Below are positions 1 through 61,560 of a DNA stretch of 61,560 bases, piece after piece. The notes below the pieces were generated by a model. That model made no database searches. It saw only the letters and a list, made by a program, of their open reading frames with translations, and was not told the origin of the DNA. Source of the DNA: Gracilibacillus sp. YIM 98692 (GTDB lineage: Bacteria; Bacillota; Bacilli; Bacillales; Amphibacillaceae); contig NZ_WIXM01000023.1 in assembly GCF_010993965.1 (NCBI RefSeq), positions 1-61,560 of the forward strand. Direction: 5' to 3'. The position numbers were made by a program, and so were the translations under genes. Each line of letters opens with the position of its first letter. Position 1 is the first letter of the stretch.

Positions 1-165
1 TAAGGTGAAACACCCTGAAACCCGAAGACAAGAAGGCACTATTTAATTCCTGTTTTCTACTCTACCCTGGAAAGCGAGTGTTTTCCGCAGCGGTGATTTA
101 GCACTTATCCCTAATCGTACATATTGTATATATACCCCAATCAGTTTCTGTCGCAGTTTGGTACT
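1..165. repeat. R1 dispersed element, partial copy
   Basis: The segment carries the tail of the large GC-rich intergenic element seen seven more times in the window: 'ggaaagcgagtgttttccgc', then 'agcggtgatttagcac', then an AT-rich flank. The same tail closes the copies near 4.8 and 59.7 kb. No coding capacity. From about 165 to 320 the sequence is AT-rich and I see nothing else in it. Confidence 0.7.
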
Positions 166-320
166 ACTGTGTTAGAAAAGAACAAACTATTTGAAAATAG
201 ATTTTTAAAATTAAATGGTTAAATTTTTTAATCATCGGATAACCTATTTTTTATCAAGAAGATTATATGTTTTTTATAATTCGTAATCCATTATTTCTCA
301 TTCCTTCTATCCTTAGATTG

Positions 321-349
321 TTGCATTTCATGTACTGAAAACTTATAAT
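321..349 (+). promoter_or_regulatory. Probable sigma-A promoter of rpoE
   Basis: A perfect TATAAT (344-349) lies 17 bases after TTGCAT (321-326). The -35 box is weak, the spacing ideal. It sits 65 bases before the rpoE start and no other gene is near. Confidence 0.5.
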
Positions 350-413
350 ATGAAAGTAGAACTTTGAGCGATATAGAAATTGGACATAGATTTCAAGATA
401 AAGGAGTTGCTGA

Positions 414-932
414 ATGTTGAGTATGCAGGAGTTAACACCAGATAAACTAGACGAAATGGCGTTAATTGATGTAGCGGCAGTTGTATTAAAAGAAGAAAAT
501 AAGGCAATGGATTTCCGCGATATCTTTGAGCGAGTTGCTTCTTTAAAAGGATTTACAGAAGAACAGAAAGATGCATGGATTGCGCAGTTTTATACCGATT
601 TAAATATTGATGGACGTTTTATGACAAAGGGTTCTAACCTATGGGGGCTTAAGCGCTGGTACCCAGTCGAAGAAATCGATGAAGATATTACGCCTGTTCC
701 GAAGAAGAAACGCAAGAAAAAAGCAGCGAAGAAGAAGAAGAAGAAACCTGCTCCGGTAGAACCTAGTACTGATGATTTAGATGAGTCCGCTGTAGAACCC
801 AAGATTATGGATTTTGACGATGAAGATGTGGTTGCAGATGACCTAGATGATTTTGATTTTGACGAAGATGATTTAGAAGATTTGGATGATAGCGAAGAAG
901 ATTTTGAAACAGAGGAAGAGGAAGAGAAATAA
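414..932 (+). CDS. rpoE: RNA polymerase delta subunit RpoE
   Basis: Delta subunit of Gram-positive RNA polymerase, which raises transcriptional specificity and recycling by displacing nucleic acid from the enzyme. Residues 1-90 form the HARE-HTH type globular domain, with the family motif 'AQFYTDLNIDGRF' followed by 'WGLKRWYP'. A lysine-rich linker (about 97-113) precedes a C-terminal tail made almost wholly of Asp and Glu, the hallmark of the family. Its 172 residues match the usual length. The ATG has AAAGGAG seven bases upstream. Position directly before pyrG is the canonical Bacillus order. A shadow frame on the other strand is only the mirror of the acidic tail. Confidence 0.97.
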   Translation: MLSMQELTPDKLDEMALIDVAAVVLKEENKAMDFRDIFERVASLKGFTEEQKDAWIAQFYTDLNIDGRFMTKGSNLWGLKRWYPVEEIDEDITPVPKKKRKKKAAKKKKKKPAPVEPSTDDLDESAVEPKIMDFDDEDVVADDLDDFDFDEDDLEDLDDSEEDFETEEEEEK

Positions 933-946
933 GTTCTTACTCACTC

Positions 947-975
947 TTGACTTTCCAAACTGATCTGAGTACAAT
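947..975 (+). promoter_or_regulatory. pyrG sigma-A promoter
   Basis: TTGACT (947-952), 17-base spacer, TACAAT (970-975). The predicted start is the GGG of GGGCTCC at 983, seven bases after the -10 box. A GGGC start is the hallmark of CTP-controlled pyrG promoters in Firmicutes. Confidence 0.85.
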
Positions 976-982
976 TTTACTT

Positions 983-1047
983 GGGCTCCATAATAGAGTG
1001 GAAAGTTTACAGCGTTCCCCTGGAAAAGGGGAGCGCTTTTTATTTTT
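983..1047 (+). promoter_or_regulatory. pyrG leader: CTP-sensing attenuator
   Basis: The transcript would begin GGGCUCC. It then forms an intrinsic terminator: a GCGTTCCCC arm, short TGGAAAA loop, GGGGAGCGC arm and a T-run (about 1011-1047). In B. subtilis, low CTP makes polymerase stutter at GGGC and add extra G residues. The poly-G 5' end then pairs with the pyrimidine-rich terminator arm and lets pyrG be read. The same parts are visible here: GGGC start, and UUCCCCU in the 5' arm as pairing partner. The mechanism is established for the family; its operation here is inferred. Confidence 0.8.
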
Positions 1048-1139
1048 ACGAAGCCGTATTAATTGTCCTACTTCATTGTTTTTCTCTAGGATTTAAGCAC
1101 ATACTGTCATGAAAAACAATGATACTAAGCTATAAATAG

Positions 1140-2771
<1,632 letters not shown>

Positions 2772-2888
2772 CAGTAGAAGCAGCATAGTGGTAGATATCA
2801 TTATGTTGCTTTTTTCTATAAAAAAAGATATGAAATGCCAATTGATGTATTTTTTCTACACAAAATAAAAGAAACATGAATAAGAATG

Positions 2889-2916
2889 AAAGGATTTTTT
2901 TAAGATATATCGAATA
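2889..2916 (+). promoter_or_regulatory. Sigma-H promoter of spo0F
   Basis: AAAGGATTT (2889-2897), 11-base spacer, then ATCGAATA (2909-2916). This fits the sigma-H consensus RnAGGAwWW-11/12-RnnGAATww. spo0F is a classic sigma-H target in B. subtilis, so position and sequence agree. The rest of the 2772-3017 gap is AT-rich and shows no gene. Confidence 0.75.
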
Positions 2917-3017
2917 ATTTATAATATTGAATCTTTTTTAGAGAGAGAAAAATTAATCTCAATCGAACAATAAAGATAGGATAAATACGAAATAAGAAAT
3001 GAGGGAGCAGTCTGAAC

Positions 3018-3380
3018 ATGGAAAAACAAGTGCTTGTTGTAGATGATCAAATAGGGATTCGACTATTACTCGAAGAAGTTATATCCCAAGAAGGATATAA
3101 GGTGGAACAAGCTGTAAACGGAAAAGAAGCATTAGATAGCGTCAAAGAACAGCAACCAGATTTGTTAGTATTAGATTATAAATTGCCTATTATCAATGGA
3201 TATGAAGTACTTAAGCAACTGGAGGAAGAAGGAATAAACGTTCCAACCATTGTGATGAGCGGATTGCCAGACCGAGCAAAAGAAGACATGAAGGAATTCC
3301 AAAATGTTAAAGCATATTCTAGCAAACCCTTTCAATTAAATGATATGAGGGAATTAGTGAATTCTATATTAGCCGAATAA
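3018..3380 (+). CDS. spo0F: Sporulation phosphorelay response regulator Spo0F
   Basis: Single-domain receiver that takes phosphate from Kin sensor kinases and passes it to Spo0B in the sporulation phosphorelay. Visible receiver features are the acidic pocket 'VVDDQ' (Asp9, Asp10), phospho-acceptor Asp53 in 'VLDYKLP', the switch hydroxyl as Ser rather than Thr in 'VMSG', and the conserved Lys in 'SKPF'. No output domain follows; 120 residues is the family length. The sequence is more divergent than most Spo0F proteins, so the name rests partly on the pyrG-spo0F-fbaA locus and the sigma-H promoter. The ATG has GAGGGAG upstream. Confidence 0.88.
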   Translation: MEKQVLVVDDQIGIRLLLEEVISQEGYKVEQAVNGKEALDSVKEQQPDLLVLDYKLPIINGYEVLKQLEEEGINVPTIVMSGLPDRAKEDMKEFQNVKAYSSKPFQLNDMRELVNSILAE

Positions 3381-3502
3381 AGATAAGTTTTAGGAATGAT
3401 ACATATTATTTTTTTAAAAGTAAAAGATTTTATTGTTCAACATAAATGTTTTTTATATTAAGTTTTTGTAACGTTTTTTTTACAAATATAGGCAGGGTAA
3501 GA

Positions 3503-3524
3503 CAAAAGTTTTAATAAACTTTTG
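3503..3524. repeat. Perfect 9-bp inverted repeat upstream of fbaA
   Basis: CAAAAGTTT, TAAT, AAACTTTTG. There is no T-run after it, so it is more likely a weak hairpin or operator than a terminator. It lies 137 bases before fbaA, in an AT-rich gap (3381-3660) with no gene. Confidence 0.4.
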
Positions 3525-3660
3525 CCAGTAAACGATTACATTTGATTGTTTTGTTGCACCTTTTCGAAGTAATTGGTATTCTATTTATGGATGCAATCTA
3601 TCGTTCCATAGATCGGTTGTTTATCAATGTAGATTTACATATCCAAAGGAGGAGCAAACA

Positions 3661-4521
3661 ATGCCATTAGTATCAATGAAAGAGATGCTAGAAGAAGCAA
3701 AAGCTAATCGATATGGGGTTGGTCAATTTAATATTAACAACCTTGAGTATGCTCAAGCTATTTTACAAGCTGCAGAAGAAGAGAAGTCACCAGTCATTCT
3801 TGGTGTATCTGAAGGTGCAGGTCGCTATGTAGGTGGATTCAAAGTGATTGTAGCAATGGTAAAATCCTTAATGGAAGAATATGGGACTACAGTTCCAGTT
3901 GCGATTCACTTAGATCATGGTTCTAGTTTTGAAGCTTGTGCAAAAGCGATCCATGCAGGATTCACTTCTGTTATGATTGATAAATCTCATGATCCATTCG
4001 AAGAAAACGTAAAAGAAACTTCACGAGTTGTAGAACTTGCACACTTCCATGGTGTATCTGTAGAAGCAGAGCTTGGAACTGTTGGTGGACAAGAAGATGA
4101 CGTTGTAGCAGACGGTGTAATCTACGCAGATCCAAAAGAATGTCAAGAGCTTGTAGAACGTACAGGTATTGACTGCTTAGCACCTGCATTAGGTTCTGTA
4201 CACGGCCCTTACAAAGGTGAGCCAAACTTAGGGTTCAAAGAAATGGAAGAAATCGGTTCTGCTGCAAGTGTACCATTAGTACTTCACGGCGGTACTGGTA
4301 TTCCAGTAAAAGATATTCAACGTGCGATCTCTTATGGAACTTCAAAAATTAACGTAAATACAGAAAACCAAATCGCTCAAACAAATGCAGTTCGTGAAAC
4401 ACTGAAGAACGATACGGAAGTATATGATCCACGTAAATACTTAGGACCAGGACGCGAAGCTATTAAAGAAACAGTAATCGGCAAAATGCGTGAATTTGGT
4501 TCTTCTAACCAAGCGAAATAA
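3661..4521 (+). CDS. fbaA: Class II fructose-bisphosphate aldolase
   Basis: Zinc-dependent aldolase that cleaves fructose-1,6-bisphosphate to dihydroxyacetone phosphate and glyceraldehyde 3-phosphate in glycolysis, and works in reverse in gluconeogenesis. Class II markers are 'HLDHGSSFE' with zinc-ligand His and catalytic Asp, the '[12 protein letters not shown]' loop, 'LHGGTGI' with another zinc His, and the phosphate-binding 'INVNTENQ'. Its 286 residues are full length. The ATG has AAAGGAGGAG upstream. It is the last core gene before the accessory block; in B. subtilis tal and murAB follow. Confidence 0.97.
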
Positions 4522-4540
4522 TTGCATTATATGCATCACA

Positions 4541-4576
4541 AAAAGCTGTTCCCGCATGCGGGAACAGCTTTTTTGT
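4541..4576 (+). terminator. fbaA terminator
   Basis: Near-perfect palindrome AGCTGTTCCCGCA / TGCGGGAACAGCT followed by six T. It may act on both strands because A residues precede it. Confidence 0.9.
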
Positions 4577-4599
4577 CACAACAGAAAGTATAAAATTTG

Positions 4600-4875
4600 T
4601 TCGTAATATCCAAAAAACGCTCACTGCGGGGTCTTCACACAGCTTCCGAAAGACCCCACAGGATGCACCTGCGTCTAGTAAAGCTTCGAAGTAGGCTTCC
4701 TCGGTGCAAGGGAACAAAGATGTTATTTCAAGTAGCCCCTGGCTGAGGTGCTGCCCCGGCAAAGAAGACACTGCGAAAGCGACCAAAGGAAGCTTGAGTA
4801 GATGTCGCACTTGTGCCCTTGGGTGAAAGCGAGTGTTTTCCGCAGCGGTGGTTTAGCACTCATACTTAACCGTAT
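4600..4875. repeat. R1 dispersed element copy
   Basis: Contains the R1 modules 'gcggggtcttc', 'aagcttcgaagtaggcttcctc', 'cccttgggtgaaagcgagtg' and the closing 'ccgcagcggtggtttagcac'. Its right end touches the stop of the deacetylase gene on the minus strand. Open frames inside it are repeat-derived and are not annotated. Confidence 0.75.
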
Positions 4876-5495
4876 ATATCATTTTGTAATAAGGTGAATT
4901 GATAGCCTTTCTCACGAATTTTTTTTATCATTTCTGGGAGTATATCAACTGTTTGTCTGAGTTCATGTAAAAGAATAATAGCTCCGTCTTCTAGATTGTC
5001 AATCACGTTATCTATAATCTGCTGTGGATCGCATTTCAGTTCCCAATCAATGGACGCGACCCTCCACATTACTGTTGTTAAGTTTAGCGCTTCAGCTGCT
5101 TGAATCGTTTCCTTATTGTACTGACCAAATGGAGGTCGAAAGAAGGTCACTTTTTGACCTGTAATTCTTTCAATTTTTGATACACTGTTAGACAGTTGTT
5201 TATATTGCTGTTCATATGTGAGCATCTGTAAATTAGGATGATTAATCGTATGAGTACCAATTATATGCCCTTCATCTAAAACCCTTTTCCATGGTCTTTT
5301 CTCATATAGAAGCCTGGTTTGCCAAAAGAATACAGCAGGCGCATTTTCTTGTTTTAATATATCTAATATTTCATTCAAAACACTGCTTGGTCCATCATCA
5401 AATGTTAAGACGACGGACTTTGGATGATTGGAACAAATACTTGTCATGACTTTTGAATCTGATGAGTCGTACACGACCCTTGATTGATCAACCAC
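4866..5495 (-). CDS. NodB-type polysaccharide deacetylase
   Basis: Carbohydrate esterase family 4 protein, predicted to remove N-acetyl groups from an amino sugar or glycan. All NodB motifs are present: 'TFDDGP' (catalytic Asp, metal Asp), 'GTHTINHP' (metal His pair), 'RPPFGQYN', a Trp-containing 'VMWRVASIDW' and 'ILLHE'. It is the last gene of the minus-strand operon, 38 bases after the PhnC-like gene. The start is uncertain. The GTG at 5495 has no ribosome site. A good AGAAGGG site serves a GTG at 5516, but that frame meets a TGA at 5496-5498, directly before the frame given here. No signal peptide or membrane segment is visible, unlike most cell-wall deacetylases. It could instead act on a small intracellular sugar; that is inference. 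Confidence 0.85.
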   Translation of the reverse strand: MVDQSRVVYDSSDSKVMTSICSNHPKSVVLTFDDGPSSVLNEILDILKQENAPAVFFWQTRLLYEKRPWKRVLDEGHIIGTHTINHPNLQMLTYEQQYKQLSNSVSKIERITGQKVTFFRPPFGQYNKETIQAAEALNLTTVMWRVASIDWELKCDPQQIIDNVIDNLEDGAIILLHELRQTVDILPEMIKKIREKGYQFTLLQNDIYG

Positions 5496-5533
5496 TCATG
5501 GACTTTTTATTCTCACTATTATCATCCCTTCTG

Positions 5534-6307
5534 TCAATTTATTTTAAGGTAATTTTGAAATTTGTTTACAGTGGATCCATAAGTTAAATGGAACTTGTCA
5601 TCATCGAATTTTTCAGGGATATCGTCAAAAACGACTTTTCCATCTTTTAATGCAATTAAGCGGGTGGCATAACGTTTTGCTAGTTCCACATCATGGACGT
5701 TTATAATCGTTAATAATTGAAGACGATGGTGCATTTCTTGAATTAATTGAAAGATATGATTGGAAATGCCAGGATCTAAGCTCGATACCGGTTCGTCCCC
5801 GAGAAATACAGCAGGTTGTTGTAATAAAGCTCTCGCAATACCAACACGCTGTTTTTGTCCGCCGCTTAATTGTTCTACCTTTCTATCTATTTGTGTCATT
5901 AAACCGACATCATCTATAATTTGTTTAGCACGTTTTATTTCATCATCTGTAAACCAACCAATTAAATTTTTAAAAGTAGAACGATATCCAAAGGTACCAG
6001 TCATGACATTTTGAATGACAGTTAGTCGAGGGATAAGGTTAAAGTGTTGAAAGATCATTCCCATTTTTCGTCGAACTTGTCGTAACTGCTCCTCGTTCAT
6101 TTTGGAAAGAGGCTGATCTTGCCAATACACTTCGCCATGTGTCGGCTTTTGCAGACCGTTTATACAGCGAATCAATGTAGACTTTCCCGCACCACTTTTT
6201 CCTAAAATACAGACGAATTCCCCGTTGTTGAACGAAAGATTGATATCAGACAATGCTTTTTCCTGACTGTTATCATATTGTACGGATACATTTTTTATAT
6301 TTAACAT
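5534..6307 (-). CDS. PhnC-like ABC transporter ATP-binding protein
   Basis: ATPase of a phosphonate-type oxyanion importer. Walker A 'GKSGAGKSTLIR', signature 'LSGGQKQRVGIARAL', Walker B 'VFLGDEP' and the H-loop 'INVHDVELAKRYA' are all present. Its 257 residues match PhnC. The ATG has AGGTGAAAAC upstream. It is third in the substrate-binding protein, permease, ATPase set at 8016-5534. The phosphonate label comes from the family only: no phn catabolic gene is nearby, while selD is upstream in the same operon, so selenite, selenate or another selenium compound is a reasonable alternative cargo. Confidence 0.93.
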   Translation of the reverse strand: MLNIKNVSVQYDNSQEKALSDINLSFNNGEFVCILGKSGAGKSTLIRCINGLQKPTHGEVYWQDQPLSKMNEEQLRQVRRKMGMIFQHFNLIPRLTVIQNVMTGTFGYRSTFKNLIGWFTDDEIKRAKQIIDDVGLMTQIDRKVEQLSGGQKQRVGIARALLQQPAVFLGDEPVSSLDPGISNHIFQLIQEMHHRLQLLTIINVHDVELAKRYATRLIALKDGKVVFDDIPEKFDDDKFHLTYGSTVNKFQNYLKIN

Positions 6308-6373
6308 GTTTTCACCTCATATATTACAGGGAAGTGTCATCTTGTAGGAAACAAAGAGAGTGAAGCTGTTTCG

Positions 6374-7129
6374 TTAAATTACTTTGTTTCGCACATAACT
6401 TCCGATTAAATCCACCATAATGACTAGGATCATGATCATTAAAACGTCCAGAGAAACGGAGGAGTATTGGAATGTTTTAAAATCATTGAATAACCGCTGA
6501 CCAATTCCCCCAGCCCCAATAAAACCAAGAATAAGTGAAGTGCGAATGGCCACTTCAAATCGGTAAAAATAATGGGATAAAACATTCGGCCAAATTTGCG
6601 GGAGAATACTAAATAGATAACCAAACCCTTTTTTTGCCCCTACTGCTTTCATGGCTTCTTGAGGACCAGGGTCCGATGCTTCAATTAATTCTGAAATTAG
6701 TTTACCCAATACCCCTACATTATGAAACATAATAGCCAAAACTGCAGGAAATGGCCCAAGGCTAAGTGCTGTAAGTAATATCAAACCAAATACAATCTCA
6801 GGTATAGAGCGTACAAAGCTTAAAGAAAAACGTGTAAAATGATATAGGTACTTGGATGGTGAAGTGTTCACCGCTGCCATGAAACTGATGGGAAGTGCAA
6901 ATATAAGCCCTAAAAAGCTCCCAAGGAAGGCTAGTGCTAATGTTTCTAAGCTATCATGTATCATGGCCGGTAATTTTGAAAAATCCATCGGAAACCACTG
7001 CGATAGAAAATCAATCATATTACGAAACTCTTTGAATTTGGATAAATCAAATTCCGTTAGCCGCATACTAAAAAAAACTAAGACTAAAAGCAAGATAACG
7101 GTAAAGATACTTCTATATTTAAACCACAA
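6374..7129 (-). CDS. PhnE-like ABC transporter permease
   Basis: Membrane subunit of the same importer, 251 residues. Hydrophobic segments are visible near 10-25, 70-95, 115-150, 195-215 and 225-245. The permease EAA loop appears in the region 'GPQEAMKAVGAKKGFGYLFS', and 'GFIGAGGIGQRL' is typical of PhnE proteins. The start appears to be TTG, 11 bases after the stop of the binding-protein gene, with a weak ribosome site, so it is probably translated by coupling. Substrate is unknown; see the PhnC-like and binding-protein entries. Confidence 0.92.
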   Translation of the reverse strand: MWFKYRSIFTVILLLVLVFFSMRLTEFDLSKFKEFRNMIDFLSQWFPMDFSKLPAMIHDSLETLALAFLGSFLGLIFALPISFMAAVNTSPSKYLYHFTRFSLSFVRSIPEIVFGLILLTALSLGPFPAVLAIMFHNVGVLGKLISELIEASDPGPQEAMKAVGAKKGFGYLFSILPQIWPNVLSHYFYRFEVAIRTSLILGFIGAGGIGQRLFNDFKTFQYSSVSLDVLMIMILVIMVDLIGSYVRNKVI

Positions 7130-7140
7130 AATTATCAGCT

Positions 7141-8016
7141 CTATTCTTTAATTATTCCTTGTTTGATGGCTGCATCTTTAATGCTTTGATAATCTTCATT
7201 ACTTGCTTTTGTAAACCCAGTTGCGCCAAAAGCATCTAAAATTTCTTTATCTTCAATCGAAAGAAAAATTTGTTGAAGCTGTTCTATTGTTTCTTCATCT
7301 GTGTTCTGGTGTACAGCCCATGGGTATTGAAATAATTTATCTGATTTCCAAATGATATTGATTTTCTCCCCATTAATCTTACCAGCTTGTACAAGTTGAT
7401 GATAAATTGCACTATCAATGGCCCCGGCATCCACTTGTTGATTTTGTACAGCTAGTGCTGTAGCATCATGAGACCCGGTATAACGAACAGAGTTAAAAGC
7501 ATGTTCGTCTTCAGAAACATAAAAACCGCGATCCTCTAATTCGATGCTTGGAATTAAGGATCCAGAAGTAGAGTTAGGATCACCAAATGCAAAGTCAACA
7601 TCATTTGAATTTTTAAGGAATTCATCTAATGAATTCCAAGGATTGTCGGAATGGGTAATAATATAAGAATAATAATAAGGTTCATCATTAATAAGTTGTG
7701 TTACGATGGCTTTTGCACCACTTTTATGTTGCGCTATTACATAGGTTAACGGCCCTAAAAACGCCATATCTATTTTTTCATAATTCATGGCTTCTACGAC
7801 ACCATTATAATCTGGATAAACTTCTACTGAAACTTCTCTGTTTAATCCTTCATTTAGAGTAGTCTGTAATTTATCCATTGCCCCTTCCATTTCTCCTTCT
7901 GTTTGTGCTGGGATCACTCCGATAGTGAAAGTGGGGGTATCATCATCACCACCACCACAAGCAGTAAGTACAAATAGAAACAATAATGTAATGGTAGAGA
8001 TCAATCCTTTTTTCAT
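7141..8016 (-). CDS. PhnD-like substrate-binding lipoprotein
   Basis: Extracytoplasmic binding protein of a phosphonate-type ABC importer, 291 residues. Residues 1-20 form a lipoprotein signal with lipobox 'LTAC'; Cys20 would be lipidated. The mature part has the PhnD fold markers 'FTIGVIPAQTEGEM', 'MAFLGPLTYV', 'FGDPNSTSGSLIPS' and 'DAGAIDSAIY'. The ATG has AGGTGAATGC upstream. A branch of this family is found beside selD in other bacteria and is annotated as a putative selenate-binding protein. Placement downstream of selD supports that reading, but ligand residues cannot be judged by eye. Confidence 0.92.
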   Translation of the reverse strand: MKKGLISTITLLFLFVLTACGGGDDDTPTFTIGVIPAQTEGEMEGAMDKLQTTLNEGLNREVSVEVYPDYNGVVEAMNYEKIDMAFLGPLTYVIAQHKSGAKAIVTQLINDEPYYYSYIITHSDNPWNSLDEFLKNSNDVDFAFGDPNSTSGSLIPSIELEDRGFYVSEDEHAFNSVRYTGSHDATALAVQNQQVDAGAIDSAIYHQLVQAGKINGEKINIIWKSDKLFQYPWAVHQNTDEETIEQLQQIFLSIEDKEILDAFGATGFTKASNEDYQSIKDAAIKQGIIKE

Positions 8017-8048
8017 ATTGCATTCACCTCATTTATATCTTTAAACAT

Positions 8049-8966
8049 TCATTTGTCATGTAAGTTTTCTTTATCCTGATTTAAAGTGAATTGTAACCCT
8101 CGCTCTAATGAATATTCAATGCCCCAGTTTAACGAATCATGTGCTTTTATATTAGTAAGATAGCTTTGCGATATATCCCCATCTCTTGCAGGGAGGTAGT
8201 TAGCGGTTAGGTTTTTATTTAATAAGCTATTTAATTTTTTTACTAATTCATTTAGAGTGGTAGGCTTACCGGTACTAATATTAATCGTTTGTCGATCACC
8301 ACGGTGGAGCGCGGCGATATTAGCATTTGCAACATCTTTAACAAAAATAAAATCTCTTGATTGATTGCCATCACCAAAAATTTCAGGCTGTTTATCATTG
8401 GACATCAAATCAATAAAGGTGGAAATAACATTTCCGTTTGCTTTAGAGCCTGGCCCATAGACATTAGCATACCTCAAAATAGTGTAATTTAGCTCATGAA
8501 GATCCGAAAATGCTTTGATATATAATTCGGCAGAATGCTTAGAGATACCGTAAAATGAAGTTGGATTCTGCGGATGATCTTCATCAATTCCAAGGTAAGC
8601 TGGTTCGCCATAAACGGCCGCGGATGATGCGTAAATCAGTTTTTTTACAGAGTGTTTATAGCAACAATCTAGTATGTTTATCGTTCCTGTTATATTGATT
8701 GTTGCATCGAGCTTAGGTTTTTCTATCGACTTTACGACATCCACCTGTGCAGCAAGGTGAATCACATAATCAGGTTTTTCTTTCTCAAATATATCATCAA
8801 GATTTTCTGTAATATCAGCATGGTAGTATCGAACATCCGAATGTAAAACATGACAATCTTCATAACATGTCACGTCAATGACGGCAACACGATAATTACG
8901 TTTTACTAACTCTTCTACTATATGTTGTCCAATAAAACCGCAACCGCCAGTCACTAGAACTTTCAT
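8049..8966 (-). CDS. NAD-dependent UDP-sugar epimerase/dehydratase
   Basis: Extended short-chain dehydrogenase resembling UDP-glucose or UDP-GlcNAc 4-epimerase. Residues 1-25 hold the NAD site 'TGGCGFIGQHI'. The catalytic Ser region 'YASSAAVYGEP' and the 'YGISKHSAE' Tyr-Lys pair are intact, followed by 'NVYGPG' and 'FIFVKDVANA'. Its 305 residues are at the short end of the family. The ATG has GGAAAGGATTT upstream. It lies between the selD/61-residue pair and the ABC importer on the same strand. Changing the donor sugar for the neighbouring glycosyltransferase is a plausible role, but this is inferred. Confidence 0.9.
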   Translation of the reverse strand: MKVLVTGGCGFIGQHIVEELVKRNYRVAVIDVTCYEDCHVLHSDVRYYHADITENLDDIFEKEKPDYVIHLAAQVDVVKSIEKPKLDATINITGTINILDCCYKHSVKKLIYASSAAVYGEPAYLGIDEDHPQNPTSFYGISKHSAELYIKAFSDLHELNYTILRYANVYGPGSKANGNVISTFIDLMSNDKQPEIFGDGNQSRDFIFVKDVANANIAALHRGDRQTINISTGKPTTLNELVKKLNSLLNKNLTANYLPARDGDISQSYLTNIKAHDSLNWGIEYSLERGLQFTLNQDKENLHDK

Positions 8967-8984
8967 TTTTATAAATCCTTTCCT

Positions 8985-9130
8985 ATCCCGAAATCCGAAG
9001 TGGAAAAACCAAAGGTAAAGAAAACTTGTCTATCCGCCAAGCCATATGGCGCAGTGCGGTAGCCTAGTTGCTCTTATCTATCTCCTTAAAATGGGCTACT
9101 ACGTCGAGAATTCTTCCTTGCTGACCATTT
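8985..9130 (-). repeat. R2 dispersed element, copy A
   Basis: About 120 bases match, with scattered changes, the segment at 46565-46690 (same strand sense as this minus strand). Shared stretches include 'aatggtcagcaaggaagaat', 'tcgacgtagtag', 'agcaacta' and 'gacaagttttcttta'. It covers the last 24 codons of the 61-residue protein and the gap to the epimerase. A more diverged relative lies near 38.9 kb. Confidence 0.7.
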
Positions 9131-9249
9131 ATACATTCTGATACGGTAAAGAAGGACCCAAGAGAGGGTCCTTCTTTTTCTTCATCCTCAGAGGGCTGGT
9201 TTACTTTTAAGATATACGTTGTACCTCTTATAGATTCGTTGATTAACAT
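9064..9249 (-). CDS. Small conserved-looking protein of unknown function
   Basis: 61 residues, family not recognised. The ATG follows the selD stop directly (TAAATG), so it is probably translated by coupling with selD. The sequence is hydrophilic, with an acidic middle 'PSEDEEKEGPS', and has no Cys, membrane segment or signal peptide. The last 24 codons fall inside repeat R2, and a near-copy of that part sits between mnaA and the protease gene at 46.6 kb. Either it is a genuine partner of selD whose relic survives at 46.6 kb, or its C-terminus is repeat-derived. The tight coupling to selD favours a real gene. Confidence 0.55.
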   Translation of the reverse strand: MLINESIRGTTYILKVNQPSEDEEKEGPSLGSFFTVSECINGQQGRILDVVAHFKEIDKSN

Positions 9250-10302
9250 TTAATGAACTGTAATTCGCCCTGGTTTTTCTTCCGTTATTTTACCAATAAT
9301 AGCTGAAGGTACATGTTTATCTACGAGAGTTTGTTGCAGTTGTTCAGCTTCTGCTTCAGGAACAGAAATTAAAAGTCCGCCAGAAGTGACTGCATCACAA
9401 AGGATCAATTGATCTAATTCACTAACATCATGACTATAATCAATACAATCAGATAACCATTGATGGTTTTTCTTTGTACCGCCTGGGATGATGTTTTGTT
9501 CTGCTAATTCTTTCGTTTTTGATAATAAAGGTACATTCTTATGATCGATGTTAATCCCAACATTACCACCTTCAGCAATTTCACGAGCATGTCCTAACAA
9601 TCCAAATCCTGTTACATCGGTACAGGCATGAACCGTGAAGTCTTCCATTGCTTCGGCAGCATCTTTATTTAATGTAGCCATAATGTTCATGACTTCATGT
9701 AAAGAGGTTTCGTCAAGTAAATCCTTTTTAATTGCAGTAGTTAATATACCAACACCAATTGGTTTCGTTAGTATAAGGCGGTCTCCAGGTTTAGCCCCAA
9801 CATTAGCTCGAATACGGTCTGGGTGGACTGTTCCAGTTACAGATAAACCAAATTTAGGTTCTTGATCATCAATGGAATGACCGCCGACGAGAGTCGCACC
9901 TGACTCTTTTACTTTATCAGATGAACCAGCTAAAATGTCAGCTAAAATACTCTTATCAAGTGTATGAACTGGATATCCTACAATGTTCATGACCGTAATC
10001 GGTTTGCCGCCCATTGCATACACATCGCTTAATGAATTGGCTGCTGCGATTTGTCCGAACATATAAGGGTCATCCACAATTGGTGTAAAGAAATCTAACG
10101 TTTGTACGAGTGCGATATCATCCGTGATTTTATACACACCAGCATCATCAGAAGTGTCTAGCCCAACTAACAAATTGGGATCTGGGACAGATTTAGGTAA
10201 GTGCCGCAGAACCTGCGACAGGTCTTCAGGACCAATTTTGCATCCTCAGCCACCTTTTGTCGACAAAGAAGTTAATTTAATGATTTCCTCTTTTTTAGAC
10301 AC
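9250..10302 (-). CDS. selD: Selenide, water dikinase SelD (selenoprotein)
   Basis: Makes selenophosphate from selenide and ATP, the selenium donor for Sec-tRNA, selenouridine and selenosugars. Translation starts at GTG (10302, with AAGGAGTGAG upstream) and reads through UGA at 10246-10248, codon 19, giving 'KGGUGCKIGPEDL'. The Sec sits where other SelD proteins have Cys or Sec, followed by the catalytic 'GCK' Lys. Full length is 350 residues, normal for SelD; treating UGA as stop leaves a headless frame starting near 10173. Other motifs are 'TLDFFTPIVDDPYMFGQIAAANSLSDVYAMG', shown here by its 'DVYAMGG' end, 'VGGHSI', and 'TDVTGFGLLGH'. A SECIS-like hairpin follows the UGA. It lies in an operon 44 bases after the glycosyltransferase gene. 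Confidence 0.97.
10203..10219 (-). promoter_or_regulatory. bSECIS-like hairpin of selD
   Basis: In the mRNA, 26 bases after the UGA, GTCGCAG pairs with CTGCGGC around a GTT loop. Spacing and a G opening the loop fit bacterial SECIS elements, which bind SelB. The same GTT loop is found in the SelW hairpin at 14867-14881. Confidence 0.8.
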
Positions 10303-10346
10303 AATAACTCACTCCTTTTTATATTGGAATGTCATCTCCATTCCTG

Positions 10347-11345
10347 TCATTGGTTTAGCGAATTTTTGTATACATTTAGCAAAAATTCAGCCTCGTGCTG
10401 ACTTGAATGGTTTTTAGCAATGTAATCTTTGGCGTTTTGTCCAATTTCCTGCCTTAATTCGATATTATTCATGATTTGTTCCGCATAATCAAGAAATTCG
10501 TTTTGGTTTGCATATAGGAATCCTGTTTTTTTGTGAGAAACAATGCTAGCATTTCCTTGATTATCAGCGACTAATACTGGAATGCCGTGTCCCATGGCTT
10601 CAAGAATGGCAGATGACTGCCCCTCTGAAATCGATGTGTTCAGTATACAGTCTGCTTGATAATAGGCTACTCCCATTTCTTCGTGAGGAACTTGACCGAT
10701 ATACTTGATCCATTCCTTATTTTTTTCTACTAGATCCAATACAACTTGTCCTTCTTCTTCCTCTAAAATCGGACCAACTAACCATAAGCGAATAGAATGA
10801 TCTTTTTTATACAGCTCACTTAGCATATTGATAGCAGAAGGAATGTTTTTTACTTTTCTAATTCCCGCTGGCAATACAAATAGAAAAGTATTGTCTTCTT
10901 TCGTTACATGAAAATTTTGTTGACTAAAATCACTGGTTCCTTGAGGAAGCATATAGAGTTTATGAGATATTCCTGGTAATTCTTTGGTAATGATTTGTTT
11001 CGCTTCTTGATTAAAAACGTGAATTGCTTCGGCCTCTTCTAAACATGTTAGAACATCTTGGCGCGTTTCATCATCATATAAATGATGATTAAGATCAGTC
11101 CCCGTGAGTGTAATGATATAGGAGACAGGCTTGTGTTCTAATTGTTGCATGAATCGGTAAAAGCGGTACGCATGAAAGCCGTGTACGACATCAGCATTAG
11201 GCAGGGAGGAATAGGTATTGTCATCCGTAATTGATATGATTTCTGTTTCCACCCCTAATTTTTCTAAACCATCTGCCATTCGTTGTACGGTTATCGTATT
11301 ACCCCTTGGTTGGTGGAAATTCGGAGTAGCTAAAACTATTTTCAC
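10347..11345 (-). CDS. Glycosyltransferase, candidate selenosugar synthase (SenB-like)
   Basis: 332-residue GT-B fold glycosyltransferase of the GT4 type, with 'PRGNTITVQRMADGL' near the N-terminus, 'ADVVHGFHAYRFYRF', 'ITLTGTDLNHHL', and the donor site region 'SEGQSSAILEAMGHGIPVLV'. 'LTGTDL' followed by a short His-rich stretch, and the GN-T opening, recall the glycosyltransferase family that includes SenB, which joins selenophosphate to a UDP-sugar in selenoneine synthesis. That resemblance is from memory. Immediate linkage to selD, whose product is SenB's substrate, supports it. It is the first gene of the minus-strand operon, starting at GTG with AAAGGATG upstream. An ordinary cell-surface glycosyltransferase is the alternative. 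Confidence 0.75.
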   Translation of the reverse strand: MKIVLATPNFHQPRGNTITVQRMADGLEKLGVETEIISITDDNTYSSLPNADVVHGFHAYRFYRFMQQLEHKPVSYIITLTGTDLNHHLYDDETRQDVLTCLEEAEAIHVFNQEAKQIITKELPGISHKLYMLPQGTSDFSQQNFHVTKEDNTFLFVLPAGIRKVKNIPSAINMLSELYKKDHSIRLWLVGPILEEEEGQVVLDLVEKNKEWIKYIGQVPHEEMGVAYYQADCILNTSISEGQSSAILEAMGHGIPVLVADNQGNASIVSHKKTGFLYANQNEFLDYAEQIMNNIELRQEIGQNAKDYIAKNHSSQHEAEFLLNVYKNSLNQ

Positions 11346-11479
11346 TTATCATCCATCCTTTAACAGTAAGGTAGCTTACCTTTTAAATGATTTTTTAATT
11401 GGTTGTACCTAAAGAAACGTCTATTTTATGAACAGAAAGTCGATATGTATTGACTGGTACCCTAATAAGTTTCGTTAAC

Positions 11480-11513
11480 TATCAGTGGGGGATGAAGAAA
11501 AATCCCACTGATA
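11480..11513. repeat. R3 palindrome
   Basis: TATCAGTGGG and CCCACTGATA arms separated by 14 bases, followed by 'aaaaatctctcttta'. Related pieces lie at about 12.05, 15.2, 20.5 and 40.4 kb. It sits upstream of the glycosyltransferase start, so it may also affect transcripts there. The rest of 11346-11829 shows no gene. Confidence 0.6.
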
Positions 11514-11829
11514 AAAATCTCTCTTTATTTTAACATACGAGTTATAAGTTCGTTAACTTGTCCCTCTTATCTTCATGAACGTTAGGTTAAGCTACATCAT
11601 GACCTTTTACCAGCAACAAGAACTAAATAACCAAAATATATAATAGACCTTATGCAAAATTATCCCAAACATATTTACATAATAATGCATATGGATAAAC
11701 GAACAGAATTTGTAAATATTGTGTATCTATCAATATTATATTGGGCGTCCATTTTTTATTCTCTCAACAAGGGCCCTAACGAACAGGATTAATTCTACAT
11801 ATATTAATATTGGAAAGGAGGGATATTAT

Positions 11830-11931
11830 ATGTCTTATGGATATGGATATGGAGGCGGTTTTGCCCTGATCGTCGTATTGTTCATTTTGTTAATTATTGT
11901 TGGAGCAACTTGGGGTTATGGAGGTTACTAA
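11830..11931 (+). CDS. YjcZ/SscA-family small sporulation protein
   Basis: 33 residues: a Tyr/Gly-rich head '[10 protein letters not shown]', one hydrophobic segment '[15 protein letters not shown]', and the tail 'ATWGYGGY'. This layout is typical of the YjcZ family of tiny Bacillus proteins, several of which are linked to spores. The ATG has a strong GGAAAGGAGGG site. A longer frame beginning at 11719 is rejected because the ribosome site serves this ATG. It is monocistronic with its own terminator. Confidence 0.9.
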
Positions 11932-11945
11932 AAAATACTGCCCCA

Positions 11946-11981
11946 AAAACTAGCTCAAACTTTTTTGGGCTAGTTTTTTAA
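11946..11981 (+). terminator. Terminator of the YjcZ-like gene
   Basis: AAAACTAGC and GCTAGTTTT arms followed by a T-run. From 11983 to 12548 no gene is visible: the stretch has stop codons in every frame and an R3-like scrap around 12030-12056. Confidence 0.85.
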
Positions 11982-12548
11982 TAATGGAAGTGGGACAACT
12001 TGTACTCGGTATCATTTATCACGGTGAAAACTCGTCCGTAAGACCACTACTAATGGGAGTTTCTCTTTATTTGCCTGTAGAAACCATCTTTATTTACAAG
12101 GGTGAGTTTGTAAGCTACTACCTAAAGAGAAAATACTGGAGCTAGTTCTAATAGGAGAGTAAAAAGGGGAGTAAACAATTTCACGTTTAGGACTTTAATA
12201 TACTTATGACCACCGTCATACGCTCGACGATGGCCTATTGAGAGGATGTTCATAACATGGAATTATAGATACGGCTACTATATAAACTATGGATAGCACT
12301 AAACTTTGGAAAGGCGATTATCTTGTACATTTTACTTTTCCCTACATAGTCTGCTGATGGATACGAATATGTCATGATAAAAGGTGCAATGGGAAAGTTA
12401 TCCAACTGGAAGATTATTTTGAAGAAGCTCTCTGTATTTTTATTAAACGAAACCGTAACGTTATAGAAACAGTAATGTTTTTATATGACTGTTTGTCAAA
12501 CTAGGTGCAGTGCAATATGGTGTTATTTCGAAGTAATATGTAAGAAAT

Positions 12549-12645
12549 TGGCGGGATTGTGTGGGAATCGAACCCACCGGAGACGGCACGCGCCTCCCTC
12601 AGGGTTTTGAAGACCCAGGGGGACACCAGTCACCCATCCAAACCC
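12549..12645 (-). tRNA. selC: tRNA-Sec (anticodon UCA)
   Basis: 97 bases ending in an encoded CCA. The anticodon loop is CTTCAAA with anticodon TCA, which reads UGA. The T-arm is GTGGG TTCGATT CCCAC. A long variable arm (GGAGGC...GTCTCC) and an extended D-stem with TGGT loop fit selenocysteine tRNA, which carries serine converted to Sec by SelA. The acceptor stem pairs imperfectly: GGGTTTGG against ACAATCCC leaves T:T at the fourth pair and G:A at the eighth. It is divergent from selB. Absence of any other tRNA here and presence of selA, selB and selD make the identity secure. Confidence 0.93.
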
Positions 12646-12889
12646 ATCACTAAAATCTAACTAATAGATTTCATCAATGAAATTCTTATATCATTATACA
12701 TTTATCAAATAAGTAGAACAAGTAAGTATTCGAAGCAAAAGCTCTATTAAATAAGTTAATGTATGACTTCAAAAAATGCAAGCATAGATTCTGCAAATGA
12801 GAGGCTATTTTGAATTCGTTACACTTGAACGCATCGATTCTAAGAATTAAAGTAAAAATGATAAGAAGTCATAGAAAGGAGGGGAATCA

Positions 12890-14770
12890 ATGGAAGACAA
12901 ATATTATACGATTGGAATGGCAGGTCATATAGATCATGGGAAGACATCGTTAACGAAAGCTTTAACAAATATCGATACAGATAGATTAAAAGAAGAAAAA
13001 GAACGTAGTATTTCCATTGAGTTAGGGTACGCTCCTTTGTATACAAAAGACGGGTCACATGTTTCTATTGTTGATGTACCTGGTCATGAACGTTTTATTC
13101 GACAAATGATTGCTGGTGTTGCGGGAATCGATTTAGTCATCATTGTGATTGCAGCAGACGAGGGTGTCATGCCTCAGACAAAAGAACACCTGGAAATACT
13201 AGAATTTTTAGGTATTAAACACGCTATTATTGCGGTAACGAAAATAGACCAAGTAGATCAAGAGATGTTAGATTTCGTTCGATTAGATATAAATGAAACG
13301 TTAGAAAGTACCATTTTCAACGATGTCACCATGCACTATGTCGACAGTGTTTCTGGAAAAGGAATAGAGGATTTAAAGGAGTCGGTTTTTGAATATCTCC
13401 AAAGGATAGAAAATCGAGATCAATATGGTTCCTTTAGAATGCCGATTGACCAAGTTTTTACGGTGCAGGGGCAAGGGACCATTGCTCGAGGTACTGTTTA
13501 CGAGGGGATGGTCAAAAAGGCTAGTCCGTTAATGATTCTGCCTTCAGAAAAAAAAGTGCGTGCAAGAAATATACAAGTTCACAATCAAGATGAGGAGAGT
13601 GCTCAAGCTGGTCAGAGAACGGCGATAAACCTTAGCGGTGTGGATCGTGATGAGGTTCAGCGAGGGGATGTGTTAGTTGCATCTGATCACTTCCTCGTTA
13701 CCAACACGATCGATGTTTCGATTCAATTTGTCCACCATCTAATGTTTGCTGTAAAACAACGTATGCCGGTAAAAATTCACGTAGGTACCTCAGAAGTGAT
13801 GGGTAAAATAGTGTTCTTTGACCGTAATGTCGTTCAGGAAAAGGCAGGAGAAGTGCTTTGCCAACTTCGTTTAGATAAGGAGATTGTTGTGTGCCGAGGA
13901 GATCGTTTTATTTTAAGACGTCCAACTCCAGTAGAGACGATTGGTGGTGGATGGATTATTGATCCAAAGGGAGAGAAGTATCGTTTTGGAAATGAGACCG
14001 TTTCGATGCTCCAAAAAAAGAAGGAAGGAACGCCGGCCGATTTAGTCAAGGATGCTCTTTCAGCAAATGTACTTTTATCTCTGGATGAAATCGTCCAAGT
14101 TACTTCATTAGATATGCAAGAAGTGAAAGAGATAGTAGATGGCGATGATTTCGTCTCTTTAAAAAATGGCCAGTTCTCACTGAAAAAGCTGGAAGAAGAT
14201 GCGATGAATATGGTAATGGAACAAATGGAAAACTATCATCAGTCTTTTCCAATGCGTTTAGGGATCAATAAAGTGGAACTCACTCAATCCGTTAAAGCAA
14301 ATTATCCAAATGCTTTTATAGATCATACCATAGATATTTTAATGAAAAATGGTCAATTGGAAAAAGTGAATCCATATATTTCTAAAACAAACTTTCAACC
14401 CCATCTCCCCGAAAAATGGAAAAAACGAATGGAAGAGGTTATAACAAACCTTGAAAAAGATGGGTTATCCGTAAGGAATTGGGAAGAATATGTAAATAAC
14501 AGCCCTTTTACTAAGAGAGAGGCAAGTGAGTTAAAAGCATTTTTGCTACAGACAAACCAAGCTTACCGTTTAACAGAAGATTTAATGATACACAAAAGGT
14601 CATTTGATCATGCTGTGAAAAAGTTAAGAGAACAAACAGGTGATTCTTTTAACTTAAAGCAAGCGAAGGATGTTTGGAATGTATCGAGAAAATTTTTAAT
14701 ACCTCTATTGGAGTTGTTAGATTATTTGAAGATAACCAAAAGGGTCGACAACGAAAGACATTGGTTATAA
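12890..14770 (+). CDS. selB: Selenocysteine-specific elongation factor SelB
   Basis: GTPase that brings Sec-tRNA to UGA codons marked by a SECIS hairpin. The N-terminal EF-Tu-like GTPase domain shows G1 'GHIDHGKTSL', the switch region 'EERSISIELGYAPL', G3 'DVPGHERF' and G4 'TKID'. Domains II and III follow to about residue 360. Four winged-helix modules (about 365-626) recognise the SECIS. Its 626 residues match the bacterial family. The ATG has AAAGGAGGGG upstream. The SelW gene follows 41 bases later. Confidence 0.97.
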   Translation: MEDKYYTIGMAGHIDHGKTSLTKALTNIDTDRLKEEKERSISIELGYAPLYTKDGSHVSIVDVPGHERFIRQMIAGVAGIDLVIIVIAADEGVMPQTKEHLEILEFLGIKHAIIAVTKIDQVDQEMLDFVRLDINETLESTIFNDVTMHYVDSVSGKGIEDLKESVFEYLQRIENRDQYGSFRMPIDQVFTVQGQGTIARGTVYEGMVKKASPLMILPSEKKVRARNIQVHNQDEESAQAGQRTAINLSGVDRDEVQRGDVLVASDHFLVTNTIDVSIQFVHHLMFAVKQRMPVKIHVGTSEVMGKIVFFDRNVVQEKAGEVLCQLRLDKEIVVCRGDRFILRRPTPVETIGGGWIIDPKGEKYRFGNETVSMLQKKKEGTPADLVKDALSANVLLSLDEIVQVTSLDMQEVKEIVDGDDFVSLKNGQFSLKKLEEDAMNMVMEQMENYHQSFPMRLGINKVELTQSVKANYPNAFIDHTIDILMKNGQLEKVNPYISKTNFQPHLPEKWKKRMEEVITNLEKDGLSVRNWEEYVNNSPFTKREASELKAFLLQTNQAYRLTEDLMIHKRSFDHAVKKLREQTGDSFNLKQAKDVWNVSRKFLIPLLELLDYLKITKRVDNERHWL

Positions 14771-14811
14771 GATGAGGGTGTAATCTAATTGAAAGAAGGA
14801 GGACAAATCAT

Positions 14812-15048
14812 ATGAGCTATAAAGTTTCTATCAAGTTTTGTATGCAGTGAAACTATGCACCAAAAGCCGCAAGTTTTGCGGAACAGTTATTTACACATTA
14901 TCGTTCAGAAATTACGTCAATGGAGTTAATTCCGAGTTCCGGTGGAGCATTTGAAGTTACTGTTAACGAAAAATTACTACATTCTAAGCTAGACACTGGA
15001 CAATATCCAACTTTAGACTTCATCACACAAGAAATGGATAACTTATAG
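14812..15048 (+). CDS. SelW/Rdx-family selenoprotein
   Basis: 78-residue thioredoxin-like Rdx protein, missed by standard gene calling because codon 13 is UGA (14848-14850). Reading it as Sec gives 'VSIKFCMQUNYAPKAASFA', the CxxU redox motif of selenoprotein W. The rest, 'ELIPSSGGAFEVTVNEKLL', is the conserved SelW core and shows the frame is real on both sides of the UGA. The ATG has GAAGGAGGAC upstream. A SECIS-like hairpin follows the UGA. It is directly downstream of selB. SelW proteins are thought to act in thiol redox defence; the partner is unknown. Confidence 0.95.
14867..14881 (+). promoter_or_regulatory. bSECIS-like hairpin of the SelW gene
   Basis: CCGCAA, loop GTT, TTGCGG: a perfect 6-bp stem starting 16 bases after the UGA. 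The distance and the G in the first loop position suit SelB binding. Confidence 0.8.
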
Positions 15049-15131
15049 TGGTGAAACAAGTATTTATAAACAAAGGTATAAATATTGAAGAAAATGTTGG
15101 AACGTAACAAGCCATGAATGAAAAACTTTTT

Positions 15132-15176
15132 GGGGCTGTCTTTAAAGTAAAGGAGTTTATAAGACAGCTCCTTTTT
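15132..15176 (+). terminator. Terminator after the SelW gene
   Basis: GGGGCTGTCTT and AAGACAGCTCC arms with T-run. It separates selB-selW from selA. Confidence 0.85.
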
Positions 15177-15184
15177 ATACTATA

Positions 15185-15858
15185 GAAAAATATAGCGAGG
15201 CTTCCATCAGCGGGGACTCTTACGGACGATTGTTCACCATGATAAAACTTCGTAATATCCATAAACTGCGACGTAAATTTGGGGAAGTTTTCCTTCACTT
15301 GTCTCGATAAGTGCTTAATCGTCGCTGCGGAAAAACACTCGCTTTCCGTGGGGAACGCTTCAGCCTCCTCGGAAGCAAAGGACGCTTCCTGTGGGGTCTT
15401 CAGACTGTTCCTTTCCCACAGGAGTCTCGTATTTTTCCGCAGCTTAGGTTGGTGCTCGTTTTGAGTGAGAAAATATCATCAAACCTATGGAAAAATGAAA
15501 AAAATCATAAATCGTACCACTTACTAGCGTAGACAACATACGGAGACTCCTGTGGGACAGCGAGAGCTGAAGATCCACTTGGTAAAGGGTTTTTCTTTAC
15601 CAAGTTAGCTGAAGCCGAGCCCGACGGCATAGAAAACACTACGAAAGCGATCTTTGCTTGAGTAGATGTTGCACTTGTGCCCTTGGGTGAAAGCGAAGTA
15701 TGTTGTCGGAGCGTATGATTACAGGCTTCAAAAATGAGGGAGATTTAAGCACTATATTAATATTTTACAGTGTCGCAGTTTGGTTCTACTACGACATTTA
15801 TGTATGAGAAAAATCATGAAGGATCGGGCTGGTTTTACCCGGTTTTTCTAATAAAAGG
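15185..15858. repeat. R1 dispersed element, near full-length copy
   Basis: About 90% alike by eye to the copy at 30475-30945 over some 400 bases. It carries the left module 'gctgcggaaaaacactcgct', the right module 'gaaagcgaagtatgttgtcg' and the closing 'attaatatttta'. Its AT-rich flank extends to the selA ribosome site and matches flanks at 150 and 59.8 kb. An open frame running from 15770 into selA is therefore repeat sequence, not selA coding sequence. The element separates selA from selB-selW. Confidence 0.8.
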
Positions 15859-15868
15859 GATGATGGAT

Positions 15869-17269
15869 TTGAAGCACTTACTACGTCAGTTGCCTCCAGT
15901 ACATGAATTCCAATCTAGTGATCGTTTCCTGGATTTAGTTAATAGATCAGGACTGATGGAAAGCCAGATCACAAAAATCATTCAGCAAGTGATTCATGAT
16001 TTAAGAAATCAGCTATTAGACGACATCAATCCTGCTAGTTTATCACGCATGAGTTTTGCTGATTATATTTGGATGAAAACAGAGGAGAACATACAAAGAT
16101 TTCAGCAAGATCGTGTTACTCGTGTCATTAATGGTACAGGAACCGTTCTACATACTAATCTAGGTCGAGCGCGCTTAAGTGAACGTGCTATAGAGCATGT
16201 GGCTAGTGTAGCTGCTAATTATTCCAACTTAGAGTACAACATGGATGAAGGAAAACGTGGATCGAGACATGATATTATAGAAGATTTATTGGTTGAGGTT
16301 ACTGAGGCTGAAGCTGCAATGGTCGTGAATAATAATGCTGCAGCAGTTTATATCATTCTTAGAGCTTTAGCAAAGGAAAAAGAAGTAATTGTTTCACGAG
16401 GCCAATTAATAGAAATAGGCGGCTCATTTCGAGTTTCTTCTATTATGGAGGAAAGTGGAGCAACCCTTGTCGAAGTAGGAACAACGAATAAAACCCATTT
16501 GTTTGATTATGAAAATGCCATTAATGAAGAAACCAAAATGATATTAAAAGTTCACACAAGTAATTTTAAAACGGTTGGATTTACAGAAACAGTTGGAACA
16601 GAAGAGCTTGTACAGCTTAAAAAACAACACGATGGAGTAGTGTTGTATGAAGATTTAGGAAGTGGATCTCTCTATGATTTTAGGAAAAATGGAGTAGGAA
16701 ATGAACCAGTTGTTCGAGAGGTAATCGAAGCAGGAGTAGATCTTGTTTCTTTTAGTGGGGATAAATTATTAGGCGGACCGCAAGCTGGCATAATAGTTGG
16801 AAAAAGGTCTTTCATTCAACAGTTAAAAAAGCACCAACTGGCAAGGGTATTACGGGTGGATAAAATGACGTTAGCAGGACTAGAAAAAACATTATTATCA
16901 TACTTGATGGGGAATGCTGCAGAAGAGTTGCCAACTGTTCGTGACATAGTAAAGCCTCTAAGTGATATAGAAATACAATCGAAACGTTTTATGAAAGAAC
17001 TACAGCCATATCAAAATATATATGACTTAGAAGTGAAAAAATCCACCTCGCAAATTGGCGGTGGAACAATGCCAGATGTTTATTTACCTACATACGTAGT
17101 GGCTATTTCACATAAAGATTATACTGCACAAGAATTAGCAGGGAAGATAAGAATGAATAAACCAGCTGTCATTGCTAGAATCAAGGATGAGAAAGTATTA
17201 ATCGATTTTAGAACAGTTACAAATGAAGAGATGGATGAGCTCATACCTGCATTTCTCAGATTGGCTTAA
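15869..17269 (+). CDS. selA: L-seryl-tRNA(Sec) selenium transferase
   Basis: PLP enzyme that converts Ser-tRNA(Sec) to Sec-tRNA(Sec) with selenophosphate. The N-terminal domain (about 1-65, 'KHLLRQLPPVHEF') recognises the tRNA. 'VINGTGTVLHTNLGRARL' and 'YSNLEYNMDEGKRGSRH' are SelA signatures. The PLP-binding Lys lies in 'SFSGDKLLGGPQAG'. The start is set at TTG 15869, nine bases after AAAAGGG, which gives the usual 466 residues; the in-frame ATG codons at 15860 and 15863 sit too close to that site, and everything further upstream is repeat R1. The UxxC thioredoxin gene follows. Confidence 0.96.
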   Translation: MKHLLRQLPPVHEFQSSDRFLDLVNRSGLMESQITKIIQQVIHDLRNQLLDDINPASLSRMSFADYIWMKTEENIQRFQQDRVTRVINGTGTVLHTNLGRARLSERAIEHVASVAANYSNLEYNMDEGKRGSRHDIIEDLLVEVTEAEAAMVVNNNAAAVYIILRALAKEKEVIVSRGQLIEIGGSFRVSSIMEESGATLVEVGTTNKTHLFDYENAINEETKMILKVHTSNFKTVGFTETVGTEELVQLKKQHDGVVLYEDLGSGSLYDFRKNGVGNEPVVREVIEAGVDLVSFSGDKLLGGPQAGIIVGKRSFIQQLKKHQLARVLRVDKMTLAGLEKTLLSYLMGNAAEELPTVRDIVKPLSDIEIQSKRFMKELQPYQNIYDLEVKKSTSQIGGGTMPDVYLPTYVVAISHKDYTAQELAGKIRMNKPAVIARIKDEKVLIDFRTVTNEEMDELIPAFLRLA

Positions 17270-17362
17270 GCAAAACTAAGCTACTTTTTACTTACTTTCA
17301 ACAGGAATTAGATTGTTAAGCTGGAATACATATATAAGAACATAAAATAAGGAGGGTGAAAG

Positions 17363-18115
17363 ATGTTATTAGAACGAATGAATAATATACAATTAGAAGA
17401 TGTTGAAGGTCAAAAAGTTTCCATTCAAGACTTCCAGGGAAAAAACACATTAATATTCATGTGGGCTTCTTGGTGACGTTGTCGTGAACAACTGCCAGGT
17501 TGGCAGGAGATTTATGAACACTACAGAGACAGTAACTTTGAAATTCTTTCGGTTGCTGTGGATGGTCAAGGACCTGAAGTTGTCAAACCTTATATTAAAG
17601 GAACAACATTTGCAACCGTTGTTGATGTAGATAACAGATTGGTTAATATGTTTGGGTTTAAAATCGTACCTAATGGCATATTTATTGATGAAAATGGGGT
17701 TATCCGTTTAATTAAAGAAGGATTCCATGTTGAGAATTCTGATCATGTGAGGGCCATTGAACAATTGATTAACAAAGAAGTAGAAAAGGTTGAATTTGAT
17801 GATGGAGCACCAAAAAGTGATCAATCAGACTTACAGCTTCAACTTGCTCAGACTAAATTTAAACTTGGCATGGAATATGCAAAACAGAATAGAAAAGAAG
17901 AAGCATTGAAAGAATTGGATGATGCGATTTTGTTGGATCCTGAAAATTTTACGATCCGAAAACAAAGATGGTATATTCGATTTCCTGAAAAATTTGGTCG
18001 GGACATTGATTTTGAATGGCAGCAAAACCAATTGAAAAAGGAAAAAGAAGAAGAACAACAACAAAGAAATCAAGGATTAGTCTGTGGGCCAGATGGTTGT
18101 TTCATTCGAAAATAG
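17363..18115 (+). CDS. Thioredoxin-fold selenoprotein (UxxC) with C-terminal helical extension
   Basis: 250 residues when UGA at 17474-17476 (codon 38) is read as Sec; otherwise only a 37-codon stub and a headless frame remain. The motif is 'MWASWURCREQLPGW', a TlpA/ResA-type active site with Sec replacing the first Cys (UxxC). The thioredoxin fold continues to about 140, with the cis-Pro region 'IVPNGIFIDENG'. Residues about 160-205 look like a TPR hairpin ('GMEYAKQNRKEEALKELDDA'). A Lys/Glu/Gln coiled stretch follows, and the tail ends 'CGPDGC', a further Cys pair. There is no signal peptide, so it is cytoplasmic. The ATG has AAGGAGGGTG upstream. Function is presumably thiol-disulfide or peroxide reduction; substrate unknown. 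Confidence 0.93.
17492..17506 (+). promoter_or_regulatory. bSECIS-like hairpin of the UxxC gene
   Basis: CTGCC, loop AGGTT, GGCAG, starting 15 bases after the UGA. The loop contains GGT, as in the E. coli fdhF SECIS. Confidence 0.8.
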
Positions 18116-18132
18116 ACTCGTGCATTAGAGAT

Positions 18133-18175
18133 AAAAAGCAGCGTTTATGCTTTAGACATAAACGCTGCTTTTTGT
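18133..18175 (+). terminator. Terminator of the selA operon
   Basis: Perfect 17-bp stem from AAAAAGCAGCGTTTATG to its complement, with a T-run. From 18176 to 18527 there is no intact gene. The minus strand has a short readable stretch ('REGLRTMEENAPPELK') between stops that looks like a decayed gene I cannot name. Confidence 0.92.
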
Positions 18176-18527
18176 TATAGCTGGACACTCTCATAGCTTT
18201 TTAAATGAAATATAAAGAGGCTGGCAACTAGGACCAACCTGTTGATAAAACTAGTAACTATTATATTCACCATTCTGCTGTTCACTTTCGGCAGGGATCA
18301 TAACTCCCATATTTTGCAAAGAAACTTTAGCTTGATTCAAATAATATCCTTCCATTTATTGCCATCAGATAATAATATGAATAAACGTTTTCAACTCAGG
18401 AGGTGCATTTTCTTCCATTGTTCTTAGGCCTTCACGTACCATTTTATCCTGATAACTCCATAGGCATATTGGACTTTCTAATGAATAAATTAGCATTAGA
18501 AATGGCTGAAAAAGAAGGGATGTTCCA

Positions 18528-20414
18528 ATGTTAAAAAAGGAAGTAAAGGAGACTATAGATTATCTTGTTAAAAACCTAAAAGAAAAGCAGGCAGAGGATG
18601 GGGCTTGGAACTTTTGTTTTGAGGGCAGTCCGATGACAGATGCCTATATGATTATTTTATTAAGAACATTAAAGATTCCTGACGAAGTATTAATCAAAAG
18701 TTTGGCAAACCGTCTGTTATCTACCCAAAAAGAAAATGGAGTATGGAAACTTTATGGGGATGAGGAAGATGGCAACCTTTCTTCTACTGTAGAATCTTAC
18801 TATGCTCTCTTATATTCTGGTTATAAAGAAGTAGATGCCCCAATGATGATTAAAGCTAAGCAGTTTATAATGTCACATGGCGGCATAGAACAGGTCTCCT
18901 CACTTACGAAAGTGATGCTTATGATAACAGGTCAATATCCCTGGCCGAAGTATTTTCCTTTTCCAATAGAATTTTTGCTGTTGCCGCAATCCTTTATGGT
19001 TAATTTTTTTGATTTTGTCGGTTATGCAAGAGTGCATCTTGCCCCTATTTTAATTGTTTCGGATAAAAAATTTAAAATGTCGCATCAAAACACGCCTGAT
19101 TTATCATCTTTGTTTATTAAAAGACAGTTAGACGATGATGTTTTTAGGGAATTTAGGACAAATGAAGCGAAATCATTTTTATCCCATATTGTACAAAGTG
19201 TCAAAAGGCTTGTAGGACTTCCAAGTGAGCTGAATCAGATGGCAATTGAAAATGCCAAAAATTATATATTAAAAAGAATTGAACCTGATGGAACATTATA
19301 TAGTTATTTTAGTACGACTTTCCTCATGATTTTTGCTTTATTAGCATTGGGATATTCCAAAACAGATCCTTTAATCAAAAATGCCATACAAGGATTAAAG
19401 GGGCTAGTATGTTATCCTAATGAACACCCTCATATACAAGAATCAACTTCCACCGTTTGGGATACATCCCTTATTTCCTACGCATTACAAAATTCTGGTG
19501 AGAACATATTCTCTTCAGCGATACAAAAAGCGAATCAATATATATTACAAAGACAACACGTTCTATATGGAGACTGGTCTATTCAGAACCCTCATACTTT
19601 ACCTGGAGGATGGGGATTTTCCGATATTAATACTATGAATCCCGATGTGGATGATACAACAGCAGCACTAAGAGCGATCAAAAGGATGGCAATAGAGGTG
19701 CCAACTGTTAGGCAGTCTTGGTATAGAGGGATGGATTGGGTCTTATCGATGCAAAATAATGACGGTGGCTGGCCAGCCTTTGAAAGAAATACGGATCAAA
19801 AGATTTTAACAATGACTCCGATGGATGGTTCAAAATCAGCAAGTATTGATCCATCAACCGCAGACTTAACAGGCCGGACATTATAGTTTCTAGGTAAAGA
19901 TGCTGGTTTCAATATTGATCATCCACAAATAAAAAGTGGAGTAGATTGGTTGGAAAAAAACCAAGAAAAAGACGGTTCGTGGTATGGTCGGTGGGGTATT
20001 TCTTATATATATGGGACTTGGGCTGCGATCACAGGTATGAGAGCAGTAGGCGTAAAAAAAGATAACGACGCAATTCATCGAGGAGTGTCTTGGTTAGAAC
20101 ACATTCAAAATAAAGATGGCGGCTGGGGAGAGTCTTGTAAAAGTGATCAAGTGAAAGAGTATATTGCTTTAAGAGCTAGTACATTATCTCAGACAGCTTG
20201 GGCTGTTGATGCCTTAATGTCGGTCTATGATTCTCCCAATGAAATGATTGATAAAGGGATTCACTATATTATTCAACATATTAAGAAACGAGGTTGGACT
20301 TATACTTATCCTACCGGAGCAGCTTTACCTGGTAGTTTTTATATTTATTATCACAGTTATAATTATATTTGGCCATTAACCACTCTTAGTCATTATCAAA
20401 ACAAATATAAATGA
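18528..20414 (+). pseudogene. sqhC: Squalene-hopene/sporulenol cyclase with an amber codon
   Basis: Terpene cyclase of the SqhC type, which cyclises linear or monocyclic triterpenoids to hopanoid or sporulene-like lipids in the membrane or spore. The frame spans 628 codons, full family length, but TAG at 19884-19886 interrupts it after 'DPSTADLTGRTL'. The next codons 'FLG' continue the family motif in the same frame; the normal residue there is Glu, so one G-to-T change (GAG to TAG) explains it. The catalytic acid motif 'NPDVDDTTAA' (about residue 373) and several QW repeats ('DGAWNF', 'GGWPAF', 'GGWGES') are intact on both sides. The start ATG has AAGAAGGGATG upstream. A very recent mutation, suppression or a sequence error are all possible. 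Confidence 0.9.
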
Positions 20415-20473
20415 ATATCCGTAGTTTATATGGGACATAAAAGATATGGATACGATATCGAGGAGATTTTGTG

Positions 20474-20617
20474 TTAATCGTCGTTCGTAAAACCCCACTG
20501 ATGGAAGTCTCTCTTTAATGATTTCATGAAACTTGCTTCATCAATTATTTTCAACTCATGCATCGGAAGCTCTTCAAATAAACTGATTTGAGATAAGAGC
20601 ATTAATTTATTTTCCAT
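20474..20617 (-). pseudogene. Truncated Crp/Fnr-type regulator, N-terminus only
   Basis: An AAGGAGACTG site precedes an ATG. The 32 readable codons, 'MLLSQISLFEELPMHELK' and onward, resemble the first helix of Crp/Fnr cAMP-binding domains. The frame then runs into an R3 element ('agagagacttccatcagtgg' on the minus strand) and stops at codon 48. The nucleotide-binding and helix-turn-helix parts are missing. This looks like truncation by insertion or deletion at R3. Confidence 0.6.
20488..20518 (-). repeat. R3 short repeat, copy
   Basis: The minus strand reads 'taaagagagacttccatcag' then 'tggggtttt'. The 40384 copy is nearly the same on the plus strand. It forms the breakpoint of the Crp/Fnr fragment. 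Confidence 0.6.
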
Positions 20618-21070
20618 GTACAGTCTCCTTTTCAATTTAGTTCATTCGTTTAAAATTGTAACTGTTTATCATACAGGCAATGTAATTTGCCTTACAAAAA
20701 AATAAATGCCAAGTATTGTATCAAGCAGCAAAATTCTATTCGATATATTAAATATACTTGATTTTGAGAAAGTTATAAATTATCAAGAATATTTAGAGGA
20801 TCAATCTTTACTTAAAAAATAGTAATATATTAACGTGCTCAGAAATATTGTAACTCTAAAGCATAGTATAACTAATTTCATTTTATCGATTAACTTATAC
20901 AATTTATGTAATGAAGCTTACGTTAAGAGGGAAATGTATAATTGCACAGTACTAATGCCAAATCACTAAGGAAGCTTTGCTATGAAGTAAAAGAGATGAA
21001 GCGGTTTCGAAAGTACCAAAGCAGATTGATGACACACATTATAAAAATAAAAAAGCCATCAAAAAGTTTT

Positions 21071-21096
21071 AGGCTGTTGAGGTATCTCAACAGCCT
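21071..21096. terminator. Perfect 11-bp hairpin, possible terminator
   Basis: AGGCTGTTGAG, loop GTAT, CTCAACAGCCT. Preceded by A/T-rich sequence on both sides; no clear T-run on the plus strand, 'aaaactttttgat' on the minus strand. Confidence 0.5.
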
Positions 21097-21135
21097 ATTA
21101 ATATAATATTCAAAACGTACTAGTTTTAATAAAGC

Positions 21136-21158
21136 CATCGTCTGTGATTCAGACGATG
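21136..21158. repeat. Perfect 9-bp hairpin
   Basis: CATCGTCTG, loop TGATT, CAGACGATG. It is followed by AGAAGGAGGTAATCAT, a perfect ribosome site with no credible reading frame after it. The gap 20618-21369 otherwise holds no gene; a long minus-strand frame across it has no recognisable features. Confidence 0.5.
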
Positions 21159-21239
21159 ACAGAAGGAGGTAATCATATTCGTTGTGTAGGGTAAATGAGT
21201 TTTCGTTGGATACGGATATTAAATAAGGGCTTTCCAAAA

Positions 21240-21283
21240 GGGCTGATTCAAAGTCGTCATTTACGACTGTGTCAGTCCTTTCT
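21240..21283 (+). terminator. Two-step hairpin with T-rich tail
   Basis: Outer arms GGGCTGA and TCAGTCC enclose inner arms AGTCGT and ACGACT, followed by TTTCTTT. It looks like the terminator of a lost gene. Confidence 0.6.
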
Positions 21284-21369
21284 TTACTATGGTATCTAAT
21301 CTCACATTATTTACTTGCAGCTTTTCTAAAAGATAAGTAAATGTGGTTATTCATTTAGCTAGTGTTATT

Positions 21370-22023
21370 CTATAGTAATATTTTTAATCTAGATATTGCT
21401 TCATATGCAAAATGAAAACCAAATCCTAATAAAACGAGACTGGCCGTTAATGATATTACGGTCATCATTTTTGATGTTGGTTTTAAAAATATTTTACTAT
21501 AATGAATGGATAGTGCTAATGTAACATTCCATAAACCTATCCCAATAAAAATCATACTATTAATATAAAATGCCCTAATTATATTCTCGTTCTGGAACGA
21601 ATTGCTTAATATGGATCCATAAACGCCTAACCAAAATAGGATGTTTAATGGGTTGAAAGCTGCTATGGATATACCTGTAAGATAAGAGTTGATTAATCCT
21701 TTTTTACGATCATCCTTGCTTTCGGAAGAATCATCGATTGTTTCTGATCGATGAACGATGCCATGAATCCCAGTATATGTTAAAACGAGTGTACCAAATA
21801 TCAATAAAATTATTTGAATCCAATTTAGCGTTAGGAAGTCAGAAAGGCCGTTATACATGAGAAACATTAAGATAAGGTCAGAACTCATACCTCCTGCTCC
21901 AACAAGCAATGAAGCCCATAGCCCTTGATACATTCCTCTTCTAATTATTTCTATATTAATAGGACCGATTGGTGCAGCAATAGATAAACCAAGAATAATT
22001 TGTTTAACCAACAGTAAAAACAT
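21370..22023 (-). CDS. LysE/RhtB-family exporter
   Basis: 217-residue membrane protein of the LysE superfamily, which exports amino acids or their analogues. Six hydrophobic segments are visible (about 5-25, 38-60, 68-88, 110-135, 145-170, 185-205). The family opening 'GLSIAAPIGPINIEIIRRG' has the conserved Pro-Ile-Gly-Pro and is followed by a Gly-rich second helix. Substrate cannot be read from sequence. In this setting export of an amino acid or selenoamino acid is imaginable, but nothing shows it. The ATG has 'aaggggaata' upstream, a moderate site. Monocistronic. Confidence 0.9.
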   Translation of the reverse strand: MFLLLVKQIILGLSIAAPIGPINIEIIRRGMYQGLWASLLVGAGGMSSDLILMFLMYNGLSDFLTLNWIQIILLIFGTLVLTYTGIHGIVHRSETIDDSSESKDDRKKGLINSYLTGISIAAFNPLNILFWLGVYGSILSNSFQNENIIRAFYINSMIFIGIGLWNVTLALSIHYSKIFLKPTSKMMTVISLTASLVLLGFGFHFAYEAISRLKILL

Positions 22024-22119
22024 TTAGTATTCCCCTTGTTATAAAGCTTGTCTTTTCTATTACATGCTCGTGTTTGGGGAATTAGAAGTAGAATGTAAAA
22101 CATTATTAAAAAATATAAA

Positions 22120-22160
22120 AATAAGATAGAGTAGTATATTATGAGCTACTCTATCTTATT
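22120..22160. terminator. Bidirectional terminator
   Basis: Perfect 15-bp stem AATAAGATAGAGTAG with its complement and an 11-base loop. It has A/T runs on both sides and lies between the truncated OsmC gene and lysE, both on the minus strand. Confidence 0.8.
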
Positions 22161-22185
22161 TGCAGTTTTATTTAATTTTATTCTC

Positions 22186-22356
22186 TCACCCAATTGGGCA
22201 CATTTCACATCCAGCTAGAGAGACAAGTAAATTGGCCCCTTCATCTTGACCACCCATTTGTTGTGGTTCATCAATGATAACTTGATGATTTTTAGAAGTA
22301 CCTATCGTTTGCATTCCTTTAGAGGTGGTAGAAATTTCTTCCGTCATTTTTCCCAT
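22186..22356 (-). pseudogene. Truncated OsmC-family protein
   Basis: 56 codons from ATG with an AAGGAGTG site. 'MQTIGTSKNHQVIIDEPQQM' and 'DEGANLLVSLAGCE' match the first half of OsmC-type peroxide-resistance proteins, including the first catalytic Cys in 'LAGC'. Compared with the usual 'ANPLExLLASLAGC', about four residues are missing after 'GAN', and the whole C-terminal half with the second Cys is gone. The frame ends 'CPIG' then TGA. Five more codons follow the TGA before TAA, so reading the TGA as Sec would not restore a domain. Probably a dead remnant. Confidence 0.7.
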
Positions 22357-22509
22357 TCTTAACACTCCTTATATTTTTCAAGGTTATATTATTAGTTTAC
22401 AGTTCGGTGAAAAAATTGTATGTAATCTAACTTACAGGGGAAATCATTATGTTAAAAAGAAAAAAAGCAGAGAACATATTACTAAATGTTCTCTACCTAT
22501 TGTAAGTCT

Positions 22510-23475
22510 CTATATTACTTCTAAATAATGAACACTAAACCAATTTTTCTTATCGACAAATACTTCTATTGGTTTAAATCGACATGTTAAACAAAGCTTT
22601 TGAAAAGAATGAATCGAGTATTTATAGGAATTTTCAGTATGAATACTTTCATCCTTGGCAAATTTAATTTGTTGATCTAGTATTTGTATAGTTTGATTCA
22701 CTTTACTTATTAAATGCATTTCTATTCTGCTTCTTTCAGTGTTGTAAAAGGCATGATGAGAAAAGTTCTCCAAATGGAAGTCGGTGTGAAGTTCTCTATT
22801 TATTCGTGTTAATAAATTTTTATTAAATGCGGCTGTAATGCCTTGTTCATCGTTATAAGCTTTTTCAATAATATCTGTATCTTTTTTCAAGTCCACACCG
22901 ATTAGCAGCCCATCCCCTTTTTTAAGTATAGCGGATAGTTGTCTCAAAAATATGGCTGCTTCAAATGGCTCGAAGTTTCCAATGGTTGATCCAGGAAAAA
23001 AGATAACCTTTTTATGTCCACTTAATGTAGGTAACGAAAATAGTTTGGTATAATCTGCAACTATACCATAAATGTTTAATTTAGGATAAATATTTTGTAA
23101 CTGTTCAACCGTATTCCTTAGCATTGTTTTAGAAATATCAATAGGGATATAGCTGTTTAAGTTATTTTCTTCGAGTAATACCTTCGTTTTTGTACTACTT
23201 CCACTTCCTAATTCTATTAAATTAGCGTTTTCTCCGATTAACTTGGAAATAGCAACTTTAGAATCGTTTAAGATGTCCCATTCTGTTCGTGTCTGATAAT
23301 ACTCCTCTAATGTTGTAATTTTCTCAAATAACTCTGATCCTAATTCATCATATAAATATTTCGCGGCAAGTTTTTTTGGATTATTTGAAAGTCCATTCAT
23401 CACATCGGTAATAAAATGATCATTTTTAGGGGAATAGTCTGTAATTGTAGGACACTTTTGGTTTACCATCTTCAT
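22510..23475 (-). CDS. egtD: L-histidine N-alpha-methyltransferase EgtD
   Basis: SAM-dependent enzyme that trimethylates histidine to hercynine, the first step of ergothioneine (and selenoneine) synthesis. 'AAKYLYDELGSELFEKIT' and 'YYQTRTEWDIL' are family signatures. The SAM site is 'NLIELGSGSSTKTKVLL', followed by 'YIPIDIS' and 'FFPGSTIGNFEP'. Its 321 residues are full length. The ATG overlaps the egtB stop (ATGA) with GGAGGATG upstream, so the two genes are translated as a pair. Ergothioneine genes are uncommon in Bacillaceae, which suggests transfer; base composition gives no clear sign. Confidence 0.95.
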   Translation of the reverse strand: MKMVNQKCPTITDYSPKNDHFITDVMNGLSNNPKKLAAKYLYDELGSELFEKITTLEEYYQTRTEWDILNDSKVAISKLIGENANLIELGSGSSTKTKVLLEENNLNSYIPIDISKTMLRNTVEQLQNIYPKLNIYGIVADYTKLFSLPTLSGHKKVIFFPGSTIGNFEPFEAAIFLRQLSAILKKGDGLLIGVDLKKDTDIIEKAYNDEQGITAAFNKNLLTRINRELHTDFHLENFSHHAFYNTERSRIEMHLISKVNQTIQILDQQIKFAKDESIHTENSYKYSIHSFQKLCLTCRFKPIEVFVDKKNWFSVHYLEVI

Positions 23476-24743
23476 AATACATCCTCCGCTAAACGCACCC
23501 CGCTAAATTGCCATCTCATTTGTGGATAAAAGAAATTTCGATAAGTGAGCCGTATATGGGATTCTGGGGTGGCACATGAGCCACCTTTTAAAACCATTTG
23601 GTTAGCCATAAATTTAGCATTGTATTCCCCTAATGCTCCTTTAAGCGGTTTATTTCTTGGATAAGGGGAATAAGAACTCTGTGTCCATTCCCAAACATCC
23701 CCAAATCCTTTTAAAAAGGGTTGAGTAGTATCTCTTTTAATTTTAGAAATCGGATGAAAATAACCTTGGTCAGCAAAGTTTCCTTCTACTGGTGTATGTT
23801 GTAAACCATGTTCCCATTCTTCTTCAGTAGGAAGACGTCTACCAGCCCATCTAGCATAGGCATCTGCTTCATAAAAGCTGATATGAGTAACCGGGGCATA
23901 CTCATCAATTGGTAATAGGCCTGATAAAGTAAAAGCATACCATTTTCCATCATGCTTTTCCCAATATTGGGGTGCTTGCCATTTGTATTTATTAACAGCA
24001 TTCCATCCGTCAGATAGCCAAAATTCTGCTTTTAAATAGCCGCCATCTTCGATGAATTGAATATACTCACCGTTTGTGACAGGACGATTTGCTAGACGAT
24101 ATGGATCTAACCACTTTTTATGCCGTGGTCTTTCATTATCAAAAGAAAATCCTTCTCCATCACTGCCAATTTCAACTAAACCTCCTTCTATTTCAATAAA
24201 AGACAAGTCTTGAGGAGAAGAGGAGTTATCAGAAATATCATTCGCCATATAAACAGGATGAGTTGGATTAAAAGAAAAATTATATTTTAAGTCAGTTAAT
24301 AGTAACTCTTGATGTTGTTGTTCATGGTTCAAACCAATTTCAATCAGTTCTTTAATCTGATCTAAATCTGTTTGATTTGTCTTTTCGACTAAAGAAAGGA
24401 TATGTTCATCTACATATTTGCGATAGGAAAAGGTTTCTGACACAGTAGGGCGAGTGATTAGACCTCTAGCTTTTTGAGGATGAAATTTTCCAACCGTTTC
24501 ATAATAGGAATTGAACAGATAATTAAAGCCCTTATGAAAAACATGGTAATTTGTGAAGAAGTTCTTTAAAAGAAAGGTTTCGAAAAACCAAGTAGTATGA
24601 GCTAAATGCCACTTGGACGGACTGACATGAGTATCAGCTTGCACAATGAAATCCTCAATTTCTAGAGGTTCAACTAATTTTTCAGTGCATTTACGAATTC
24701 GCAGATACTCATCTTTTAACGTTTCAATGGATATCGTTGTCAT
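23472..24743 (-). CDS. egtB: EgtB-type sulfoxide (or selenoxide) synthase
   Basis: Non-haem iron enzyme that joins a thiol (gamma-Glu-Cys or Cys) to hercynine. The N-terminal DinB-like domain (about 1-160) carries 'HLAHTTWFFETFL' and the iron motif HxxxHxE as 'NHEQQHQELLLTDL'. The C-terminal formylglycine-generating-enzyme-like domain (about 175-423) has 'RPVTNGEYIQFIEDGGY', 'RRLPTEEEWEHG', 'GDVWEWTQSSY' and 'FSGVRLAEDV'. Its 423 residues fit EgtB. SenA, which makes selenoneine from a selenosugar, is a close homologue, and I cannot separate EgtB from SenA by eye. A SenB-like gene and selD lie 11 kb away. The ATG has AAGAGGAGG upstream. Confidence 0.92.
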   Translation of the reverse strand: MTTISIETLKDEYLRIRKCTEKLVEPLEIEDFIVQADTHVSPSKWHLAHTTWFFETFLLKNFFTNYHVFHKGFNYLFNSYYETVGKFHPQKARGLITRPTVSETFSYRKYVDEHILSLVEKTNQTDLDQIKELIEIGLNHEQQHQELLLTDLKYNFSFNPTHPVYMANDISDNSSSPQDLSFIEIEGGLVEIGSDGEGFSFDNERPRHKKWLDPYRLANRPVTNGEYIQFIEDGGYLKAEFWLSDGWNAVNKYKWQAPQYWEKHDGKWYAFTLSGLLPIDEYAPVTHISFYEADAYARWAGRRLPTEEEWEHGLQHTPVEGNFADQGYFHPISKIKRDTTQPFLKGFGDVWEWTQSSYSPYPRNKPLKGALGEYNAKFMANQMVLKGGSCATPESHIRLTYRNFFYPQMRWQFSGVRLAEDVL

Positions 24744-25071
24744 ATATAAATCCTCCTCTTAAAAAATGTATTACCTATTGCCATTATTTATTAATTGATA
24801 AATCCAAGATTTAAGTTTTCAGTTAACTTTCCCACATTCATGGAGGACATATTTTCTTTTCAGCCGCAACAAGTAATTTTCCCTCCTCTACCAAGTTAGC
24901 TAATCATGAAACAGCTGGAATATTTGCAAGAAAGCTTTGCTCCTTATTTAACGATAGCTGAAGGGTATAAGTTGACTACGTTAACCTTTAATAAAGATGT
25001 ATCTAAGTTGTCCGGTTGTGCTAGATAAGGCTCATTCGTAAGTTAGCTTACGGAATGAAAGGGAAAACCTT

Positions 25072-25320
25072 CACGCTATCAATATTACTCAGGCATGTTT
25101 TCTGGGTTTACAGAAGGAATTTATAATAAGGAGGATATTCGGATTGATTTAAAGGGTCTTTGTGATTTGGCGAATATTTCCTTTGTTCAGGACAAAGTCG
25201 TTCAGTTTGACCCTGCCAACAGAAAAGTTTATTGCAGCAAAGAATTTCTTTTGATATTGGATCTAGTTTAGAGAAAAATATAATTCATCAAGATTACAAG
25301 CAAAAAGGATTTTGAAAAAG
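25072..25320 (+). pseudogene. Frameshifted remnant of a SelD-associated NDH-like flavoprotein
   Basis: A readable stretch 'PSRYQYYSGMFSGFTEGIYN' followed by 'EDIRIDLKGLCDLANI' and 'VVQFDPANRKVYC' matches the first third of the NADH-dehydrogenase-like oxidoreductase often fused to or beside SelD. After a frameshift near 25250 the next family motif 'SFDIGSSLEKNII' appears in another frame. Start, FAD-binding Gly motif and the rest are missing. Around it, 24906-25028 is a 40-codon frame of uncertain origin, and nothing else in 24744-25480 is recognisable. Confidence 0.65.
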
Positions 25321-25488
25321 GTATTCAGGCAACCGAGCAAGCCAAAAATGAAATCATTAACGAAATCAGGGGCGAAATAAGCAGCATAAGAAAATGACAG
25401 TTTTATGACAGTAAACATCCCTTATTTTAACTAAAATAATTGACAATACTTTATAATGTCTTACTCTTTCCATTGAAGCGAATTTTGA

Positions 25489-25519
25489 AAGCATTCCTGC
25501 AAACAGGGGTGCTTTTTCT
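25489..25519 (+). terminator. Terminator-like hairpin
   Basis: AAAGCA-tt-CCTG, loop CAAA, CAGG-gg-TGCTTTTT. It is probably the leftover terminator of the decayed gene upstream. Confidence 0.7.
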
Positions 25520-25659
25520 TTTGGGGTGAATTATGGATAGTTCAAGTTTCATGTCTATCATTGAAATGGCTGTTGAAAAACCTTCAGGGCTTGTTGTTTG
25601 TCAATCTGTTGAAATCACGGAACCGGCAGCAGGAAAAGCTGTTGCTGCACTTTCAATTC

Positions 25660-25778
25660 AAGCCTATGTTGGCTAAATGTAGCCTCTTGTGGATAACCAT
25701 ATTTTTGGATCATGGTTTTAGCCCCTTCTAATGGCTTCCCTTGCCACGTAGATAGAATCTGATTACATAATTATCCAT
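25660..25778 (-). pseudogene. Remnant of an uncharacterised gene
   Basis: AAGGGGGATTAAC precedes an ATG ('MDNYVIRFYLRGKG'), then the frame breaks. In the next frame 'STWQGKPLEGAKTMIQKYGY' and 'PQEAT' can be read. I recall a similar stretch at the N-terminus of a conserved protein without assigned function, but cannot name it. The plus-strand frame 'MDSSSFMSIIEMAVEK' at 25533 overlaps it and is not convincing. From 25790 to 25918 nothing is seen. Confidence 0.4.
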
Positions 25779-25918
25779 GTTAATCCCCCTTATATTTGAC
25801 TAGACTAAAAGTATTGTATGTAAGAATATCTTTATGAGGAACCTAAGGTCTTTTGGAGTATAAATGAAGGAATAAAGCATTAATTTATCTGTACTGCTTG
25901 AATTGAATGAAGTGATAG

Positions 25919-25947
25919 TTTTCATTCAAGCTTAATTAAGATATAAT
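25919..25947 (+). promoter_or_regulatory. Probable sigma-A promoter of murAB
   Basis: TTTTCA (25919-25924), 17 bases, perfect TATAAT (25942-25947). It leaves a 250-base leader before murAB in which no gene is visible. Confidence 0.55.
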
Positions 25948-26197
25948 GGTAGCAGTGTTTTTTATTCTAGTATCAAAAATAGAACGGTTTATCGAATATA
26001 GTGATTCGTCATTAGGACTCGTCAACAAACCGTGTATGCTTTCTTTTGCTGCTAGAAAGACGCTCCATAAAGATTATTAAAATGAATCAAGTTTATCATA
26101 ATTTTTTTGCATGATTTTGGAAGAATGGGTTAGACTAAGGTGCAAAGAAAACGGGGAATGAGTTGGTCGGAATCCTTGAAAGTGAGGGAGTATAATA

Positions 26198-27484
26198 ATG
26201 CAAAAAATGCTTATTGAAGGCGGGAATTTGTTAAACGGTAAAGTACGAATCAGTGGTGCTAAAAATAGCGCAGTAGCACTTCTGCCGGCATCTATATTAG
26301 CAGATTCAAAAGTTATCATAGAGGGGTTACCGAAGATATCTGATGTAGATACATTAAACCTTTTACTAGAAGAAATTGGTGGTACAGTCGAACAACGTGG
26401 CCAGACGGTACATATTGATCCATCTCAAATGACGGCAATGCCACTGCCTAATGGTCGTGTTAAAAAACTTCGTGCTTCCTATTACTTTATGGGGGCAATG
26501 CTCGGGCGATTTAAAGAAGCGGTCATCGGTCTTCCTGGTGGATGTTATTTAGGTCCCCGTCCGATTGATCAACATATCAAAGGTTTTGAAGCATTAGGTG
26601 CGACGGTCTCCAATGAGCAAGGAGCTATCTATTTGCGTGCGGATGAACTTCGAGGCGCAAGAATTTACTTAGATGTGGTCAGCGTTGGGGCAACGATTAA
26701 CATTATGCTTGCAGCGGTTAAAGCTAAAGGGAAAACGGTGATTGAAAATGCAGCAAGAGAACCTGAAATTATTGATGTAGCCACACTTCTAACAAGTATG
26801 GGTGCGAAAATCAAAGGTGCCGGTACAGATGTCATTCGAATTGAAGGGGTAGAAGACTTGACTGGCTGCATGCACACGATTATTCCCGATCGGATCGAAG
26901 CAGGTACGTATACGATTATGGCTGCAGCTCAAGGGGAAAAAGTATTAATTGATAATGTTATTCCACAGCACTTAGAGCCATTATTAGCGAAACTGCGGGA
27001 AATGGGTATACACATTGAAGAAGGGGAAGAACAGCTGCTCGTTCATCGAGGGAAAAATTTATCAAGTGTAGATATTAAAACGTTAGTTCATCCAGGGTTC
27101 CCTACAGATCTGCAACAGCCATTTTCTGCATTACTGACGAGAGCCAATGGAACTGGTGTTGTCACAGACACCATCTACCAGGCAAGGTTTAAGCATATCG
27201 ACGAATTGCGCAGAATGAATGCCCAAATTAAAGTAGAAGGAAGCTCTGCCATCGTATCCGGCCCTGTACAATTAGAAGGCGCCAAAGTAAAAGCAAGTGA
27301 TTTACGAGCAGGTGCCTCCCTGATCGTAGCAGGACTAATGGCTGACGGAATTACGGAAATAACCGGATTAGACCATATTGATCGAGGCTATGCTAACATC
27401 GCAGAGAAGCTCGCCGATTTAGGTGCTAAAGTTTGGCGTGAAGATATGACAGAGCAGGAAATCGAACAATTTCAAAATTCATAG
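26198..27484 (+). CDS. murAB: UDP-GlcNAc 1-carboxyvinyltransferase, second copy (MurAB/MurZ)
   Basis: Transfers enolpyruvate from PEP to UDP-GlcNAc, the first committed step of peptidoglycan synthesis. '[27 protein letters not shown]' is represented by its '[13 protein letters not shown]' core with the catalytic Lys. The fosfomycin-target Cys lies in '[15 protein letters not shown]', and 'IPDRIEAGT' and 'DLRAGASL' are further family motifs. 428 residues. The locus before rho identifies it as the MurAB/MurZ paralogue; MurAA is at 58.1 kb. The ATG has GTGAGGGAG upstream. It resumes the core gene order after the accessory block. Confidence 0.96.
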
Positions 27485-27491
27485 TACATGT

Positions 27492-27522
27492 AAATCCCAC
27501 AGCAATGGAAGCTGTGGGATTT
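27492..27522 (+). terminator. murAB terminator
   Basis: AAATCCCACAGC and GCTGTGGGATTT arms with a seven-base loop, no long T-run. Confidence 0.75.
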
Positions 27523-27613
27523 CACTGTATAACGCAACCATTTTTTGTATATAATCATGATGAAGAAAAATTAGACTTTTTCCTGCAATTATTAAATTTT
27601 TCTTAAAAATAAG

Positions 27614-27642
27614 TTGAATATTCGTATAGAAAAAGGTAGTAT
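27614..27642 (+). promoter_or_regulatory. rho promoter and long leader
   Basis: TTGAAT (27614-27619), 17 bases, TAGTAT (27637-27642). Transcription from here gives a leader of about 340 bases before rho. The 27650-27988 stretch has no credible gene; glpX, found here in B. subtilis, is absent. A long leader suits the known autoregulation of rho. Confidence 0.65.
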
Positions 27643-27988
27643 AAAGGTTGAACAAGAAATCTCCTTAGTGTGGCTTGTGATGTTTATACGATTTCTTCCT
27701 ATATGCTTCATATTGATAAGTTCGTGTGACAAGCTTCCATCTCATACTCTTCATGAGATTGATTATGGATCTCGGTGCTCCTTTTGAGCTTCCTAATTCA
27801 CTTAAGTTAAGATATATCAAACTGTAGAAAAAAAGAATAGAGTTTGGAAAATTTAATAGTTTAAATAAAAAACTGCTGCTCCATTCCCCACTTGCAATGC
27901 TTTCTACAAATAAAAAAATCTCAAATGATGATGGAAATGATTTAACATAAAAAATAGATATAAATATTAATATAGGTGTGGTGATTTT

Positions 27989-29275
27989 GTGAGTGAAGTA
28001 ACGATTTCAGAATTAGAATCGATGACTTTAAAGGAACTATATGCAAGAGCAAGAGAATATAAAGTATCTTATTATGCGAAACTAACAAAAAAAGAATTAA
28101 TCTTTTCTATTTTAAAAGCACAGGCGGAGAAAAGTGGGTACCTTTTCATGGACGGCATATTAGAAATTATTCCAACAGAAGGTTTTGGTTTTTTAAGACC
28201 GATTAATTACTCTCCAAGTGCTGAGGATATTTACATATCTGCTTCTCAAATCAGAAGGTTCGATTTGCGTAATGGAGATAAAGTTTCAGGAAAGGTTCGT
28301 CCCCCAAAGGAAAACGAACGTTATTATGGTTTATTACATGTGGACGCAGTCAACGGAGAAGACCCAGAAGCTGCAAAAGAACGTGTACACTTTCCAGCTC
28401 TAACTCCTCTTTATCCAGATAGACTAATGAATTTAGAGACAGGAACGAAACAAATCTCGACAAGAATTATGGATCTTTTGACACCAGTAGGATATGGGCA
28501 GCGTGGTTTAGTCGTGGCACCGCCAAAAGCGGGGAAGACGATGCTGTTAAAGCAAATGGCAAACAGTATTTCGCACAACCATCCTGATACAAAGCTAATT
28601 ATCCTATTAGTAGATGAAAGACCAGAGGAAGTAACTGATATAGAAAGATCTGTAGATGAAAATGTAGATGTTGTCAGCTCCACTTTTGATGAAGTTCCCG
28701 AAAACCATATTAAAGTCGCAGAACTAGTCTTAGAAAGAGCGATGCGTTTAGTAGAGCATAAAAAAGATGTCGTCGTGTTAATGGATAGTATCACGCGTCT
28801 TGCCCGTGCTTATAACCTTGTGATCCCGCCAAGTGGACGTACGTTATCAGGTGGTATCGATCCAGCAGCATTCCATAGACCAAAACGATTCTTCGGTGCT
28901 GCACGTAATATCGAAGATGGCGGCAGTTTTACTATTTTAGCAACCGCCTTAGTTGAGACAGGCTCACGTATGGATGATGTGATTTATGAAGAATTTAAAG
29001 GGACAGGAAATATGGAATTACACTTAGACCGTAACTTGGCGCAACGCCGTATTTTCCCTGCGATTGATATTTTACGTTCCAGTACGAGAAAAGAAGAATT
29101 ACTTGTTTCCAAAGCACACTTAGAAAAAATGTGGGCGATCCGAAAAAGTATGCAGGATTCACCAGAATTCCTTGAGCGTTTCTTAAGAAAGCTTCGTTCC
29201 ACGAAAAATAATGACGAGTTTATTTCCGTACTAGAAGAGGAAATGAAGCGGAAAGGTACTGCTAAAAAAGCGTAG
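27989..29275 (+). CDS. rho: Transcription termination factor Rho
   Basis: Hexameric RNA-dependent ATPase that ends transcription. The N-terminal Rho helix-turn-helix ('[14 protein letters not shown]') is followed by the cold-shock-like RNA-binding domain ('[20 protein letters not shown]'). The ATPase domain has Walker A '[14 protein letters not shown]', Walker B region '[15 protein letters not shown]', the Q-loop and R-loop '[11 protein letters not shown]'. 428 residues. The start is GTG with a GGTGTGGTGAT stretch that is only a fair ribosome site. It precedes the L31 gene, as in B. subtilis. Confidence 0.97.
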
Positions 29276-29404
29276 CAAATAAATTTGGAAATCTCCTTGC
29301 AAACCAGTTAGGAGATTGATATAATGCTTCTGTATGACAAAAAATGCATCGAGCATAAACTAACTCTGTTTCCAAAGGATTCAGGGCAAAAGGAGTGGAC
29401 AGAC

Positions 29405-29650
29405 ATGAAAAAAGATATTCATCCAGAATACAAAAAAGTTGTATTTCTTGATACAAGCTCTGACTACAAATTTCTAGGCGGATCTACTACGTCATCTGAC
29501 GAAACAATCGAATGGGAAGATGGAAACACTTATCCATTAATCCGTGTAGAAATTAGTTCAGCTTCTCACCCGTTCTATACTGGTAAGCAAAAAGCTGATA
29601 AAGTCGGCGGTCGTGTTGACCGATTCAAGAAAAAATACAACCTTAGCTAA
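29405..29650 (+). CDS. rpmE2: Ribosomal protein L31, type B (zinc-independent)
   Basis: 81 residues starting '[19 protein letters not shown]' and ending '[13 protein letters not shown]'. It has no Cys at all, so it is the C-minus type B form that replaces zinc-binding L31 under zinc shortage. The ATG at 29405 has AAAAGGAGTG upstream; a longer frame from 29324 lacks support. The rho-L31-tdk position normally holds the zinc-binding type A gene in Bacillus. Confidence 0.95.
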
Positions 29651-29701
29651 TCGGTATTTTTTCACAGTATTAGTTGATATAACAGGATATAATCCTTACG
29701 A

Positions 29702-29737
29702 AACAGGCAAATGCTCTATATGTTTGCCTGTTTTTTG
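29702..29737 (+). terminator. L31 gene terminator
   Basis: AACAGGCAAA and TTTGCCTGTT arms with T-run. Confidence 0.9.
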
Positions 29738-29865
29738 TTTGTGAAATAAATGCAAAGGCTGTTGTTTAGCTCTTACATACGTTAGGGCGGGAAAGGTATA
29801 AAAAATGTCAAAATTTATATAGAAGACAATAAAACCAGGCAAGTAGGGGTTAAGGAGAGAAATTT

Positions 29866-30438
29866 GTGGCACAGTTATATTTTAAATATGGAGCAATGAA
29901 CAGTGGGAAATCAATCGAGATATTAAAGGTAGCTCATAACTACGAGGAGCAGAATAAGCCGGTTTTAATTTTTACTTCAGGTATGGATGATCGAGAAAGG
30001 GTTGGGTTTGTATCAAGTAGAATAGGGCTTAAAAGAAAAGCTCTCCCAATCTTTGAAAAAACAAATGTTTTTGATGTTGTGAAAAATGCTAAGCAGAGGC
30101 CTTATTGTGTACTGGTAGATGAGGCGCAATTCTTAGATAAAGAACATGTGTTGCAATTAACGGAAATAGTTGATTTTCTAGATATACCCGTAATGGGTTT
30201 TGGACTAAAAAATGACTTTCAAAATGAATTATTTGAGGGAAGTAAATACTTTTTGCTTTATGCAGATAAAATTGAAGAAATGAAAACCATATGTTGGTTT
30301 TGTAAAAGAAAAGCACTAATGAATTTGCGAGTAGATGAAAATGATAAGCCTGTTTATACTGGTGAACAGATTCAAATTGGCGGAAATGACTCCTACTACC
30401 CAGTATGTCGTAAATGTCATAGAAATCCGCCACTTTAA
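29866..30438 (+). CDS. tdk: Thymidine kinase
   Basis: Phosphorylates thymidine to dTMP in pyrimidine salvage. P-loop '[14 protein letters not shown]', Walker B-like '[14 protein letters not shown]', lasso region with '[14 protein letters not shown]', and the zinc tetrad completed by 'CRKCHRNPP'. 190 residues. The opening '[16 protein letters not shown]' resembles the enterobacterial and lactic-acid/phage type more than the usual Bacillus enzyme ('GSMFSGKSEEL'), so the gene may have been replaced in place. The start is GTG with GGAGAG upstream. Confidence 0.95.
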
Positions 30439-30474
30439 AGCATGTGTTCATGATGAACGAAAAGTTCTAACAGC

Positions 30475-30945
30475 ACAATATCCATAAACTACGCAGTAAA
30501 TTTGGGGAAGTTTTCCTCCGCTTGTCTCAATGAGTGCGTAATCGGCGCTGCGGAAAAACACTCGCTTTCCGTGGGGAACGCTTCAGCCTCCTCGGAAGCA
30601 AAGGACGCTTCCTGCGGGGTCTTCAGACTGTTCCTTTCCCACAGGAGTCTCGTATTTTTCCGCAGCTTAGGTTGGTGCTCGTTTTGAGTAAGGAAATATC
30701 ATAAATTCTATGAAAAATGAAACACTTCATAAATCGTATCACTCACTAGCGTAGACAACATACGTAGACTCCTGCGGGAACAGCACGAGCTGAAAATCCC
30801 GGAGGCAGTGGGGTTCTGCCGAGGAAGTTGAAGCCGTGCCCGCGGAAAGCGAAGTATGTTGTCGGAGCGTATGGTAGCAGTGTTCAAAAGTGAGGAAGAT
30901 ATAAGTACTTTATTAATATTTTTCTTTGTCACATTTTTCATCAAC
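30475..30945. repeat. R1 dispersed element, near full-length copy
   Basis: Best match to the copy at 15185-15858, beginning 'tatccataaact' in both and ending near 'ttattaatattttt'. Two halves can be seen: 'cgcttcctgcggggtcttca' with 'ccacaggagtctcg', then 'gtagactcctgcgggaacag' with 'gcccgcggaaagcgaag'. It sits at the left border of the sulP-usp insertion. Confidence 0.8.
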
Positions 30946-31064
30946 TATGTGGTAAAAATCAAAGAAGGCAAATAGGTGATACACTTTCTGGTTCCATAAA
31001 CTTACAGTATTCTTCCTTCACATTTAGACAAAAATAAAATGGAATGTGAAGGGAGGATGATCGA

Positions 31065-32507
31065 TTGAGTACTTATAGTCAAACGTGGTTCGGAAATATG
31101 AAAGGAGATATCTTGTCTGGGTTAGTTGTTGCTTTGGCGTTAATACCGGAAGCAATTGCATTTTCTATTATTGCTGGTGTTGATCCAATGGTTGGATTGT
31201 ATGCATCTTTTACAATAGCCGTTGTGATTGCTTTTGTTGGTGGCCGACCAGGTATGATATCTGGTGCGACTGGGGCAATGGCATTATTGTTCATCGATTT
31301 AGTGGCTGGGTATGGTCTGCAATATTTGTTAGCAGCCACTATATTAACGGGAATAATCCAAATTCTATTTGGTATATTTAAACTTGCAAGGTATATGAAA
31401 TTCATTCCTCGTTCCGTTATGGTAGGCTTTGTTAATGCGTTAGCTATTATGATTTTTTTGTCTCAACTTCAACATTTTGAAGGGGAAGCACTAATTATGT
31501 ATGTATTAGTTGCCATCACATTAGCGATTATATATTTATTCCCCTATTTATCCAAAACGATACCAGCAACCCTGGTGGCGATCATCGTTGTTACAGCGTT
31601 AGTACTCTTTATGAATATTAATGTTCGAACGGTTGGTGATATTGGAAGTATTTCTCAAACATTACCCATTTTTTTATTACCAGATATACCGTGGAATTTT
31701 GAAACATTAACCATCATTTTACCTTACTCATTAGCACTTGCAGTGGTAGGGTTATTAGAGTCTTTATTAACGGCATCTATTGTAGACGACTCTACAGATA
31801 CGGAAAGTAATAAAAACACCGAAAGTAATGGACAAGGGATAGCTAATATTGTGACTGGATTATTTGGCGGTATGGCAGGATGTGCAATGATCGGGCAATC
31901 CGTCATTAATATTAAATCAGGGGGAAGCGGTAGACTTTCCTCCTTAATAGCCGGGGTATTCCTTATGTTTTTAATTGTTGTACTTGGTGACATTGTCGTC
32001 CAAATACCAATGGCAGCTTTAGCTGGGGTGATGATTATGGTTGCCATAAGTACGTTCGATTGGAATTCACTAAAAACACTCCATTTAGTCCCCAAAAGTG
32101 ATGCAGTTGTGATGGTGGTGACCGTACTAACGGTAGTTTTAACCCATAACTTAGCAATTGGTGTATTTGCTGGGATCTTATTAAGTTCTTTCTTTTTTGT
32201 TTCTAAAATTTCACAAGTTCGAGTAGAATCATCTATGAAAGGAAATAAACGATATTATAAGATCCGAGGAGAGCTTTTCTTTGCGTCTGTGACGGAACTC
32301 CTTCCTAAGTTCAACTATGATGAGGATGTAAAAGATGTTGAGATTAACCTAAGTCGATCTCATATCTGGGATGATTCTGCAGTTGTTGCAGTAGAGAAAA
32401 TTGTCGCCAAATTTAAGGAAAATGGGAAACATGTAAAAGTAACGGGTATGAATGAGGATAGTACAGAGTTAATAGGAAAATTAGCTAATAAATTGTCATC
32501 ACATTAA
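31065..32507 (+). CDS. SulP-family anion transporter with STAS domain
   Basis: 480 residues; a membrane domain of about ten segments (1-380) and a C-terminal cytosolic STAS domain (about 395-480). The opening 'DILSGLVVALALIPEAIAFS' and 'GLYASFTIAVVIAFVGGRPGMISGATGA' region, shown by 'GGRPGMISGATGA', are SLC26/SulP signatures. Members carry sulfate, bicarbonate or other anions; bacterial branch and substrate are not determined. The start is TTG with GGGAGGATGA upstream. The usp gene follows after 12 bases, a pairing common for SulP carriers. Confidence 0.93.
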   Translation: MSTYSQTWFGNMKGDILSGLVVALALIPEAIAFSIIAGVDPMVGLYASFTIAVVIAFVGGRPGMISGATGAMALLFIDLVAGYGLQYLLAATILTGIIQILFGIFKLARYMKFIPRSVMVGFVNALAIMIFLSQLQHFEGEALIMYVLVAITLAIIYLFPYLSKTIPATLVAIIVVTALVLFMNINVRTVGDIGSISQTLPIFLLPDIPWNFETLTIILPYSLALAVVGLLESLLTASIVDDSTDTESNKNTESNGQGIANIVTGLFGGMAGCAMIGQSVINIKSGGSGRLSSLIAGVFLMFLIVVLGDIVVQIPMAALAGVMIMVAISTFDWNSLKTLHLVPKSDAVVMVVTVLTVVLTHNLAIGVFAGILLSSFFFVSKISQVRVESSMKGNKRYYKIRGELFFASVTELLPKFNYDEDVKDVEINLSRSHIWDDSAVVAVEKIVAKFKENGKHVKVTGMNEDSTELIGKLANKLSSH

Positions 32508-32519
32508 GGGGGTAATACC

Positions 32520-32939
32520 ATGTATAAAAAAATATTACTTGCGACAGATGGTTCAGAACACTCAAAAAGGGCTGCAGAAAATGCCTTTCATATTGCACAA
32601 TGCAGCTCCGGGTCACAACTTGAGGTAGTGTATGTAGTGAATGTCGATAAGGCAAAGTCTGATGTCATAAATAATTGGAATTCCATTGATGTAAACGATT
32701 CACGAAAAAAACAGTTCGATGAAGCCGAGAGGTTAGCTAAAGAAACGGGAATAAATTATAAAGTAAAAATTTTACATGGTGAACCGGGCCCTTCTATTGT
32801 GAACTATGCCAATAAAAATAATGTTGATATCGTTATAATTGGCAGCAGGGGACTTAATGGATTGCAGGAGTTTGTTTTAGGGAGTGTTAGTCATAAGGTT
32901 GCGAAACGAGCAAACTGCCCTGTTCTAATTGTTAAATAA
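32520..32939 (+). CDS. Universal stress protein, UspA family
   Basis: 139 residues with the Usp opening 'KKILLATDGSEHSKRAAENA' and the ATP-binding signature 'GSRGLNGLQEFVLGSVSHKV' followed by 'CPVLIVK'. The G-2x-G-9x-G(S) pattern implies nucleotide binding. The ATG has AAGGGGG upstream. Cotranscribed with the SulP carrier, so possibly a regulator of it. Confidence 0.94.
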   Translation: MYKKILLATDGSEHSKRAAENAFHIAQCSSGSQLEVVYVVNVDKAKSDVINNWNSIDVNDSRKKQFDEAERLAKETGINYKVKILHGEPGPSIVNYANKNNVDIVIIGSRGLNGLQEFVLGSVSHKVAKRANCPVLIVK

Positions 32940-32980
32940 CAGTTCATTAATTGTACTTACATAGTATTTGGATGTATGAA

Positions 32981-33037
32981 AAATAAAACTTAAGGGTGAA
33001 TGGCGGCTGGCATTTATTCTTAAGTTTTATTTTATTT
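32981..33037 (+). terminator. Terminator of sulP-usp
   Basis: AATAAAACTTAAG and CTTAAGTTTTATTTT arms around a 24-base loop. The rest of 32940-33214 has no gene. Confidence 0.65.
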
Positions 33038-33214
33038 AAAAATGAAATTTTAATCGAGTCTATGAACCAAAGATTCCGCTATCTATAACTAATCATCAAG
33101 GCATCAAGTAGAAATGACAGGCTGTAAGCGGGCACACTTTTGACGCTCTGCCTATACTATAATATAATGTACCTACTGACGTTTTCGGGATAACAAGAAA
33201 GAGGTGGAGAGAAC

Positions 33215-34285
33215 GTGTTAGATCGTTTAGAATCGCTAGAAGCGCGTTATGATAAATTAAATGAATTATTAAGTGATCCAGAAGTCATTAATGACTCCAA
33301 AAAATTAAGAGAATATTCAAAAGAACAATCTGATTTACAAGAAGTAATTACCGCATATCGCGAATATAAAGAGGTGACATCCGAGTTAGACGATGCAAAA
33401 GTAATGCTAGAAGATGACTTGGATGATGAAATGCGCGAGATGGCAAAAATGGAAATTACCGAACTGTCCGAACGGAAAGAAGATTTAGAAGAAAGCCTGA
33501 AAATTTTACTATTACCAAAAGACCCGAACGACGACAAAAACGTTATCATGGAAGTTCGAGGAGCGGCCGGAGGAGACGAAGCAGCACTTTTCGCTGGCGA
33601 CCTTTTCCGTATGTACTCTCGATATGCAGAATCAGAAGGATGGAAAATCGATATCATGGATTCCAATACAACAGGAGTTGGCGGCTTTAAAGAAGTCGTA
33701 TTCATGATCAACGGAACCGGAGCTTACTCGAAATTAAAATTTGAAAATGGCGCACACCGTGTACAACGTGTACCAGAAACCGAATCAGGCGGACGCATTC
33801 ATACATCTACCGCAACCGTTGTGGTAATGCCAGAAGCAGAGGAAGTTGAAGTGGATGTTCATGAAAAGGATATTCGAGTGGATACCTTTGCTTCCAGCGG
33901 TCCAGGCGGGCAAAGTGTTAACACCACCATGTCAGCAGTACGTCTGACACACGAGCCAACAGGAACCGTTGTATCCTGCCAAGACGAAAAATCACAAATT
34001 AAAAACAAAGAAAAAGCAATGAAAGTATTGCGCGCACGTATTTATGATAAATTCCAACAAGAAGCACAAGCAGAATATGACGAAACAAGGAAATCAGCAG
34101 TTGGATCCGGTGACCGTTCAGAACGAATTAGAACATATAACTTCCCGCAAAACCGTGTAACCGACCACCGTATCGGCCTAACGATTCAAAAGCTCGATCA
34201 AATCTTAGAAGGAAAAATTTCAGAAGTAATCGACGCCTTGATCATCGAAGAGCAAGCCAAAAAGATGGAGCAAATTGGAGAATAA
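33215..34285 (+). CDS. prfA: Peptide chain release factor 1
   Basis: Releases finished proteins at UAA and UAG. The catalytic '[18 protein letters not shown]' carries the GGQ motif; the stop-codon reading region includes '[20 protein letters not shown]'-type sequence with 'RVPETES'. 356 residues, full length. The start is GTG with AGAGGTGGAG upstream. Its natural UAG specificity bears on the amber codon in sqhC. It overlaps nothing; prmC begins 2 bases after its stop. Confidence 0.97.
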
Positions 34286-34286
34286 C

Positions 34287-35150
34287 ATGAAACAAGAAAC
34301 GATAACGATACATGAAGCCCTCCGCTGGGCTTCTTCTTTTTTAGAAAACGCATCCCGTGAAACCAAGGTCGCAGAGATCCTATTACGACATGAGTTAAAC
34401 CTTAACCAGGCTCAACTAATCAGCCGCTTACGCGATACGATGAACTCATACACGTATCACTCCTATAAGGAGAAAATCGAACAGCACGCTGCGACGGGCA
34501 TTCCTGTTCAACATTTAACAGGAGAAGAAGAATTCTTTGGCAGAACCTTTCAGGTAAATCAAGATGTCTTGATTCCTCGACCGGAAACAGAAGAATTAGT
34601 CGACCGTGTTATCCGTTTAGTAAGAGAAAAGGGTTGGAAGAGCGCAACTTTTGTTGATGTAGGGACGGGCAGTGGTATTATTGCGATTACATTGGCGTTA
34701 GAGTTGGAAGAGTTTGATATGATGGCAACAGATATTTCGGCAGATGCTCTTAAAGTGGCGCAAAACAATGCGCAAAACCATCAAGCGAGTATCCGTTTTT
34801 TAGAGGGTGATTTTCTAATGCCATTAATCAAGGAAGGAATAAAAGTGGATATGATCATATCCAATCCGCCTTATATTAGCTACGCAGAAACAGAAGAGCT
34901 ATCAGACACGGTAAAGAACTTTGATCCAAATATGGCTTTATTTGCAGATCAAAATGGACTTGCGGCTTATCAAGCGATCATGGAACAGGCCCCGCAGGTA
35001 TTGAAGCCAGGGGGGATCATCGCCTTTGAAATCGGCCATACCCAATCGGAAGATATCCAGACTATTATCCATAAAGCGTATCCAAACAGCCAGGTGAAAA
35101 CGTATCAAGACATCAACCAAAAAAACCGCATCATCATCACCCAAACCTAA
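34287..35150 (+). CDS. prmC: Release factor glutamine methyltransferase
   Basis: Methylates the Gln of the GGQ motif in release factors with SAM. N-terminal helical domain (1-75), 'VLIPRPETEELV', SAM site 'FVDVGTGSGIIAITLA', and catalytic 'ISNPPYISYAE'. 287 residues from the ATG at 34287, chosen because GGAG lies nine bases upstream, inside the end of prfA; an in-frame TTG at 34275 overlaps prfA and is unnecessary. The prfA-prmC pairing is conserved. Confidence 0.96.
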   Translation: MKQETITIHEALRWASSFLENASRETKVAEILLRHELNLNQAQLISRLRDTMNSYTYHSYKEKIEQHAATGIPVQHLTGEEEFFGRTFQVNQDVLIPRPETEELVDRVIRLVREKGWKSATFVDVGTGSGIIAITLALELEEFDMMATDISADALKVAQNNAQNHQASIRFLEGDFLMPLIKEGIKVDMIISNPPYISYAETEELSDTVKNFDPNMALFADQNGLAAYQAIMEQAPQVLKPGGIIAFEIGHTQSEDIQTIIHKAYPNSQVKTYQDINQKNRIIITQT

Positions 35151-35152
35151 TC

Positions 35153-35180
35153 GGAAGGCCAAACACCTTCCAATTTTTTT
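35153..35180 (+). terminator. prmC terminator
   Basis: GGAAGG and CCTTCC arms, then AATTTTTTT. Confidence 0.85.
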
Positions 35181-35367
35181 GTACATAGTTGAACGAAAAT
35201 GCGATATACAATTATCTAAATAAGGCTGACGCATCAAATCGCCACTAGATGAAGATCTAGCTTTTTTGGTCTCAAGGTCATTTTGAATTAGAATGGGATG
35301 GTTTCGAGAAAGGTCTCGAGTGGTTTTGAAAGGTATGCGTCACGAAGTGGTATCAAAAGAAACGTTC

Positions 35368-35775
35368 TAATAGCAGTTTACCTCCGACTGTGTCTTTAAA
35401 ACTGCGTATAGAGAGCTTCTAATAGCAGTTTACCTCCGACTGTGTCTTTAAAACTGCGTATAGAGAGCTTCTAATAGCAGTTTACCTCCGAGTATGTCTT
35501 TAAAACTGCGTATAGAGAGCTTCTAATAGCAGTTTACCTCTGAGTATGTCTTTAAAACTGCGTATAGAGAGCTTCTAATAGCAGTTTGCCTCTGAGTATG
35601 TCTTCAAAACTGCGTATAGAGAGCTTCTAATAGCAGTTTACCTCTGAGTATGTCTTTAAAACTGCGTATAGAGAGCTTCTAATGGCAGTTTACCTCTGAG
35701 TATGTCTTTAAAACTGCGTATAGAGAGCTTTTAATAGCAGTTACCTCTGAGTATGTCTTTAAAACTACGTATTGA
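35368..35775. repeat. 52-bp tandem array, eight copies, each with a hairpin
   Basis: Units start at 35368, 35420, 35472, 35524, 35576, 35628, 35680 and 35732. Each reads 'taatagcagtttacctc', a variable middle, 'gtctttaaaactgcg', 'tatagagagctt'. Within each, GCAGTTT and AAACTGC can pair, so a transcript would form a row of hairpins. The first two copies have 'ccgactg' where later ones have 'ctgagtatg'-type sequence, a graded change along the array. The last copy has lost a T and its right part is diverged. No reading frame is kept (52 is not a multiple of 3). The flanks 35181-35367 and 35776-36074 hold no gene, only an R1 scrap near 35935-35965. Confidence 0.95.
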
Positions 35776-36074
35776 GTGAATCGGACCGCTTTTTGATGGT
35801 AGAGCTTCGCGAAATGGTATCGAGAAATACTCTAAAGTAGTCTTTGTATGGTACAAAATATAAGAAATCTAAGGCTTTTATCATTTTGGCAAAAGACAAT
35901 AATTCTATACCGCGGAGCCTTCCAATTAGATAAACACGACTGTTTTTCTGCAGCGGCGATTTAACGCTAACCTTTTCAAGCGAATAAATTTTAATAGTTT
36001 GATGGTTTAAAAGATTTGTTCATTGTCCACAATGTGACTAGTGATCGATTCATTAGTGACAGGAGGAATATAGG

Positions 36075-36704
36075 ATGAAAAAGCTATTATGGATTATTAT
36101 TATTACTATTCTTTTTATCGGTTTTTATCCGCAAAAAATAATGAGTGAACCATCAAATCAACAAATAAATGAGCAAAACTATCAAGTGATACCGGACGAA
36201 GCGATCCGGCTTCGCATTCTAGCAAATAGTGATAAAGAAGGAGATCAAGCGGTTAAACATCAAGTTCGTGACGCTGTGAATGAAGAGGTAACGAAATGGG
36301 TGGAAGGTTTTTCGGATATTAATGCTGCCAGAGAACTTATCTCTTCTCAAGTCCATCAATTAGAGCAAATTGTGGATGATGTGTTACAAGAACAAAACCA
36401 GACGATAGAATATTCGGTTTCCTATCGTAAAGACGTAAAATTCCCTACCAAATTGTACGGAAACTACCTTTATCCAGCTGGAGAATATGAAGCTATCTTA
36501 ATTACCCTAGGGGAAGCAGAAGGTTCCAATTGGTGGTGCGTCGTATTCCCGCCGCTTTGCTTTTTAGATTTTTCATTCGGTACATCAGTTGATGCAGAAG
36601 AATCAGAAATGGATGAAGAGAGAGAAGAACAAGAGGATTCAGAATCATCTGAGGAGAAAGAAGAAGTAGAATATACTTTTTTCTTTTTAAAATGGTTTCA
36701 ATAA
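36075..36704 (+). CDS. spoIIR: Stage II sporulation protein R
   Basis: Secreted forespore signal that activates processing of pro-sigma-E by SpoIIGA in the mother cell. A signal or anchor helix lies at 5-20. The family core 'IPDEAIRLRILANSDKEGDQ', 'VKHQVRDAVNEEV' and 'YGNYLYPAGEYEAILITLGE' and 'NWWCVVFPPLCFLDFSFG' is intact. The C-terminus is acidic ('EESEMDEEREEQEDSESSEE') and more variable. 209 residues. The ATG has AGGAGGAATA upstream. The prfA-prmC-spoIIR order is conserved. Confidence 0.95.
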   Translation: MKKLLWIIIITILFIGFYPQKIMSEPSNQQINEQNYQVIPDEAIRLRILANSDKEGDQAVKHQVRDAVNEEVTKWVEGFSDINAARELISSQVHQLEQIVDDVLQEQNQTIEYSVSYRKDVKFPTKLYGNYLYPAGEYEAILITLGEAEGSNWWCVVFPPLCFLDFSFGTSVDAEESEMDEEREEQEDSESSEEKEEVEYTFFFLKWFQ

Positions 36705-36764
36705 TTAGTCATAAATCTATCATTTGATTCATAGAATAGATAAAAAAATGATAGAGGTGTTCTA

Positions 36765-37193
36765 ATGAAATTACAAGCAACTAAATCTGTGGATAACCAC
36801 ACTTTTCAACAGTTCTTCGGTTCAAAACTCGACATACTAGAAGACCATCAATTAAAGGAGTACGGTTACTTTGTCATCATTGATAACAAAAAGCTAGCAT
36901 TTTTTGCGCTCGTGCCAGTAGATTCCCAGAACTTTTGGCTTCGTGCATTCGTGATGAAAGAAAATGCACCTGTAACATTACCAGTGATGATTATTCAATC
37001 TGCAGAAGAATTAGCAAAATATCAAGGTGCAGAGAACGTTTATATCCACAGCTCTACGAAAGCAGTAGACGATTTGTTGGCACAATTAAATTATCAAACA
37101 ACAGATAAAGGCATTATCGAAGGAAAAAGTGGACAATGGTGGATAAACACACAGGTAAATGTGGATAAAAAAGAGAGTTATCAACAAAAATAA
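36765..37193 (+). CDS. YwlB-like protein of unknown function
   Basis: 142 residues at the place of ywlA/ywlB in B. subtilis, between spoIIR and ywlC. The layout of alternating strands and helices ('YGYFVIIDNKKLAFFALVPV', 'FWLRAFVMKE', 'AENVYIHSSTKAVDDLLAQL') would suit a small GNAT-like fold, but no acetyl-CoA motif is clear. No signal peptide or membrane segment. The ATG has ATAGAGGTG upstream. Confidence 0.7.
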   Translation: MKLQATKSVDNHTFQQFFGSKLDILEDHQLKEYGYFVIIDNKKLAFFALVPVDSQNFWLRAFVMKENAPVTLPVMIIQSAEELAKYQGAENVYIHSSTKAVDDLLAQLNYQTTDKGIIEGKSGQWWINTQVNVDKKESYQQK

Positions 37194-37376
37194 CAGGTTA
37201 TGTGAATAAAATCTGTTAATTTGTGAATAACTATACTATATCATCCCCCTTTAACATACATTTTTGTGGATATCATGTGGAAAAAAGGTCCTTTTGTCCA
37301 CATGATATCCACATTTTTATGTTCTCAAACCAGAATTTATATCGTTATAGTGTTTTAGATGACAAGAGAATTTTTG

Positions 37377-37496
37377 ATGGTGGAATCAAGACATGCTGCA
37401 GCAAAACTTCTCATCCGAGCAGGGTTTGAGAGAGTAGGCACGGGAAAAGGAGCATATTACATAGTGCCAGAATTGGAAGTGGCGCGAAAAAGCTAA
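37377..37496 (+). CDS. Short frame of unknown function, possibly a gene remnant
   Basis: 39 codons containing 'AAAKLLIRAGFERVGTGKGA' and 'YYIVPE'. The middle resembles the end of a winged-helix domain (a wing followed by 'YY'). No convincing ribosome site lies upstream, so it may be the C-terminal scrap of a lost gene. Its 3' end runs into the GTGGCTCGAAA repeats. Confidence 0.3.
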   Translation: MVESRHAAAKLLIRAGFERVGTGKGAYYIVPELEVARKS

Positions 37497-37592
37497 ATAG
37501 TGGCTCGAATCACTTGATTTGTGGCTCGAAAGCGGAAGATTGTGGCTCGAAAAGCAAAAAAAGTGGAGCGAAAACACCAAATTGTGGCGCGA
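37479..37592. repeat. Degenerate GTGGCTCGAAA repeats
   Basis: Six copies of gtgg(c/a)(t/g)cgaaa-like words spaced about 20-24 bases: 37481, 37501, 37520, 37541, 37562 and 37583 approximately. The spacers are unrelated A-rich sequence. No flank or leader as in CRISPR. Confidence 0.7.
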
Positions 37593-37641
37593 AAGTTTTA
37601 CCACAGATTCAAGCCGTCGCACACATCCGAGCTCTAACATA

Positions 37642-37681
37642 AAAAACCAGAAAATGTCTTCAGGCAGTTTCTGGTTTTTAT
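37642..37681 (+). terminator. Terminator before ywlC
   Basis: AAAAACCAGAAA and TTTCTGGTTTTT arms with a 14-base loop. Confidence 0.8.
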
Positions 37682-37770
37682 CTCTTACTATCAAGAATTC
37701 CCCCTATACTTGCACATTTCATCGAATCATTCCATAATAAGTTTAGATTATTATAGATCGAGGGATCATC

Positions 37771-38784
37771 ATGAAAACAAAAATGTGGAAAATTCACAAT
37801 CAAGCATTACAGGAAGCGGCACAATGTTTACAACAGGGAGAAGTAGTCGCTTTTCCAACAGAAACCGTATATGGGCTAGGAGCAGATGCGACAAACGAAG
37901 AAGCAGTGAAAAAAATTTTTCAAGCAAAGGGGCGGCCAGCAGATAATCCGCTTATCGTCCATGTGCATCATCCCATACAAATTAGACAGTATGTGGAAGA
38001 AATACCACCACTGGCTCAGAAATTGATTGATCATTTTATGCCAGGTCCGTTTACGATTATATTAAAGAGTAATGGAAAAGCAGCCCATACAGTGACAGCA
38101 GGCCTTGATACCGTAGCCATTCGCATTCCAGATCATCCGGTAAGTCAGGCTTTATTGGAAACAGCTCAACTGCCATTAGCAGCACCAAGTGCCAATTTAT
38201 CTGGAAAACCTAGTCCGACAAATGCAGATCATGTATATCAAGATTTAAATGGTAGAATTGCAGGTATTATAGATGGTGGGGCGACAGGTGTAGGATTGGA
38301 GTCAACGGTTGTCGATGGTACGCAAGATACGCCAGTTATCTTAAGACCAGGAGGCGTGACGAAAGAGGAGATCGAACAAGTCACAGGTCAATTGGAACAA
38401 AACAAGTCCTTTACTCAAGTGGAAAAGCAGCCGAAATCACCTGGAATGAAGTATAATCATTATGAACCAGATGCCCCATTACAACTGATAGATGGTTCTA
38501 GTACATTTTTTCAACAACAAATTAACCAATATCATAAAGAAGGAAAAAAAGTTGGGGTGATTGCTAGTTCCCCGCTTTCGGAAGAGCTTCAGGCAGATGA
38601 TCTTTATGTTTGCGGATCAAGTGATCATTTACAAGAAGTAGCAGCCAAACTTTATTATGCGCTTAGATATTTTAATGATAAACCAGTCGATATCATTTTA
38701 TGTGAGACTTTTCCAACTGAAGGTGTAGGAGAAGCGATTATGAATCGACTAACCAAAGCGGCATCCAGTCAATTGGCTGAGTAG
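37771..38784 (+). CDS. ywlC: Threonylcarbamoyl-AMP synthase (Sua5/YwlC)
   Basis: Makes threonylcarbamoyl-AMP from Thr, bicarbonate and ATP for the t6A37 modification of tRNAs that read ANN codons. YrdC domain (about 15-205): 'VVAFPTETVYGLGADATNEE', 'KGRPADNPLIVHVH', 'PGPFTIILK', 'AAPSANLSGKPSPT'. Linker 'PKSPGMKYNHYEP' and the C-terminal Sua5 domain complete the long form of 337 residues. The start ATG has 'gagggatcatc' upstream. It precedes mntP as in B. subtilis ywlC-ywlD. Confidence 0.96.
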   Translation: MKTKMWKIHNQALQEAAQCLQQGEVVAFPTETVYGLGADATNEEAVKKIFQAKGRPADNPLIVHVHHPIQIRQYVEEIPPLAQKLIDHFMPGPFTIILKSNGKAAHTVTAGLDTVAIRIPDHPVSQALLETAQLPLAAPSANLSGKPSPTNADHVYQDLNGRIAGIIDGGATGVGLESTVVDGTQDTPVILRPGGVTKEEIEQVTGQLEQNKSFTQVEKQPKSPGMKYNHYEPDAPLQLIDGSSTFFQQQINQYHKEGKKVGVIASSPLSEELQADDLYVCGSSDHLQEVAAKLYYALRYFNDKPVDIILCETFPTEGVGEAIMNRLTKAASSQLAE

Positions 38785-38869
38785 TACCCCAAACGTTAGA
38801 AAAAGTGAAGTGAATCTCTCTATCTTCTCGTATTGATAGGATAAAGATAGAGTCCACTTAACTTATAAA

Positions 38870-38955
38870 GAAAACTCAGGCGTACCGAGCCTTTGGACGA
38901 TAGCCGAGTCGTAGTTCGCACCTTGAAATTTTTAGTACGTCGAGTAACTTCCTGC
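38870..38955 (+). repeat. R2-like element, diverged copy
   Basis: 'ccgagcctttgg', 'acgatagccgagtcgtagtt' and 'cgcacctt' correspond to the reverse complement of the R2 copy at 46.6 kb ('acgagcctttggcgaagtc', 'agttgccctt'). The 38785-39055 stretch has no gene. Confidence 0.45.
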
Positions 38956-39055
38956 TAAAATTTTAAACTTTCCTAACTTACAAAAATAAACATATCCCCT
39001 CTTGGACTTGCATACGAATAGATTGAAATGGCATGTCCTTGGAATTTTTCTAAAA

Positions 39056-39096
39056 AAGGCTTGTCGTCAACAAAAGACGAAAGCCTTCCTTTTTTC
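39056..39096 (+). terminator. Terminator between ywlC and mntP
   Basis: AAGGCTTGTCGTC and GACGAAAGCCTT arms, then CCTTTTTT. Confidence 0.8.
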
Positions 39097-39212
39097 CACA
39101 ATAATAAAGGGTGACATTTAAGAAAATCTAAAGTTTTCTCCGTAAGGGCAACAAGTACAAGATTTTCTAACGGTTTTGAACGTACTAATGTACAAAGAGG
39201 GGGCGCTTCACT

Positions 39213-39764
39213 GTGGCAACATTAGCTTTTGGGGAGTTACTATCCATCTTCTTTATGGCATTTGCATTAGGAATGGATGCTTTTTCAGTAGGGTTAGGGA
39301 TTGGCATGCAGGAAATTCGTCTAAAACGGATTTTCATCATCGGTCTTGTAGTAGGTTTTTTTCATATATTGATGCCGTTTATCGGATTAATGGTAGGTTC
39401 TTTTATATCAGGAAAAGTGGAGGGCATTGCCGTATTGGCAGCAGGTCTTTTATTGTGCGGGATTGGTTTTCAAATGATTATGCAAACATTTATCGATCAT
39501 GGAGGGCAGCTGCTTGCTCCTGTTGGGTTCGGATTATTTGTTTTTGCCTTTACCGTCAGTTTAGACAGCTTTTCTGTTGGTCTTTCCTTGGGGTTATCAG
39601 GCATTGCCACTGCATTCGCCATAATTATCTTTGGTATATTTGCTACCATTCTTACATGGACTGCTCTATTGATCGGACGACGGACTCATTACCTTTTAGG
39701 AACGTACAGTGAAATATTAGGTGGTAGCATCTTATTTGGTTTTGGTTTACATATCTTAATATAA
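39213..39764 (+). CDS. mntP: Manganese exporter MntP
   Basis: Membrane protein that pumps out Mn2+. Six hydrophobic helices in 183 residues, with the conserved acidic repeats 'MAFALGMDAFSVGLGIG' and 'FTVSLDSFSVGLSLG', whose Asp residues are needed for transport. The start is GTG with AGAGGGGGC upstream. A second open frame overlapping it in another phase is a shadow. No yybP-type manganese riboswitch was found in the 5' region. Confidence 0.95.
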   Translation: MATLAFGELLSIFFMAFALGMDAFSVGLGIGMQEIRLKRIFIIGLVVGFFHILMPFIGLMVGSFISGKVEGIAVLAAGLLLCGIGFQMIMQTFIDHGGQLLAPVGFGLFVFAFTVSLDSFSVGLSLGLSGIATAFAIIIFGIFATILTWTALLIGRRTHYLLGTYSEILGGSILFGFGLHILI

Positions 39765-39814
39765 TAGGAGATAATACATCATGAGAAAAGGTAGTAATGG
39801 AGGCAGACCATACC

Positions 39815-40384
39815 ATGAATATTTTATTTGTTTGTACAGGCAATACATGTCGAAGTCCTATGGCAGAAGCAATTATGACAAATTTGACCAATCATCAGGT
39901 TCAATCAGCAGGTATTTTTGCTGGAAATGGACAACCCATATCGGAAGGGTCCCGACAAGTGCTTGAAGAAAACGGAATCAAGCATCAACATCAGTCAAAA
40001 ATGATAGATCCAGATTTAGTGAAATGGGCAGATCTCATTTTAACGATGACGACAAGCCATCGTGATATGTTAAAACAACAGTATACTAACATGAACGATA
40101 AAATGTATACGTTAAAGGAATATGTTGATCCCGTTTATGAAGAGAAATGGCAACAATTAAAAGAAGCGTATACCCAATTAGAAGAACTTAAATTAGATGA
40201 AAACTCCTCCTCCGAAGAAAAATCCAAGCTAATAGAAAAAATTAACCATCTAGAAAGTGGTATGAAAGACCTAAACATCTCCGACCCATTTGGGGGTAAT
40301 GTCATGATTTACCAGAAAACGTATGAAGAATTGCATAAGTATCTTGAACTATTATCCAAAAAGTTAGACAATAATAATAGTTAA
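39815..40384 (+). CDS. ywlE: Protein-arginine phosphatase YwlE, long form
   Basis: Low-molecular-weight phosphatase that reverses McsB arginine phosphorylation. The P-loop '[15 protein letters not shown]' has the catalytic Cys and the Thr that selects phospho-Arg in YwlE. The general acid region is '[17 protein letters not shown]'. It has 189 residues against about 150 in B. subtilis; the extra length is a charged, helical insert around 110-150 ('[20 protein letters not shown]'). The ATG at 39815 is preferred: GGAGG lies 11 bases upstream, and the protein then starts right at the first strand. An in-frame ATG at 39797 is possible. Confidence 0.92.
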
Positions 40385-40428
40385 AGAGAGACTTCCATCA
40401 GTGGGGGTTCATACCCCGCTTCTGGTTA
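40384..40428 (+). repeat. R3 short repeat, copy
   Basis: 'aaagagagacttccatcagt' then 'gggggttcataccccgct', with GGGGTT/ATACCCC arms. Same unit as at 20488-20518. Confidence 0.6.
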
Positions 40429-40461
40429 AATTGTCATGCTAGTTTGGGGAGGAGCAATAAA

Positions 40462-41760
40462 ATGTCAAAACAAAGAAAAGGTGCAAGCCTTCGAACGAAG
40501 TTAGTGTTGTTTACGTCGATTTTAGCTCTAATCACTTATTCTGTAAGTGCGATTTTTATCTATTATGTACAAGATGCAATACGTCCATATGTGCAAATTT
40601 CAGAAGTTTGGTACGTATTATTTACCTTGTTGCTTGGTGTTATTTGGTCAGGAATACTAGCATTTATCGCAGCACGTTTTATTACCAAACCTTTAATAAA
40701 GCTAAAGCAATTTGCGGAAAAAGTGGCAGATGGGGATTTTAATCAGGAAATAGATCCACCCAAAACAACCACGGACGAAATAGGTTCTCTTACGATTGCG
40801 GTGCAAAAAATGGTGGTAAATGTCAATCGTATGTTAACAAATATAGAGAACCACGCCGAGGAAACACAGGAAACGGTACATACGATTAGAGATGCTGCCA
40901 CTCGTTCTAAACAACAAGCAGAAACTCTAGAGGATACCATTGGCCAAATTGCCTCAGGGGCAGAGGAGTCATCAGCAGCGATTCAACAAACAGCTGATGC
41001 GGTAGATAACTCCACGAGAATTGCGAACGAAGTGGATGGAAAAGCAGAAGATTCTCAAGGGAAATCAAATGAAATGGTGGAGCAATTAAACGATTCTAAG
41101 CAAGTGATCCATACCCTTGTTCAAGGAATTGAAAAATTAGCAGAAAACCAAGATAATGCTTTACATGATGTAAATCGTTTATCGCAAAAGGCAAAAGAAG
41201 TGGAGAACGTCATTTCACTTGTAGGGGATATCAGTGAACAGACGAATTTACTTGCATTAAACGCTTCGATTGAGGCATCTCGTGCAGGAGAAGAAGGAAA
41301 AGGATTTGCAGTTGTTGCGGAAGAAGTGCGAAAATTGGCGGATCAAAGTTCGCAAGCTGTTCAAAGCATTTCCGATCTCATTCAAGATATGCAAAAGGAT
41401 GTGGAGCTTGTTGTCGGCAACATGCGCACACATGTGGAGGACACACGAAATGAAGTGAAAAAAGGTGAAGAAACCACTTCTGTTATCGATGATATGTCAG
41501 ATTCTATATATGATGTAGCATCTGTCATTAAAGAAATATCAGGGTTGGTAGAAAAGCAAGTAAAAGAAATCGAAGCAACACAAGCCAAGTCTCAAAATGT
41601 CGCTGCCATTGCACAAGAAACATCAGCTGGTGCAGAAGAAATTAATTCTACCGTGGAAGAACAAGCTGATTTTGCAGAAAATTTAGAAGAATTGGCGATT
41701 TCACTAGAAAATCAAGCACAAAACTTGAAAAACACAATGAGGCAATTTAAGCTTAGCTAA
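40462..41760 (+). CDS. Methyl-accepting chemotaxis protein without sensor domain
   Basis: 432 residues. Two membrane helices (about 15-38 and 50-75) are separated by only a short loop, so no extracellular ligand domain exists. HAMP follows ('[20 protein letters not shown]'), then the cytoplasmic signalling rod with the hairpin tip '[20 protein letters not shown]' and 'RKLADQSS'. It would signal to CheA/CheW. The ATG at 40462 has GGGGAGGAG upstream; an in-frame TTG at 40444 is not used. Inserted between ywlE and rpiB, which are adjacent in B. subtilis. Sensing through the membrane or cytoplasm is inferred. Confidence 0.93.
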
Positions 41761-41788
41761 AGGACTTTTTTGTAAAGGGGAAATCGTC

Positions 41789-42229
41789 ATGAAAGTTATA
41801 TTAGCGTCCGATCACGGTGGAATAAATTTAGCAAAAGAAATCATTTCATTGTTAGAGGAATTGAATATTGAGTATGAGGATATTGGTTGTAACTGTGAAG
41901 ATTCTGTAGATTATCCGGATTATGGCATCCCTGCAGCAGAACGTGTAGCAAGTGGTGAATTTGACCGCGGAATCTTAATCTGCGGAACAGGCATTGGCAT
42001 GTCGATAGCGGCAAACAAGGTGAAAGGTATCCGTGCAGCATTAGTTCATGATGTCTTTAGTGCGAAGGCAACACGAGAACATAATGACTCTAACATGATT
42101 ACAATGGGTGAACGTGTTATCGGAGCAGGTCTTGCACGTGAAATTGCCAGTACTTGGTTAGGGACAGAATTCCAAGGCGGCCGTCATGCGAATCGTGTCG
42201 GAAAAATGACTGATTACGAGAATAAATAA
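41789..42229 (+). CDS. rpiB: Ribose-5-phosphate isomerase B
   Basis: Interconverts ribose 5-phosphate and ribulose 5-phosphate. 'LASDHGGINLAKEI' and the catalytic Cys loop 'LICGTGIGMSIAANKVKGIR' are diagnostic, with 'HNDSNMITMGERVIG'. 146 residues. The ATG has AAAGGGGAAA upstream. ywlF position in the conserved ywlE-F-G-glyA run. Confidence 0.96.
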   Translation: MKVILASDHGGINLAKEIISLLEELNIEYEDIGCNCEDSVDYPDYGIPAAERVASGEFDRGILICGTGIGMSIAANKVKGIRAALVHDVFSAKATREHNDSNMITMGERVIGAGLAREIASTWLGTEFQGGRHANRVGKMTDYENK

Positions 42230-42247
42230 GGAAAGGGGCACTCCATC

Positions 42248-42793
42248 ATGAAACTGGATCAATGGGCAGAGGACATCGAAGCTATTGTTGATGAGTGGGA
42301 AAAACAAGAGTTCCTTTCTGAAGGAGATTTATTCGTCATCGGATGTTCGACCAGTGAAGTAGCTGGAGAACGGATCGGAACATCCGGCAGTGAAGAAGTT
42401 GCCGCCATGATTTTTGAAAAAGTTCAGCAATTAAAGCAAAAGATAGGGGTCGATATTGCTTTTCAATGCTGTGAACATCTCAACCGTGCGTTAGTGGTCG
42501 AGAAAAAGGTGATGCGAGAGCGCGGGTTCGACCCTGTGTCTGTAGTCCCCGTTCGAAAAGCAGGTGGTTCAATGGCAGCATATGCCTTTGAACAGTTAGA
42601 AGATGCGGTAGTCGTAGAAAATGTCCGTGCGGATGCTGGTATCGATATAGGAGAAACGATGATTGGAATGCATCTTAAGCCAGTAGTTGTTCCATTAAGA
42701 TTGAAGCAGCGATGGGTGGGACATGCACGTGTTAATAGTGCTTTGACAAGACCGAAATTGATTGGCGGCCCTAGAGCTGTGTATGCAACATAA
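42248..42793 (+). CDS. ywlG: YwlG, DUF436 protein
   Basis: 181-residue conserved Firmicutes protein of unknown function (TIGR01440 family). Readable conserved blocks are 'FVIGCSTSEVAGERIGTSGS', 'QCCEHLNRALVVEK' and 'VPLRLKQRWVGHARVN'. The paired Cys and the His could bind a ligand or metal, which is a guess. The ATG has GAAAGGGGCA upstream. Always between rpiB and glyA in this group. Confidence 0.93.
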   Translation: MKLDQWAEDIEAIVDEWEKQEFLSEGDLFVIGCSTSEVAGERIGTSGSEEVAAMIFEKVQQLKQKIGVDIAFQCCEHLNRALVVEKKVMRERGFDPVSVVPVRKAGGSMAAYAFEQLEDAVVVENVRADAGIDIGETMIGMHLKPVVVPLRLKQRWVGHARVNSALTRPKLIGGPRAVYAT

Positions 42794-42806
42794 CTATTTG
42801 AGAAGT

Positions 42807-42846
42807 GCACCTTTTTCTAATTTACGAACAAAAGGTGCGTTTTTTG
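42807..42846 (+). terminator. ywlG terminator
   Basis: GCACCTTTT and AAAAGGTGC arms, then GTTTTTTG. Confidence 0.85.
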
Positions 42847-42964
42847 TCTTTTTATTCGCAAAAATTATGGAAATTATTTTAAAATGATGTTATTTTATAA
42901 ATGGAGTAACTGAATAACGAATGTTTACGTGTTAGCTATTCAAAAACATTAGGAGGAGCAAAAA

Positions 42965-44200
42965 ATGGATCATGTAAAAAACTTTGATGCTGAAATATTT
43001 CAAGCAGTGGAAGACGAAAGAAAACGCCAAAATGATAAGATTGAGCTAATCGCTTCTGAGAACTTTGTGTCTGAAGCAGTAATGGAAGCACAAGGTTCGG
43101 TTTTAACGAACAAATATGCAGAAGGTTACCCAGGTCGCCGCTACTATGGTGGATGTGAGCATGTCGATGTTGCAGAAGATCTAGCTCGTGATCGTGCGAA
43201 AGAATTATTCGGGGCAGAGTATGTGAACGTACAGCCGCACTCTGGGGCACAAGCGAACATGGCTGTATATCTTACTGTATTGGAGCCAGGAGATACGGTT
43301 TTAGGGATGAATTTAAGTCATGGTGGTCACTTAACTCACGGAAGTCCGGTAAACTTTAGTGGAAAGCTTTATAACTTTGTGGACTATGGAGTAGATGCAG
43401 ATTCTGAGGAAATTGATTATGATGCAGTACTTGCGAAAGCAAAAGAAGTACAGCCGAAGTTAATTGTAGCTGGGGCAAGTGCTTATCCTCGTCAAATTGA
43501 TTTCAAAAAATTCCGTGAAATTGCTGATGCAGTTGATGCCTATCTAATGGTAGATATGGCGCACATTGCAGGACTTGTTGCAACAGGATTACACCCAGAT
43601 CCAGTGCCGCATTCTCACTTTGTGACAACAACGACACATAAAACATTACGCGGTCCTCGCGGTGGTATGATTTTATGTAAAGAAGAGTTCGGGAAGCAGA
43701 TCGATAAAACGGTATTCCCTGGTATGCAAGGTGGTCCATTAATGCATGTGATTGCAGCTAAAGCTGTATCATTCAAGGAAGCTTTACAACCAGCATTCAA
43801 GGAATATGGTGGAAATATCATTAAGAATGCAAAACGTTTTGGAGAAGTATTAGAATCGGAAGGTATCCGTACTGTCTCAGGCGGTACAGATAACCACTTA
43901 CTATTATTAGATGTTCGCGGTTTGAACTTAACAGGTAAAGATGCAGAAAAAGCATTAGATGATGTTGGTATTACAACCAACAAAAACACGATTCCTTTTG
44001 ACCCAGAAAGTCCATTTGTAACTAGCGGTATCCGTGTAGGTACAGCTGCAGTAACATCTAGAGGATTTGGCGAAGAAGAAATGGAAGAAGTAGCGAAAAT
44101 TATCGCTTTCACTTTGAAAAATCATGACGATGAAGCAAAACTACAAGAAGCAAGAGAACGTGTAGAAGCACTAACAGCAAAATTCCCTTTATATCAGTAA
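42965..44200 (+). CDS. glyA: Serine hydroxymethyltransferase
   Basis: PLP enzyme converting Ser and tetrahydrofolate to Gly and 5,10-methylene-tetrahydrofolate. '[20 protein letters not shown]' and '[18 protein letters not shown]' are signatures. The PLP Lys lies in '[17 protein letters not shown]'. 411 residues. The ATG has AGGAGGAGC upstream. Own promoter region and terminator. Confidence 0.98.
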
Positions 44201-44210
44201 TCGGACATAC

Positions 44211-44253
44211 AAGCTAGATCTGACTCATCATTAGTCAGGTCTAGCTTTTTTTA
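44211..44253 (+). terminator. glyA terminator
   Basis: AAGCTAGATCTGACT and AGTCAGGTCTAGCTT arms with seven T. Confidence 0.92.
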
Positions 44254-44264
44254 TAGGGATAAGT

Positions 44265-44550
44265 GCTAAACCATCGCTGTGGGGTCTTCGGAAGCTGCTC
44301 TTCCCCCAGGAGTCTCGCATTTTTCCACAGCTTAAATTGAATTTCATTTTAAGTGAGAAAAATCATAAAATCTTATGAAAATAGGACATATTATACCGCG
44401 AATTTTATTTCTTACCAGCGGAGGAAATATACGTAGACTCCTGCGGGAAAAGCAACAGCTGAAGATCCCGCAGGAAGCGGTTTTTGCTTCCGAGGAAGCT
44501 GAAGCGTTGCCCGCGGAAAGCGAAGTATATTTCCGTAGCGGTATGTAGAG
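44265..44550. repeat. R1 dispersed element copy
   Basis: Holds 'gtggggtcttcggaagctg', 'ccaggagtctcgcatttttc' and 'gtagactcctgcgggaaaag', then 'ttgcccgcggaaagcgaagt'. From 44551 to 44735 is AT-rich upp upstream sequence with no gene. Confidence 0.8.
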
Positions 44551-44735
44551 CTCATTATTTCAGTTTTAACCATAAAATTATAGAGAGCCCTGTTCTACTC
44601 TGCTTCTCCTAAATTATAGATAATTCAATCAAAATGTTTTGTTCTCCTTGAAAGGTGGTATATTTTTGAGTACAATTTTTAGGATGAACAAATTCATTTG
44701 AGGTAAACTATCGAAAAAAAAGGAGCGATCCCATC

Positions 44736-45365
44736 GTGAGTAATGTATATGTATTAGATCATCCGCTTATTCAACATAAGTTAACGTACATACGAAATAA
44801 ACATACAGGAACCAAAGAATTCCGCGCCCTAGTAGACGAAGTTTCTGCTTTAATGGCGTTCGAGATTACAAGAGACCTTCCATTAGAAGAGACAACGATT
44901 GAAACACCTGTAATGGAAGCAACCACAAAAGTATTAAGCGGGAAGAAAATTGGACTCGTTCCCATTTTAAGAGCCGGACTTGGCATGGTAGACGGTATCC
45001 TTCGCTTAATCCCAGCAGCAAAGGTAGGACATGTTGGCTTGTACCGTGATCCTGAAACCTTAAAGCCAGTCGAATACTACATCAAACTCCCTTCCGACAT
45101 AGAAGAACGAGAATTAATCGTGATCGACCCAATGCTCGCAACAGGCGGCTCCGCAAATGATGCGATTCATTCCTTAAAAAAGCGCGGTGCCACAAACATT
45201 AAATTAATGTGCCTGATCGCAGCACCTGAAGGGGTAGAAATCATACAAAAAGATCATCCAGATGTTGATATTTATTTAGGTGCTCTTGATGAGAAGTTAA
45301 ATGAAAAAGGATATATTATCCCAGGCTTAGGAGATGCTGGAGACCGTTTGTTTGGAACAAAATAA
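44736..45365 (+). CDS. upp: Uracil phosphoribosyltransferase
   Basis: Salvages uracil to UMP with PRPP. '[20 protein letters not shown]' and the PRPP loop '[16 protein letters not shown]' are diagnostic, with the uracil-binding '[15 protein letters not shown]' at the C-terminus. 209 residues. The start is GTG with AAGGAGCGAT upstream. mnaA follows 27 bases later. Confidence 0.98.
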
Positions 45366-45392
45366 TATCAGTAAACAAGGGGAGACCGGAAA

Positions 45393-46532
45393 ATGTCTAA
45401 ACCAATTAAAGTGATGACGATTTTTGGAACAAGGCCAGAAGCAATCAAAATGGCACCACTTGTCTTAGAACTGCAAAAACGACCAGAGCAATTTGAAGCA
45501 ATTGTGACGGTAACAGCACAGCACCGAGAAATGCTAGATCAAGTGCTCGAAATTTTTGATGTTACACCAGATCATGACTTGAACATTATGAAAGCAAGAC
45601 AAACTTTAGCCCAAATCACGACCAGAGCGTTAGAAGGTCTGGATCAAGTCATGCAAGAAGCAAAACCAGATATTGTGCTAGTGCATGGCGATACAACAAC
45701 AACTTTTGCGGCATCTGTTGCAGCCTATTACAACCAAATCGCGGTAGGGCATGTGGAAGCAGGATTGCGTACATGGAATAAATATTCTCCATATCCAGAG
45801 GAAATGAATCGCCAATTAACAGGGGTGATGGCTGACTTGCATTTTGCCCCAACCAATAAAGCGAAACAAAATTTATCGAACGAAAACAAAGAAGAGGATA
45901 CGATTTTTGTTACAGGAAATACAGCAATCGATGCGTTATCCACAACAGTAGATGAAAACTATTCACATGCTGTACTAGAAGAAGTTGGCAATAAGCGCCT
46001 TGTACTGATGACAGCACATAGACGAGAAAACTTAGGTGAAAACATGCAGCAAATGTTCCGAGCAATTAAGCGTCTAGTCGAAGAGCATGAAGACATTCAT
46101 GTTGTCTATCCAGTTCATTTGAACCCTGTCGTTCAGGAAACAGCCAATCAAATATTAGGAGATCACCCTCGCATTTCGCTCATTGAACCATTGGGAGTGG
46201 TCGATTTCCATAACTTCGCATCCCGTGCTCATTTAATTTTGACCGATTCTGGCGGAGTGCAGGAAGAAGCACCGTCTCTAGGAGTTCCTGTCCTGGTACT
46301 GCGAGATACGACAGAACGCCCAGAAGGCATTGATGCAGGAACTCTAAAGCTTGCAGGTACTGACGAAGATCACATATTTTCACTTGCTAATGAGCTGTTA
46401 TCTGATGAGGAAGCCCACCGCAAGATGGCTCGCGCATCTAATCCATACGGTGACGGTAAGGCCTCCGAGCGCATAGCTGAAGCGATCCGCTACTTTTTTA
46501 ACCAAACCAATCAAAAACCATCTTCGTTTTAA
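45393..46532 (+). CDS. mnaA: UDP-N-acetylglucosamine 2-epimerase (non-hydrolysing)
   Basis: Interconverts UDP-GlcNAc and UDP-ManNAc for teichoic acid linkage and capsule. 'MTIFGTRPEAIKMAPLVLEL', 'VHGDTTTTFAASVAAYYNQI', 'HVEAGLRTWNKYSPYPEEMN' and 'LTDSGGVQEEAPSLGVPVLV' are family hallmarks. 379 residues. The ATG has AAGGGGAGA upstream. The upp-mnaA-atp order is shared with several Bacillaceae and Listeria. Confidence 0.97.
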   Translation: MSKPIKVMTIFGTRPEAIKMAPLVLELQKRPEQFEAIVTVTAQHREMLDQVLEIFDVTPDHDLNIMKARQTLAQITTRALEGLDQVMQEAKPDIVLVHGDTTTTFAASVAAYYNQIAVGHVEAGLRTWNKYSPYPEEMNRQLTGVMADLHFAPTNKAKQNLSNENKEEDTIFVTGNTAIDALSTTVDENYSHAVLEEVGNKRLVLMTAHRRENLGENMQQMFRAIKRLVEEHEDIHVVYPVHLNPVVQETANQILGDHPRISLIEPLGVVDFHNFASRAHLILTDSGGVQEEAPSLGVPVLVLRDTTERPEGIDAGTLKLAGTDEDHIFSLANELLSDEEAHRKMARASNPYGDGKASERIAEAIRYFFNQTNQKPSSF

Positions 46533-46558
46533 GTCCCGATTGAATCGGGGCTTTTTTT
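46533..46558 (+). terminator. mnaA terminator
   Basis: CCCGATT and AATCGGGG arms then CTTTTTTT. Confidence 0.88.
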
Positions 46559-46564
46559 CCGTAT

Positions 46565-46690
46565 CAGAAAGTAAATGGTCAGCAAGGAAGAATTATCGAC
46601 GTAGTAGACCATTTTAGGAAGATTGATAAGGGCAACTATGTCTCTGACTTCGCCAAAGGCTCGTCGATCGACAAGTTTTCTTTAGTATAT
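46565..46690 (+). repeat. R2 dispersed element, copy B
   Basis: Matches copy A at 8985-9130. Read in frame it gives 'KVNGQQGRIIDVVDHFRKID' followed by 'KGNYVSD', against 'ECINGQQGRILDVVAHFKEI' in the 61-residue protein. No start codon or N-terminal part is present here. Confidence 0.7.
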
Positions 46691-46745
46691 CTAATCCTCT
46701 CTTGCACAAAATATGTATATTCCATGGGAAAAGGAAGTGCTTTGG

Positions 46746-48854
46746 ATGAAATGGTTAATTGTTGCGGCGATGCTTTTTAGTACCATATCGATTCAGCCGT
46801 CTGAATCAGAAGATATTTCGCTTATTGTCGAGACAGAAGATAATCCGCATGCTTTTGCGGAACAAATCGAAACATACCATCCAAGAATGGAGATTCTAGC
46901 TGTATATGACACGATTTTTGATGGTGTTGCGGTTAAAGGGGACAGACGAGCGATTGAGCAACTTAAAGAAGATAACTCGTGGAAACAAAGTTATCCGGTT
47001 CATACATACCAAGCAATAGAGGTTGAGCCAATCAACAAAAGCATTCCGTTTTTCCTTTCTAAAGAGCTCCCTTATACAGGGAAAGGGGTGAAAGTTGGGG
47101 TGATCGATACCGGGATCGATTATACACACCCTGACCTTCAACATAGTTATCAGGGAGGATATGACCTGGTGGACTTTGATGCAGATCCAATGGAAACAAC
47201 GATTGAACAAGGAATGCCCACTTCCCATGGGACACATGTAGCAGGAATTATTGCGGCAAATGGCAGCATGCAAGGTATCGCAAAGGATGCAGAATTATAC
47301 GCATACCGAGCACTTGGTCCAGGCGGATCAGGCAGTTCTGTACAAGTCATGGCAGCAATCGAACAAGCAGTCAAAGATGGAATGGATGTGATCAATTTAT
47401 CCCTAGGCAATACCATAAACGGTCCCGACTGGCCAACAAGTGTCGCGGTGAACCGTGCCACCGAACAAGGCGTAACCGTAGTCATCGCTAACGGCAATAC
47501 AGGACCAGAACCATGGACAGTAGGATCACCAGCAACGGCAAGCAGTGTCATTTCCGTCGGCGCTTCCACCCCATTACTCAAGCAGCCTTATTTGTATGAT
47601 CGTTTTAGTGAAAAGAAAGTAGAGATATTGTCACTGGTAGGATCGAGCAACTGGGCGTTTGAGGGTGATCTGAAGGTGTTGCATGAAGACAATGCACCGA
47701 AGCAGCTTCCGATGGATACCATTTTAGTGATGGATCGCGGCACCGTTCCGTTTGCACAATTAGCAATCAAAGCAGATGAAATGGGAGCAAAAGCCCTCTT
47801 AATTGCTAATAAAGAAGAGGGGGTATTTCAAGGTGCTCTAGAGGCAAACGTTGATATACCAGTAGCCGCTATTTCAAAAGAAGATGGAGAATGGCTGAAG
47901 CAAGCTGATCGTACTTATTTACAGGTAGAGCATCAGGAAATAAAGGATACGGTAACAGAATTTAGCTCCAGAGGACCTGTTACAGTAAATTGGATGATTA
48001 AACCAGAAGTAGTAGCACCTGGGGCAGCAATTATGAGCACCGTACCAGGCGGTTATCAAGCGTTAAGCGGAACAAGTATGGCGTCACCGCATGTAGCGGG
48101 GGCAGCTGCGTTGCTAAAGGAAGCACATCCCAATTGGACACCAAAGCAAATCAAGGCAGCACTAATAACGACAGCAGATCCATTTCAGCAGTTTTTGCCA
48201 AATGAACAAGGAGCGGGAAAAGTAGTGGTGGATGAAGCTTTAAAAGCAGATACACTATTATACGACTCGTTTATTCATTTTGGAAAAGTGGAGGATATCT
48301 CAGAATATAAGGAGGCGACAATAACCGTTGAGAATGTATCAGAAAAGGAAAAGCGTTATGCTTTCAAACAGCCAGAACAAAAGCAAAGCATTCGTTGGAA
48401 GCTGCCAAAGTCATTTTCGTTAGCTCCAGGTGAAAAAAGAGAGGTGACCGTTGAAGCAACCATTCGTCATCATCAAATAGAAGAACCTTTTGTACAAGGA
48501 TATTTACAATTAAATGATTTTTCACTGCCTTATCTGTTTTTAACAGAAGATACGCCATTACCAAAAGCGATGGGGTTGGAGTTTGCTTTAGAGCCTTTGG
48601 ATGATGCTTATCAATATCAATTTTACTTAACAGAGGAAGCAGAAAGTGTCACGGTAGATTTGTATGATCCATATACTTTTGCATTTCAGCAAACATTGTT
48701 GCAGTTAGAAAGTCCTGAACAAGGTGTGGTTAAAGGGAAGATTGAAAAGGATGCAGTGCATGAAAAAGGGATGTTTTTGGCAAATATTACAGTGGAGTTT
48801 GCGGACGATGTGTTTCAATATCAAACCATGTTAGAGGTGTATGGACAAAATTAG
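46746..48854 (+). CDS. Secreted subtilisin-like serine protease (Vpr-like)
   Basis: 702 residues from the ATG at 46746, which has AAAGGAAGTG upstream and opens a signal peptide ('MKWLIVAAMLFSTISI'). An I9-type propeptide (about 30-100) precedes the S8 domain. Catalytic residues: Asp in 'VGVIDTGIDYTHPD', His in 'SHGTHVAGIIAANG', Asn in 'VVIANGNTGPEPW', Ser in 'LSGTSMASPHVAGAAALL'. A PA domain is inserted between Asn and Ser, as in Vpr. The C-terminal 200 residues are beta-rich. A Vpr-like enzyme would be a cell-wall or medium protease. It is shorter than B. subtilis Vpr. An in-frame ATG at 46713 is rejected because it delays the signal peptide. Confidence 0.95.
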   Translation: MKWLIVAAMLFSTISIQPSESEDISLIVETEDNPHAFAEQIETYHPRMEILAVYDTIFDGVAVKGDRRAIEQLKEDNSWKQSYPVHTYQAIEVEPINKSIPFFLSKELPYTGKGVKVGVIDTGIDYTHPDLQHSYQGGYDLVDFDADPMETTIEQGMPTSHGTHVAGIIAANGSMQGIAKDAELYAYRALGPGGSGSSVQVMAAIEQAVKDGMDVINLSLGNTINGPDWPTSVAVNRATEQGVTVVIANGNTGPEPWTVGSPATASSVISVGASTPLLKQPYLYDRFSEKKVEILSLVGSSNWAFEGDLKVLHEDNAPKQLPMDTILVMDRGTVPFAQLAIKADEMGAKALLIANKEEGVFQGALEANVDIPVAAISKEDGEWLKQADRTYLQVEHQEIKDTVTEFSSRGPVTVNWMIKPEVVAPGAAIMSTVPGGYQALSGTSMASPHVAGAAALLKEAHPNWTPKQIKAALITTADPFQQFLPNEQGAGKVVVDEALKADTLLYDSFIHFGKVEDISEYKEATITVENVSEKEKRYAFKQPEQKQSIRWKLPKSFSLAPGEKREVTVEATIRHHQIEEPFVQGYLQLNDFSLPYLFLTEDTPLPKAMGLEFALEPLDDAYQYQFYLTEEAESVTVDLYDPYTFAFQQTLLQLESPEQGVVKGKIEKDAVHEKGMFLANITVEFADDVFQYQTMLEVYGQN

Positions 48855-49018
48855 TATAAGGTAAATTCAACCAAAAATCAATATGTTTCGTATTGCGAAA
48901 TAATTGTCACATATTGTTTGAATTTGTGAACACATCTTACAAATCCCTTGACGAGAGGATTTTGACTGGATATGTCATGTTTTGTCTGTATATTCTGGCG
49001 ATTTATGCTTTAAAATGA

Positions 49019-49047
49019 TTGACATAAAGCACCCCCTATTGTATGCT
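49019..49047 (+). promoter_or_regulatory. atp operon promoter
   Basis: Consensus TTGACA (49019-49024), 17 bases, TATGCT (49042-49047), about 105 bases before atpZ. The gap 48855-49018 has no gene. Confidence 0.8.
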
Positions 49048-49152
49048 ATTTGAGTGTGGATGATAAGGTTTACAGAGGTTTGCAGGCAAATGGGTTGGAA
49101 GCTAGCGTTGAAGTCATAAGGTAAGATTCTTTCTTACATAGGAGTGAGAAAT

Positions 49153-49374
49153 TTGTCACAACCTCCCCAGAAGAATCCCTTTCGAGGTTTAGCCATTGGA
49201 AGTACAATATTGTCACAATTGGTTGGTGGACCACTTGTTGGAATATTCTTAGGGAAATGGCTGGATCAACATCTTTCCACATCACCACTTTGTTTAGTGC
49301 TAGGACTACTTTTAGGACTAGGAGCCGGACTTTATGGAACGATTCATTTTATACGAAAACTAACGGGAGAATAG
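49153..49374 (+). CDS. atpZ: AtpZ/AtpI-family protein
   Basis: 73 residues with two membrane helices ('GSTILSQLVGGPLVGIFLG' and 'LCLVLGLLLGLGAGLYGTIH'). The small AtpZ proteins at the head of some Bacillus atp operons help ATP synthase assembly and have been linked to Mg2+ or Ca2+ movement. The start is TTG at 49153 with GGAG eight bases upstream; a GTG at 49144 overlaps that site. atpI follows after four bases. Confidence 0.88.
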   Translation: MSQPPQKNPFRGLAIGSTILSQLVGGPLVGIFLGKWLDQHLSTSPLCLVLGLLLGLGAGLYGTIHFIRKLTGE

Positions 49375-49378
49375 AAAC

Positions 49379-50496
<1,118 letters not shown>

Positions 50497-50518
50497 AATA
50501 ATTAAAATTTTGAAATAG

Positions 50519-50755
<237 letters not shown>

Positions 50756-50855
50756 CGATTAACAGTAAAACGGATAGAATGGCGAAGTTCGTCTATGACA
50801 ACTTTCGCCATTCCTTTGTAGTAAAAGCAGAATGAAATGTATGATTGATAAATAG

Positions 50856-51955
<1,100 letters not shown>

Positions 51956-51970
51956 TGATGATAGGGGTGA

Positions 51971-53485
<1,515 letters not shown>

Positions 53486-53671
53486 GAATCACTCGTTGTT
53501 TGATTTAAATAAAATACATGACTGATCAGCATTGTGTCAGTTTCATGTATGTAACAACTAATATCGGCATGATCGTCTTATTTTGGTGGCCATGTCGATA
53601 CTAGTGAAGCCTAAGCGTCCAATCCGGATGTAAAGTTTTAGTTTCTTACCTGCGAAATGAAAGGGCGGTGA

Positions 53672-54541
<870 letters not shown>

Positions 54542-54569
54542 CGAAAAAACAGATTACGATCGGTTCTAA

Positions 54570-56048
<1,479 letters not shown>

Positions 56049-56108
56049 GTGTATCATTTCGATACATGCTCGCCTCTTCTTTCTAAACCCTATTTTATTC
56101 CAGCCTAA

Positions 56109-56519
<411 letters not shown>

Positions 56520-56529
56520 GCAACTGAAA

Positions 56530-56573
56530 CAAAGGGCTGTCTACCCCATCACGGGAGAGACAGCCCTTTTTCA
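56530..56573 (+). terminator. atp operon terminator
   Basis: AAAGGGCTGTCT and AGACAGCCCTTT arms followed by TT-run. Confidence 0.9.
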
Positions 56574-56599
56574 AAATTCTAAAAATGGTTACTTGGCTG

Positions 56600-56905
56600 C
56601 CAATTCATTTTGGTGAGAGCTTAACCGACGCTGCGGGGATTGGAAGCTTCTCTTCCCCCAGGAGTCTCGCATTTTCCCGTAGCTTATATTGGTGTTCTCG
56701 TTTAGAGAGAAAGATCAAAAATACTGATAGGAATGGAACATATCATAAATCTTTCAACTCCCCAGCGGATGAAATATACGAAGACTCCTGTGGGAACAGC
56801 ACGAGCTGAAAATCCCGCAGGCAGTAGGGTTCTGCCGAGGAAGTTGAAGCCGTGCCCACGGAAAGCGAAGTATATTTCAGGAGCGTCAGTTAAGCACTCA
56901 CCATA
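56600..56905. repeat. R1 dispersed element copy
   Basis: Carries 'gctgcggggattggaagctt', 'cccaggagtctcgcattttc', 'gaagactcctgtgggaacag' and 'cgtgcccacggaaagcgaag', closing 'gtcagttaagcactc'. The following 56906-57051 is upstream sequence of the next gene. Confidence 0.8.
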
Positions 56906-57051
56906 ATACCTACAACAAAGGAAGTTAATCGAGTTTATTTGCTGTCGAATTGGTTAGGGAATTTCCCGGGAAATATCGATGGGAGTCATTTCCTATAGAA
57001 ATATGTTATGATGTAGAAGAATAGGATTATAAAGTAAAAGAGGGATAAACG

Positions 57052-57285
57052 ATGTTACAGTCACTAGCTCAAGAAGCTATTATTAGCATGATGTCACATG
57101 TTATCTTCATTATTATTACATGGCAAGTGCTGCAGTCATTAAACTTTGACGAACTATTTCGCAAAAACAAAATATTTGAAGCAAGAATATTAATAATCTT
57201 CATTACTATAGCCATAGGGACAGCCGTAAGTAATTTCTTTCTCGACTTCTTACAGTGGTCTCAACAGCTTATCTATTTATTCTAA
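57052..57285 (+). CDS. DUF1146 (YwzB-like) membrane protein
   Basis: 77 residues with two membrane helices ('MMSHVIFIIITWQVLQSL' and 'ARILIIFITIAIGTAVSNFFL'). The family is small, found between atpC and murAA in Bacillus (ywzB), and has no known function. The ATG has AAGAGGGAT upstream. Confidence 0.88.
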   Translation: MLQSLAQEAIISMMSHVIFIIITWQVLQSLNFDELFRKNKIFEARILIIFITIAIGTAVSNFFLDFLQWSQQLIYLF

Positions 57286-57362
57286 AATTGTCGAAGAAAA
57301 GCAAGTATGAATACTTCATTCCCGGCCGATACTGCTACTAAAAAGTAAAAGGGGTGCGGGGA

Positions 57363-58067
57363 ATGAAGTTTTTATTTATATTATTTACTATTTTTAGTGT
57401 GATTAATTTTATGCCGGAGGATCAGGCGATAGGGAAACAGAGCAGTTTTAACGAGATAGAGGAAATGATATACATAAGTGAAGAGAACGACTTTCGTTTA
57501 AATAAATGGCAGTTCATGATACAGGAAAGCAGAGAAGTGGATATCCAAGGTTTATTAGACTCTTTAGAGGAAAGAGGGGTTCATTTAAAGAAAGAAGTAG
57601 GGGCGGATTCGATAAAATATGTGGGAAACCGACAAAAAATGGCTGATTGGAACGAAACATTTATAATAGTGCGTGCAAAAGAATCTTCCATCTATCAATT
57701 GAAATATATCATAACAGGTAGTGAATTTGATCAATCATTACATCAAGACTACAAGGGTTATGTAGAATCTATTACGAAAGATTTATTCACAGAAAATGCA
57801 CAAAATTTCTCTTGTATCGAGTCTGTGAATAGTGGTATGATTGATATTGTTTCTTTTATTAAAAGCGTAGAACAATACTTAGATTTGAAATATATAGATA
57901 AGATAGAAGAAGAGAATTTTTATACATGGTCTGGATATACGCCTAAATGGGAAAATGTTATTCCTCTTGGAGAGTCTGATATGAATGTACAAATCGCACT
58001 TCGAGAAAAACCAGAGGATAAAACAATTCTTACAATAGGAACACCTATCCTAGTTACTGAATATTAA
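57363..58067 (+). CDS. ywmB: YwmB-like secreted protein
   Basis: 234 residues, starting at ATG 57363 with GGGGTGCGGGG upstream. A signal peptide spans about 1-20 ('MKFLFILFTIFSVINFMPED'). The rest matches by position and length the YwmB/TATA-box-like fold family of Bacillus, with no enzymatic motif. Two Cys are absent except one at 'FSCIES'. Upstream of murAA as in B. subtilis. Function unknown; an envelope role is inferred from export and neighbours. Confidence 0.85.
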   Translation: MKFLFILFTIFSVINFMPEDQAIGKQSSFNEIEEMIYISEENDFRLNKWQFMIQESREVDIQGLLDSLEERGVHLKKEVGADSIKYVGNRQKMADWNETFIIVRAKESSIYQLKYIITGSEFDQSLHQDYKGYVESITKDLFTENAQNFSCIESVNSGMIDIVSFIKSVEQYLDLKYIDKIEEENFYTWSGYTPKWENVIPLGESDMNVQIALREKPEDKTILTIGTPILVTEY

Positions 58068-58113
58068 TAATATTGAATGAATAATGAAATTGGACTGCAG
58101 AGGAGAATGAACC

Positions 58114-59418
58114 TTGGAGAAAATCATCGTCCGCGGTGGGAGGCAGCTAAATGGCACCGTTAGAGTGGAGGGTGCGAAGAATGCTGTACTGCCTGTCATT
58201 GCTGCTAGTATTATTGCAAGTGAAGGGAAAAGTGTGTTACATGACGTACCTGCGTTAGCAGATGTACAAACGATAAATCAAGTAATTAAGCATATGAATG
58301 CTGATGTCACATATGAAGGAAATGCCGTTACGATTGATGCAACCAAACCATTAAACACAGAAGCACCAATTGAACATGTGAGAATGATGCGAGCATCTGT
58401 TTTAGTATTGGGGCCGTTATTAGCTCGTTATGGCCATGCAAAGGTGGCGCTGCCTGGAGGATGTGCTATCGGATCTCGTCCGATTGATTTACATTTGAAA
58501 GGCTTTGAAGCGATGGGTGCAGATGTCCATGTTGGAAATGGGTTTGTCGAAGTTTCTACAAATGGCCGGTTAAAAGGTGCAAAAATTTATTTGGATATGC
58601 CAAGTGTCGGAGCAACTGAAAATGTGATGATGGCTGCTGCATTAGCGGAAGGCAAGACCATTATTGAAAATGCTGCCAAAGAGCCGGAAATTGTTGATTT
58701 GGCTAATTTCTTAAATAAAATGGGGGCCAATATCGTCGGTGCTGGTACGGAAACCATTAAAGTAATTGGTGTCGAAAAATTGCACGGTGTGGAGCATAAA
58801 ATTATTCCAGATCGTATTGAAGCAGGCACTTTCATGGTGGCAGCGGCAATTACTGGCGGTAATATTTTGATTCAAAATGCCGAAATCGAGCATATAAGCT
58901 CCATTATCTCGAAAATGGAAGAGATGGGTGTTCGGTTTATTGAAGAACCAGATGGTATTCGAGTGATTGGGCCGAAAAAGTTAAAGGCGACCGATATCAA
59001 AACATTACCGCATCCCGGTTTTCCAACTGACATGCAATCACAGATGATGGCATTAATGCTTCAAGCAGAAGGTGCCAGTGTGATTACAGAGACCGTATTT
59101 GAGAATCGTTTTATGCATGTGGAAGAATTCCGTCGAATGAATGCCTCTTTGAAAATTGAAGGGCGCAGTGTGATTGTTGAGGGGCCTGTAGAGCTTCAAG
59201 GAGCTGAAGTGGCTGCAACGGATTTGCGGGCTGGAGCAGCACTGATTTTAGCTGGATTAGTGGCAGATGGATATACCCGTGTGACAGAATTGAATCACAT
59301 TGATCGTGGTTATGTCGATATTACTGGGAAATTTGCAGCACTTGGAGCAGATATTGAAAGGGTAGCCGAAGAAGCAGAAGATGTTATACCAATTACGAAA
59401 CGCTTAAAAGCGCAATAA
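58114..59418 (+). CDS. murAA: UDP-GlcNAc 1-carboxyvinyltransferase MurAA
   Basis: Main MurA of Gram-positive bacteria, first committed step of peptidoglycan synthesis. Catalytic Lys in '[16 protein letters not shown]', PEP-binding Cys in '[15 protein letters not shown]', plus '[15 protein letters not shown]' and '[13 protein letters not shown]'. 434 residues. The start is TTG with AGAGGAGAATG upstream. ywmB-murAA-spoIID is the conserved order; the paralogue murAB is at 26.2 kb. Confidence 0.97.
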
Positions 59419-59436
59419 GTAGTAATATATACGATA

Positions 59437-59470
59437 TAAAAGGGATTCACAATAGTGTGAGTCCCTTTTA
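59437..59470 (+). terminator. murAA terminator
   Basis: TAAAAGGGATTCAC and GTGAGTCCCTTTTA arms with a six-base loop. Confidence 0.85.
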
Positions 59471-59574
59471 TTATAAGAGCAGGATGTATCAAATCCGTTT
59501 GTTATATACATAAAATGCTATGCAACATTAAAGTGACTTACTGCCATTCTTTCTTATGAGTAGTATGGTTTTGA

Positions 59575-59860
59575 TCTCTTAATCAGAACGAGCATTAAAC
59601 CAAGCTGCGGGAAATGCGAGACTCCTGGGGGAAGAGTAGCTTCTGAACCCCCTGTGTTGAACGGGTTTCGTGAGAGGCTTAGGTGCTGCCCTCAGAAAAG
59701 CGAGTATTTTTCCACAGCGGTGATTTAACTCATTCTTAATCATACATATTGTATATACTTCAATTAGTTTATGTCCCTTTTTTGTTCTATACGAAAATTA
59801 TGCATGTTTATGCATGTAAGAAAAATTATGAAGGGCCGAGCGGGTTTTTCTCGTTTTTTT
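59575..59860. repeat. R1 dispersed element, rearranged copy with flank
   Basis: 'agctgcgggaaatgcgagac', 'tcctgggggaagagtagctt', then 'cagcggtgatttaactcatt' and the AT-rich flank 'atgtaagaaaaattatgaag' that also precedes selA. The interval 59861-60008 is spoIID upstream sequence. Confidence 0.75.
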
Positions 59861-60008
59861 ATGATGGGGGACATTTCTTGTTGATTTGACAAAATTCTGG
59901 TTGTGCTAGACAGGCTTTCTATTAACTCGGATTTTGTCGGATAGGTTGGGTTCTATTTTTAGGGTGTTAGAATATAACTAGAGTAGAGAATGATAAAGGA
60001 GGTTAGAC

Positions 60009-61070
60009 ATGGCAGGATGGAAGAAGCAAAATACAAAACTGAAATGGAAGCTCGCGACTATAATGGTTATCACATCATTGCTAACGATTATGTTTATCGT
60101 TCCCTCCATCATTGTATTGCCTTTTAATGGACCGAGTGATGAATCACAAGCATCCATAGAATCTATTCCAGCATCCTCTCAAGAAACGACAGAAATCGAG
60201 CTTGAGTCCCCTTTTCATGTTAATGTGTTAAGAACACAGCAAAACTTAGTGGAAGAAATACCACTAGAAAACTATGTGGTCCATGTTGTCGCTTCTGAGA
60301 TGCCGGCTGATTTTGAGTTAGAAGCATTAAAAGCTCAAGCATTAGCTGCTAGAACATATATTGTTCGCTTTTTAATGCATGGTGGTACGGAAGATCTTCC
60401 AGGAGGTGCTGATGTGACCGACACAGTGCAGCATCAAGTGTATAAAAATAATGATGAACTGCGAGAAGTGTGGGGAACGGATTATCATTGGAAGATCGAT
60501 AAAGTGAAAGAAGCGGTCGCAGCTACACAAGGGGAGATTATTACGCATAATAATGACCCCATAACACCTGCTTTCTTCTCTACAAGTAATGGCTATACAG
60601 AAAACTCAGAGGATTACTGGGAAAATGAACTTCCATACCTTCGTACAGTGGCAAGTCCATGGGATGTAGAAATATCACCGAAATACTTAGATCAGCGAGT
60701 GTTTACAAAAGCACAAGTGGAAGAACAACTCGGTGTTTCGATAAGCGGACAGCAGCAGAATTTCGAAATAACGCGAACCGAAAGTAATCGGGTAGCAGAA
60801 ATCGAATTTGGAAATACCACTCTTTCAGGAAGAGAAGTTCGAGAAAAGTTAAACCTCGCATCTAATGATTTCACGATTGCGAAAAAAAATAACCATTATG
60901 TTTTTACAACGAAAGGGTATGGGCACGGTGTCGGCATGAGCCAATATGGTGCAAATGGAATGGCACAAGAAGGAAAAAATTATGCTGACATTATTAAATA
61001 TTACTATCAGGGAACAAATATACAAGCGCTCGAACAAGCGGCTCCAACTCTAGTAGCAAAATTGAATTAA
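60009..61070 (+). CDS. spoIID: Stage II sporulation protein D
   Basis: Membrane-anchored lytic transglycosylase needed for engulfment of the forespore, working with SpoIIM and SpoIIP. An N-terminal membrane helix lies at 15-37. The SpoIID domain has 'IPLENYVVHVVASEMPADFE', 'LEALKAQALAARTYIV' with the catalytic-region Glu, 'VTDTVQHQVYK' and the terminal 'GYGHGVGMSQYGANGMAQEG'. 353 residues. The ATG has AAAGGAGGTTAG upstream. spoIIQ, expected next, lies beyond the window or is displaced by the IS. Confidence 0.95.
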   Translation: MAGWKKQNTKLKWKLATIMVITSLLTIMFIVPSIIVLPFNGPSDESQASIESIPASSQETTEIELESPFHVNVLRTQQNLVEEIPLENYVVHVVASEMPADFELEALKAQALAARTYIVRFLMHGGTEDLPGGADVTDTVQHQVYKNNDELREVWGTDYHWKIDKVKEAVAATQGEIITHNNDPITPAFFSTSNGYTENSEDYWENELPYLRTVASPWDVEISPKYLDQRVFTKAQVEEQLGVSISGQQQNFEITRTESNRVAEIEFGNTTLSGREVREKLNLASNDFTIAKKNNHYVFTTKGYGHGVGMSQYGANGMAQEGKNYADIIKYYYQGTNIQALEQAAPTLVAKLN

Positions 61071-61200
61071 GGTTATGATTTCTCGTTTTCTGATAGTAGA
61101 ATATATTTTCCAGACAATTGTTTGCCTCCAAATTTACAGAGGAATATAGAGTGATTAGATGTGACTCCTCATAACGAGGAAGTTAATTCTAGTTGTATCT

Positions 61201-61232
61201 AAAAGGAGCTGGCTTCATAGTCAGCTCCTTTG
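61201..61232 (+). terminator. spoIID terminator
   Basis: AAAAGGAGCTG and CAGCTCCTTT arms with a short loop. Confidence 0.82.
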
Positions 61233-61309
61233 TCATTAAATGATTCATTGTATCTGCACCATTTTTTATTAGGTCCCTTTTCTCGCATTGTTTTTTGTTT
61301 TATTACACA

Positions 61310-61499
61310 CTTGAGCAAAACTGCGCAATTGAGCAGGAGTCTACGTATGTTGTCACCGCTGGTTAGTGTTAAGATTTATGAAGTGTTCTATTTTTCATAA
61401 ATTTTTAGATATTTTCTCACTCATAACGAGCACCACTCTAAGCTGCGGGAAAATACGAGACTCCTGTGGGAAAGGAACAGTCTGAAGACCCCGCAGGAA
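61310..61499. repeat. R1 dispersed element, cut by an IS
   Basis: Inverted relative to the 15 and 30 kb copies: 'caggagtctacgtatgttgt', 'gctgcgggaaaatacgagac', 'aaaggaacagtctgaagacc'. It stops at 'ccgcaggaa', where the IS begins; other copies go on with 'gcgtcctttgct'. Confidence 0.78.
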
Positions 61500-61560
61500 T
61501 GGAGTGACCCCCATTTATTGGACACTTTTTACGCTACTTGTTCAAACTGAGCTCGATATT
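61500..61560 (-). mobile_element. End of an IS3-family insertion sequence
   Basis: TGGAGTGACCCCCATTTATT is an IS3-type terminal sequence (TG...TGACCCC). It abuts the interrupted R1 copy and is followed on the minus strand by the end of an OrfB-like gene. The element continues beyond the window. Confidence 0.75.
61529..61560 (-). CDS. IS3-family transposase OrfB, C-terminal end (partial)
   Basis: Only the last nine codons are in view, 'YRAQFEQVA' then TAA. IS3 OrfB proteins often end with 'P(V/E)xYRxQ' and a short tail, after the DDE integrase core. The identification rests on this peptide plus the adjoining terminal repeat. Confidence 0.65.
   Translation of the reverse strand, partial: YRAQFEQVA

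Follow-up and report, generated by a model that had tools for sequence, protein, structure and literature searches.

To our knowledge, very few enzymes that place selenium into small molecules are known. SelD enzymes synthesize selenophosphate, and in selenoneine biosynthesis a GT-B enzyme, SenB (TIGR04348), adjoins such a selenophosphate synthetase (SenC, or SelD). The ovoselenol pathway, said to stem from work by Kayrouz in 2024, reportedly yields a dedicated microbial selenometabolite. In BshA/BshB and MshA/MshB, a GT4 glycosyltransferase and a de-N-acetylase build the sugar moiety of a low-molecular-weight thiol. A further GT4 family, NF038229, carries the name “GPMC system family 4 glycosyltransferase” with no stated function, and a literature search found no paper on the GPMC system.

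Here we analyze a gene cluster of Gracilibacillus sp. YIM 98692 within a contig stretch of 61,560 nucleotides (hereafter, the window). Like SenB, its GT4 glycosyltransferase (GT4) adjoins a selenophosphate synthetase, but this SelD is the selenocysteine (Sec) form, and the partners are a de-N-acetylase and an importer, with no SenA in the window. The GT4/de-N-acetylase pairing parallels the bacillithiol and mycothiol systems, from which the locus differs in being linked to SelD and in using a NodB-type deacetylase with Sec instead of BshB or MshB. It would resemble the ovoselenol pathway in yielding a dedicated microbial selenometabolite. A selenium-metabolite pathway yielding a seleno-amino sugar is, in our judgment, the best explanation of the whole module, and a somewhat probable one.

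Organization and conservation of the cluster

The cluster is a minus-strand run from 11345 to 4866 comprising GT4, SelD, a GalE-like epimerase, PhnD-, PhnE- and PhnC-type importer subunits and a NodB-type deacetylase (Table 1), and both its presence and its conservation among relatives are clear. Sec machinery (tRNA-Sec, selB, selA) lies just upstream, and tRNA-Sec was found in 18 of 19 related loci. An initial annotation had described this run as one operon of eight genes. The run itself holds, but we count seven genes, because a 61-aa ORF spans a hairpin, has no family match in profile searches and has no relatives (no tblastn match at E 1e-5 in 19 fetched related loci, or in 79 named related loci from the best 80 of 140 relatives found). 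A terminator-like hairpin separates selD from the next gene in 52 of the 60 related loci with an adjacent selD (best 80 of 140 relatives), so that the cluster probably forms two transcription units, GT4-selD and (epimerase)-importer-deacetylase, and not a single operon. Transcription of selD apart from the sugar genes, raised beforehand as a point against a common pathway, is thus partly likely; GT4, however, lies on selD's side.

The earlier identifications of selD and of the deacetylase stand, with starts moved upstream through in-frame UGA codons (from 10173 to 10302 and from 5495 to 5516, respectively). A plain ORF caller and the initial annotation had both truncated the deacetylase at its UGA.

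Table 1. Features of the cluster and of the adjacent Sec machinery (positions in the window).
Feature	Position	Strand	Evidence
GT4 glycosyltransferase, 332 aa, proposed selenosugar synthase	10347..11345	-	NF038229 288.4 bits; TIGR04348 80.5 bits
selD, selenophosphate synthetase, selenocysteine form, GTG start at 10302	9250..10302	-	TIGR00476 426 bits, UGA read as residue
In-frame UGA (Sec) of selD, context GGUGCK	10246..10248	-	reading frame; relatives
61-aa ORF, judged not a gene	9064..9249	-	overlaps hairpin; no family; no relatives
Terminator hairpin after selD, perfect 12-bp stem	9148..9177	.	inside 61-aa ORF
GalE-like NAD-dependent sugar-nucleotide epimerase, accessory	8049..8966	-	TIGR01179 190.6 bits (cut-off 262.3, missed); PF01370
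PhnD-like lipoprotein, substrate-binding subunit, proposed selenium oxyanion importer	7141..8016	-	TIGR01098 200.7 (cut-off 112)
PhnE-like permease	6374..7129	-	TIGR01097 259.7 (cut-off 216.7)
PhnC-like ATPase	5534..6307	-	TIGR02315 301.3 (cut-off 266.1)
NodB/CE4-type de-N-acetylase, probable selenoprotein, 216 aa, GTG start at 5516, Sec codon 7	4866..5516	-	PF01522 123.4 bits
In-frame UGA (Sec) of deacetylase, motif [STNC]-P-U (“SPU”)	5496..5498	-	conserved in all copies
Bacterial SECIS hairpin GGGUCG-UGUA-CGACUC of deacetylase, loop 25 nt from U of UGA	5464..5479	-	comparison
tRNA-Sec	12549..12645	-	ARAGORN; Rfam RF01852 64.2 bits
selB	12890..14770	+	TIGR00475 371 bits
selA	15770..17269	+	TIGR00474 561 bits

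The glycosyltransferase and its probable acceptor

Among 26 families, GT4 (AF2 model, pLDDT 92.5) is best matched over its full length by NF038229, although below the cut-off of 400 bits; the SenB profile is missed (cut-off 300), as is BshA (TIGR03999, 56.7 bits, cut-off 273.7), and TuaC reaches 34.9 bits. An assignment to SenB by family score was therefore rejected, NF038229 scoring higher, and the “SenB-like” label proposed initially finds support in the pocket residues. When the PDB was ranked with a GT4 N-terminal profile, four SenB sequences came out on top (E 0.02-0.25). SenB residues N20, T23, R26, T83, T85, D86, R155 and K158 correspond to N16, T19, R22, T81, T83, D84, R163 and K166 of GT4, each retained in 50-52 of 52 GT4s, and the selenophosphate and donor pocket residues N20, T23, T83, T85, D86, R155 and K158 all have identical counterparts. 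Residues of SenB's selenophosphate pocket are thus retained in the acceptor half of GT4. Counterparts of R155, K158, T85 and D86 also occur in BshA, so that only N20, T23 and T83 (and R26) discriminate SenB; the BshA of the same genome has S, I, E and H at positions 16, 19, 22 and 81, unlike GT4. The positions of SenB H58 and R61 are not invariant among GT4s, and the SenB motif EGGAHV is absent, with EGQSSA in the window instead (the two being equated via E...E spacing, not via a printed alignment); E241, G242 and Q243 are invariant in the GT4 alignment.

The link to selD is close. SelD scores well above its curated cut-off of 125 bits, every SelD adjoining GT4 that was read contains the UGA, and of the 79 named loci drawn from the best 80 of 140 relatives, 60 have selD directly downstream of GT4, with a median hit-to-hit gap of 63 (range 22-132). 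GT4 occurs in 20 of 159 genomes of the host's family, all 20 with a UGA-selD beside it, for 31/159 genomes with a UGA-selD overall (Fisher p 7e-18, uncorrected for kinship). Across a phylum sample of 398 genomes, selD is found in 19/19 strong GT4 carriers vs. 242/379 others, and it is present in all 20 tested named GT4 genomes, including 14 without selD in the fetched locus. The co-occurrence with selD that the initial annotation had asked for is thus borne out.

Sec-deacetylases accompany GT4 in 66 of 79 named loci (best 80 of 140 relatives). Eleven tested GT4 genomes lack an intact deacetylase in the fetched locus; seven carry a copy elsewhere (for G566, on a second contig that evidently holds the remainder of the operon) and four do not. 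In one clostridial class, 28 of 30 loci have a PIG-L-motif protein (PIG-L de-N-acetylase) directly upstream of GT4, the one scanned being BshB1-like (114 bits), and one clostridial locus also includes YedF (TIGR03527, 210 bits). Four loci from two other families have a NodB-like protein downstream of GT4, confirmed by Pfam for one of two scanned.

We infer that the GT4 acceptor is selenophosphate. Alternatively, GT4 and the deacetylase could act on an acceptor without selenium to form a GlcN conjugate, such as a precursor like those of bacillithiol or mycothiol or some other glycoside. Selenium would then be confined to the Sec residues of SelD and the deacetylase, which would account for the genes sitting beside the Sec machinery. 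The closest folds to GT4 are indeed BshA and then, nearby, MshA, the clostridial PIG-L partner is BshB1-like, and the selA/selB/tRNA-Sec linkage is compatible with a simple Sec island. However, it is GT4 and not the deacetylase that neighbors selD, on selD's side of the hairpin; genome G001 retains GT4-selD without the deacetylase; N16, T19, R22 and T81 agree with SenB and not with BshA; and a separate true BshA (570.9 bits) is encoded on another contig. No ligase (BshC/MshC) was found by eye among the recurrent neighbors of GT4. We consider a non-selenium acceptor unlikely.

Importer, epimerase and nearby ergothioneine genes

Profiles confirmed the ABC importer of the initial annotation as PhnD/PhnE/PhnC-type, although not as a PhnCDE phosphonate importer with three subunits at cut-off: PhnC and PhnE pass, but the PhnD-like subunit scores 209 bits against the PhnD profile (cut-off 261), and 172 bits against a putative selenate-binding family (TIGR04553, cut-off 250). 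Of the 79 named loci (best 80 of 140 relatives), 60 contain all three subunits. This prevalence and the relationship to a putative selenate-binding family would also suit salvage or detoxification, in which the importer would bring selenium oxyanions or selenosugars into the cell, and the GT and the deacetylase together would serve to store or recycle selenium in selenosugar form, with no working metabolite. Seven loci with a GT4-deacetylase pair have no adjoining importer, which is therefore not obligatory, and this argues against salvage, a reading we find improbable. The epimerase, initially taken as a core part, appears in 10 of 20 family genomes (19 fetched loci plus the window) and, among the 79 named loci (best 80 of 140 relatives), in only six.

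EgtD and EgtB are encoded 11 kb away (22510-24743), and EgtB reaches a SenA score of 335.6 bits, such that they might serve as SenA and hercynine source in a selenoneine pathway with the SenB-like GT and SelD. Yet this SenA score is below the cut-off of 420 whereas the EgtB score (561) exceeds its cut-off of 360, and both EgtB and EgtD score as ergothioneine genes; GT4 misses the SenB cut-off, and within the up to 10 kb fetched on either side, none of the 79 named loci (best 80 of 140 relatives) gave an EgtB/EgtD hit at E 1e-5. Selenoneine synthesis is thus very improbable here.

The deacetylase as a probable selenoprotein

The deacetylase is a NodB/CE4 member (PF01522 gathering score 23.1 bits) that shares fold and catalytic motifs with PdaA, PdaB and PgdA and groups with such enzymes. 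The catalytic residues of the CE4 motifs, D40, D41, H89, H93, RPP127-129, D157 and H184, are invariant in 67 sequences. It differs from these enzymes in its N-terminal Pro-Sec tail, its operon context and an apparently cytosolic location, as no signal peptide was seen by eye, in agreement with the initial annotation. Its CE4 kinship could suggest a role in tailoring cell-wall or teichoic glycans, selD being a chance neighbor, but the missing signal peptide, the TuaC score (better teichoic or capsule glycosyltransferase scores, anticipated as a counter-sign, did not occur) and selD adjoining GT4 in 20/20 family genomes leave this scarcely plausible.

The UGA is conserved in 66/66 deacetylase copies within the 79 named loci (best 80 of 140 relatives), in 17/17 copies of a first locus set (window included) and in 9/9 copies from genome searches (two already among the 66, seven additional). 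The preceding Pro codon varies (CCA/CCT/CCG = 49/17/2), which implies that the Pro-Sec dipeptide itself is conserved and not merely the DNA. Of the 66 copies (best 80 of 140 relatives), 64 have a Shine-Dalgarno-like site ahead of the upstream start and 13 have one ahead of the first downstream start, whose position varies (1, 2, 7 or 8 codons after the UGA). Bacterial SECIS elements are hairpins just downstream of the UGA with a G in the loop; here, the loop UGUA lies at +25 (68) or +22 (4) in 72 sequences, and among 29 distinct hairpins, pairs 1-5 form in 26-29 and pair 6 in 23, with compensating changes in the stem. Alkalicoccus has a hairpin of the same kind with a different sequence. Together, the conserved UGA, the start site and the SECIS hairpin make it very probable that the deacetylase is a genuine selenoprotein, and the Sec-deacetylases look like a new selenoprotein family. 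GTG codons do follow the UGA, but an untranslated UGA with a downstream start, as gene callers assume, is barely credible given the variable placement and rare Shine-Dalgarno-like sites of such starts, the invariant Pro-UGA pair and the Alkalicoccus hairpin.

The Sec lies in a flexible tail at the N terminus, directly ahead of the catalytic domain. None of three non-Sec relatives has a Cys at the exact Sec position; one (G118) has a Cys one residue earlier, and the other two have none nearby.

Proposed pathway and implications

The UGA-selD adjacency, the Sec in the deacetylase and the SenB-like pocket residues support the initial proposal of a selenium link and of a GT-made sugar conjugate tailored by a cytosolic deacetylase. 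In the selenium-metabolite pathway that we favor, a selenium oxyanion would be brought in by the PhnCDE-type importer and, after reduction, SelD, itself a selenoprotein, would make selenophosphate. GT4 would transfer an N-acetylhexosamine onto selenophosphate, most likely GlcNAc from UDP-GlcNAc, which one report gives as the preferred donor of SenB (PMC10891094), and would release 1-seleno-GlcNAc in a SenB-like reaction. The deacetylase would then strip the acetyl group to leave 1-seleno-glucosamine, a small selenol, and the epimerase may supply UDP-GalNAc in some species. As for the Sec, it might hold the selenosugar on a swinging selenol arm, or act as a gate such that the deacetylase is made only when selenium suffices.

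More tentatively, and with slightly more doubt than confidence, we suggest a further dedicated microbial selenometabolite pathway, in which the 1-seleno-glucosamine selenol would be the selenium counterpart of the bacillithiol/mycothiol sugar half, GT4 would be SenB/BshA-like, and the Bacilli deacetylase would be an obligate selenoprotein whose N-terminal Sec arm swings. If so, selenium would be substrate and also catalyst or gate of its own pathway, and the GT4 with a PIG-L partner would extend this pathway to a class of Clostridia-like Bacillota. For Gram-positive bacteria, the operon offers a candidate pathway that is compact and testable and has a specific predicted product. Apart from the pathway, the deacetylases would form an unusual selenoprotein family: they are hydrolases rather than redox enzymes, their Sec sits in a disordered tail at the N terminus, and none of the copies examined has Cys in its place.

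Organization of the selenium locus

The cluster belongs to a selenocysteine island, a setting absent from the initial annotation: tRNA-Sec, selB, selA and a gene for a selenocysteine redoxin lie directly upstream of the run from the glycosyltransferase (GT4, 332 residues, best family NF038229 or GPMC) to the NodB-type deacetylase. Within this run, selD has a GTG start at 10302 and an in-frame UGA within GGUGCK. The window's named relatives are Bacillaceae, e.g., Aquibacillus.

Features of the selenium locus and its surroundings
Feature	Position	Strand	Remarks
Gene run: GT4, SelD, GalE-like epimerase, PhnD, PhnE, PhnC, NodB-type deacetylase	11345 to 4866	-	
Post-selD hairpin	9148-9177		
ResA-like redoxin selenoprotein (ASWUR), C-terminal extension	17363-18115	+	UGA at 17474-17476; adjoins selA
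Squalene-hopene-cyclase-like frame (by eye)	18528-20414	+	Interrupted near 19884 by an in-frame TAG; a single frame apart from that
EgtD and EgtB ergothioneine genes	22510-24743	-	11 kb from the selenium operon

The initial annotation had also placed a gene for a 61-residue protein after selD, which we no longer count because the frame spans a perfect hairpin, matches no family, and lacks relatives at E 1e-5 both in 19 fetched loci and in the 79 named GT4 loci (from the best 80 of 140 relatives). A terminator-like hairpin separates selD from the gene that follows in 52 of 60 related loci (best 80 of 140 relatives), which suggests two likely transcription units, GT4-selD and (epimerase)-PhnD-PhnE-PhnC-deacetylase. 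Much of the sequence of this hairpin, AAAGGACTC...GAGTCCTTT, is kept across genera (loci L073-L141), perhaps more than expected of a plain terminator, and it may be an attenuator. Upstream of GT4, no conserved element was seen except a promoter-like stretch. The ResA-like redoxin scored 125.7 bits against the WAxxUGC family, below the cut-off of 300.

Linkage of GT4 to selenium metabolism

The association with selD proposed in the initial annotation extends well beyond this genome. GT4 (E 1e-40) was found in 20 of 159 family genomes, and all 20 carriers have a UGA-containing selD within ~115 bases of it (from coordinates); UGA-selD occurs in 31 and any selD in 87 of the 159 (Fisher p-values with GT4 of 7e-18 and 3e-6, both inflated by related genomes). 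Across a phylum sample of 398 genomes, selD accompanied all 19 strong GT4 carriers (one GT4 being split in two) vs. 242 of the 379 others (p-value 3e-4), a count that left out 34 of the 53 genomes with matches at E 1e-25 as partial or weak (under ~111 bits, generic GT4s). selD was likewise present in 20 out of 20 named genomes chosen mostly for a selD not adjoining GT4, and, in the class of genome G219, in 33 out of 33 GT4 carriers (GT4 33/63, selD 59/63; p-value 0.046, a low-power test).

At the clostridial locus L187, the second gene downstream of GT4 encodes YedF, a selenium-metabolism marker; the gene row there (L187:2839-5972) reads PIG-L, GT4, a 121-residue protein without family, and YedF. 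A motif search found no YedF in 30 short loci of the G219 class. The YedE section of one earlier study includes a glycosyltransferase, Shel_25140, in its table of Slackia genes (PMC5322559). At three Alkalicoccus and Evansella loci (L144, L148, L129), GT4 adjoins DUF2203 and flavin-reductase or DUF6671 genes, not selD, and the selenocysteine (Sec) deacetylase is encoded at a separate site in the genome.

Linkage of GT4 to de-N-acetylation

Neighbors were surveyed in a set of 36 loci, thinned of near duplicates, from the 79 named ones (best 80 of 140 relatives); those present in at least five loci were taken as recurrent. The most frequent were the deacetylase (31), ABC ATPases of the importer and others (29), SelD (27), PhnE (26) and PhnD (25), followed by SelB and SelA (10 each) and by a redoxin and two further clusters (5 each), with no others recurrent. 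When 11 GT4 genomes lacking an intact deacetylase at the fetched locus were tested, a Sec deacetylase was recovered elsewhere in seven; in G566 it sits beside PhnE-PhnC on a separate contig from GT4, evidently the rest of the same operon. No match at E 1e-40 was obtained in G001, G147, G148 or G569; G147 and G148 have fragments of the linked deacetylase gene on both strands. At loci L075 and L076 (Virgibacillus ndiopensis and V. oceani), the deacetylase is in pieces on both strands, like a local inversion, and the GT4, selD and importer matches are full length.

Elsewhere, GT4 has other candidate partners. In the G219 class, a gene with a PIG-L motif lies directly upstream of GT4 in 28 of 30 loci, and the sole such protein scanned, that of L187 (a locus from a different family), matched PF02585 as a BshB1-like protein (114 bits). 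Four loci from two other families have a NodB-like protein after GT4 instead (by eye), of which that of L185 matched PF01522 (27.5 bits) and that of L197 had no Pfam match; loci L186, L189 and L196 have neither partner. Since GT4 is thus repeatedly paired with de-N-acetylases of two unrelated folds, an N-acetylhexosamine is the most likely sugar to be transferred, a prediction we consider probable. At L255-L275 and others, an NF038229 GT4 and a PIG-L-motif protein form an apparent two-gene pathway, for which we found no paper. Overall, these gene neighborhoods almost certainly reflect a conserved selenium-linked module of GT4 and a de-N-acetylase.

The deacetylase as a probable selenoprotein

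The called start of the deacetylase (5495) directly follows a TGA, and an in-frame GTG with a Shine-Dalgarno site lies upstream, from which the N-terminus would read M-R-I-K-S-P-U-V-V-D-Q-S-R-V-V-Y-D-S. The UGA follows a proline codon in all 17 intact copies of a first set (window included), in all 66 copies from the 79 named loci (best 80 of 140 relatives; this set overlaps the first by genome, and within the fetched stretches no intact copy is present at the remaining 13 loci), and in all nine copies fetched by searching 13 genomes. Two of these nine are the L125 and L131 genes, included above, which leaves seven new ones. Among 68 distinct stretches, this proline codon is variously CCA (49), CCT (17) or CCG (2), and the Pro-Sec dipeptide is therefore kept at the protein level. 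A Shine-Dalgarno-like site precedes 64 of 66 upstream starts vs. 13 of 66 first downstream start codons and 371 of 2376 control positions (best 80 of 140 relatives), which favors the upstream start, and we reject an untranslated UGA.

A hairpin follows the UGA; in 67 of 68 sequences its UGUA loop starts at a distance of 25 bases from the U of that codon. In this 68-sequence set, a shift of one arm by 1 or 2 bases left nearly all sequences unable to form two or more of the first three pairs. With four sequences added, pairs 1-5 form in 26-29 of 29 distinct hairpins and pair 6 in 23; identical stretches were entered once in both sets. Two-sided changes are few (GC to AU, GU to UA, CG to UA). Because the hairpin is highly conserved and doubles as coding sequence for RVVYDS, the evidence for it is this constant place and these few compensations. 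The motif pattern missed L084, L087 and L125, which are outside the 68-sequence hairpin and proline-codon counts (L125 enters the 29-hairpin set as L248); inspected separately, L084 and L087 both have the loop at +25, and pairs 1-5 form as read from the bases. In Alkalicoccus, a hairpin of different sequence occupies the same place, with loop AGUU or AGGU.

The NodB catalytic residues are invariant in 67 deacetylase sequences, and an AF2 model (mean pLDDT 89.6, Sec modeled as Cys) predicts residues 1-9, the Sec among them, to be disordered and the NodB domain confidently thereafter. No cysteine was found at the Sec position in any form of the deacetylase examined, and no NCBIfam or Pfam model was seen to cover the Sec tail. 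Three UGA-less relatives (G016, G117, G118) lack both GT4 and the Pro-Sec pair. That of G118 (C1:1348478-1349083, 51% identical), whose genome has a selD without UGA and lacks a GT4 match, starts Met-Cys-Pro, possibly a shifted Cys counterpart of the Pro-Sec tail; in G016 (C19:39229-41007), likewise without a GT4 match, a UGA-selD is followed by a 60%-identical deacetylase without the tail. Taken together, the coding signals make it very probable that the deacetylase is a selenoprotein.

Proposed pathway and relation to known systems

Selenoneine synthesis does not account for the locus: the window's EgtB scored 561 bits as EgtB and 336 bits as SenA, short of the SenA cut-off, and neither EgtB nor EgtD was found in the 79 named loci (best 80 of 140 relatives). 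BshA identity was rejected for GT4 as the genome has its own BshA elsewhere. A wall glycan glycosyltransferase is dismissed on low family scores. A phmmer search with the N-terminal 187 residues of GT4 alone found no glycosyltransferase. Among plasmids, the two regions inspected (one a capsule cluster, the other a locus from Streptomyces) held other glycosyltransferases and no full SenB gene, so SenB residues were taken from PDB alignments only.

We somewhat favor selenophosphate as the GT4 acceptor. The importer would bring in a selenium oxyanion, GT4 would produce seleno-GlcNAc from selenophosphate, seleno-glucosamine would then be formed, and the Sec tail of the deacetylase would have a role in the module.

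We found no explanation in the literature of the GPMC system, whose NF038229 model name points to Geobacter/Pelobacter, nor, in open-licence full text, any publication joining at least four of selenophosphate, SelD, PIG-L, a glycosyltransferase and a deacetylase; for selenoproteins and polysaccharide deacetylases, the open-licence full text that surfaced was solely work on Aneurinibacillus enzymes. A 2026 review names selenoneine and ovoselenol as the two recent selenometabolites (PMC13188914); words that begin with deacetylase, glycosyltransferase, selenosugar or SenB are absent from its main text. We regard the system as selenosugar and low-molecular-weight-thiol chemistry recombined, together with a probable new selenoprotein family.
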